The position numbers were made by a program, and so were the translations under genes. The notes beneath the pieces are model-generated. The model searched no databases. It was not told the DNA's origin and saw only the letters and a list, made by a program, of their open reading frames with translations. From an uncultured Chitinophagaceae bacterium (GTDB lineage: Bacteria; Bacteroidota; Bacteroidia; Chitinophagales; Chitinophagaceae), in assembly GCA_937858715.1 (NCBI GenBank), contig CALLZY010000208.1, forward strand, positions 1 to 36,143: 36,143 nt of DNA, given 5' to 3'. This document shows, one piece after another, positions 1 through 36,143 of this stretch (within the stretch, counting starts at the first letter, position 1; every line of letters begins with the position of its first letter).

Positions 1-494
1 CCTTCAATACTACGACTGCTCATATCGTTCCCAATGGAATATCCAACTATTTTACGGGAAGATGTTACTACCAAAGTAAGTTCCGGTTCAGGTACATTCC
101 AATTGCTGTCTTGTCTTATACGAACGAATTCATCCGGTCCTGCGGTTCGATAAGCCGTGGCCTTAAAAAATAATTCCGGCCTTTCAGCTTCGTACACTTT
201 GTCATAAAAAACAGATGCTCCGCTTTTTTCACTTTCCTCCATTCTCGCTTCTTTACTTCTGAGATAAGTAACCCCGGCAGCCCAGATTTCCTGGGAACCG
301 ACAGGAGCCGTCAGCCTAAGCTTTTTCAGAACATCCGATTTACCACTCGAAGAAAGACCTTGTATCGCAGAAGAAAGAAAACTGTACAAATCATCCCTGT
401 TAATAAGAATATCCCAATCCTTATATGGCAACTCATAATACTGCTCCTTAAATACTGCAGCAACGCCATCAGTATGCTTGTATAACTTTATCAT
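1..494 (-). CDS. Fumarylacetoacetate hydrolase family protein (3' part off window)
   Basis: The first 164 residues were read directly from the complement, starting with ATG at 494-492; the reading frame is open to base 1, so the C-terminus is missing. FAH-fold hallmarks are visible: WAAGVTYLRSKEAR near residue 72, a YDKVYEAERPELFFKA stretch, PEPEL (two acidic metal ligands) and GNDMSSR (a third). This wording resembles the 2-keto-3-deoxy-pentonate dehydratase branch more than the diketo-acid hydrolase branch, but that is recalled family knowledge, not a search. The likely role is cytoplasmic: dehydrating or cleaving a 2-keto-3-deoxy sugar acid. Its ATG overlaps the TGA of the upstream symporter by four bases (ATGA), so the two are probably translationally coupled. 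The substrate cannot be fixed from the partial gene. Confidence 0.82.
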   Translation of the reverse strand, partial: MIKLYKHTDGVAAVFKEQYYELPYKDWDILINRDDLYSFLSSAIQGLSSSGKSDVLKKLRLTAPVGSQEIWAAGVTYLRSKEARMEESEKSGASVFYDKVYEAERPELFFKATAYRTAGPDEFVRIRQDSNWNVPEPELTLVVTSSRKIVGYSIGNDMSSRSIE

Positions 495-2050
495 TTTCTT
501 ATTCTTGAAATAATTCTTGTTAATATAAGACCTGTAAGAAAAATTGAAAGTGTGCCTACTGCAATAATCATATTTTTATGCAAACTGCTCTTAAGCCAGT
601 TGTATTCATCGTTAAGTTTGTCGGAGAAAGTCATCCAGACAATTATCAGTATTCCAATCAGCACTGCCGCTGATGCCTCTGCATTCTTTGTCTTCCTGCT
701 TATAAATCCAAGTAAAAAAAGCCCAAGCATCCCTCCAGCAAAAATCCCGGACAGTTCCCACCACACGTCAAGTATGCTTTTGCTGCCTATCATCGCAAGC
801 CCTGCAACCAAACCTGCAGCTCCAAAAAAGGCAGTACCTGAGTGTAATGAACGAAGCCTGCCATGCTCACTCATATTCTTTTTAAAATATTTCTGGTAGA
901 TGTCAATTGAAAATACCGTAGCTGATGCATTCATGCAACTGCTGATCGTACTCATTGCAGCAGAAAGGATGGCAGCAATTACTAAGCCTACAAGACCCGG
1001 AGGAATTTTGGCAACCATAAAATGTGGCAACACTTTGTCCCCATAATCAGATGGCTGAAGCTGAGCCACTGCCGCTGCCAGATGAGCCGGATCTGTATTT
1101 ATTCCAAGTTGTTCCTTTGCGACTTGCAATTTCACTGCATTTGCCATTTCTGGACTCACATTGTAGTAGGCAAAAAGCGATGCGCCAATAATAAAGAAGA
1201 GCAAAGATATTGGTATGTATAAATAAACTGAAAGCCAAACAGACTTCGATGCCCTTTGTTGTGTAACTGCTGTATGATAACGCTGGATATAATTCTGGTC
1301 CATGCCGAAATTATTCAGGTTAATGAAAAATCCATAAAGCAGTATTACCCAAAAAGTGGCTGATGTAAAATCAAGTGAAATGCTGCCCAGGCCGAATTTG
1401 TGATTTGCCTTACCAATTTCAGCTATTGCCCCCACTCCCCCCGGCATATCCTTTATCACATAAACCAAAATAAGCAATGCGCCCAGTGTAAGTATGATTC
1501 CCTGCACCACATCCGTCCAAATTATTGCTTCCATACCACCCATTACAGTATAGATAATGATACAAATGCCCATCACAAGCATTATTGAGCTCATCGAAAA
1601 CCCTGTTAGTGCCTGCAAACTGAGTGCTATACCGAAAAAGATAGAGCCCATCCTTGCCACCTGTGTAAGCAGAAAACAAAGAACTGCATACGTTCTTGCC
1701 CATGGTCCAAATCGTTTCTCCAGATGTGTATAAGCCGAAACCTCACCGGCGTTACGATAGAAGGGCACAAAATATTTTGTTGCTAACCATGCAGCCAATG
1801 GCATAGAAAGACTGAATACAAAAGCATTCCAGTTGCTGCCAAACGCTTTCCCTGTAACACCTAAAAATGTATTACTGCTTAAAAAGGTAGCAAAAATAGA
1901 TACGCCAATTGCCCATCCGGGTATTCTTCCCTTCGCTGTTGTAAATCGTTCGGCGCTTCTGTTTTTCTTCGAAAAATAAAAACCAATCCACATCATCGCC
2001 AGCATATAGGCAAGTATTACGGCAATATCAACGACGGGGAGGCTATTCAT
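491..2050 (-). CDS. Sodium:solute symporter (SGLT/SSS family)
   Basis: A 519-residue inner-membrane protein with about 13 hydrophobic segments, the usual size for the SSS family. The signature GGMEAIIWTDVVQ near residues 169-181 and the early segment SIFATFLSSNTFLGVTG match sodium/sugar cotransporters. It should import a monosaccharide or sugar acid with sodium. It follows the GH78-BNR fusion after a 180-base gap and overlaps the FAH-family gene by four bases, suggesting that the transported compound feeds that enzyme. It is distinct from the MFS transporter at 19651-20952, so the locus probably takes up at least two different small products. The family call is firm; the substrate is unknown. 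Confidence 0.9.
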   Translation of the reverse strand: MNSLPVVDIAVILAYMLAMMWIGFYFSKKNRSAERFTTAKGRIPGWAIGVSIFATFLSSNTFLGVTGKAFGSNWNAFVFSLSMPLAAWLATKYFVPFYRNAGEVSAYTHLEKRFGPWARTYAVLCFLLTQVARMGSIFFGIALSLQALTGFSMSSIMLVMGICIIIYTVMGGMEAIIWTDVVQGIILTLGALLILVYVIKDMPGGVGAIAEIGKANHKFGLGSISLDFTSATFWVILLYGFFINLNNFGMDQNYIQRYHTAVTQQRASKSVWLSVYLYIPISLLFFIIGASLFAYYNVSPEMANAVKLQVAKEQLGINTDPAHLAAAVAQLQPSDYGDKVLPHFMVAKIPPGLVGLVIAAILSAAMSTISSCMNASATVFSIDIYQKYFKKNMSEHGRLRSLHSGTAFFGAAGLVAGLAMIGSKSILDVWWELSGIFAGGMLGLFLLGFISRKTKNAEASAAVLIGILIIVWMTFSDKLNDEYNWLKSSLHKNMIIAVGTLSIFLTGLILTRIISRIRK

Positions 2051-2086
2051 TTATGCAATCGATTTTTTTATGAACCAAACTGTATT

Positions 2087-2122
2087 GCTACTATCATCGC
2101 CTGTTGCGTCGCACTCTTCTAC
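2087..2122 (-). repeat. Copy 1 of the GTGCGACGCAA interspersed repeat
   Basis: The complement reads GAAGAGTGCGACGCAAC followed by AGGCGATGATAGTAGCA. It aligns closely with the copy at 6140-6175 (opposite strand) and shares the core with the copy at 19606-19645. It lies in an intergenic gap just downstream of the GH78-BNR stop codon. Confidence 0.6.
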
Positions 2123-2149
2123 TTTTGGATATTCTATTGAGCAAATAGA

Positions 2150-2205
2150 ACGCTGATAACGCTGATTCAAATGGCTGACACAGATAAAATCCGTTCGTAT
2201 CTGCT
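2150..2205. repeat. ACACAGATAAAATCCGT-type repeat, copy 1
   Basis: The plus strand reads CGCTGATAACGCTGATTC, then GACACAGATAAAATCCGT at 2177-2194 and a TATCTG segment. It shares the ACACAGATAAA and AATCCGT words with the hairpin element at 13945-14001, so both look like members of one small dispersed repeat family. It sits in the gap upstream of the symporter. Confidence 0.45.
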
Positions 2206-2230
2206 GCATCCATGTCATTAGTGTTCTATC

Positions 2231-5200
2231 CTAATCATCCGTTGTTTTTCCTTCTGCCTGTACTACTCCTGGCCATTGCTGGTTCACTATTTCTTTCAAT
2301 TCTAATTTCGCCGGGTCTAACACCACATGTTTAATCCTTTCTCTTCTCCATGTATAAACAATATGTACCAGCCCATCCTTTGTTTGAATAACTGATGGAT
2401 AAGAATACTGGCTAACCGGTGAATCTTCCAGCACCGAAGCAGCATACCATTTTTTCCCATCAATACTTATCGCCACATTCAATGGTGTTCTCGGCCCTTT
2501 TCCCTTGACCCAGCTTTCCGTTGGTAAAGTATGATTATACACCAATAAATGTCTTCCGTCTTTCAGTGTCACCGCATCAGTACCAGAATTATTATTCGGC
2601 AGCGCAGAGGCTTTCATTGCACTCCATGTTTTTCCATTATCCCTGCTCCAGCTTTCGTTAATGGTGGTGTTGCGGCTACGGCAAAGAATTTGTAATCCAC
2701 CATCCTTATGCCTTAGAATACTCGGCTGTATGGCCTGCATATCTTTACCATCATTTAAAGCTTCACTTTTAAACCACGACTTACCAAAATCAGTTGTGTA
2801 CTCAATATGTGCTTTCCATCCGTTCTTCTCAGTACTGCTTGGACAGAGCATTACTCCATTAATCATTTCTGGCTTATTTTTTATCGGGCCGAGAAAGCCG
2901 TCCGGCAATGCTTCCCTTTCACTCCAGGTCTTCCCATTGTCTTTGCTGCGTTTCATCCAACCCGTCCAGCCTGCTACATTAGGGCCAATTTTATAAAATA
3001 ACAACAACTCTCCATTTGGCGCATAAAACAATACGGGATTGTAACAGGCATACCTGGTACTGTCATTCAAAATTCCATCTGCTACTTTAACAGGCGATGT
3101 CCATTTGTTTCCTTTGTAATGACTTGTCCAGATGCAAACATCCCTATTTCCTTCTTTGGTGCCACCAAACCACGCAGTAATCAGTCCCTCCGGTGTTTCG
3201 GCAATAGTAGCAGCATGGCTTTCCGGAAAACTTGCCCTGTCGAAAATAAATTCATCTTTTACAATCCCCAGCTTCCATTTTTTATTACGGACAAAAGAAT
3301 AGCTGCCTGAAGCTATTTCAAAAACAACAGCACCTTTTTCCATTTTGATAAACTTAATATCAGTGCTGCCAGCAATGGTTTTACCACTTTCTGTAATTTC
3401 ATCTGCACTGTTTGCAGGAATATAAACTGTAGCAGTTGTATTTGCCGGTATTGAAATATTCCATTCAAACTTAACAGTACTGTTTTTCCAATAGCTGCTG
3501 ATGGTACCATGCGGACTCTTATACGAAGCCTTTACAAAGTTCAACCCCGCAGGAATTGCCGGCTTCATGATAACCTTTTTAAAAGCCACATCAGTTTTAT
3601 GACTACGGATACCCGCCAGGTTTTCATAATACCATATCAACAAATCGCCCAGCATCATTACATGGTTCTGGCTGTTCATACTTGGATTCGCTGTATTACC
3701 ATTCCACAGTTCCCAAATGGTAGTTGCACCATTCGCTGCCATATAACCCCAGCTTGGATAACTGGTGTTAGAGGCCAGTGTATATGCCAGCTCGGTCTGA
3801 CCAATCTCTGTCAACCCCCTCATTAAGAATTGCGTCCCGATTAAACCAGTGCTGATATGCCCATGATTCTCCACATGAATTTTCTGGCGGATTTTTTCAG
3901 CAATAGTCTGCTTCAGTGAATCAGGTATAATACCAAAGTAAAGCGGCAATAAATTTGCAGTAACTGTATTGTTGCCATACTGCTTCAGTCTAGAATCATA
4001 AAATCTTAGCTGAAATGCTTCTTTTATTCTTGCAGCCAGTGAATCATAATCAGCAGCATCCTCTTTATTGTTAAGTAATCCGGCAAAGCGCTGCATGTAT
4101 GAAAGCAGTTTATAGTAATATGCTGTCGCAATCAGCTTCCCATCTGTAAGTCTGGCTGAATCTTTTGCATGAATCAATTTCAGGTCTTCAGGCGGAACGC
4201 ACCAGTCAGAAAATTTGTCTTTGGTCATAATATAATCAACCATGTACTTATCCTTCATGTAAAATATCCACTTCTTCATTGAAGCATAATGCTTTTGTAC
4301 AGTACGTAAATCACCAAACTGATTGTAGAGGTGATTAGTGATGGTTATATAAGCCGCGGGCCATGTAATGTTATCTGAATAATAATTCCAGAAAGCAGGC
4401 ACCACATCAGGCACACTTCCTTCTGCAGTCTGGCTTTCTTCGATATCCTGCATCCACCTGGCGTAAAGTTTGGCGTTGTCAAACAAATAACTTTCGCCCA
4501 AAGCACCGATTGTTCTGTCGCCCAGCCACGGTTGCCGTTCATTTCGCTGCGGACAATCCACCGGCATTCCTTTATAGTTTGATGCTATCCCCCACCACGC
4601 ATTACGGTGAATTGTGTTGAGTGTTTTATCCGACGATTCAAAAGTGCTGGTGTTGTTCAGCGCATCGTAAACAAGCTGCCCTTCAAAATTATGGAGAGAA
4701 AGCGGTGTCTTTATTCCGCTTACTTCTGCAAAACGAAACCCGTGATAGACAAATGTGGGATGCCAGCCTTTTGCACCTAAAGGAGAATCGCCAAACATGT
4801 ACTCGTCAGTCACTTTTGCATCTCTTAGATTAGCTGTATATAATTCACCATTGGGTTGCAGGCTTTCTGCAAATTTTATTGTCAGTTTATCACCTTTTTT
4901 TCCTGCTATATTCTTAATAACAAGCCAGCCTGCAAAGTTTTGCCCCATATCGACAATATACTTTCCATTAGCAAGAGGCTTAACAGAAACTGGCTTTATA
5001 ACCTGCATCACTTTCATCGGCTCACTCATTTGTGCAGTCAGGTGGCCTTCCGGCGCAGTGACCAATTCCGGCTGTAACCAGCCCTTATCATTATACCCGG
5101 TGTTCCGCCAACCCGGAAACTCTTTCGTAGCATCGTATTCTTCGCCGTCATATTCGTTGTTTGTACGGATGGGGCCATCCACATTTAGTTTCCAGGTTTC

Positions 5201-6205
5201 GTCGCTAACCACAATTTGTTTAGTGCCATTTGCATATTCAATTTCTAACTGTAAAAGCATTTTGGGAAACCCGAAATTGTTATGCTTGTGCGTCTTATAA
5301 TTCTGGCGCATGGTGAAGAAACGACCGTTGCCAAGAACGGTGGCAATTGCATTTTTGCCTGATTTAACCAGCTGCGTCACATCATATGTATTGTACAAAA
5401 CAGACTTACGGTAATCGGTAGGATTGGGAGCCAAAACCTGGTCGCCAACCTTATTGCCGTTTACATACAGTTCATATAAACCAAGTCCGCAGATATAGAT
5501 TGTTGCTCTTTTCACAGCGCCGTCATTGGAAAATTCTTTGCGAAAATATCTTGCACTCAAACGGCTCCATTGGGTGATGCTGTCCCAGGCAGAGGCTTTG
5601 TCGTAGCCAATCCATTTTGCTTTCCAGTCTTCTTTATCCAACAAACCAATGGAGAAATAATTTTTGCCAGACGATACCGCTTTGCCTTTATTGGTAACAA
5701 CACTTACCCGCCAGTAATACGTTTTGGCAGGTTGCAGTTCTTTTCCGGCAAAAGTGATTTGTATGGACTGTGAGGAATTAACAACATCGGAGTTCCATAC
5801 ATCACCGTTTCCTGTAGCCAGTTTTTCCTCGCTGCTACATACTATAACCTGATATGAAGTTTGCATAACATTCCGTTGCTTGCTTTCCAACTGCCAGCTA
5901 AACCGTGGCTGGAGCACATCAATGCCTAACGGATTTTTTAATTGTTCACAACGCAGATTGGTTATGGTTACCTGTGCATTTATTTGAACCACGAAGACAC
6001 TAAGAACACTAAGAAGCATAAGGCATTTAACCGCAAAGAATGCAGAGTTGTTCGCAAAGGCCGCTAAGCCTTTGTGTTCTTTGCGCTGTATTTCCTTAGC
6101 GGTCTTTGCGGTTGAAACAGCTAAACATAGAACCGGACGTCGAAGAGTGCGACGCAACGATGGTGATAGTAGTACTGCTGCTCGTATCATAAAATTTTTA
6201 TTCAC
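2231..6205 (-). CDS. GH78 alpha-L-rhamnosidase fused to a C-terminal sialidase-like BNR domain
   Basis: A 1324-residue exported enzyme. From about residue 80 the order is: GH78 N-terminal beta domains (VTITNLRCEQLKNPLGID), a Bac_rhamnosid_N region (about 215-370), and the (alpha/alpha)6 catalytic domain. The catalytic domain has DCPQRNER with D550 and E556 plus D563 (acid side), and E832 in TTIWELW as the likely general base. GH78 ends near residue 965. From about 977 a separate BNR propeller starts, with three Asp boxes: SKDNGKTW near 1087, TTDFGKSW near 1140 and SRDNGKTW near 1189. The first half should remove terminal alpha-L-rhamnose. The second half resembles PF13088 exo-sialidase-like proteins, with an unknown sugar target. 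The frame opens with GTG at 6205, directly after the TAA of the upstream GH2 gene; ATG at 6190 is an alternative. Residues 1-75 are encoded by repeat DNA, so the true start is uncertain. Confidence 0.88.
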   Translation of the reverse strand: MNKNFMIRAAVLLSPSLRRTLRRPVLCLAVSTAKTAKEIQRKEHKGLAAFANNSAFFAVKCLMLLSVLSVFVVQINAQVTITNLRCEQLKNPLGIDVLQPRFSWQLESKQRNVMQTSYQVIVCSSEEKLATGNGDVWNSDVVNSSQSIQITFAGKELQPAKTYYWRVSVVTNKGKAVSSGKNYFSIGLLDKEDWKAKWIGYDKASAWDSITQWSRLSARYFRKEFSNDGAVKRATIYICGLGLYELYVNGNKVGDQVLAPNPTDYRKSVLYNTYDVTQLVKSGKNAIATVLGNGRFFTMRQNYKTHKHNNFGFPKMLLQLEIEYANGTKQIVVSDETWKLNVDGPIRTNNEYDGEEYDATKEFPGWRNTGYNDKGWLQPELVTAPEGHLTAQMSEPMKVMQVIKPVSVKPLANGKYIVDMGQNFAGWLVIKNIAGKKGDKLTIKFAESLQPNGELYTANLRDAKVTDEYMFGDSPLGAKGWHPTFVYHGFRFAEVSGIKTPLSLHNFEGQLVYDALNNTSTFESSDKTLNTIHRNAWWGIASNYKGMPVDCPQRNERQPWLGDRTIGALGESYLFDNAKLYARWMQDIEESQTAEGSVPDVVPAFWNYYSDNITWPAAYITITNHLYNQFGDLRTVQKHYASMKKWIFYMKDKYMVDYIMTKDKFSDWCVPPEDLKLIHAKDSARLTDGKLIATAYYYKLLSYMQRFAGLLNNKEDAADYDSLAARIKEAFQLRFYDSRLKQYGNNTVTANLLPLYFGIIPDSLKQTIAEKIRQKIHVENHGHISTGLIGTQFLMRGLTEIGQTELAYTLASNTSYPSWGYMAANGATTIWELWNGNTANPSMNSQNHVMMLGDLLIWYYENLAGIRSHKTDVAFKKVIMKPAIPAGLNFVKASYKSPHGTISSYWKNSTVKFEWNISIPANTTATVYIPANSADEITESGKTIAGSTDIKFIKMEKGAVVFEIASGSYSFVRNKKWKLGIVKDEFIFDRASFPESHAATIAETPEGLITAWFGGTKEGNRDVCIWTSHYKGNKWTSPVKVADGILNDSTRYACYNPVLFYAPNGELLLFYKIGPNVAGWTGWMKRSKDNGKTWSEREALPDGFLGPIKNKPEMINGVMLCPSSTEKNGWKAHIEYTTDFGKSWFKSEALNDGKDMQAIQPSILRHKDGGLQILCRSRNTTINESWSRDNGKTWSAMKASALPNNNSGTDAVTLKDGRHLLVYNHTLPTESWVKGKGPRTPLNVAISIDGKKWYAASVLEDSPVSQYSYPSVIQTKDGLVHIVYTWRRERIKHVVLDPAKLELKEIVNQQWPGVVQAEGKTTDD
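5986..6115. repeat. Compound inverted repeat inside the 5' end of the GH78-BNR gene
   Basis: It has two parts. At 5986-6012 the plus strand reads GAACCACGAAGACACTAAG followed by AACACTAAG. At 6029-6113 there is a nested palindrome: outer arms AACCGCAAAGA (6029-6039) and TCTTTGCGGTT (6103-6113) are perfect 11-base complements, and inner arms CCGCTAAG (6061-6068) and CTTAGCGG (6095-6102) are perfect 8-base complements. A related CGCAAAG-rich segment lies at 12059-12103. Here the repeat is read through as protein. Confidence 0.8.
6140..6175 (+). repeat. Copy 2 of the GTGCGACGCAA interspersed repeat
   Basis: The plus strand reads CGAAGAGTGCGACGCAACG then ATGGTGATAGTAGTA. It is almost the same as the complement of 2087-2122. 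It falls within the first 25 codons of the GH78-BNR frame, where it encodes the arginine-rich SPSLRRTLRR segment. Confidence 0.6.
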
Positions 6206-8992
6206 TTATTGTTCTGTCGAAAAATTAAACCACAGCACCATTTTTAATGCACGGCTTTTATCTTTTTCGTAATCGTAAAAAATATTTTTGAAGCCCATGC
6301 GGCCTGTAGTTTCATTGCGCTGATTTTTTGTGCCAATGCTGCTGATGCCCTGCATAAAGGAAATGTCACCCGAAGGAAACAATGGTTCATAATTGTGCCA
6401 TTGGTCCGTTTTCCAAGCGGGGGTGAAAAGGCGCAGGAACATATCTTCGGTTTCACTTACTACTGTAAAGCGATTATTTTTTGTAAAAAAATACCCCCCG
6501 TAAAAATTGGAATGATAGCCTTTGAACTCAGGATAAACCCAGGGAGATTCACCGGTCTCCGTATTATTATAAGTCTTACTCCACACACCAAACTGGTTGC
6601 CCTTCATACGGTTTTTCCACACACGGTAAGGGCCATTGCCCATATAAGTAACAGACTTTATTTCATTTTCAGGGAATGAAAAATTAATGCCTGCGAAACT
6701 TGTGAAGTATGCTCCCGGAAAATACTGGACTTCCAGTTGCAGCCAGCCGGATGGATAGACAGTCCATTTTATTGTATTATAGGAATCATTTTTATCAAAC
6801 ACCGATTCTATAACAAGGTTTTTTCCATCTGCGTAATGTTTAATGCCTTTGAAATTATTGATTCCCTCCTGAATGACAGGTCCGTTATTGAAAGGCAAAT
6901 CACCCTTTGCATTCTTCACCGAAACAAGCAAACCACTATTCTTATTCATTACAACCATAACATCTTTCACGGTAATAGTTAGCAATGAATCAGCTTCTGA
7001 CAGAGAAACCTTGTCGTTCCCTTCCTTTACAAGCATTCTTTCAGCCGTACGTTGCGGACCGCTGATCAGAAAACTCCATGTAAATAATTCCCTTTTATAA
7101 TTATCAGTTGCAGTCACATATAACACATCATAACCACTCCATCCGGTCGGTAGTTGCAGTTGCAGCGTACCTTTTTCGCCAGGTCTGATATCCGGAGAAA
7201 CAGCTGAACCGGTTTTTTCATCTATGTTTCTCAAACCAAATTTGCGGAGTTTCCAGCTAAAACTGCATTGATTTGTGTTTGTAAAATGATACCGGTTTTC
7301 AATACTAAGTTTCCCATCAAACGCACCGGTAATTTCTTTCCGTTCAAAATGTACTGGACTCCATATTTCTTTGATGGCATAGAAACTACCTTCCCGTTCG
7401 TGGTGCGGGCCGAGTATGCCATCAGCAGCACGGTGCTTATCGGTGTCAAGAGAATCATTTAAATCCTTTCTTACCACGGCGTTGTCTGCAAAGTCCCACA
7501 AAAAACCACCGGCACCCAGGGGATTGTGCCACATCTTTTCCCAGTAATCTTCCAGCCCTGCACCATGACCGCCATCAAACCAGCCGTGCAAAAATTCAGT
7601 AGGCATCACAATTTCTCTTCCATATTCATAGTTGCCGATGCCGTAATTATATTCCCGGTAATGCTGTGTTTCCACGCCGTTAAACAACTGCCATGGATGT
7701 ACAACAGGCCGCTTTTGAAAATCAAACTCAGTAAAGTATTTATCAAGTTCCAGATTATGCCCGCCCTCATTACCATTTGCCCACATTATTACAGATGGAT
7801 GATTGGTATCATGATCAATCATTTCTTTCAGCAATTTCTTTCCGGTTTCCGTGTCATAATTGCCGTGCCAGCCTGCCAGTTCATCCATCACAAACAAACC
7901 GAGTGAATCGCATACATCCAAAAAATGATCATCCGGCGGGTAATGGCTCATGCGAACAGCATTCATGTTCATCTCTTTCATCAGCAGCACATCTTCAATA
8001 CTTATTTGCTTGCTGGTTGTCCGTCCGGTTTCCGGACGAAAGGAATGGCGGTTCACTCCCTTAAATTTCATTTTTACACCGTTGATGTAAATGCCGTCTC
8101 TTTGTTTGAGTTCAACAGTGCGAAATCCAAATTTTTGTGTAACAGTATGCAGAACTTTGTTGCCCTTATAAAGTGTAAAAACCGCTTTGTATAAATTAGG
8201 AGTTTCAGGAGTCCATAACTTATGAGGAGAAAAAAATTGACTTTTGCTTATTGATACGTGACGGTAAACATTATCCTGTTCCGTTCCTTTTGAACTTGCA
8301 AGCAATTTACCATCCATAGAATATAAGTCGGTTTTTACATCCGCAAACATGTCAACAGCTATGAAAGTTGCATGAAACTCTCCATCGGCTGTAGCATTAA
8401 TAGCTACATCTTCTATATAATTTACTGGTAGTATTTCCAACCACACCGGCCTGAAGATGCCGCCAAAAATCCAGTAATCACCTTTACGCTCTGCTTCATT
8501 CACCGATTGATTGGCAGAATGTTTTGCTACTGTTACTTCCAGTAAATTTTCCTCACCATACTTCAGCAGCTTCGTTATATCATACTTGAATGCATAGAAA
8601 GCACCTTGATGAATTTCGCCTGCTGACTTGCCATTTACTTTCACCTCTGCATCGGTCATCACGCCTTCAAACACAAGATTAATTGCTTTGCCTTTCCAAT
8701 TTGCAGGAACATTGAAGCGGTACTTGTACAATCCTTTTTCTTTTCCTCTTACACTATCTTTTGCATAACCATAATCGTATTTGCCAAAGCCCTGTAATTC
8801 CCAACAAGAAGGGACAGCAATCGTTGTCCATTTATTGGCATTCATGCCGCCGGTACACATGAAGTCCCATTGCTTGGTGTTATCACTACCGGTGCCGGAC
8901 AGATAAATTTTCTCTGTCTGTTGACAGAATAAATCAAAAGACAAAATTGAAAAGCAAAAAGTCAGAATGATTTGATAATATTTTACACTCAT
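6206..8992 (-). CDS. GH2 beta-galactosidase-like glycoside hydrolase
   Basis: A 928-residue exported enzyme with a signal peptide ending near LFCQQ. The order is a jelly-roll sugar-binding domain (about 60-190, with FEGVMTDAEVKVNG), an immunoglobulin-like domain, a TIM barrel from about 300 (KFKGVNRHSFRPETGR, AVRMSHYPP), and long C-terminal beta domains. E409 in NGNEGG is the likely acid/base. E466 in MPTEFLHGW, followed by GLEDYWEKMW, is the likely nucleophile; this layout matches the LacZ subgroup. It probably removes beta-galactose, though beta-glucuronide or arabinopyranoside activity is possible in a pectin locus. Its TAA is immediately followed by the GTG of the GH78-BNR gene, and it lies 17 bases after the MGH1-like gene, so all three are co-transcribed. 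Confidence 0.88.
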   Translation of the reverse strand: MSVKYYQIILTFCFSILSFDLFCQQTEKIYLSGTGSDNTKQWDFMCTGGMNANKWTTIAVPSCWELQGFGKYDYGYAKDSVRGKEKGLYKYRFNVPANWKGKAINLVFEGVMTDAEVKVNGKSAGEIHQGAFYAFKYDITKLLKYGEENLLEVTVAKHSANQSVNEAERKGDYWIFGGIFRPVWLEILPVNYIEDVAINATADGEFHATFIAVDMFADVKTDLYSMDGKLLASSKGTEQDNVYRHVSISKSQFFSPHKLWTPETPNLYKAVFTLYKGNKVLHTVTQKFGFRTVELKQRDGIYINGVKMKFKGVNRHSFRPETGRTTSKQISIEDVLLMKEMNMNAVRMSHYPPDDHFLDVCDSLGLFVMDELAGWHGNYDTETGKKLLKEMIDHDTNHPSVIMWANGNEGGHNLELDKYFTEFDFQKRPVVHPWQLFNGVETQHYREYNYGIGNYEYGREIVMPTEFLHGWFDGGHGAGLEDYWEKMWHNPLGAGGFLWDFADNAVVRKDLNDSLDTDKHRAADGILGPHHEREGSFYAIKEIWSPVHFERKEITGAFDGKLSIENRYHFTNTNQCSFSWKLRKFGLRNIDEKTGSAVSPDIRPGEKGTLQLQLPTGWSGYDVLYVTATDNYKRELFTWSFLISGPQRTAERMLVKEGNDKVSLSEADSLLTITVKDVMVVMNKNSGLLVSVKNAKGDLPFNNGPVIQEGINNFKGIKHYADGKNLVIESVFDKNDSYNTIKWTVYPSGWLQLEVQYFPGAYFTSFAGINFSFPENEIKSVTYMGNGPYRVWKNRMKGNQFGVWSKTYNNTETGESPWVYPEFKGYHSNFYGGYFFTKNNRFTVVSETEDMFLRLFTPAWKTDQWHNYEPLFPSGDISFMQGISSIGTKNQRNETTGRMGFKNIFYDYEKDKSRALKMVLWFNFSTEQ

Positions 8993-9030
8993 AATTCAAA
9001 GCTTATAGTTCATAGCTTACCAGTTAGCTT
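8993..9030. repeat. Short AAGCTATGAACTATAAGC repeat at a gene junction
   Basis: The complement reads GATAAGCTAACTGGTAAGC then TATGAACTATAAGCTTTGA, an array of degenerate AAGCTAT/AAGCTTT words. It spans the stop codon of the MGH1-like gene (9010-9012) and supplies its last residues, DKLTGKL. This is a weak call based on internal repetitiveness only. Confidence 0.35.
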
Positions 9031-10563
9031 ATCTAACTTCTCTCCAGCTGCTACCTTCTTTCCATTCACCAACACACTTAATCCTTTTCCTTTTTTATAT
9101 TTCGTCCCTGTTTTATCCCAGATGATAGTGATAATTTTTCCATGATACAGTACATTATCCAGGCAAAACCATTCCCATTTACTATCGGGCAATAGTGGGT
9201 TAACTTCAATTATATTATCAGCTCTCGGTCTCAAACCGACAAGGCCAGTAATAATTAAATCATTAAAGGTTGAGTGATTGTAATAGCGACTGCGTTCTTC
9301 ATCACCTTTTAACCAGAAGCCTGTCTTTTCATCTAAATATTCACCGATATATGGACGGCCACGATAGTATTGTGATTCAACATAAGTATTCAGTAATGAA
9401 AAATAATCGAAGTCAGTTACATAATCCTGCTTGTAATTATTCAGAAGATTAGCCATGGCAGTAAGCGTTTGTGATGTTGCAAAAGGCCACACAGCTCCAT
9501 CCCATTCGCATTTGCAGCAGCCATGTGTGCGGAACTGCGGATGACTTCTGTCTGCAGTTGTAATACCAAAGGGCGCACAGAATGTCTTGGTATCCATCAG
9601 GCTTTTCCAGGCAATGCTGTAATTGCTATCGGGCATATTAAAGTACCAGGGAATAAAACCGATTTCCTCTTTTACATTAGCAAGCGTATCGCCATGTTCT
9701 TTTCTTACTTCAAAGAAATTATGTTCGTTATTCCAGAGCTTTGAGGCCAGGATATTCTTAATCGAATCAGCTTTACCTAAATATATGGCTTGAGAAAGCC
9801 TTCGAAGCGGATCCCATCCAGAAATTTCTGCAATAGCTTTTACATTACCATACATATACCCATTAATACTCGGCCTTGGATTTTTTTCTTTTCTGCCACC
9901 ACTGATCGTTTCTTCCATTGCATCTCTTACATCATATTGCCAGAATAGTCCATCCGGATTTCTTCTTTCTTTTTCCCATTCGGCATAATTAGCCTCCATA
10001 TCGGGCAGCAAGTCAACAACAAATTTCTTATCTCCATTTACCAAATAACGATTCCATATCGCATCTTCATTCCAGCCGCTATAAAAACGAAGTTTATTAA
10101 GTGGCTTGCCGTTATTACCACGATACCAGATATGCAGGTTATCATCCATGTACTTGTTTTCATGCAGCCAACGGCTTTCATAAATATGATGTCCTAAACC
10201 GCTGCTGATAAGATTGTATTTATCTGCGTAACTGCGCTGTACTAAAAATTCAGTAAACGCAAAACCTATATCTGTTTTTTTAATGTGCTTCCGCAATGTC
10301 CACCAGCGGAAATAAAATATTTCTTCAAAATTTTGTTGCGGGCATTCAAAGAGTGGGATGTTCTTTTTCATCCAGTCCCAGCTTTGTGCATTGGGAATTG
10401 CCTGCTCTATATTAGGAGTTTCCATTGTGTTGAAATAATCAACATAATGTTTGAAGTTTGCCTGTTTGAGGATGAAGGGTTTTGTTTGTGCATGAACAAT
10501 ATTCCCCACAAAGGCGCAAAGCACAAAAAGGGAGGTAATATATTTTATTACATTCTTCATCAT
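9010..10563 (-). CDS. MGH1-like (GH63/trehalase-type) glycoside hydrolase, exported
   Basis: A 517-residue protein with a signal peptide ending VHAQ (cleavage near residue 26). The sequence EEIFYFRWWTLRKHI (80-94), GLGHHIYESRWL (122-133) and SGWNEDAIW (162-170) belong to the (alpha/alpha)6-barrel group annotated as mannosylglycerate-hydrolase-like. DVRDAMEETISGG (211-223) holds acidic residues that are candidates for catalysis. The barrel fold and the exported position suggest exo-removal of a sugar from imported oligosaccharide in the periplasm, but no activity can be assigned. Its ATG overlaps the kinase TGA by four bases (10560-10563), tying it to the catabolic genes. The C-terminal tail is encoded by a short repeat. 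Confidence 0.75.
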   Translation of the reverse strand: MMKNVIKYITSLFVLCAFVGNIVHAQTKPFILKQANFKHYVDYFNTMETPNIEQAIPNAQSWDWMKKNIPLFECPQQNFEEIFYFRWWTLRKHIKKTDIGFAFTEFLVQRSYADKYNLISSGLGHHIYESRWLHENKYMDDNLHIWYRGNNGKPLNKLRFYSGWNEDAIWNRYLVNGDKKFVVDLLPDMEANYAEWEKERRNPDGLFWQYDVRDAMEETISGGRKEKNPRPSINGYMYGNVKAIAEISGWDPLRRLSQAIYLGKADSIKNILASKLWNNEHNFFEVRKEHGDTLANVKEEIGFIPWYFNMPDSNYSIAWKSLMDTKTFCAPFGITTADRSHPQFRTHGCCKCEWDGAVWPFATSQTLTAMANLLNNYKQDYVTDFDYFSLLNTYVESQYYRGRPYIGEYLDEKTGFWLKGDEERSRYYNHSTFNDLIITGLVGLRPRADNIIEVNPLLPDSKWEWFCLDNVLYHGKIITIIWDKTGTKYKKGKGLSVLVNGKKVAAGEKLDKLTGKL

Positions 10564-12047
10564 TTTGCAATTTCTTTTTTCCAGCCTTCATATCCCTGCT
10601 GCACAGTACCGTTTTGCAGATTCGGTTGGTGCAATTTTTTATCAGCATTTAATTGTTTTAAATTTTCAATGCTTTCATATACCCCGGCCTGCAAGCCCGC
10701 CAAATATGCTGCCCCTAAAGCTGACACATCGGGCATACCGATGGTGGCAACAGTCTTATTCAGCAAATCGGTTAAAAACTGGGTAACAAATTTATTTGAG
10801 GTGATGCCACCATCTGCATTCAGCTCTTTTAAAGTTACAGCAGCATCTTTTTCCATTGCAACAATCACATCTTTAATTTGATAAGGAATACTTTCTAACG
10901 CTGCCCTTACCAAATGATTTTTTGTGGTACCGAAACTCATGCCTGTTAACGATGCCCTGCGTTCCATATCCCAATGCGGTGAACCGAGACCGCTGAATGC
11001 AGGAATTAAATACACTCCGCCATTATCAGCAATGGCATTAGCCATAGCTTCTGTTTTCTTACTGTCGGTAAATAGATGCAATTCATTTTTCAGCCACTCA
11101 ATAGTGGCTCCGCAACTTACAATCACACCTTCCAGTGCATAATCAATCCTGTTGCCAGCGCTCCAGCATACGGTTGTTACCATTCCGTTTTGTGACTGCA
11201 CAGGCTTGCTGCCGATATTCATTAATATGCTGCAGCCGGTGCCGAGTGTTGCTTTGGCAGTGCCAGTTTCAAAACAGCCTTCGCCAAATGCAGCGGCATG
11301 TGAATCGCCGATTAAAGCGGTTATAGTAACTGACGTACTGAATAATCCTCCTAAAGTTGTTTCGCCAAAATAAGCCGATGAAGATTTTATTTCAGGAAGA
11401 CTGATACCTGTTAAACCAAATTCATTTATCAACTCAGCATCCCACTCCAATGTGCTTAGATTAAACAGCAATGTTCTGGATGCATTGGTATAGTCAGTGG
11501 CGTATTGTTTTCCGTTGGTGAATTTGTACAACAGCCATGTATCTACTGTGCCGAAAAATGCTTTACCGTTTTTAACAGCCGCTTTAATGGCTTCATTGTT
11601 TTGTACCAGCCATATTAATTTGGTGGCGGAAAAATAAGGGTCAATAATTAATCCGGTTTTTTCATTCACCCTTTGTGATATTCCTCTTTGCTTTAGCTCC
11701 TCACAAATTTGAACACTCCGTTTGCATTGCCACACCACTGCATTATGCAATGGCTTGCCATTTTCATCCCACAGCATAAAAGTTTCCCGTTGATTGGAAA
11801 CACCAATGGCTGCAATATCATTTTTATCAAATCCTTGTTCTGCAAACCGGGCTAAGCATTTCTTTACTGATGCCAGCACATTTTGATAAATTACTTCGGG
11901 CTCCTGTTCTACAAATCCGTTGGATAAATAATGGGTATGTAAATCTTCTGAACCTTTGGCAATGGCCTGCCCGCTATCATCAAAGATTAATGATTTGGTG
12001 GAGCTGGTGCCCTGGTCAATGGCAAGAATGTATTTTTTGTTCGACAT
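10560..12047 (-). CDS. FGGY carbohydrate kinase, GlpK-like with altered substrate pocket (candidate apulose kinase)
   Basis: A 495-residue cytoplasmic kinase matching glycerol kinase along its length. It has AIDQGTSSTKS (ATP loop, 9-19), SNQRET with R87/E88, VVWQC with W106, DPYFS with Y138, and D248 in IGDSH as catalytic base. These correspond to E. coli GlpK R83, E84, W103, Y135 and D245. Two pocket residues differ: the position of Q246 is S249, and the position of F270, which packs on glycerol, is S273 (GTGCSILMNIG). That should enlarge the site, so a pentulose is a better guess than glycerol. It lies between the split transketolase and the MGH1-like gene, in series with the isomerase, which supports phosphorylation of a ketopentose such as apulose. 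Confidence 0.85.
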   Translation of the reverse strand: MSNKKYILAIDQGTSSTKSLIFDDSGQAIAKGSEDLHTHYLSNGFVEQEPEVIYQNVLASVKKCLARFAEQGFDKNDIAAIGVSNQRETFMLWDENGKPLHNAVVWQCKRSVQICEELKQRGISQRVNEKTGLIIDPYFSATKLIWLVQNNEAIKAAVKNGKAFFGTVDTWLLYKFTNGKQYATDYTNASRTLLFNLSTLEWDAELINEFGLTGISLPEIKSSSAYFGETTLGGLFSTSVTITALIGDSHAAAFGEGCFETGTAKATLGTGCSILMNIGSKPVQSQNGMVTTVCWSAGNRIDYALEGVIVSCGATIEWLKNELHLFTDSKKTEAMANAIADNGGVYLIPAFSGLGSPHWDMERRASLTGMSFGTTKNHLVRAALESIPYQIKDVIVAMEKDAAVTLKELNADGGITSNKFVTQFLTDLLNKTVATIGMPDVSALGAAYLAGLQAGVYESIENLKQLNADKKLHQPNLQNGTVQQGYEGWKKEIAK

Positions 12048-12058
12048 GCTATATTTTT

Positions 12059-12103
12059 AAACCCGCAAAGAACTTCAAGTGTTTCGCAAAGAAGCGCAAA
12101 GCT
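12059..12103. repeat. CGCAAAG-type repeat between transketolase C half and kinase
   Basis: The plus strand reads ACCCGCAAAGAACTTCAAG then TGTTTCGCAAAGAAGCGCAAAG. Three CGCAAAG words in 45 bases resemble the palindromic element at 6029-6113. It fills most of the 56-base gap between these two genes. No terminator hairpin with a T tract is visible. Confidence 0.5.
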
Positions 12104-13066
12104 CTATTTCAACAATTTCATTACTTTATCCGAAATTCCATCCTCACTGATTCCATAATGCTTAAATATATCTCCCTGCGGACCGGCTACTGTATATTCA
12201 TCCGGAATACCCATTATCTTAAATGGCTTTAAAATGCCGCTTTGCATTAAGAACGAGGCCACCGCTTCTCCCAATCCTCCATTTATGCTGTGCTCTTCAA
12301 CTGTTACAATTCCTTTACATTTTTTTGAAAGTGATAAAATCAATTTTGTATCCAAAGGCTTAATGGTATGCATGCTTACCACAGTTACGGCAATACCATT
12401 TGCTTTTAGTTTTTCTGCTGCTTTCACAGCAGGATACACCGTTTCTCCATTTGCAATGATGGCAACATCATCTCCTTCTGTTATCAAACGGCCTTTGCCA
12501 AATTCAAAACCATCACTGTTATCTTCTTTCAGTTTAGGCATTACCTTTTTGCCAAAGCGTAAGTAAACCGGCACTTTACTTGCTGCTGCCAGTTCGGTGG
12601 CTTTTTCTGTTTCAAAATTATCTGCCGGAGTTACAATGATGATATTATTAATGGCACGCAACACAGCAAAATCATGCAGGCTGTGGTGTGTGCTGCCCAA
12701 TGCGCCATAACTTACACCGGCGCTGATGCCAACAACCGTTGCCGGGTTATTACTATAGCAGATATCATTCTTTATTTGCTCCAACGACCTGGCAGTCAAA
12801 AAGCAGGCCGGTGAAACAGCAAATACCTTTTTGCCACAACTTGCTAAACCTGCTGCAACGCCTACCAAATTTTGTTCTGCAATACCTACTTCCACAATTT
12901 GTTCAGGAAACTTTTTGCCAAAGGGAACTAATTTACCTGAGCCTCTGCTGTCACTTGTCACAGCTATAATATTCTTATCAGACTCTGCCAGCCGTTGCAG
13001 TGTTTCAGAAAATACATCCTGATTAGGGTTATCTGCACCTTCACTAAATTTTACTTCTGCTGCCAT
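12104..13066 (-). CDS. Transketolase, C-terminal subunit
   Basis: A 320-residue protein covering the pyrimidine-binding and C-terminal domains of transketolase. VEVGIAEQN carries E64, the glutamate that activates thiamine diphosphate from the partner chain. THHSLHDFAVLRA (127-139) carries the conserved histidine cluster, and TSDSRGSGKL (37-46) is in the usual place. The N-terminal half is the next gene upstream, 41 bases away, so the two form a heteromeric enzyme. The split architecture is common in bacteria and archaea and is also the form described for apulose-4-phosphate transketolase. The reaction would move a two-carbon unit from a ketose phosphate. The fold is certain; the substrate is inferred only from neighbours. 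Confidence 0.92.
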   Translation of the reverse strand: MAAEVKFSEGADNPNQDVFSETLQRLAESDKNIIAVTSDSRGSGKLVPFGKKFPEQIVEVGIAEQNLVGVAAGLASCGKKVFAVSPACFLTARSLEQIKNDICYSNNPATVVGISAGVSYGALGSTHHSLHDFAVLRAINNIIIVTPADNFETEKATELAAASKVPVYLRFGKKVMPKLKEDNSDGFEFGKGRLITEGDDVAIIANGETVYPAVKAAEKLKANGIAVTVVSMHTIKPLDTKLILSLSKKCKGIVTVEEHSINGGLGEAVASFLMQSGILKPFKIMGIPDEYTVAGPQGDIFKHYGISEDGISDKVMKLLK

Positions 13067-13069
13067 TAT

Positions 13070-13107
13070 ATTTGAAAATTGAATATTATTTATTGATTAT
13101 TGAACAT
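13070..13107. repeat. AT-rich TTGAATATT/TTGATTATTGAA junction sequence
   Basis: The 41-base gap between the transketolase halves reads GAAAATTGAATATTATTTAT then TGATTATTGAACATTTACAA on the plus strand. It is made of degenerate TTGAA/TTGAT words and resembles the low-complexity junction sequences seen elsewhere in this window. No regulatory role is evident. Confidence 0.3.
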
Positions 13108-13932
13108 TTACAATGCCTGCAACGCTGCGTCCAGCTCTTGCTGTGCCTGTTCATACTGTTCTTTATTTGGTACTCCATGGTGCCACTTCAGTTCATTCTC
13201 CATATAACTTACGCCTTTTCCTTTAGTGGTATGAGCAATTATTACCGATGGTTTTCCTTTTTCAAATGGCAAGGCAGCAAATGCCGCTTTCAGTTCATCA
13301 ATATCATTACCGTTTACTTCTTTTACTGCCCAGCCAAATGCTTTCCATTTTTCATCTAACGGGTCAGTGTTCATTACTTCTGAAGTCGGTGCTGTAATCT
13401 GCAATGTATTTTTATCTACAATAGCACATAGATTATCCAACTTATAATGAGCAGCGCTTAATGCCGCTTCCCAGTTGCTTCCTTCTGGCAGTTCGCCATC
13501 ACCCATCAGTGTAAAGACTTTGTAATCCTTCTTATCCATTTTAGCAGCTATGGCCATACCCGTACAGATAGGCAAACCATGCCCGAGTGCACCGGTATTT
13601 TGCTCCACTCCTTTTACTTTTTTTGTAGGATGGCCTATATAATGTGATTTGTATTTACACATTGTTTCTAAATCACTCTCCGGGAAAAATCCTTTATCAG
13701 CCAGTACCACATACAAGGCTTCCACACAATGACCTTTGCTTTGTACGTACCTGTCCCGATCCGGTGATGAGAAATTATCAGGCGATACATTCAGCACTTC
13801 GTTATACAGGACATTCAAAATATCAGTGCTCGACAAACTGCCACCGGTGTGGCCGGCATTAGCATCCAGTATATACTTCAGGATATTTTTCCTGTAGTGA
13901 ATTGATTTTTGTTTTAATTCTTTCGTTGTCAT
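13108..13932 (-). CDS. Transketolase, N-terminal (thiamine diphosphate-binding) subunit
   Basis: A 274-residue protein with the diphosphate-binding half of transketolase. The GDGE motif at 144-147, followed by EGSNWEAALSAA and ending in DKN (N175), is the classic ThDP/magnesium signature. Histidines H28 (AGHTGG), H68 (SKGH) and H118 (GALGHGL), plus a late KWHHG, match the active-site histidines of full-length transketolase. The length is typical of split N-subunits. It is cotranscribed with the C-subunit (gap 41 bases) and lies 79 bases downstream of the isomerase. Together with the kinase, the likely order is isomerase, kinase, then transketolase. It may be a dedicated enzyme for a pentulose phosphate rather than the housekeeping transketolase. 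Confidence 0.92.
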   Translation of the reverse strand: MTTKELKQKSIHYRKNILKYILDANAGHTGGSLSSTDILNVLYNEVLNVSPDNFSSPDRDRYVQSKGHCVEALYVVLADKGFFPESDLETMCKYKSHYIGHPTKKVKGVEQNTGALGHGLPICTGMAIAAKMDKKDYKVFTLMGDGELPEGSNWEAALSAAHYKLDNLCAIVDKNTLQITAPTSEVMNTDPLDEKWKAFGWAVKEVNGNDIDELKAAFAALPFEKGKPSVIIAHTTKGKGVSYMENELKWHHGVPNKEQYEQAQQELDAALQAL

Positions 13933-13944
13933 AATTTATCTCTC

Positions 13945-14001
13945 ACAGATAACACAGATAAAGACTGATGAATATAATCAGCGGAAATCCGTGTCATCTG
14001 T
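13945..14001. repeat. Imperfect hairpin repeat, ACAGATAACACAGAT family
   Basis: Arm ACAGATAACACAGAT (13945-13959) pairs with ATCCGTGTCATCTGT (13987-14001) at 13 of 15 positions, with a 27-base loop. It lies in the 79-base gap between the isomerase and transketolase N-subunit genes. The words ACACAGATAAA and AATCCGT recur at 2150-2205. There is no T tract after the hairpin on the minus strand, so a dispersed repeat is more likely than a terminator. Confidence 0.6.
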
Positions 14002-14011
14002 AAGTTGTTTA

Positions 14012-15427
14012 TCATTCATGATTATAGGTTTCCCAACCCAAATAATTTTCAAACGCTTCTTTTAATATACCAGCCGTTTTACTGGCATTCATCACCACAT
14101 GATGTTCAAAACCGTTACGGCAAACATAGCTCATCAATCCCTGTAAATTATTGATCTGTGCGACGGCACGGTTTCCAAATGTGTCCAGTGCATCATTGGT
14201 CAGTTCGCCTTCGCCCACATAAGCCTTGATGATTCCTTTGCAATCATCGGTGCTGATTCGACCGTAAGTCAGCGGCATAGTAGGTGTGCGGCCATCCAGT
14301 GCGCCATATGTATTTTCAGTACCCACAGTTGTTCCTAAAATGGGCGCTGTGCTTATAGAGATATCCGGCAAAAATGATTTAGCCCAGTTGCCGCAATGGA
14401 ATAGCACACATTTAGTATCATCATTGGCATAATTATTATTCCAGTCAACCAGCGCAGAAGGCGAACCGCTTGCCAACTGCATCGCATACATGCTGAGTGT
14501 GCCCGTAACATCCACTTCACAAGCAGATGGCAGCATGTTCTCACTCATCATGCTCATGCTGGTGCACACATTACATCCGTAATTCTTCTGTATCGAAGTC
14601 CAGCATTGAATTGCAGTGGCATCTAAACTATTTTCCTGCATAAAGTCTGCAAGCACCACATCCAGTTTTGCAATCTGCACCAATTTATCCGGCGGCGTTA
14701 AACCAGTGTTGGTGTATGCATGAATTTTTTCCAGTTTTTCTTTCACCGCTTTATCATCGGCTGTTAATTTATTGGCATTGCCTAAAATTTCACTTAAGTC
14801 AACTGTAGTTACTGAAATACCATTGCGCTGCAATAATTTTTCGCTGTAACGAACCGTATTAAAAGCCGTTGGCCTTGCACCCACTGCGCCAATACGCACC
14901 TTGCGCAAACCATTTACCACCCGGCAGGTGGCGGTAAAGTTTTTTAAATCTGTGATGAACGATTCATCTCTGGGGCTGACCACATGTTTGGTGGTGAGTG
15001 AATATTTTATGCCGTACTGATATAGGTTATTACACACCGAAATTTTTCCACACCAGGCATCTCTCCTGTTCACCACATCCATCTTACCCAAATCATCAGG
15101 ATAACCCTGTATTAAAACCGGGACCGTTAATCCGGACAATTTAATTGTTTCTGCCACACCTTTTTCATCGCCAAAATTTGGAAGTACCACCAATATGCCG
15201 TCAATTTCATCCGCATGTTTTTTAAATAACGCCGCACATTTTTGTGCTTCCGCAAATGTTTCAACGCCGCCGAGTTTACTATCGGCATCACTTAACATTA
15301 CTGGTGCAATATTTAATTGTTTGAACAGGTCTAAAATTTCCGTTCTTGCTTCGGCCACCAGTTTATCAGGAAAAAAATCACGGTTGCCGATAATAACACC
15401 GAGTGTACTGTTTTTTATTGCTGCCAT
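14012..15427 (-). CDS. L-fucose/L-arabinose isomerase family protein (candidate apiose isomerase)
   Basis: A 471-residue cytoplasmic aldose-ketose isomerase of the FucI/AraA fold. Candidate Mn ligands by motif are E265 (FMQENSLDATAIQCW), E304/D306 (CEVDVTG) and H442/H443 (GFEHHV), the expected acid-acid-histidine pattern. AVGARPTAFNTVRY (181-194) is the typical inter-domain stretch. It is somewhat shorter than E. coli FucI (about 590) and AraA (about 500), fitting the shorter 'L-fucose/L-arabinose isomerase family' group of uncertain specificity. Only 4 bases separate it from the BNR gene. With the kinase and split transketolase downstream it probably makes the ketose that is then phosphorylated. 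L-arabinose, L-fucose and D-apiose are all chemically possible; the GH140 neighbour favours apiose. Confidence 0.85.
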   Translation of the reverse strand: MAAIKNSTLGVIIGNRDFFPDKLVAEARTEILDLFKQLNIAPVMLSDADSKLGGVETFAEAQKCAALFKKHADEIDGILVVLPNFGDEKGVAETIKLSGLTVPVLIQGYPDDLGKMDVVNRRDAWCGKISVCNNLYQYGIKYSLTTKHVVSPRDESFITDLKNFTATCRVVNGLRKVRIGAVGARPTAFNTVRYSEKLLQRNGISVTTVDLSEILGNANKLTADDKAVKEKLEKIHAYTNTGLTPPDKLVQIAKLDVVLADFMQENSLDATAIQCWTSIQKNYGCNVCTSMSMMSENMLPSACEVDVTGTLSMYAMQLASGSPSALVDWNNNYANDDTKCVLFHCGNWAKSFLPDISISTAPILGTTVGTENTYGALDGRTPTMPLTYGRISTDDCKGIIKAYVGEGELTNDALDTFGNRAVAQINNLQGLMSYVCRNGFEHHVVMNASKTAGILKEAFENYLGWETYNHE

Positions 15428-15431
15428 TGTA

Positions 15432-17234
15432 TTATAAAGCTTTTGTTTTTAAGTAATGAATTTGAAATACTGCTTCTTTGTCTCTTGCATCTGCATTGGG
15501 CAAATCATAATCCTGGTCAGTAGGTGTATCTGCATTGGGAAAGCGCCGCACTGCACCCGTTCTGAAAACAATCCTTTCAACAGACGCCACAGGCGCAAAA
15601 CATAAATTATTATTGGGCTTGCCACCGTTAATAGTTACAGTATAAAATCTCGTTGTGGTGTTCAGTTCAATTTTAAAACTGAGCATTTCACCTGCATTGT
15701 ATTTACCCAACGATTTATTACGATAGCCTTGTTTGGTTAAAATACTTCCGGTTGAATCTAACATGATACGTAAACAGGGAGTACCTTTTGCATCTGCCAG
15801 TTCAATTTGCAATTCGCCGGTATTATTTTGTTGTGGTGTTACAGAAAACTCAACAACACAATTTTTTGATGCAGGAAAAACTCTTTCGGCTTTTGCATAA
15901 TCGAAGGGGTCGCTGTCGGCCAATGTAAGCGCATTGTCTTTTACAATAGCCCTGCACCAAACAGGGCTGTATAAATTCCAGCTGTTGACTGTTGACGCTT
16001 TTGAAAATTTTTCATCGATAGGTTTCAGTTCTTTATCTTTTACCGGCACCGGGATTTTACTCACCCATATATCTTCTTTGTTCATGCTGTAACTCACCCA
16101 CATATTTCCATCAGCAGGTTTGCCATCCATTTCCTGTATACCACGTACATACTGCGGACCATAACTTTTATAGGCCCCACCATACCGCAGTGATGTTATT
16201 TCTCCATTTACGAGTAAGAGGTTTTTATATTTCAAACCATCATCACTTACACTTACTGCAAGCGGCCAGCGGAATTCAGAGGGATTGTACACCGTTGCAT
16301 ATTTACCATCACTGGTTTTTTGCCCCCAAATTTTTGCATTGGCATTTACAAAGCCCGGCGCACGGGTTGGGCCATACTGCCATGTCTTACCATTGTCTTT
16401 AGAAATACTTGTAAGTGCATATTTCCACAAAGCAACCACCCTGCCATCCTTCAGCCTGTAATAGCTAAATGCTTTAAAATCTTTTTGCAGTGGAATTAAC
16501 GGGTCGTTACGGTCAGCCTCCTCCACTGTCTGCATCATTAATAAAGGAGTGCTTAAAATTTCTTCGCAAGCTGCAGTTAAATCCTTGTCACCTGATGATT
16601 TGTAAAACGGATACGAAGTATTTTGCTCATTAAAAGAATGATTGTAGCGCAGAAAATAAATTTCACCGAAGCTTCCATCTTTTTTTATTTCTCGTATTAC
16701 ACGGCCCACACCATTACCGTCATTTGGATCATCTTTAGGTGCCAGCACAATACCGTAATAAGCCAGTGCATATAACTTACCGGCTTTACTGGTATAAAAA
16801 CCCATCCGCTGGTGCATTACGGCAAAAGTATTTTTGGCTGCTTCTTTCACCCCTTCTTTTGTAAACCCATCCGGAATTTTATATGGTGGGAAAATAATTA
16901 CTGGGTCAGTCCAGCTATACCCATCTTTTGATGACTGCAATAATGTTTGCCCTGGCGGAATATGCTCACCAATAGAATCGCTCAAATATTCCAAATAAAA
17001 AGTGTTGTTCCAATAAGCCAGCATGGTGGCATGGTTATATGTCCATGAAGTGGTTCTGTTTTTATCTGCCCTGTTAGCCCTCATGGTTTGTATATTATGT
17101 ACACCAATAGCGGGAGACAACTGGCCGTGGTGATAATCTACATTAGAAAGCGTACCACCCACATAACGGACAGTATCTTGCCCAATTAATAATGAGTAAT
17201 TAATAATTAATAATATCGTAATTGCTAAACGCAT
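15432..17234 (-). CDS. Exported BNR/sialidase-like propeller protein
   Basis: A 600-residue protein with a signal peptide (MRLAITILLIINYSLLIGQ). It carries Asp-box-like motifs SSKDGYSW (101-108) and SKDNGKTW (near 280), and WNNTFYLEYL and MHQRMGFYTSKAGKLYALAYYG are propeller strands. The last ~190 residues (from about 410) look like a concanavalin-type beta sandwich. Sialic acid is not expected in plant pectin. The known analogue is a propeller hydrolase releasing the ulosonic-type acid DHA from rhamnogalacturonan II (GH143), which would suit a GH140 neighbour; this is analogy, not a match I could test. The signal peptide core is encoded by a TTATTAATT tract. The 51-base gap upstream contains a hairpin. 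Confidence 0.7.
   Translation of the reverse strand: MRLAITILLIINYSLLIGQDTVRYVGGTLSNVDYHHGQLSPAIGVHNIQTMRANRADKNRTTSWTYNHATMLAYWNNTFYLEYLSDSIGEHIPPGQTLLQSSKDGYSWTDPVIIFPPYKIPDGFTKEGVKEAAKNTFAVMHQRMGFYTSKAGKLYALAYYGIVLAPKDDPNDGNGVGRVIREIKKDGSFGEIYFLRYNHSFNEQNTSYPFYKSSGDKDLTAACEEILSTPLLMMQTVEEADRNDPLIPLQKDFKAFSYYRLKDGRVVALWKYALTSISKDNGKTWQYGPTRAPGFVNANAKIWGQKTSDGKYATVYNPSEFRWPLAVSVSDDGLKYKNLLLVNGEITSLRYGGAYKSYGPQYVRGIQEMDGKPADGNMWVSYSMNKEDIWVSKIPVPVKDKELKPIDEKFSKASTVNSWNLYSPVWCRAIVKDNALTLADSDPFDYAKAERVFPASKNCVVEFSVTPQQNNTGELQIELADAKGTPCLRIMLDSTGSILTKQGYRNKSLGKYNAGEMLSFKIELNTTTRFYTVTINGGKPNNNLCFAPVASVERIVFRTGAVRRFPNADTPTDQDYDLPNADARDKEAVFQIHYLKTKAL
17188..17222 (-). repeat. TTATTAATT tract encoding a signal peptide core
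   Basis: The complement reads ATATTATTAATTATTAATTA then CTCATTATTAATT, a degenerate array of ATTATTAATT units. It encodes ILLIINYSLLI, the hydrophobic core of the BNR protein's signal peptide. A similar tract encodes the core of the next gene's signal peptide (18166-18205). Confidence 0.5.
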
Positions 17235-17257
17235 AATTTTTTCAACAGCTTTTATTC

Positions 17258-17294
17258 AAACTGCTGACGGGGTTTAGAGCCGCCGTCAGGGTTT
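17258..17294. repeat. CTGACGG hairpin repeat overlapping the GH43 stop codon
   Basis: CTGACGG (17264-17270) and CCGTCAG (17283-17289) are perfect 7-base arms with a 12-base loop, extended by AAAC (17258-17261) and GTTT (17291-17294). The TGA of the GH43 gene (17288-17286) lies inside the 3' arm. No T tract follows on the minus strand beyond ATTC-type sequence, so this resembles a REP-like element, though partial termination between GH43 and the BNR gene is possible. Confidence 0.65.
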
Positions 17295-18209
17295 GGCGAA
17301 GTTTCTTTTTAGTTGTTTTATAAATTTCTTTTCCACTGGTACAATCGTTCCGTGTTTATGTCCCGCAGGTACACTCACTTTTGCTGTCACATTTTCAAAA
17401 TGCACAAAATCTTTTGTAGCAGATACCTCATAAATTTTCTTCCGGTAACTGTCGTAATAAATCAGCCATTCATTTTTCAATTTCACCACCGAAGGGCCTT
17501 CCGTGAAATTATCAGTGAAGGCTTTTGATACATTCCTCCATGGACCAACAGGCGTTTCGCTAAAAGCCACTTTTACATTTCTTTCCGGACGGGTATTATC
17601 TTTCAGCACCAGCACATAATCGCAATTTGCCCGTTTTACAATCACTGCATCAATTACACTAAAGCCGGGGTCATAAAATAGTTTTGTTTCGCTAAATGTT
17701 TTAAAATCTTTTGTTTCCGTATAGTACATCCGGTGATTATTGCTGTCTTCTTCAATACCCCGTTCAAATCTTCCGGGTATGCAACTGGCCCAGATAATGA
17801 TGTACTGCTGCTGTACATCATCGTAAAACAATTCAGGAGCCCAAACATTCACGGTAGTGAGTTCTTTATCCATTACAGAAATGAAGCGCTGCCCACTCCA
17901 GTGTATTAAATCTTTTGATGAGGCATAGCCAAACCCCATATCACCTCTCCAGCTGCTGGTCCATACCAAATGAAATGTACCATCCGGCCCTTGCACCATG
18001 CTGGGGTCTCTCATCACTTTTTGCTTACCCACTTCTGGCTTCAACAACACAGTATCCACATCATTCCATATTCTCCCATCGTAGCTGTACAGCATTCGCA
18101 GGCCAGCATCGGCAGGTTCATGAAAAGAAGTGAATAAATATGCCTTCTTATTGCAGGAAGCAAGAAGAATTAATAATAAACAATTAACAATTAATAATTT
18201 CAGCCGCAT
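17286..18209 (-). CDS. GH43 family glycosidase lipoprotein
   Basis: A 307-residue five-bladed propeller enzyme anchored as a lipoprotein: the lipobox LASC places the modified cysteine at C19. The GH43 catalytic triad is visible as D68 (MRDPSM, base), D187 (VIDAVIV, pKa modulator) and E237 (FTEGPSV, acid). WAPELFYD (123-130) is a further family hallmark. GH43 enzymes usually remove alpha-L-arabinofuranose, beta-xylose or beta-galactose from plant side chains, and any of these would fit pectin. It sits 5 bases after the GH140 gene and 51 bases before the BNR gene. The last codons and the stop fall into a hairpin repeat, and the signal peptide core is encoded by a TTAATT-rich tract. Confidence 0.88.
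   Translation of the reverse strand: MRLKLLIVNCLLLILLASCNKKAYLFTSFHEPADAGLRMLYSYDGRIWNDVDTVLLKPEVGKQKVMRDPSMVQGPDGTFHLVWTSSWRGDMGFGYASSKDLIHWSGQRFISVMDKELTTVNVWAPELFYDDVQQQYIIIWASCIPGRFERGIEEDSNNHRMYYTETKDFKTFSETKLFYDPGFSVIDAVIVKRANCDYVLVLKDNTRPERNVKVAFSETPVGPWRNVSKAFTDNFTEGPSVVKLKNEWLIYYDSYRKKIYEVSATKDFVHFENVTAKVSVPAGHKHGTIVPVEKKFIKQLKRNFAKP
18166..18205 (-). repeat. TTAATTGTTAATTG tract encoding a lipoprotein signal core
   Basis: The complement reads AAATTATTAATTGTTAATTG then TTTATTATTAATTCTTCTTGC, repeating TTAATT words. It encodes KLLIVNCLLLILLA, the hydrophobic part of the GH43 lipoprotein signal. It resembles the tract at 17188-17222. Confidence 0.5.
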
Positions 18210-18214
18210 AATTA

Positions 18215-19645
18215 TTACTTCTCTAAAATGAGCACCCAGTCGTTTCCATTTTGTTTTTCACCGGGGGGATTAAAACTTACAACTCCCTTATTTTTAAAAG
18301 CTGGTATTTTCTCTTTTGTTCCGGTCCGCGGATTAAACCAGTTACCCTTACTAGCTATAAATTCTAAATAACGGGTATTCGCCTTAAACTCTTTTCCATC
18401 ATACACATAAAACAGTGCAAAATTTTTCCCTTTAGTCGCCAGTACTCTTTCATACTTTTCACCATTCTCAACGACCAATTCCTGCGCAGGCATCCTGTCG
18501 AAATAGGAGTACGACTCCATCAATTTTTTCAAATGTCTCATTTGCCCCGCTGCTTCAGCCATCAATCCTGTTTTCCAATCCTGCCTTGGGAAAAAGGAAG
18601 CATCCTTGTCTCCCTGGTTGTAGTATTGCATTACCGCATTATGCCCATATGTAAAACCGGCACCACCGGCAAACACACTCCAGTAGGCATAACGACGGAT
18701 ATCCGCTGCATTCCAGTAGCCATCTGCAGTATCATGCAAACCGTATGGAATGTCTTCATAACTTGGCTCACCATCCAATGTCGGCTTCACTGGCTCCATA
18801 GCATAGTCTTCTTCAATATATTTCCAGTTGTCCTCCCCAAAATGTCTTCTCTCCTTTGAAGAAGTGTCTTGTGCATAACTTTTATGTCCGCTCTGAAACA
18901 TGTTGAAGTCCAACCAAAGCGACTGATGAAACCAATCTGTACTGCTCGTCCTTCCCCTCGGGTGAAATGTCATCAAATGATTATTGTCAAAATTTTTAAT
19001 AGTGCTGCCAATTTTCTCCCAAACTGCATATCCATCTTTCCCGGGGATGTCACCGCCATTCAGCCAAATGATATTGGCTTTACTTTTATACCGCTTCGCC
19101 AAAAACTTTGCATACACCTCCGCCTGCTGCTCGTTTATCTTACCACTCTTTACATTGCTGCCCCATGTAGGTACAAGTGCCATGTATATGCCTCTTTTTG
19201 CTGCTTCGTCAACAACGTAATCTACATGATCCCAGTAATCATATTGCAACGAGTCACTAAAACTATTGCCTTTAGTTATTGCCGGCTTTGATACGTCGAA
19301 ATTCTCTAACGCCCAGTCACCGTAAGCATTCTTTGTGTTATTGAAATCATGCAGCAGCATAGCCTGCACCACATTAAAGCCTTGCTTTTTTCTTGTGTCT
19401 AAATAAAGTGTTACATCTTCCCTTTTACATTTTACAAACAGCAGCCATCCGGTATCACCCATCCAGAAAAAAGGCTTGCCATCCTTTGTTTGAAAATATC
19501 TTTTGTTGGCAGAAACTTTCAATGGCTGCATTTGGCCATTGCCGCCTATCCCAATCAATAGCATTGCCACGACCAGTAATTTTTTCAGGTTACCAGCAGC
19601 AGTCATTCTGCTCATCGTTCCTTGCGTCGCACACTTGTACATCAT
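18215..19645 (-). CDS. GH140-type (DUF4038) apiosidase-like glycoside hydrolase
   Basis: A 476-residue exported TIM-barrel enzyme of the DUF4038/apiosidase-like family. It has FFWMGDTGWLLF (59-70), WLNGGDIPG with D199 (acid/base) and LDGEPSYE with E293 (nucleophile). The 94-residue spacing is close to that reported for the Bacteroides GH140 apiosidase catalytic pair, as I recall it. The last ~90 residues form the small beta domain usual for the family. GH140 cleaves D-apiose linked to galacturonic acid in rhamnogalacturonan II. It is 5 bases downstream of the MFS transporter gene and precedes GH43. The frame starts at ATG 19645 inside a repeat copy; a more ordinary signal peptide starts at residue 14 (MTAAGNLKKLL, base 19606), which I consider likelier. 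Confidence 0.87.
   Translation of the reverse strand: MMYKCATQGTMSRMTAAGNLKKLLVVAMLLIGIGGNGQMQPLKVSANKRYFQTKDGKPFFWMGDTGWLLFVKCKREDVTLYLDTRKKQGFNVVQAMLLHDFNNTKNAYGDWALENFDVSKPAITKGNSFSDSLQYDYWDHVDYVVDEAAKRGIYMALVPTWGSNVKSGKINEQQAEVYAKFLAKRYKSKANIIWLNGGDIPGKDGYAVWEKIGSTIKNFDNNHLMTFHPRGRTSSTDWFHQSLWLDFNMFQSGHKSYAQDTSSKERRHFGEDNWKYIEEDYAMEPVKPTLDGEPSYEDIPYGLHDTADGYWNAADIRRYAYWSVFAGGAGFTYGHNAVMQYYNQGDKDASFFPRQDWKTGLMAEAAGQMRHLKKLMESYSYFDRMPAQELVVENGEKYERVLATKGKNFALFYVYDGKEFKANTRYLEFIASKGNWFNPRTGTKEKIPAFKNKGVVSFNPPGEKQNGNDWVLILEK
19606..19645 (-). repeat. Copy 3 of the GTGCGACGCAA repeat, covering a start codon
   Basis: The complement reads ATGATGTACAAGTGTGCGAC then GCAAGGAACGATGAGCAG. The core GTGCGACGCAA and the trailing CGATGA match the copies at 2087-2122 and 6140-6175. 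It holds the first ATG of the GH140 frame and its first 13 codons. Confidence 0.55.
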
Positions 19646-19650
19646 GAATT

Positions 19651-20952
19651 CTATTCAGCTTTTTTTAATACAGGTTTATAGCCTTTTATCCCAAAGTATA
19701 ATATCACTAAAAAACAAATAAGCGGAACTATATAGCCCACCTGTATGTTATCATTTGTAGCATCAATAATTCTTCCCATCACAAATGGAATAATAGCTCC
19801 ACCAACGATTGACATCACCAGCAGTGAACCACCAATTTTTGTTTCCTTATCCAGGCCTACAAGTCCCAATGCAAAGATGGTAGGGAACATGATGCTCATA
19901 AAGAAACCCATCGCACCCAAAGAGTAAATCACCATCTTTCCATCGGTAACAATCGCAAGAGTGCAAAGAAGTGCCGCCATCAACGCATACACCCTCAGTA
20001 ATTTATCAGATGCAAAATACCTGGTTAATGCCACCCCGATGAAACGGCCAGAGAGAAACAATGTGCCATAAATGCCTCCCAGGTAATACCCTGCCATCTT
20101 TTCATCAACACCGCCGTATTTCATTGCCATACGGACAAAGAAACTGGTTACACATACCTGGGCTCCTACATAAGCGAACTGTGCAATTACCGCCCACTTT
20201 AAATGCTTGTGCCGGAAGGCTTTTATAAACTCGGATAACTTTGAAGTTTTTGAATCATCCTTAACTTCCGGCAACTTAAAAAAGAAAAATAGTATTGCCA
20301 CCAGTATAAAACCTCCTGCAATGAACATATAGGGAGTTTTTACTGAGGCCGACTCCATATCCAGATAGGCGGTACGCTCCACAACTGACATGGCAGATAA
20401 TTCCGCTTCGGTATGATTGATGCCTGAAAAAATGAATATTGAACCAACAATCGGGGCAATTACAACAGCAAGACCATTTATGGCCGCCCCAAGATTTAAA
20501 CGGCTGCTGGCAGTTTCGGGTTCTCCCAAAATAGCAGAATAAGGATTGGCTGCTGTTTCAAGAATTGCAATACCGCAACCCACTACAAACAACGCAAATA
20601 AAAACAAAGGGTAGATTCGTCCACCTGCAGCCGGTAAAAATATCAGAGAACCTATTCCAGCCAGAATCAACCCCGCAATGATACCATTTTTATAACCCCA
20701 TTTTTTTAAAATCATCCCCGCCGGAATTGCCATCAGAAAATAAGCGAAATACACTACCTGGTCAATATAAATGCTTTGCGTATTATTAAGCTGGCAGGCT
20801 TTTTTTAAATGCGGAATCAATATTCCGTTCAGGTTATGAACCATTCCCCAAAGAAAAAACAAGAAAGTAACCAGGATAAATGGCACCACAAATTCCCTTT
20901 TAGTAAGTGACTTATGACCGGAATTCTTAAACACTGTTTGAGTTGGCTGCAT
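19651..20952 (-). CDS. FucP-like MFS sugar:proton symporter
   Basis: A 433-residue inner-membrane protein with about 12 hydrophobic segments, the size of L-fucose/glucose-galactose permeases. Family marks include FVTFLFFLWGMVHNLNGILIP-like helix 1 (30-49), GCGIAILETAANPY (125-138), where the ETAANPY motif is typical of the FucP group, and a GRIID segment near the end. It imports a neutral monosaccharide with protons. Directly upstream of GH140 and in the same run as the isomerase-kinase-transketolase genes, it is the natural importer for the pentose released by the apiosidase. Fucose, arabinose or galactose cannot be excluded. Confidence 0.9.
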   Translation of the reverse strand: MQPTQTVFKNSGHKSLTKREFVVPFILVTFLFFLWGMVHNLNGILIPHLKKACQLNNTQSIYIDQVVYFAYFLMAIPAGMILKKWGYKNGIIAGLILAGIGSLIFLPAAGGRIYPLFLFALFVVGCGIAILETAANPYSAILGEPETASSRLNLGAAINGLAVVIAPIVGSIFIFSGINHTEAELSAMSVVERTAYLDMESASVKTPYMFIAGGFILVAILFFFFKLPEVKDDSKTSKLSEFIKAFRHKHLKWAVIAQFAYVGAQVCVTSFFVRMAMKYGGVDEKMAGYYLGGIYGTLFLSGRFIGVALTRYFASDKLLRVYALMAALLCTLAIVTDGKMVIYSLGAMGFFMSIMFPTIFALGLVGLDKETKIGGSLLVMSIVGGAIIPFVMGRIIDATNDNIQVGYIVPLICFLVILYFGIKGYKPVLKKAE

Positions 20953-20970
20953 CGTCAGGTTTCGTTGAAT

Positions 20971-23900
20971 TTATTGAATTGAAAAACGTTTTGTTTCTGT
21001 GTTGTATATCACACTTTTCTTTCCATTGCTTAAAATATACTCGTTACTGGCAGTTGATTTCACAGGCTTCATCGTTACTGCAGTCTTTAACACATCCGCA
21101 TCTGTATCAATTGGCAATTGTGCCATACTTCCACCTGCCATAAATGCTGCAATGCCAAACTCCGGGTAACTGTCGCCACTGTACATTACAACCTTACCGG
21201 GAAATTTTTCTTTGTATTCCTTAACGGCCCGGTACACCTGTTCAAAACTTGTTTTCTTCGGTTTTAACAAACGGGCATGTTGCCGTGGAGCTAAGTTTAA
21301 TCCTCCTTTGGGTTCATACGCTGTACCATCTGCCTGGTAATGCCAGTAGCGGATGTCAATAATATCAATCAGTGAAGCATAAGCAGGCATTGCCAGAATA
21401 GAGTCCTGCACATCTTTCGTTACACTTAAACCAATCAAAGGTTTTTTCCCGGTTTCCCTTTCCCAGTCACGAATAACATCTAACCAGAATTTTACAAAAT
21501 GTAAAGGCCCGGTGTATTCCTCACTGATGAATTGAATGACCCCGTTGTTATCCTTAAAATTATTCAAACACTGGCGGATGTATTTTTTGTGCAGTTCTTT
21601 TCTTATAGGATTTGAAATATCATAAAACTGTTCAGCATAAAAAATCCGCTTATCACCAGCATAGTTCACCGGCTCAACGAAACTTGTATTATTGATGTTA
21701 TTAGCGGTTCGCCAGGGAAAATCAGCATAATGCGCACCCGCCTCAATTATGTTATGCTGGAAGTAGTTTTGATGCACAAGTACCAGCCCATTCCGGTCAG
21801 CTAAATCTGCAAACTGCTTTAACCGGCTCCAGTAAAATTTGTTATACTTGGTCAGATCGTATTTGCTTAAGCCATCCCATGCGGTGCCTATGCCACTCCT
21901 TGCAAAAGGGAGTTCATAAAAAGGCGGCCATACTTCTCCGTCCATTCGTCTGATGCGTTCATGGTCATCCCTTCTTCTGTCATACCATAAACCATAGTTA
22001 TGCTCCAAAGCAACTGTACCGGTTGCTTTCATATCGTTCACCACTTCATCAATATTATCAGTTAAACCTTTGCCTGCCCTTCCGGGAACAAACCTGGTCA
22101 GATGAGGCTTCGCCTGTTGAATATCGCCTGGCTGCAATCCACCACTCCACCATTGCACATTGGTACGTTTACCAGTAAGTATTATATCATCAAAAACCAG
22201 CCATCCGTTTTTGACGGATACACTACCAACCTTCTTGCTCACTGATAGAGAGTTTCTGGACTCTATATTTTTAATAAGTCTTTCCAAATCGTTTTGAGGG
22301 AGAACTTCCGCTATAGAAAAGGAAACAGGTATAGGATTTCTGGTTCCTGCAATTTCAATCCACTCTTTCAACTGCATTCTTGACTTACTCGCCTCTTTTG
22401 TTAACGCCAATGCTGTCTCCACACTTGGACTGCTGCTGGCCTCAGTAGGTACAAACAGAAGCTGTGCCTGAGCATCCACATCCTTATTTAATCTTTCTTT
22501 TAACTGCTGGTAAAATAAACTCCGTGGAGTAATTGTGTTGTTCGATTCACCCCAGTAACCATCGCCGCTGAATTGTGCCCAACTGCCAAAAGCCCAGTTT
22601 TGTGCCGTGGGGGGCTGGTAGCAATCAATTTTCGCAGCAGAGCAATTCCAAAAAACGCTGTTGGCAGCAGCCCAACCAGCGCCATTAGCATCCTGTCCTC
22701 GGTTTCCAAACCGTAAGGCATTCCCATCCACATTCACCACATCAAACAGCACACCACTGGCCCAACTATCAACAGTCCCGCTGAAACTATAAGGCAATAC
22801 AGACTCACATTGCACGAAAGCATTAGGGCCCGGAGCACAATAGCCAACCGCAAAATCATGGTAGCCGCTTTGTGCATAACACCGCTGAAACAGTGTTTGC
22901 TGACCTGTAGTTAAAAACGTATAACGCCGTTGCCCGCCAATTTCAGAAACAGGGTTTTGAGATATACAATCTTCCACAGTTATGCGTTTAGAAGTTTCCA
23001 GCACACTTACTGCACTGCCTGCAAAATTTTCAAAACTGATTTGCCGAATCCAGCAGTCTTCTGCCGCTTCTACATTAATTGCATTCCAGCGGTGATCTTC
23101 GTCTTTAATATTTGTTTTATCAAATGCGGAAACCATTTTGATACTTTCTACTCCGCTGTTGCTGATGCGGCCCGCACTGTTATAAAAATAAAAAGTACCA
23201 CCGCCATATGTTGTATCTAATGCGGTGGTTATCGGCGCATCAATGTAAATTGTATTGCCTTCTATTTTTGTAATGGTACGGTCGAAGAACAAATCCCTCT
23301 CGCCGGGTTTCCAGCCGAGGGCGGAAATACCGCCACCAAAAATATCGGTACCGGTTGCTTTTATCCAGTTGGCAGTTGAAGGCCTGCGAATGATTATTTT
23401 ATCAGAATGCTGTTTAAAAGCAATAGAACTGTCCACATGAAAACTCATGGCATTTACCGGCACATAAGCATCCATAATTTTATTACCATATAAGTCCTTT
23501 GGCACATCATTTCTGCCAACAATTTTTACCAATGCCAGCCTGCCGGTTCCGGCACCAATAATAGTTGTGGCATTAATCCCGCTGCCACGCAGTACAACAC
23601 CGCTTGCAGTGATACGCAACTGCCCGAATACTTCGTAAGTTCCTTTTTGTAACAACACGGCACCACGAAAACCGTTAACATCGGCTGGCAGTGAAGCTAC
23701 ATAATCAAGGGCTGATTGTATACGCAGTGTTGCATCGCCTTTTACAACAGGTACAACTACTTTTACCGGCAATGACGGAATAGCTTTTTCTGAAGCCATA
23801 TAACCGCAGTAAGAAAAATCGGGGATGCGGTTGTTGAGAGAGTCGGGTGTATAGACAAGCCTCCCCTTATCAAAAGATAAAGGAGGAACAGGCTTCACTG

Positions 23901-23979
23901 CTTTTTGAGCCAGTAAAGCCTGTTGAAAGAAAATGAAAAATATTACTACACTCAGATAATATGGCTTCCTGTAATTCAC
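20971..23979 (-). CDS. Large two-part exported protein: beta-helix plus DUF4955/DUF6298-type C-terminal region
   Basis: A 1002-residue exported protein with a signal peptide ending LLAQK. Residues about 70-500 form a right-handed beta-helix of the pectate-lyase-3 superfamily, with GDATLRIQSALDYV, an ASGVVLRGSGI turn and repeated VEDC/QISFENFAGSAV coils. A middle section (about 490-600) resembles DUF4955. The C-terminal ~370 residues (NVQWWSGGLQPGDIQ onward, with MYSGDSYPEFGIAAF near 930) look like the DUF6298 unit and may be a second enzymatic barrel. Such proteins are common next to pectin and rhamnogalacturonan genes; the reaction is unknown to me. It is 24 bases after the pectate lyase and 18 before the MFS gene. 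Active-site residues cannot be named with confidence. Confidence 0.78.
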   Translation of the reverse strand: MNYRKPYYLSVVIFFIFFQQALLAQKAVKPVPPLSFDKGRLVYTPDSLNNRIPDFSYCGYMASEKAIPSLPVKVVVPVVKGDATLRIQSALDYVASLPADVNGFRGAVLLQKGTYEVFGQLRITASGVVLRGSGINATTIIGAGTGRLALVKIVGRNDVPKDLYGNKIMDAYVPVNAMSFHVDSSIAFKQHSDKIIIRRPSTANWIKATGTDIFGGGISALGWKPGERDLFFDRTITKIEGNTIYIDAPITTALDTTYGGGTFYFYNSAGRISNSGVESIKMVSAFDKTNIKDEDHRWNAINVEAAEDCWIRQISFENFAGSAVSVLETSKRITVEDCISQNPVSEIGGQRRYTFLTTGQQTLFQRCYAQSGYHDFAVGYCAPGPNAFVQCESVLPYSFSGTVDSWASGVLFDVVNVDGNALRFGNRGQDANGAGWAAANSVFWNCSAAKIDCYQPPTAQNWAFGSWAQFSGDGYWGESNNTITPRSLFYQQLKERLNKDVDAQAQLLFVPTEASSSPSVETALALTKEASKSRMQLKEWIEIAGTRNPIPVSFSIAEVLPQNDLERLIKNIESRNSLSVSKKVGSVSVKNGWLVFDDIILTGKRTNVQWWSGGLQPGDIQQAKPHLTRFVPGRAGKGLTDNIDEVVNDMKATGTVALEHNYGLWYDRRRDDHERIRRMDGEVWPPFYELPFARSGIGTAWDGLSKYDLTKYNKFYWSRLKQFADLADRNGLVLVHQNYFQHNIIEAGAHYADFPWRTANNINNTSFVEPVNYAGDKRIFYAEQFYDISNPIRKELHKKYIRQCLNNFKDNNGVIQFISEEYTGPLHFVKFWLDVIRDWERETGKKPLIGLSVTKDVQDSILAMPAYASLIDIIDIRYWHYQADGTAYEPKGGLNLAPRQHARLLKPKKTSFEQVYRAVKEYKEKFPGKVVMYSGDSYPEFGIAAFMAGGSMAQLPIDTDADVLKTAVTMKPVKSTASNEYILSNGKKSVIYNTETKRFSIQ

Positions 23980-24003
23980 GCAGATTCATTAAACTGAATT
24001 AAA

Positions 24004-25644
24004 TCACTTTTTAACAACGGCAGATGGTTTTACATTCTTTACATCTACCACACTGTTTAAATATACTTCAATATTGCTATAACCCGAAGCGGTAATTTTT
24101 GCAGCATCAGCCGCATCGTTTGGATTCAGTTTGCTCTTAATTTCATACGCATCAGGCATTCCGTCGTTATCAGAGTCTTTATAAGGAGCACCTTTGTACT
24201 CAGGATAGCCGCCTACCTGGCTTATATCAGTAATAATTCCCTGCTTATATGAATCAAGCGGCATACGGCGATGCTTGAATTGTGCAGTTGGCGCCACTAC
24301 ATTATCAGGAACCTCAATTTTACCGGTTATTACCTGTTTTACAATCCTGCTATCCACAGCATCTCTTTTGGGCAATGTAGCACCAGCATTGGCTAAAACA
24401 TAGGTTCTTGCTTCTTCTGCTTTGAGAACTGTAACAGAAGGCATCGGCAATGACCGGGGCCATTTCATATAGTCCCTGTATTCACCAGCATCTTTTTCAT
24501 CTTCTATCTGCACACCACCATTCCAGTTGTCTTTGGTAATAGCAGGATAACCTTCCACAACGTTACCATTAACATAAGCCCTTCCGTACACTTTAGTCTT
24601 CAATTTACTTCTGCCGCTTTCAGGTTTAAGAATGCGGTAAGCTATCGGAGTTTTTGGTGTAGCAGGACCAGGTTTGAAATAGTTATTAATGATATTGAAC
24701 TGTGCCCTGTAGTCGCCGCCATCAATACTGCGATGTACCCAGTTGAACACAACGTTATTTACAAAGTTGAAAACACCATTCCAGCCAACGGATGGGTTAC
24801 GTCCAGCATTGTTGGCCCACAGGCTGCGGATAAACGTACAGTTCTCCCCACCCAGTGTGCTGCCAAATGCATGGTTCCAGGTATCTAATGCTTCGCCGAA
24901 AATGGAATTCTGAATAGTAATATTTACAGTAGGAAATTTATCTTCCGTCTTACCAGTACTATCGTTGTACATGTGACGGTACATACTCATATTCTCATCC
25001 AGTCCCCAGGTGGCACTTACATGGTCTATCATAATATTACCAATGGGATTACCGCCAATCGCATCATCCCGGCGGCCCACCCATGTTTCGCCCCGGCGGA
25101 AACGCATATACCGGATGATGACATCATGTGTGTTAATCCAAACACTTTCACCAGCCACACATACACCATCGCCAGGAGCTGTTTGCCCGGAAATTGTAAT
25201 GTAAGGAGCTCTGATTATTAAAGGAGTTTTTAAGCGGATAATGCCCGCCACATTAAAAACAATAATTCTTGCGCCACCCTGTTCGCATGCCCAGCGCAAA
25301 CTACCCGGACCATCATCATTTAAATTAGTAACAACAATTACTTTGCCGCCCCGGCCACCAAAACTATATTTACCACCACCTTCTGCACCCGGAAAAGCAG
25401 GAATCTCTGCCTGTGGCAATTCATCTACTCTCGAAGCCCAGGGTATAAAAGGCTTGCCATGTCTTGCATCTTCCATAATGATGGGATAAGCAACTGCCCA
25501 TGCCGAATCTGAGTGGCGGTTTGCCTCTTTCAATAAAGAGTCAGATGCCCGCTGCACATCTGCAGGAATTTCGGGATACTGTGAATAAGCACTGCTTACC
25601 AATAACACTGCAAAGATTCCGAAGAAAAAAAGCTTCAACTTCAT
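24004..25644 (-). CDS. Pectate lyase (PL1-type beta-helix)
   Basis: A 546-residue exported beta-helix protein with a signal peptide ending SAYSQ (residue 22). The motif FPGAEGGGKYSFGGRGG (84-100), followed by VVTNLNDDGPGSLRWA (104-119), is typical of Bacteroidota pectate lyases. RRDDAIGG (191-198) and DHVSATWGLDENMS (207-220) provide likely calcium-binding and catalytic positions. Near residue 497 there is a DSDNDGMPD calcium-binding loop of the thrombospondin-3/dockerin type. It should cleave alpha-1,4-galacturonan by beta-elimination outside the cell or in the periplasm. It is the first gene after the terminator that follows SusD, and a 7-base inverted repeat lies 20 bases before its ATG. 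The fine PL subfamily is not certain. Confidence 0.88.
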   Translation of the reverse strand: MKLKLFFFGIFAVLLVSSAYSQYPEIPADVQRASDSLLKEANRHSDSAWAVAYPIIMEDARHGKPFIPWASRVDELPQAEIPAFPGAEGGGKYSFGGRGGKVIVVTNLNDDGPGSLRWACEQGGARIIVFNVAGIIRLKTPLIIRAPYITISGQTAPGDGVCVAGESVWINTHDVIIRYMRFRRGETWVGRRDDAIGGNPIGNIMIDHVSATWGLDENMSMYRHMYNDSTGKTEDKFPTVNITIQNSIFGEALDTWNHAFGSTLGGENCTFIRSLWANNAGRNPSVGWNGVFNFVNNVVFNWVHRSIDGGDYRAQFNIINNYFKPGPATPKTPIAYRILKPESGRSKLKTKVYGRAYVNGNVVEGYPAITKDNWNGGVQIEDEKDAGEYRDYMKWPRSLPMPSVTVLKAEEARTYVLANAGATLPKRDAVDSRIVKQVITGKIEVPDNVVAPTAQFKHRRMPLDSYKQGIITDISQVGGYPEYKGAPYKDSDNDGMPDAYEIKSKLNPNDAADAAKITASGYSNIEVYLNSVVDVKNVKPSAVVKK

Positions 25645-25663
25645 AAGAAAAAATATTAGACCT

Positions 25664-25686
25664 GTTTGACGTAATGTTTGTCAAAC
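25664..25686. promoter_or_regulatory. Inverted repeat GTTTGAC-N9-GTCAAAC before the pectate lyase gene
   Basis: Perfect 7-base arms at 25664-25670 and 25680-25686 flank a 9-base spacer, about 20 bases upstream of the pectate lyase ATG and downstream of the SusD terminator. It is placed where an operator or 5' UTR hairpin would act on the block starting at the pectate lyase. No clear Bacteroidota promoter (TTTG, 19-21 bases, TAnnTTTG) could be fitted around it. Confidence 0.4.
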
Positions 25687-25718
25687 AATTGCACTGTATA
25701 ACAAATACCCTAAAACAA

Positions 25719-25744
25719 GAAAGAGAAGATTGCTCTTCTCTTTC
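25719..25744 (-). terminator. Intrinsic terminator after susD
   Basis: Perfect 10-base arms GAAAGAGAAG (25719-25728) and CTTCTCTTTC (25735-25744) enclose a 6-base loop. On the minus strand the hairpin is followed by TTGTTTTA. It begins 12 bases after the SusD TAA and precedes the pectate lyase by 75 bases. It probably stops or attenuates transcription after the susCD pair, allowing higher expression of the surface transporter than of the downstream enzymes. Confidence 0.75.
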
Positions 25745-25756
25745 GTCAATCATATT

Positions 25757-27622
25757 TTACTGTAACGGGTCAAATGTACCTCCCCAATTATTATTTTGAA
25801 TCAAACTTGGATTGTTGACAATCGCAGCTTGTGGCACCGGGAAGAAATAATATGTAGCCAGGAAATTAATCGGGTTTGCATCCAACTTGGTTGTTGAGTT
25901 AGTACCGTCATGATTATTGTTACGAATTGTCGTAAAATAATTTGTCATCATATTATCCAGATTTTGAACGTCCCTGTAATTAGCACTAGCTGTATTCTTT
26001 AAGTCAGTTGCAGTAGGTATTCCTGAGCCGGTTCTTAAAACTATCCGGAGCCTGTTTCTTTGCCAGCCTTGCAAATCAGACATTCTCTTCCAACGATACA
26101 AATCCCAAAACCTTTTTCCTTCAAAAGCAAACTCAATCTTTCTTTCCAGTAAAATTGCATCAAAGAGCTGTGCCCTGGTTAAACCCGCACTAAGGCCGTA
26201 GAGATTACCAGTGCCAGCAGTAATACCTGCCCTTTTTCTTACAGCAGTAAGCCCGGTGTAGCCCTCTTCAGTAGTTGCAATACGACCAATACCTACTGCA
26301 GATTCAGCAAGGTTCAGCAATACTTCTGCATAACGTAACTCTATCCAGTCTGTACCACTATATTGGGGGTCGCTAAAAGTAAACGTACCTTCAGACACTG
26401 CTTTACGGCAATAAAACCCTGTATTTGATGCAGAACTCTCAGTTGACTTTGTAGAAGTCTCATAGTATGTCCACAATTTATAAGTTGTATTACCGTCAAG
26501 GGGCCAGGTACATCCATTATAAGCAATCGTAGCATCAAACCGGGGATCCCTGTTTTTGTAGAACAAACTGTCGTAATATGTATATGCCCCAGTTGCATCT
26601 CCTGGCATCTTGCCATCCTTCATCGGATATGAACGTACAAGTTCCCAGGTAGGCAGGTTGGAACTGCTTCCATTTAAGTATGATGGCCTGCACGCCTTGT
26701 CCCAACCATTATTCTTTTTGGTTTGATCACCAGTTGAAGTATTATAGCCAGTTATCATCACAGCCTCTGGGTTATTCAACTCTGCAAACCACATTGTTTT
26801 GTAATTTGTATTCAGTCCAAACCCATTTGCATCAAGTATTGTCTTGGCCTGAAGGTTAGCATCATACGCTGCCTGCCATCTTGAAGTTAAATCAGAAGGG
26901 TTAAACATCGGACTTGCATAATATAGCAGCACACGGCCTTTGAACGCAGCAGCAGCTCCTTTTGTTATTTTACCCCAATCAGTGCTTACTGTCCATTTTC
27001 CCGGCAGGTTATCAATTGCATAATCCAAATCTGTAACCATTTGTGTAAAACACTCAGATGTTTTATTTCTTGGAAGCAATGCCGAATCTCTGGCATCATT
27101 GCCTACGCCGTATAATGGCTGAAGTACCAGTGGGACACCGCCGTATATTCTTACTAAATCCCAATAACGGAAGGCTCTGAAAAATCTGGCCTGTGCCAAA
27201 AATTTCTTTTTTGTAAACTCTGGCAAAGAGCTTGTTTCTATCCCTTTTATAAACGAATTTATTTGCCTGATTTTCCCCCAGTTTGTAGTAGGCTGAGTAT
27301 TGTTGGTGTTTAAAGCAGTTCCAAAATCTTTAGGCTCATCAGTTCCATAGCTCATTGTACCTTCCATAAACTTATTGCCTGAGGCATAGCCTTCTTCGGA
27401 TAATTGCGACTGGGTACCGCTTAATACACTGCTGGTATTTTGCCCGCCCCATAAAGGAAGGTTGTTATCATACAGGTTATCCATATTTAATTGTACTAAA
27501 ACCGAATCGCTAAACACAAGGTCCGGCTCCAGCTTAGAAAGGTCTGTTTTGTCCAGCACTTTCTTACACGATGCCAGGCTAAGCACCGCAATTACTGCTA
27601 TATATATTTTAAAGTGTTTCAT
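25757..27622 (-). CDS. susD: SusD/RagB-family outer-membrane glycan-binding lipoprotein
   Basis: A 621-residue lipoprotein: lipobox LASC with C19, then a SusD-type N-terminal region (KVLDKTDLSK) and TPR-like helices. The marks ARFFRAFRYWDLVRIYGGVPL (from about 147) and AFEGKRFWDLYRWKRM (near 505) are diagnostic for RagB/SusD. The C-terminal FFPVPQAAI and NPSLIQNN are also typical. It sits on the cell surface over the SusC pore and captures oligosaccharides for import. It lies 18 bases downstream of susC and is followed by a strong terminator. The glycan bound is not predictable from sequence; the locus points to pectin fragments. Confidence 0.97.
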   Translation of the reverse strand: MKHFKIYIAVIAVLSLASCKKVLDKTDLSKLEPDLVFSDSVLVQLNMDNLYDNNLPLWGGQNTSSVLSGTQSQLSEEGYASGNKFMEGTMSYGTDEPKDFGTALNTNNTQPTTNWGKIRQINSFIKGIETSSLPEFTKKKFLAQARFFRAFRYWDLVRIYGGVPLVLQPLYGVGNDARDSALLPRNKTSECFTQMVTDLDYAIDNLPGKWTVSTDWGKITKGAAAAFKGRVLLYYASPMFNPSDLTSRWQAAYDANLQAKTILDANGFGLNTNYKTMWFAELNNPEAVMITGYNTSTGDQTKKNNGWDKACRPSYLNGSSSNLPTWELVRSYPMKDGKMPGDATGAYTYYDSLFYKNRDPRFDATIAYNGCTWPLDGNTTYKLWTYYETSTKSTESSASNTGFYCRKAVSEGTFTFSDPQYSGTDWIELRYAEVLLNLAESAVGIGRIATTEEGYTGLTAVRKRAGITAGTGNLYGLSAGLTRAQLFDAILLERKIEFAFEGKRFWDLYRWKRMSDLQGWQRNRLRIVLRTGSGIPTATDLKNTASANYRDVQNLDNMMTNYFTTIRNNNHDGTNSTTKLDANPINFLATYYFFPVPQAAIVNNPSLIQNNNWGGTFDPLQ

Positions 27623-27640
27623 TTTTTCTTTTTTTTGTGA

Positions 27641-30600
27641 TTAGAGATTAACATTTAATCCTAAATTAAATGACCGAAGCTGAGGGAACACATCATACGA
27701 ACCATTTGCATTATCCTTATAATCGTAGGGATTAAAAAGATTAAGAGGGTTCTCCCCGGTCAAATAAACCCTTGCGCTATTGAAGCCGGCTTTCTTAACC
27801 AACTGAGAAGGTAATGTATATGAAAGGTTGAAATTGGTAACCCTGAAACTGGTCGAACTTCTCCACCAGAAATCTGTTGCCACATCATATGTACCGGTAT
27901 AATAGGGTGAAGGGTAAGCAGCACCAGTGTTAGTTGGGGTCCAGTGGTCTGACCAAAAGGCGGGTCTGTTGGAATAGGCATTGCCCACTTTTCTGGCTGC
28001 GCTTTCAACAGAACCAATACCACCCCAGCCTAAGCCCATCACTACATTCAGGCTGAGGCTTTTGTAAGCAACACCCCAGTTAAAACCTAATCCAAAATGA
28101 TTATCTGATTTTGATTTCAAATAATCCTGATCGTCAGATGTGATTTTTCCATCGGGGGCAGCATATTGATTTGTTGTCGCATCTTTTGCACCTCTTATAT
28201 CTTCAAAATAAAGCATTCCAGGTTTTGGTGCCTGTCCAAAAATCGTATACCCAGGAAATTTTGCCAGCCAAGCATCTATATCTGCCTGCGACCTGAACAT
28301 TCCAAGACAGCGATAACCCAAAAAGCCCATATCGCTTGACTTGCCGGTGGGGTCAAGGAATGTACCAAGATTCCCTTTAGAAACATCTGTAACCAACACC
28401 TTATTGTCATTCCAGTTAAAATTAGCTGTTACATTATAACTCCAGTCCTTATTAATATTTGCCCGCCAGTTCGCCGAAGCCTCAAATCCAAACGTATTAA
28501 CCTTTCCAAAGTTCTCAGAAGGAATAGCAGTACCAATTAATATTGATGGCGAAGATGTCAGGTTTGACAACATGTTTGAACGCTTATCAATAAATCCATC
28601 TAACGAAACCCCTAAACGGTTTCTAAGGAACCTTAAGTCAAGACCTAAATTGTATTTATCCACATTATCCCAATGTACATCACGGTTTGCCATATCTACG
28701 TTCGACACAACAGCCAGTCCCCTGTCGGTGTTACCGCCAAAAACAGCAGCTTTACCGGTCTGGATAGAATAGCTTCTTAGCCATTGATAGGATTTTGTAG
28801 CATCCAGGCCCAGCCACCCTACCGAACCCCTCAACTTAAGATAGTTAACTACTTTTGCAGCCTTCTCGAAAAAATTTTCTTCTGAAATTACCCAACCCGC
28901 AGATACTGAAGGGAAATAGCCCCATCTGTTTTCAGGTGCGAAGTTCTGGCTTGCATCGGCCCTGAATTGAAATTCTGCAAGGTATTTGCCTGCAAAATTA
29001 TAATTAACACGGCCAACATATGCCATACGTCCGGCTTCAGAAATGGTTTCATTTGCTGTTTGTGTACCGGTAGCAAAGTTCATATTGTCCTGTCCACCAA
29101 CAACAACACCTTCTGCCATTCCGGCAATACCATCAGCAAACGATTCGCTTTGCTCATATCCTGCCAATGCAGAAATCTGGTGGCGGCCAAAAGTCCTGTC
29201 GTAGTGCAGGGTTGTATTAAGCTGATAGCTGTTAGAGATTGTTGGGTTCAGCCTTACCCTGTCGCCATTGCTCCATGTGTAAGTCTTAATTACAGAATCG
29301 CCAAGAATATGGCCATGATTACCAAGCTTATTGAAATCATAAACATTATACTTTGTCCCATACTGCTTACCCCATGAATTGCCAATATTCTTATTGAAGT
29401 TCACAGATGCCCTTAACCCCTTAACAAAACGTGGCTCATAAGACAACTGTGCCTGAAAGTTTAAACCTGTATTGTAAGAGCTTGTGTAGTTGTCTAAAGC
29501 ATGTACACCAAAGTAGTGATAAGTATTGATGTTGGAACTGGTTCCTGCCCCTGGTATTAAAATAGGCAGGTCTTTTATGTGAGAAGGGTTGAACTGAGAC
29601 TCTCCAATAAGGGTTTTCCAGTCGTTATCAAGGCTTTCATTTCCCTGTTTGTTAAAGGTGTTCTTTTTGTCTGACAGGTTTGCGCTAAGCGAAAGTCCAA
29701 GTTTTAAACCAGTTGTAAGTTTTATATCACTGCTTGACCTGAATGAATAACGCTTATAACCAAGGCCATCAAAATTGCTGTTCTGGTCACTAAAAGAAAA
29801 ACCCGCAAAGTAAGTAGCTTTATCAGAACCTCCTGAAATATTAAGTGTATGGCGCATTTCAAAAGCTTTTTGCCATGCCTGGGAAAGCCAATCGTAGTTA
29901 TGCGTTTTGAAATACTCAAGTTCGTCAGGAGTATAATAGGCCGGTAATGCAGATGTAGCTGCTGTATCCCAGTTTTTAGAACCTGCATTGTAATTATTAA
30001 GGTATACGGCCTGGTCGTACCCGTTCATCATTTTAGGCATATAGGGTGCATCAGACATACCAAACGATGCATTATAAGATATTGATGCGGCACCTGATTT
30101 TCCCCTTTTTGTTTTTACCAGTATTACTCCGTTGGAACCCAGTATCCCATAAATAGCTGCAGCAGCATCTTTTAGAACTGAAATATTATCAACCTCAGTT
30201 GCATCCAGCATATCAAAATCAGTTTTTGTCCTTATGATGTCGTCAATTACATAAAGAGGCTCTTTTGAACCACCGTCTTTTGAAAAATATATTGGATTAC
30301 GGATTGTAATTGAAGCCGCTTCACCTGGTCTTGAGAAACCACCAGATACACTTACACCGACAATTTGTCCTTTTAATGCCTCAGATAAATTGCCTACAGG
30401 TATATCCTGGATATTCTTCATCTCAACTGCGCCAACAGAACCTGTTAAATGTGCTTTTCTCTGTGTACCATATCCTACAACAACAACTTCATTAAGATCC
30501 GTACCTAACCCTTCCAGAGAGATTGAAAGGTTCCCTGTTCCTGCTTTGGTCTCATACACAGCATATCCAACATAAGTAACAGTAATTACAGATTCAGCAG

Positions 30601-30808
30601 AGGGGGCATTAATGGTAAACGCTCCATTATCGTCAGTTAATGCCGACACATTACTATTCTTAACCTTAATAGTAGCCCTTCCAAGGGGCAGGTTTGTTTT
30701 GCTGTCAACAACTTTTCCTTTTACTGTTACCTGCTGAGCAAACAGGCTGCCAGAAACAGAAATTGCTGCTATTACAAACAGCATCGTCAGCAATCGTTTT
30801 AGTTTCAT
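27641..30808 (-). CDS. susC: SusC/RagA-family TonB-dependent outer-membrane transporter
   Basis: A 1055-residue outer-membrane receptor with a signal peptide ending SLFAQ. A carboxypeptidase-D-like domain follows (VTVKGKVVDSKTNLPLGRAT, about 28-100), then the Bacteroidota hallmark LNEVVVVGYGTQRK near 106 and a plug domain. The rest is a 22-strand barrel ending in the aromatic-rich FNLGLNVNL. There is no N-terminal STN signalling domain, so it does not look like a sigma/anti-sigma-coupled receptor. It imports the oligosaccharides held by SusD, with energy from TonB-ExbBD. It lies 41 bases after the DUF3826 gene. Confidence 0.97.
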   Translation of the reverse strand: MKLKRLLTMLFVIAAISVSGSLFAQQVTVKGKVVDSKTNLPLGRATIKVKNSNVSALTDDNGAFTINAPSAESVITVTYVGYAVYETKAGTGNLSISLEGLGTDLNEVVVVGYGTQRKAHLTGSVGAVEMKNIQDIPVGNLSEALKGQIVGVSVSGGFSRPGEAASITIRNPIYFSKDGGSKEPLYVIDDIIRTKTDFDMLDATEVDNISVLKDAAAAIYGILGSNGVILVKTKRGKSGAASISYNASFGMSDAPYMPKMMNGYDQAVYLNNYNAGSKNWDTAATSALPAYYTPDELEYFKTHNYDWLSQAWQKAFEMRHTLNISGGSDKATYFAGFSFSDQNSNFDGLGYKRYSFRSSSDIKLTTGLKLGLSLSANLSDKKNTFNKQGNESLDNDWKTLIGESQFNPSHIKDLPILIPGAGTSSNINTYHYFGVHALDNYTSSYNTGLNFQAQLSYEPRFVKGLRASVNFNKNIGNSWGKQYGTKYNVYDFNKLGNHGHILGDSVIKTYTWSNGDRVRLNPTISNSYQLNTTLHYDRTFGRHQISALAGYEQSESFADGIAGMAEGVVVGGQDNMNFATGTQTANETISEAGRMAYVGRVNYNFAGKYLAEFQFRADASQNFAPENRWGYFPSVSAGWVISEENFFEKAAKVVNYLKLRGSVGWLGLDATKSYQWLRSYSIQTGKAAVFGGNTDRGLAVVSNVDMANRDVHWDNVDKYNLGLDLRFLRNRLGVSLDGFIDKRSNMLSNLTSSPSILIGTAIPSENFGKVNTFGFEASANWRANINKDWSYNVTANFNWNDNKVLVTDVSKGNLGTFLDPTGKSSDMGFLGYRCLGMFRSQADIDAWLAKFPGYTIFGQAPKPGMLYFEDIRGAKDATTNQYAAPDGKITSDDQDYLKSKSDNHFGLGFNWGVAYKSLSLNVVMGLGWGGIGSVESAARKVGNAYSNRPAFWSDHWTPTNTGAAYPSPYYTGTYDVATDFWWRSSTSFRVTNFNLSYTLPSQLVKKAGFNSARVYLTGENPLNLFNPYDYKDNANGSYDVFPQLRSFNLGLNVNL

Positions 30809-30849
30809 AAATTGTTAGTTTTATTTGTAATAAGTGAACCCGATTTTGT

Positions 30850-31599
30850 TTACGACTTAATTCCTGCCGCCTCTTTGTCCCTCTTTTCCTTTAACCGCTG
30901 CTGCCAGGCTTTTTCTTCCGCTTTCATGTCGTATCCCTGCGAGGATAAATAGTTATTAATTTTTCCTTTGTATTTGCCAAACATCTTATGCTTATCATCT
31001 GATGAGCCTTCGTCCATTGCTTTCTCCCTTGCCTCTACCAGCCATGTATATATTTGTTTTTTTTGCTCATCAGTCAATGTTAAAATCATGTCCTGGTAAG
31101 CAGCAAAAGTTACATTGAGTACATTGTAAGTCATCCCGTCTTTTACTTTCTCAAGCTGACCTTCAGTAAGCAATCCTTTTAGTTGAGCGAAAAAATCAGC
31201 ATGTTGCTGCAATAAAAGAGAAGATTTTTTTTCTGCTTCAACTTTAATAGCCGCATCAGCTTCTTCAGCCTGTTTTTCCTGCTTAATCGCAGCTACTGCC
31301 AGTTTCGACTGGTCGTGTATCTTATTTAATGAGATATACTGGTTTGTAATTGTTTCGAGTACAGAGTAATAATTTGCAGAATCTGTTATGCCTAATGTGT
31401 TTACGATTTTTGCAGCCCTGCCTTTAACTACCTCTTTATAGTCAGCTTCTTTTTGTGCATCTGTTATTTGGGCACCTGCATTCGTACAATAAATAAAGGA
31501 AAACAGCAGTAACAAAACCGGCAAGGCTTTAAGGGGGGCAGACAAACAACCCAAACTTTTTTTTACAATAACAAGCAACTGTCGGTTCATTAGTAGCAT
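30850..31599 (-). CDS. DUF3826-type exported helical protein
   Basis: A 249-residue exported protein, recognised as DUF3826-like from KEVVKGRAAKIVNTLGI (54-70), an almost all-helical charged body and the KYKGKINNYLSSQGYD segment near the end. A probable signal peptide ends NAGAQ (near residue 44), preceded by the hydrophobic ALPVLLLLFSFIYC. Residues about 105-140 are strongly charged and may form a coiled coil. The frame starts at 31599 (MLLMNRQ), with a second ATG at 31590; both precede the signal region. Such proteins often precede susC in rhamnogalacturonan loci, but no function is known to me; it may be a periplasmic accessory or chaperone. Confidence 0.72.
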   Translation of the reverse strand: MLLMNRQLLVIVKKSLGCLSAPLKALPVLLLLFSFIYCTNAGAQITDAQKEADYKEVVKGRAAKIVNTLGITDSANYYSVLETITNQYISLNKIHDQSKLAVAAIKQEKQAEEADAAIKVEAEKKSSLLLQQHADFFAQLKGLLTEGQLEKVKDGMTYNVLNVTFAAYQDMILTLTDEQKKQIYTWLVEAREKAMDEGSSDDKHKMFGKYKGKINNYLSSQGYDMKAEEKAWQQRLKEKRDKEAAGIKS

Positions 31600-31766
31600 T
31601 TAATCGTCAGAATAAAAGACACATGAGTATAATGGTCTCATTCACAGAATAAAATTACTGCCCCCCGAAAGGGTAAAAAATGTAAGGTTTCGCTATAAAG
31701 ATGGAAGATTTTCCTATGTAATTCAAATCAAAAACCGGGAACGATTGCGTAAAAAATTTACCGTTT
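31600..31766 (-). promoter_or_regulatory. Intergenic region with a candidate promoter for DUF3826-susCD
   Basis: This 167-base gap separates the GH2 gene from DUF3826. On the minus strand TTTG at 31727-31724, a 20-base spacer and CATCTTTA at 31703-31696 give a partial match to the Bacteroidota promoter (TTTG, 19-21 bases, TAnnTTTG). A start near 31690 would leave a leader of about 90 bases. An ACGCAATCGTT sequence (minus strand, about 31750-31740) recalls LacI-type half sites but is only partly palindromic. Confidence 0.35.
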
Positions 31767-34181
31767 TCAGTTTACTTTCAGTGAAATAGACACCGGTTTC
31801 AATCCGGGGCTTTTGGCTGTTAATGTAATATTTCCCTTTTTTTCGCCTGATTGTATTATTGCCAGAGCAAGGCCTTTCCAGCAATTCCTGACCGGACTTT
31901 TTAAGCTGACAGTATCGGCCTGGTAGCCGTTATCTGTTCCAGCAATAGTAGCAGCACCTTTAAGAGAAAAAATTACCTGGTTGTTTGCATCGGGTACAAG
32001 ATTGCCGCTTCTGTCTGTAATTCTTGCAGTTACAAAGCACAAATCCTTTCCATCTGCTTTCAAAACACTCTTACCTGCTATCAGTTCTATCCTTGCTGCC
32101 TGACCAGCGGTTTTTATTTCTTTTGTAAGAACAGGTTTCTCATTCCTTTTAGTAATCACTTTTATCGCTCCTGCTTTATAAGGAACCCGCCACATAACAT
32201 GCAAAGTGCTGTCAGTTTTCTGCCTTTTGCCTGCCGATTTGCCGTTTACGTACAGTTCAGCCGCATCGGCATTGTTATAATATGCCCACACATCAACCGT
32301 ATCACTTTGTTTCCAGTTCCAATGCGGAAATACATGAAGCACAGGTTTATTAGTCCATTCACTTTGGTACATGTAATACACATCTTTGGGAAAACCTGCC
32401 AGGTCAACAATTCCATAGTAAGAACTTCTTGAAGGAAATTTTGGATATGGCAGTGGTTCTCCGAGATAATCAAAACCACTCCAGACAAATAAACCGGCAA
32501 TATGCGAGTTCTTTTTAACTGCCAGCCAGCTTTTTTCGTGAGTGGCACCCCAGTAGGCATGTGTATTGTCGTAAGCAGCGCAGGTAAAATCTTTATTGCC
32601 ATGGGCAAATGTATCCTGTGCCTTATAATCAGGTGGCCAGATGCGGATACTGTCTGACGGGAACTGATAGACACCCCTTGTTTCTAAAGCAGATGCCGTT
32701 TCGGTAGCTATGAATTTCTGACCAGGAAAACGCTGTGGCAATGCCTCATAGTCGTACAGCTTATAATTAAAGCCCAATACATCCAAAGCATTTGCCTGGC
32801 TGATGAAATTTTTTTCAGCAAAGGTTTCAGTCAGCGCTGTTGTAACAGGCCTGGAGATGTCGACAGTTGTAATAGCTTCCACCAATTTCTTAACCAAGAC
32901 AGTGCCGCTGCTGTCAAATTGTTCCCGCTGCTCATTACCAATACTCCACATGATAATGGAGGGATGGTTTCTGTCCCGATACACCATATCCTGAACATCC
33001 TTAACAGCCCACTCATCAAAGTACTGGTGATAATCGTATTTATTTTTTTTCTTTTTCCAGATGTCAAAGGCTTCATCAACTACCAGGAAACCCATTTCAT
33101 CACATAAATCAAGCATAGGACTTGCCGGTGGATTGTGCGAAAAGCGGATAGCATTGCAGCCCATTTCTTTCAATATCTTCAGTTGCCTTCTGGCAGCTTC
33201 TTTATTGAATGCCGCACCCAAAGCCCCCAGGTCGTGGTGGAGGCATACTCCGTGAATTTTTAAAGGTTGATTATTGAGAAAAAAACCCTTTTGTGCATCG
33301 AAGTGGAAAGTGCGGAGGCCGAATTTAGTATCTATAGCATCTTCCTGGCGCCCATTTAGAATCACTTCGGCCCTGAGAGTATACATAAATGGAAAGCTGC
33401 TTGACCACAGATAATACTTCTCGATTTCTCTCTTAACAGAAACTGACGCAATTCCGTCTTTAAAACTCAAACTGACAGTATCAGTTTTTCCTGTCCGCTT
33501 GCCTTGCTGATTATAAACGGCAAGCAGCAGTTTAACAGGCCCGGGTTTACGGGTAGTCGATTTTATTGTTGCGGCTATCTCTATGGTGGCTGTCAACCCG
33601 TCAATACCAATTGTCGTAATAAAAAGACCTCCGCCGTCAATGAAAGTTCTATTATGAATTATCAACTTCACATCCCTGTAAATGCCGCTGCCTGTGTACC
33701 ACCTACTGTCGGGCTGCAAACTGTTATCCACTTTTACTGCAATTACATTTTGTTTGCCGAAAAAAAGCCAGGGTGTTAAATCATAAGAGAAATTGATATA
33801 CCCATAAGGCCGCTTGCCCAGGTAGTGACCATTAATCCACACTTCACTGTTTTTATATACGCCATCAAACTCTATGTTTACTTTTTTTTCTCTGGCAGAT
33901 TCAGGAAGTGTAAATGTTTTTCTATACCAGCCAATGCCGCCCGGCAAAGAACCACCCTGGTTGGTGGCAGGTGCATCTTTTGTAAAATTGCTTTCAATAC
34001 TCCAGTCGTGAGGAAGGTTGAGTTTTCTCCATTTCGCATCACTAAATCCGGATTGCATGGCAGTGCTGTCATCACCCAAGAAGAATTTCCAGTCCTTGTT
34101 AAAGTCAATAACTGTTCTTACCTGCGCAGAAACAATACTGCAAACAAGAAGAAATACTGTATAAAAGAATAATCGCTTCAT
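31767..34181 (-). CDS. GH2 family glycoside hydrolase with DUF4982-type C-terminus
   Basis: An 804-residue exported enzyme with a signal peptide ending VSAQ (residue 20). The order is a sugar-binding jelly roll (about 25-180, with LPHDWSIE, GIGWYRKTF, VEFDGVYKNSEVWINGHYLG-like strands), an immunoglobulin-like domain (185-290), and a TIM barrel (from about 300; GVCLHHDLGALGAAF, IRFSHNPP). E417 in WSIGNEQ is the likely acid/base and E494 in ATETASA the likely nucleophile. The C-terminal 180 residues contain a DUF4982-like ELYVNGKSAGKR segment and an invasin-like domain. Activity is probably beta-galactosidase or a related beta-glycosidase. It is 2 bases after the dehydrogenase gene, and no terminator was seen after it. 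Confidence 0.88.
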   Translation of the reverse strand: MKRLFFYTVFLLVCSIVSAQVRTVIDFNKDWKFFLGDDSTAMQSGFSDAKWRKLNLPHDWSIESNFTKDAPATNQGGSLPGGIGWYRKTFTLPESAREKKVNIEFDGVYKNSEVWINGHYLGKRPYGYINFSYDLTPWLFFGKQNVIAVKVDNSLQPDSRWYTGSGIYRDVKLIIHNRTFIDGGGLFITTIGIDGLTATIEIAATIKSTTRKPGPVKLLLAVYNQQGKRTGKTDTVSLSFKDGIASVSVKREIEKYYLWSSSFPFMYTLRAEVILNGRQEDAIDTKFGLRTFHFDAQKGFFLNNQPLKIHGVCLHHDLGALGAAFNKEAARRQLKILKEMGCNAIRFSHNPPASPMLDLCDEMGFLVVDEAFDIWKKKKNKYDYHQYFDEWAVKDVQDMVYRDRNHPSIIMWSIGNEQREQFDSSGTVLVKKLVEAITTVDISRPVTTALTETFAEKNFISQANALDVLGFNYKLYDYEALPQRFPGQKFIATETASALETRGVYQFPSDSIRIWPPDYKAQDTFAHGNKDFTCAAYDNTHAYWGATHEKSWLAVKKNSHIAGLFVWSGFDYLGEPLPYPKFPSRSSYYGIVDLAGFPKDVYYMYQSEWTNKPVLHVFPHWNWKQSDTVDVWAYYNNADAAELYVNGKSAGKRQKTDSTLHVMWRVPYKAGAIKVITKRNEKPVLTKEIKTAGQAARIELIAGKSVLKADGKDLCFVTARITDRSGNLVPDANNQVIFSLKGAATIAGTDNGYQADTVSLKSPVRNCWKGLALAIIQSGEKKGNITLTAKSPGLKPVSISLKVN

Positions 34182-34183
34182 AT

Positions 34184-35197
34184 TTACATTTCAACCATTG
34201 CCTTTATAACACCTGTGGCCGGGTTTAACCAACTGTCAAAGTTATCTTTTACTTCGTTAAACTTTACCCGGTGAGTAATGTAAGTGGAAGGCTGTACCTG
34301 TTTGCTGCGCATCGCATTCATCACCTGTTCAAAATCTTCTTTGGTGGCATTGCGGCTGCTCATTAATGTCGTTTCCCGTTTATGAAATTCAGGGTGACTG
34401 AAACTGAAATTTTCTTTTTGCAAACCCACCAGTACATACCTTCCGCCATGCGCCAGATATTGCAAGGCATTATTGATCGCCTTAAGGTTTCCTGTGGCAT
34501 CAATAACTGTGGTTGGCATATCACTACCGGTAATATCCAGCAATTGCTGATGCGCATCTGCTGATGCCGCATTCACTGAAAAAGGCACCTGTAACTTGTC
34601 TTTGCAGAACTGCAGGCGGCTTTCATTAATATCCATTGCAATCACCTTTGCCCCGGCAATACGGGCAAACTCCATCACACCAAGGCCAATGGGGCCGGCA
34701 CCAATTACCAGAACATATTCCCCGGCTTTAACACCTGCCCGGCGAATACCATGTGCACCAATTGCCAATGGTTCAATCAGGGCAAGTTCATCAAAACTCA
34801 TATCATTCCCTTTCAACAAATATTGCACAGGCACAGAAATATGCTCACACATCCCGCCATCCGCATGTACGCCAAAAACAGAAATGGATGCACAACAATT
34901 GGGTAAACCGTTACGACAGGCAATACAAGTGCCGCAATTGAAATAAGGAATAATAGAAACCTTATCGCCAATAGTAAAGCCGTGACCCGGTTCGACATCT
35001 TCGATAACTGCCGCCAGTTCATGCCCCAATACCCTTGGGTAATTAAAGAAAGGTTGTGTACCCTCATAAGCATGCAGGTCGGTGCCACAAATCCCGATGC
35101 GGTGTACTTTCAATATGGCCTTCCCCTGTTCCGGCAACGGTTTTTCACGGGTGCCGTATTCAAATAAACCTGGCTTCTCACAAATCAAAACATTCAT
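34184..35197 (-). CDS. Zinc-dependent medium-chain alcohol/polyol dehydrogenase
   Basis: A 337-residue cytoplasmic MDR dehydrogenase. The catalytic zinc ligands are C37 (GICGTD) and H59/E60 (GHE). The structural zinc site is the C88-C91-C94-C102 cluster (CGTCIACRNGLPNC then C). VIGAGPIGLG near 164-173 is the NAD-binding glycine motif, and FGVHADGG is shared with RspB/LgoD-type sugar-acid dehydrogenases. It may oxidise a sugar alcohol or sugar acid released from pectin, such as L-galactonate, L-fuconate or a 2-keto-3-deoxy acid. It starts one base after the rhamnosidase stop and ends two bases before the GH2 start. The substrate is undetermined. Confidence 0.87.
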   Translation of the reverse strand: MNVLICEKPGLFEYGTREKPLPEQGKAILKVHRIGICGTDLHAYEGTQPFFNYPRVLGHELAAVIEDVEPGHGFTIGDKVSIIPYFNCGTCIACRNGLPNCCASISVFGVHADGGMCEHISVPVQYLLKGNDMSFDELALIEPLAIGAHGIRRAGVKAGEYVLVIGAGPIGLGVMEFARIAGAKVIAMDINESRLQFCKDKLQVPFSVNAASADAHQQLLDITGSDMPTTVIDATGNLKAINNALQYLAHGGRYVLVGLQKENFSFSHPEFHKRETTLMSSRNATKEDFEQVMNAMRSKQVQPSTYITHRVKFNEVKDNFDSWLNPATGVIKAMVEM

Positions 35198-35198
35198 A

Positions 35199-36143
35199 CT
35201 ACTTCATTTTTATTTTGTACTGATACTTACCTGAACCTGTTTTTATTATCTTCTTACTACCGGGTAAATAGATGTCAGCAGTTGTATTTGCCGGTATTGT
35301 TACATCCAATACAAATATTCCGTTTTCAATTTTCCAGTCACTCACTACTTCACCATAAACCGATTGATAAGTTGCTTTTGCAAATGTTATATCACCCACT
35401 GGTTGCGGTTTAATAACTATTCTCTTATATGCCAAAGTGCTTTCCGTTTGCCGTATGCCTGCCAAACCGGTATAAAACCATTCCATCAAATGTCCGAGCA
35501 TAAAATGGTTATTGCTCACAATAGGCAGCCCCTGCCAGGACTCAGTTAAAGCGGTGGCTCCGTTTGCAATCTGGTATCCATAACCGGGCACATCAGTCCT
35601 GTTGTTCATTTTGTAAATGACATCATTACGGCCAGCATCAGTAAGTACTTTCAAAAGGTGATGAAAACCAATATCGCCACTGGTCAGAGCATAGTTACGC
35701 TGTTCAATATCCCTTACAATGTTTTGTATTACGGCAGCCTTATCTTTTTCATTTACCAATCCCATACTTACCGCAATGGCGTTGGACGTCTGACTGCCAC
35801 TTCCATATTGTTTGGGTTCAGTATGAAAGAATTTTTTGTTAAAAGCTTTTTTCACACTATCAGCCCAAACCGCATACTTCACTGCATCCTTTGATTTACC
35901 CAAAACAGAAGCAACAGATGTCATCAGGTTCAGGTCATAATAATAATATGCTGTTGCAGTTAACCCCATTGGTGTTAACTGGCAAAAACCGGGGCGGTTG
36001 GGACCAAGGTCATACCAGTCATTCAACCCATACATCAGCAAATAACTGCTGTCTTTACTGCGCAGGTAATTAATATATCGCTGCATGGCCAGGTAGTTCT
36101 TTTTCAACTCTTCTTTATCACCATACCACCGGTACAAATTCCA
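35199..36143 (-). CDS. GH78 alpha-L-rhamnosidase, C-terminal part (5' end off window)
   Basis: The frame is open to the window edge, so codons 36143-36138 (Trp-Asn) belong to it and the TTG at 36137 is internal (WNLYRWYGD). About 314 residues remain: most of the second half of the (alpha/alpha)6 barrel and the Bac_rhamnosid_C beta domain. E in ALTESWQG (35541-35543) matches the GH78 general base position, and NNHFMLGHLMEWFYTGLAGI-like sequence follows. The acid motif is outside the window. It hydrolyses terminal alpha-L-rhamnose. It is distinct from the GH78-BNR fusion at 2231-6205 and probably has another linkage preference. It is followed by the dehydrogenase after one base. Confidence 0.9.
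   Translation of the reverse strand, partial: WNLYRWYGDKEELKKNYLAMQRYINYLRSKDSSYLLMYGLNDWYDLGPNRPGFCQLTPMGLTATAYYYYDLNLMTSVASVLGKSKDAVKYAVWADSVKKAFNKKFFHTEPKQYGSGSQTSNAIAVSMGLVNEKDKAAVIQNIVRDIEQRNYALTSGDIGFHHLLKVLTDAGRNDVIYKMNNRTDVPGYGYQIANGATALTESWQGLPIVSNNHFMLGHLMEWFYTGLAGIRQTESTLAYKRIVIKPQPVGDITFAKATYQSVYGEVVSDWKIENGIFVLDVTIPANTTADIYLPGSKKIIKTGSGKYQYKIKMK

Follow-up and report, generated by a model that had tools for sequence, protein, structure and literature searches.

We find that a 36,143-nucleotide stretch of an uncultured Chitinophagaceae bacterium (hereafter the window) probably carries a rhamnogalacturonan-II (RG-II) utilization locus with a complete route for D-apiose at its centre; judging from the sequence, we give this reading a probability of roughly 0.88. 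No known pectin is as complex as RG-II, and its borate cross-links form at apiose. We infer every substrate and reaction of the route, which would run as follows. A GH140 apiosidase, assumed to be periplasmic, would free D-apiose from RG-II side chains, and a FucP-like permease, or another symporter, would bring it into the cell. An isomerase would then convert D-apiose to D-apulose, a GlpK-like kinase would make D-apulose 4-phosphate, and a two-subunit transketolase would transfer a two-carbon unit to glyceraldehyde 3-phosphate, yielding xylulose 5-phosphate and dihydroxyacetone phosphate. This reaction scheme is reportedly that of Carter and colleagues from 2018.

All the genes named in the original prediction were found on the minus strand between positions 9010 and 20952, where GH142, the FGGY kinase, the split transketolase, the isomerase, GH143, a GH43-like protein, GH140 and the FucP-like importer follow one another (Table 1). 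From 2231 to 36137 the genes lie on a single strand with intergenic gaps of only −4 to 167 bases, so that one transcription run is plausible. The predicted SusCD context was also confirmed, with the SusC/SusD pair at 25757–30808. An RG-II polysaccharide utilization locus was defined by such a pair together with GH140, GH142 and GH143, and all of these are present. The GH142 and GH143 proteins correspond to the two halves of BT1020, making RG-II the likely source of the apiose; here we take PDB 5mqr to be BT1020 and its two halves to carry the GH142 and GH143 labels. The same depolymerising families occur in the RG-II degradome of Bacteroides thetaiotaomicron, which Ndeh and colleagues are said to have described in 2017 with BT1012 as GH140 and BT1020 as GH142/GH143. 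Whereas the solved BT1020 chain of 1108 residues contains both domains, in the window its halves are two genes that flank the apiose catabolic genes. Among the other neighbours, the pectate-lyase-like protein had no match in the Pfam scan, the DUF6298 protein had no PDB match at E 0.01, and the GH43-like protein scored 29 bits with the GH43 model, below its cut-off of 32.

Table 1 Features of the window that bear on RG-II breakdown and the proposed apiose route
Feature	Position	Strand	Evidence
SSF sodium:solute symporter, possible alternative importer of a locus sugar	491..2050	-	PF00474, 147 bits
GH78 rhamnosidase fused to BNR_2 sialidase-like domain	2231..6205	-	PF17389 + PF13088
GH2	6206..8992	-	PF02836
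BT1020 C-terminal half (presumed GH142)	9010..10563	-	phmmer to 5mqr residues 619-1101, E 4e-211
Putative apulose kinase (AplK function, GlpK-like FGGY kinase)	10560..12047	-	Ser at GlpK positions 246 and 270
Putative apulose-4-phosphate transketolase subunit B (AptB type)	12104..13066	-	42% identity to E. coli SE15 AptB
Putative apulose-4-phosphate transketolase subunit A (AptA type)	13108..13932	-	51% identity to E. coli SE15 AptA
Putative D-apiose isomerase (ApsI type)	14012..15427	-	PF02952; 55-56% identity to enterobacterial cluster isomerases
BT1020 N-terminal half (presumed GH143)	15432..17234	-	PF24067 BT_1020-like N-terminal propeller, 385 bits
GH43-like protein	17286..18209	-	PF22847 BT_3657-like_N, 36 bits (cut-off 27)
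GH140 apiosidase	18215..19645	-	PF13204 Apiosidase, 381 bits (cut-off 26.5)
FucP-like MFS permease, putative apiose importer	19651..20952	-	TIGR00885 fucP, 340 bits (cut-off 280)
DUF6298 protein	20971..23979	-	PF19815, 812 bits
Pectate-lyase-like protein	24004..25644	-	PDB 9buj pectate lyase, E 9e-44
SusD-like protein	25757..27622	-	PF07980
SusC-like TonB-dependent transporter	27641..30808	-	PF13715 + PF07715

The GH140 protein aligned with PDB 3kzs/5msy (phmmer E 6e-115), including the GGD and DGE motifs, and the acidic residues of the predicted catalytic pair, D199 and E293, are both present. An aldose isomerase is likewise present, with a Fucose_iso_C match of 99 bits, however the suggestion that it belongs to a family different from the described apiose isomerase was not upheld. 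It is 55–56% identical over 464 residues to the isomerases of Klebsiella, Rahnella and Sodalis clusters, each of which also has a transketolase pair, an FGGY kinase and an ABC importer and resembles the E. coli apiose cluster. A phmmer search of the PDB returned nothing at E 0.1, and a blastp comparison to E. coli FucI yielded chance matches only. Such results might point to a new isomerase family, a reading we rejected given that the enterobacterial apiose-cluster isomerase is a clear relative. The AlphaFold model, built with 26 aligned relatives that are 77–95% identical to the isomerase, was poor (mean pLDDT 53, pTM 0.46) and was set aside; the fold assignment is that of Pfam PF02952 alone.

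The split transketolase was found as anticipated, its N and C parts encoded by separate genes, and we compared it with E. coli SE15 aptA and aptB (aplK of the same strain served as the kinase reference). In agreement with the proposed assignment, subunit A groups with the apiose-type clusters of E. coli, Klebsiella, Rahnella, Sodalis, Listeria and Monoglobus (support 99/96) and apart from its own-genome paralogue, in a tree of 23 rows versus 2 that sampled 13 of the 77 locus rows and had only those two rows outside the apiose type. Subunit B, assigned to the AptB type from identity only, is 45–46% identical to its Monoglobus and Listeria counterparts, and the best own-genome paralogues listed for it are 36% and 31% identical. 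To place the window among related loci we used the best 80 of 547 confirmed isomerase matches, a choice that favours close relatives; by their titles these are all Bacteroidota except one (Williamsia), perhaps a mis-binned contig. The transketolase pair adjoins the isomerase in 77 of these 80 loci, the other three being contigs of <5 kb, and this pairing is therefore beyond chance. A kinase match over half of the query was found in 60/80, and among the other 20 are loci at contig ends or truncated by the 10-kb flank limit.

The kinase is GlpK-like overall with an altered pocket. Its best NCBIfam model is GlpK (NF000756, 582 bits, cut-off 498), it narrowly missed TIGR01311 (564 versus 590 bits), and it is 41% identical to E. 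coli GlpK versus 35% to E. coli AplK. As predicted, its pocket departs from that of glycerol kinase: five of the seven positions that we take to form the GlpK glycerol pocket (R83, E84, W103, Y135, D245, Q246 and F270) are retained, and Q246 and F270 are both replaced by Ser. The same Ser-Ser pair was found in 60/60 rows (59 loci plus the window) and in 6/6 further apiose-cluster kinases. Gln246-Phe270 was found in 31/31 GlpKs sampled, where the 30 family loci were the top-scoring ones and the check left out G097, G038 and G087 (664–691 bits) and the partial matches in G024, G040 and G053. By the original prediction, kinase and transketolase should not cluster with enzymes for L-ribulose, L-xylulose or glycerol, and for the kinase this was borne out in part: it falls outside the GlpK clade (support 98) and has the Ser-Ser pocket, whereas overall it is nearer to GlpK than to AplK. 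The tree, which was made by a quick method, has long branches and draws on 10 of the 30 GlpKs from the family and 13 of the 59 kinases from the loci, set 23 Ser-Ser apiose-cluster kinases beside 16 Gln-Phe GlpKs, with one change between the two states. The Ser-Ser kinases are not monophyletic, as six enterobacterial or alphaproteobacterial ones join GlpK (support 82) apart from those of Bacteroidota; in these six, Leu or Met replaces the Tyr135 that GlpK and the window kinase share, and the window kinase and E. coli AplK are not in one clade.

We considered whether the kinase could be a housekeeping glycerol kinase that lies in the locus by accident, leaving the route incomplete or served by another kinase. 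Its GlpK score and identity would fit such a role, and so would the genome, where no other GlpK-like gene was found (the next FGGY match is 23% identical) and where, as in G106, no GlpK of the higher score class was detected. However the pocket residues and the position outside the GlpK clade argue against it, as does the distribution of these kinases across the family. Kinases of a second score class (546–588 bits with the GlpK model) occur in 13/13 isomerase-positive and 1/104 isomerase-negative family genomes, in all 13 no more than about 10 kb away from the isomerase, and 11 of the 13 have a separate GlpK of at least 733 bits. We therefore regard a housekeeping role as very improbable. The set of isomerase, kinase and transketolase might instead act on free ribose or on a different RG-II sugar (candidates are L-galactose, L-fucose and D-ribose), with GH140 a mere neighbour. 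GH140 was found in only 8 of the best 80 of 547 loci, there together with GH143, and lies no more than 5 kb from the isomerase in 4/13 isomerase-positive family genomes, so that GH140 itself is no fixed companion of the catabolic set. A nucleoside-hydrolase-like protein in 27/79 operon runs from these loci could mean ribosides, and among solved structures the ABC binding protein from sister loci is most closely related to a ribose-binding protein, which makes ribose a possible ligand there. In contrast, the usual handling of ribose and L-fucose involves no dedicated transketolase pair, and Apiosidase-family genes above the cut-off are enriched in isomerase-positive family genomes (12/13 versus 31/104, Fisher p 1.9e-5, a value that overstates independence because the genomes are related). 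Related sets also adjoin Apiosidase-family genes in Monoglobus (60 bits) and in Listeria, where the isomerase, the transketolase pair, a 'glycerol kinase', a PTS and the Apiosidase-family gene (313 bits) are all adjacent. Furthermore, PMC13001218 names aplK, aptA and aptB and reports that E. coli strains carrying the cluster grow on D-apiose. Another substrate thus appears improbable, if a little less so than a misplaced glycerol kinase.

The importer is the part of the apiose route where a rival has most weight. The gap of 5 bases between the permease and GH140 was confirmed, and the permease passed the TIGR00885 fucP cut-off but missed that of NF007524 (316 versus 427 bits). It could take L-fucose, L-galactose or 2-O-methyl-fucose from RG-II, with apiose entering through a different transporter, for instance the SSF symporter within the window. 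D46 and Q159, which matter for L-fucose in E. coli FucP, are replaced by Gly and Ala in 5/5 apiose-linked copies, the window included, in an alignment from which one row (L137) was left out; E135, which together with D46 serves L-fucose:H+ symport in FucP, is kept. A 51% identical permease at locus L135 has Pro46 and Gln159. No match to the binding protein of the usual ABC importer or to DUF2291 was detected in the window's genome. In genomes G000 and G024 FucP adjoins GH140 and the ABC binding protein has no match, which together with the changed residues and the short gap argues for apiose as the substrate. On the other side, G026 carries FucP as well as the ABC set, and L019 and G073 have neither in the stretches seen. 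Uptake of another RG-II sugar by the permease is a real possibility, though we hold it to be the less probable one. Compared with what was known, a FucP-like permease with altered residues that may stand in place of the usual ABC importer is a new point.

The apiose pathway itself is already known, and the locus is a variant of it, built into a pectin-cutting locus and missing the usual importer. The D-apiose transketolase pathway (apsI, aplK, aptA, aptB; MetaCyc PWY-8089; reportedly Carter et al. 2018; PMC13001218) shares with the window a sequence-related isomerase, FGGY kinase and two-subunit transketolase. In the window, however, this set lies inside a SusCD RG-II locus beside GH140, GH142 and GH143, and has a FucP-like permease rather than an ABC importer. 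Similarly, the ABC-importer apiose operons that make up most of the best 80 of 547 loci have the same order of isomerase and transketolase pair, but also a binding-protein gene (68/80) and a DeoR regulator (54/80), neither of which is in the window. Among the titles and abstracts listed from the CC0, CC BY and CC BY-SA literature, we found none that links GH140 with the catabolism of apiose within a SusCD locus. A further new point is that many apiose operons without GH140 contain the nucleoside-hydrolase-like protein, a cluster assigned to PF07632 from a Pfam scan of one member. GH140 and PF07632 were never found in the same operon run (7 and 27 of 79 runs from the best 80 of 547 loci, L062 being left out as its isomerase ORF was uncalled; chance probability 0.046). 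This mutual avoidance is weak, and it is not strict, since G024 has GH140 as well as a PF07632 gene next to its kinase on a different contig.

Tentatively, and with considerable doubt, we suggest that apiose metabolism is modular, with a fixed core of the transketolase pair and the Ser-Ser kinase and an exchangeable release enzyme, importer and first step. Release may be by GH140, by a DUF5060-type apiosidase relative or by the PF07632 protein as an unrecognised apiofuranosidase; import may be by an ABC importer, a PTS or a re-tuned FucP-type permease; and either an isomerase or a pair of dehydrogenases may catalyse the first step. The window would be the RG-II/FucP form. The loss of the usual importer and the PF07632 association lead to directly testable predictions, and the two-residue kinase signature would allow apulose kinases to be picked out at little cost from genes annotated as 'glycerol kinase'. 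To our knowledge, work on RG-II ends at depolymerisation and work on apiose begins with the free sugar; the locus described here would link RG-II depolymerisation to the use of apiose.

The original prediction of a GH140 apiosidase, a FucP-like permease, an isomerase, a split transketolase and an FGGY kinase was confirmed gene by gene, as were the GH140 catalytic pair and the short spacing to the permease, and sequence relatedness together with gene neighbourhood makes the proposed apiose function probable. Throughout the window the genes lie on the minus strand in a single run, with intergenic gaps of -4 to 180 bases, and the pectin locus also includes a pectate-lyase-like protein, GH2, GH78 and SusC/SusD. 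We take PDB 5mqr to be BT1020 from the rhamnogalacturonan II (RG-II) system of B. thetaiotaomicron, and its halves to be GH143 and GH142; in contrast to BT1020, the two catalytic halves are encoded in the window by separate genes, one on each side of the catabolic block. These two genes indicate RG-II as the likely source polysaccharide. The DUF6298 protein occupies an equivalent position in sister RG-II loci (e.g. L014, L017, L019, L129 and L130), and no solved relative was found in the PDB at E 0.01. The zinc-binding dehydrogenase may act on another RG-II sugar. The related genome G073 has the gene set and order of the window across ~30 kb, minus FucP.

Features of the window and of related loci (locus prefix given where outside the window)
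Feature	Position	Strand	Remarks
GH78 rhamnosidase + BNR_2 sialidase-like domain	2231-6205	minus	one fused protein, 1324 residues
GH142 (family number presumed)	9010-10563	minus	match to PDB 5mqr residues 619-1101, E 4e-211
FGGY kinase	10560-12047	minus	
Split transketolase, two genes	13108-13932 and 12104-13066	minus	
Isomerase	14012-15427	minus	
GH143 (family number presumed)	15432-17234	minus	match to BT_1020-like N-terminal propeller
GH140	18215-19645	minus	acid pair D199/E293; motifs align with PDB 3kzs/5msy
FucP-like permease	19651-20952	minus	5 bases from GH140
DUF6298 protein	20971-23979	minus	1002 residues
Zinc-binding dehydrogenase	34184-35197	minus	71% identical copy in G073
Nucleoside-hydrolase-like PF07632 protein (cluster example)	L018:11364-12869		
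DUF5060/DUF5605 proteins	L018:14799-16400, L028:19440-21059, L007:12565-14100		L028 copy by clustering only

By overall score the window kinase is GlpK-like, with 41% identity to E. coli GlpK and 35% to E. coli AplK. At GlpK positions 246 and 270, presumably the pocket residues Q246 and F270, Ser-Ser was found in 60/60 rows (the window and 59 locus kinases drawn from the best 80 of 547 isomerase matches) and in six other apiose-cluster kinases, while all 31 GlpKs compared, those of the family being the top-scoring ones, have Gln-Phe. The 60 rows, together with Listeria and Monoglobus, retain Tyr135; in the four enterobacterial apiose-cluster kinases this residue is Leu. A single pocket change suffices on a 40-row tree (23 Ser-Ser and 16 Gln-Phe rows), where GlpK forms its own clade (support 98); the Ser-Ser rows are not a single clade, six proteobacterial ones joining GlpK with support 82. 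Across 117 family genomes, full-length GlpK-model scores over the cut-off fell into two classes, 664-860 bits (one further match here, at 739 bits, being partial) and 546-588 bits. The lower class is represented in 14 genomes, namely the 13 isomerase-positive ones, in each of which it lies within about 10 kb of the isomerase, and G024, a fragmented assembly in which no isomerase match was found and whose short contigs carry FucP-GH140 with a GH43-like gene, and the kinase with PF07632. Eleven of the 13 have a separate higher-class GlpK, which the profile search did not find in G000, the window's own genome, or in G106.

Among the best 80 of 547 isomerase matches, both transketolase genes are present in 77 loci, the other three being contigs <5 kb, the binding protein in 68 and the DeoR regulator in 54; the genes typically run DeoR regulator, isomerase, transketolase A, B, binding protein, DUF2291, ATPase, permease, kinase. 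GH140 occurs in eight of these 80, always with GH143. Apiosidase-family genes over the cut-off were found in 12/13 isomerase-positive versus 31/104 isomerase-negative family genomes (Fisher p 1.9e-5, a value that treats these related genomes as independent). A full-score match lies <=5 kb from the isomerase in four of the 13 (G000, G026, G073 and G109), and weaker matches (54-60 bits) do so in G058 and G076. In a 25-row tree of transketolase subunit A, 23 apiose-type cluster subunits, including that of the window, fall on one side of a branch (support 99/96), the other side consisting of two rows only, the own-genome paralogue L013 and a Collinsella pair for which no apiose neighbours were found within the stretch seen. 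Subunit B shares 42-46% identity with its E. coli, Listeria and Monoglobus counterparts, and 36% and 31% with the best paralogues from its own genome.

Three of 15 plasmid-collection isomerase records, from Klebsiella, Rahnella and Sodalis, are close relatives of the window isomerase (55-56% identity), the remaining 12 showing 23-28%. Each of the three adjoins a transketolase pair, an FGGY kinase, a 'sugar-binding transcriptional regulator' and an ABC importer with DUF2291, and their kinase and transketolase proteins are 70-79% identical to the E. coli SE15 counterparts. PMC13001218 names the E. coli apiose genes aplK, aptA and aptB, reports growth of E. coli on D-apiose, and states that E. 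coli has two oxidoreductases in place of Pectobacterium apsI. By elimination, the Klebsiella-type isomerase is probably apsI, and because it is a close relative of the window's, the proposal that the window isomerase belongs to another family than the described apiose isomerase is not supported. Listeria and Monoglobus have a distant isomerase (26% and 24%) followed by the same set of genes. The Listeria row (L006:5296-13086; distant isomerase, transketolase pair, Ser-Ser 'glycerol kinase', PTS importer and Apiosidase-family gene, consecutive) looks like an apiose cluster under another annotation.

The nearest plasmid-collection kinase, from Caballeronia (52% identity across 88% of the query), neighbours a transketolase subunit, two SDR-type dehydrogenase genes and an ABC importer with DUF2291. 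This stretch (L152:1-8266), with one transketolase subunit visible at its edge, is similar to one in Shinella (L148:454-10139: transketolase pair, Ser-Ser kinase, ABC importer and two SDR genes; no isomerase found within the stretch seen), and both gene sets resemble the E. coli form of the cluster. On a Croceibacterium plasmid (L147:1356-8232) a transketolase pair and Ser-Ser kinase adjoin pectinesterase, GH28 and GH95 genes, with no isomerase found within the stretch seen.

A PF07632-type protein may be a further apiose-releasing enzyme; both apiose and ribose are found as furanoses. Its cluster, assigned as nucleoside-hydrolase-like from one scanned member, has 48 copies across 31 of the best 80 of 547 loci. 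PF07632 is present in 27/79 operon runs and in 0/7 of those with GH140, and in G091, the only isomerase-positive genome (1/13) without an Apiosidase-family match, it lies 0.6 kb from the kinase, with the isomerase about 8.5 kb away from it. However, the mutual exclusion is weak (chance probability 0.046), and G024 holds both genes, on different contigs. In Bacteroidota and Monoglobus, apiose catabolic genes also have as neighbours DUF5060/DUF5605 proteins that match Apiosidase weakly.

Across the catabolic block the window locus has its counterpart in L014 and L017, yet these two carry the ABC set. L019 and G073 have neither it nor an adjacent FucP, G026 has both, and the set is also absent from the operon runs of L015, L022 and L027. 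In L027 the first 119 residues of the binding protein are encoded at 6238-6597, flanked by transketolase and kinase, with the remaining importer genes missing, as if a remnant of importer loss. The L014 binding protein (14187-15140) has as its closest PDB relative the ribose-binding protein 2fn8, which we take to be from Thermotoga; T. maritima has profile matches for both Apiosidase and DUF2291, and its 'ribose' cluster may be worth re-examination.

FucP adjoins GH140 in G000, G024 and G026, and five apiose-linked copies have Gly and Ala at the E. coli FucP positions D46 and Q159 while keeping E135 and N162. The FucP-like permease is a likely candidate for the apiose importer, but another carrier may serve instead, as L019 and G073 manage without FucP and the window also encodes an SSF symporter. 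The genome-wide importer search covered the binding protein and DUF2291. The former (67-74% identity) lies near the isomerase in 11 of the 14 genomes with the lower kinase class and was not found in G000, G024 or G073 (best match 21%); DUF2291 had no match in G000, while 2/14 control genomes matched. With both unmatched in G000, the ABC importer was most likely lost in the window's lineage. The apiose pathway itself is already known, and the window is a variant in its wiring and importer.
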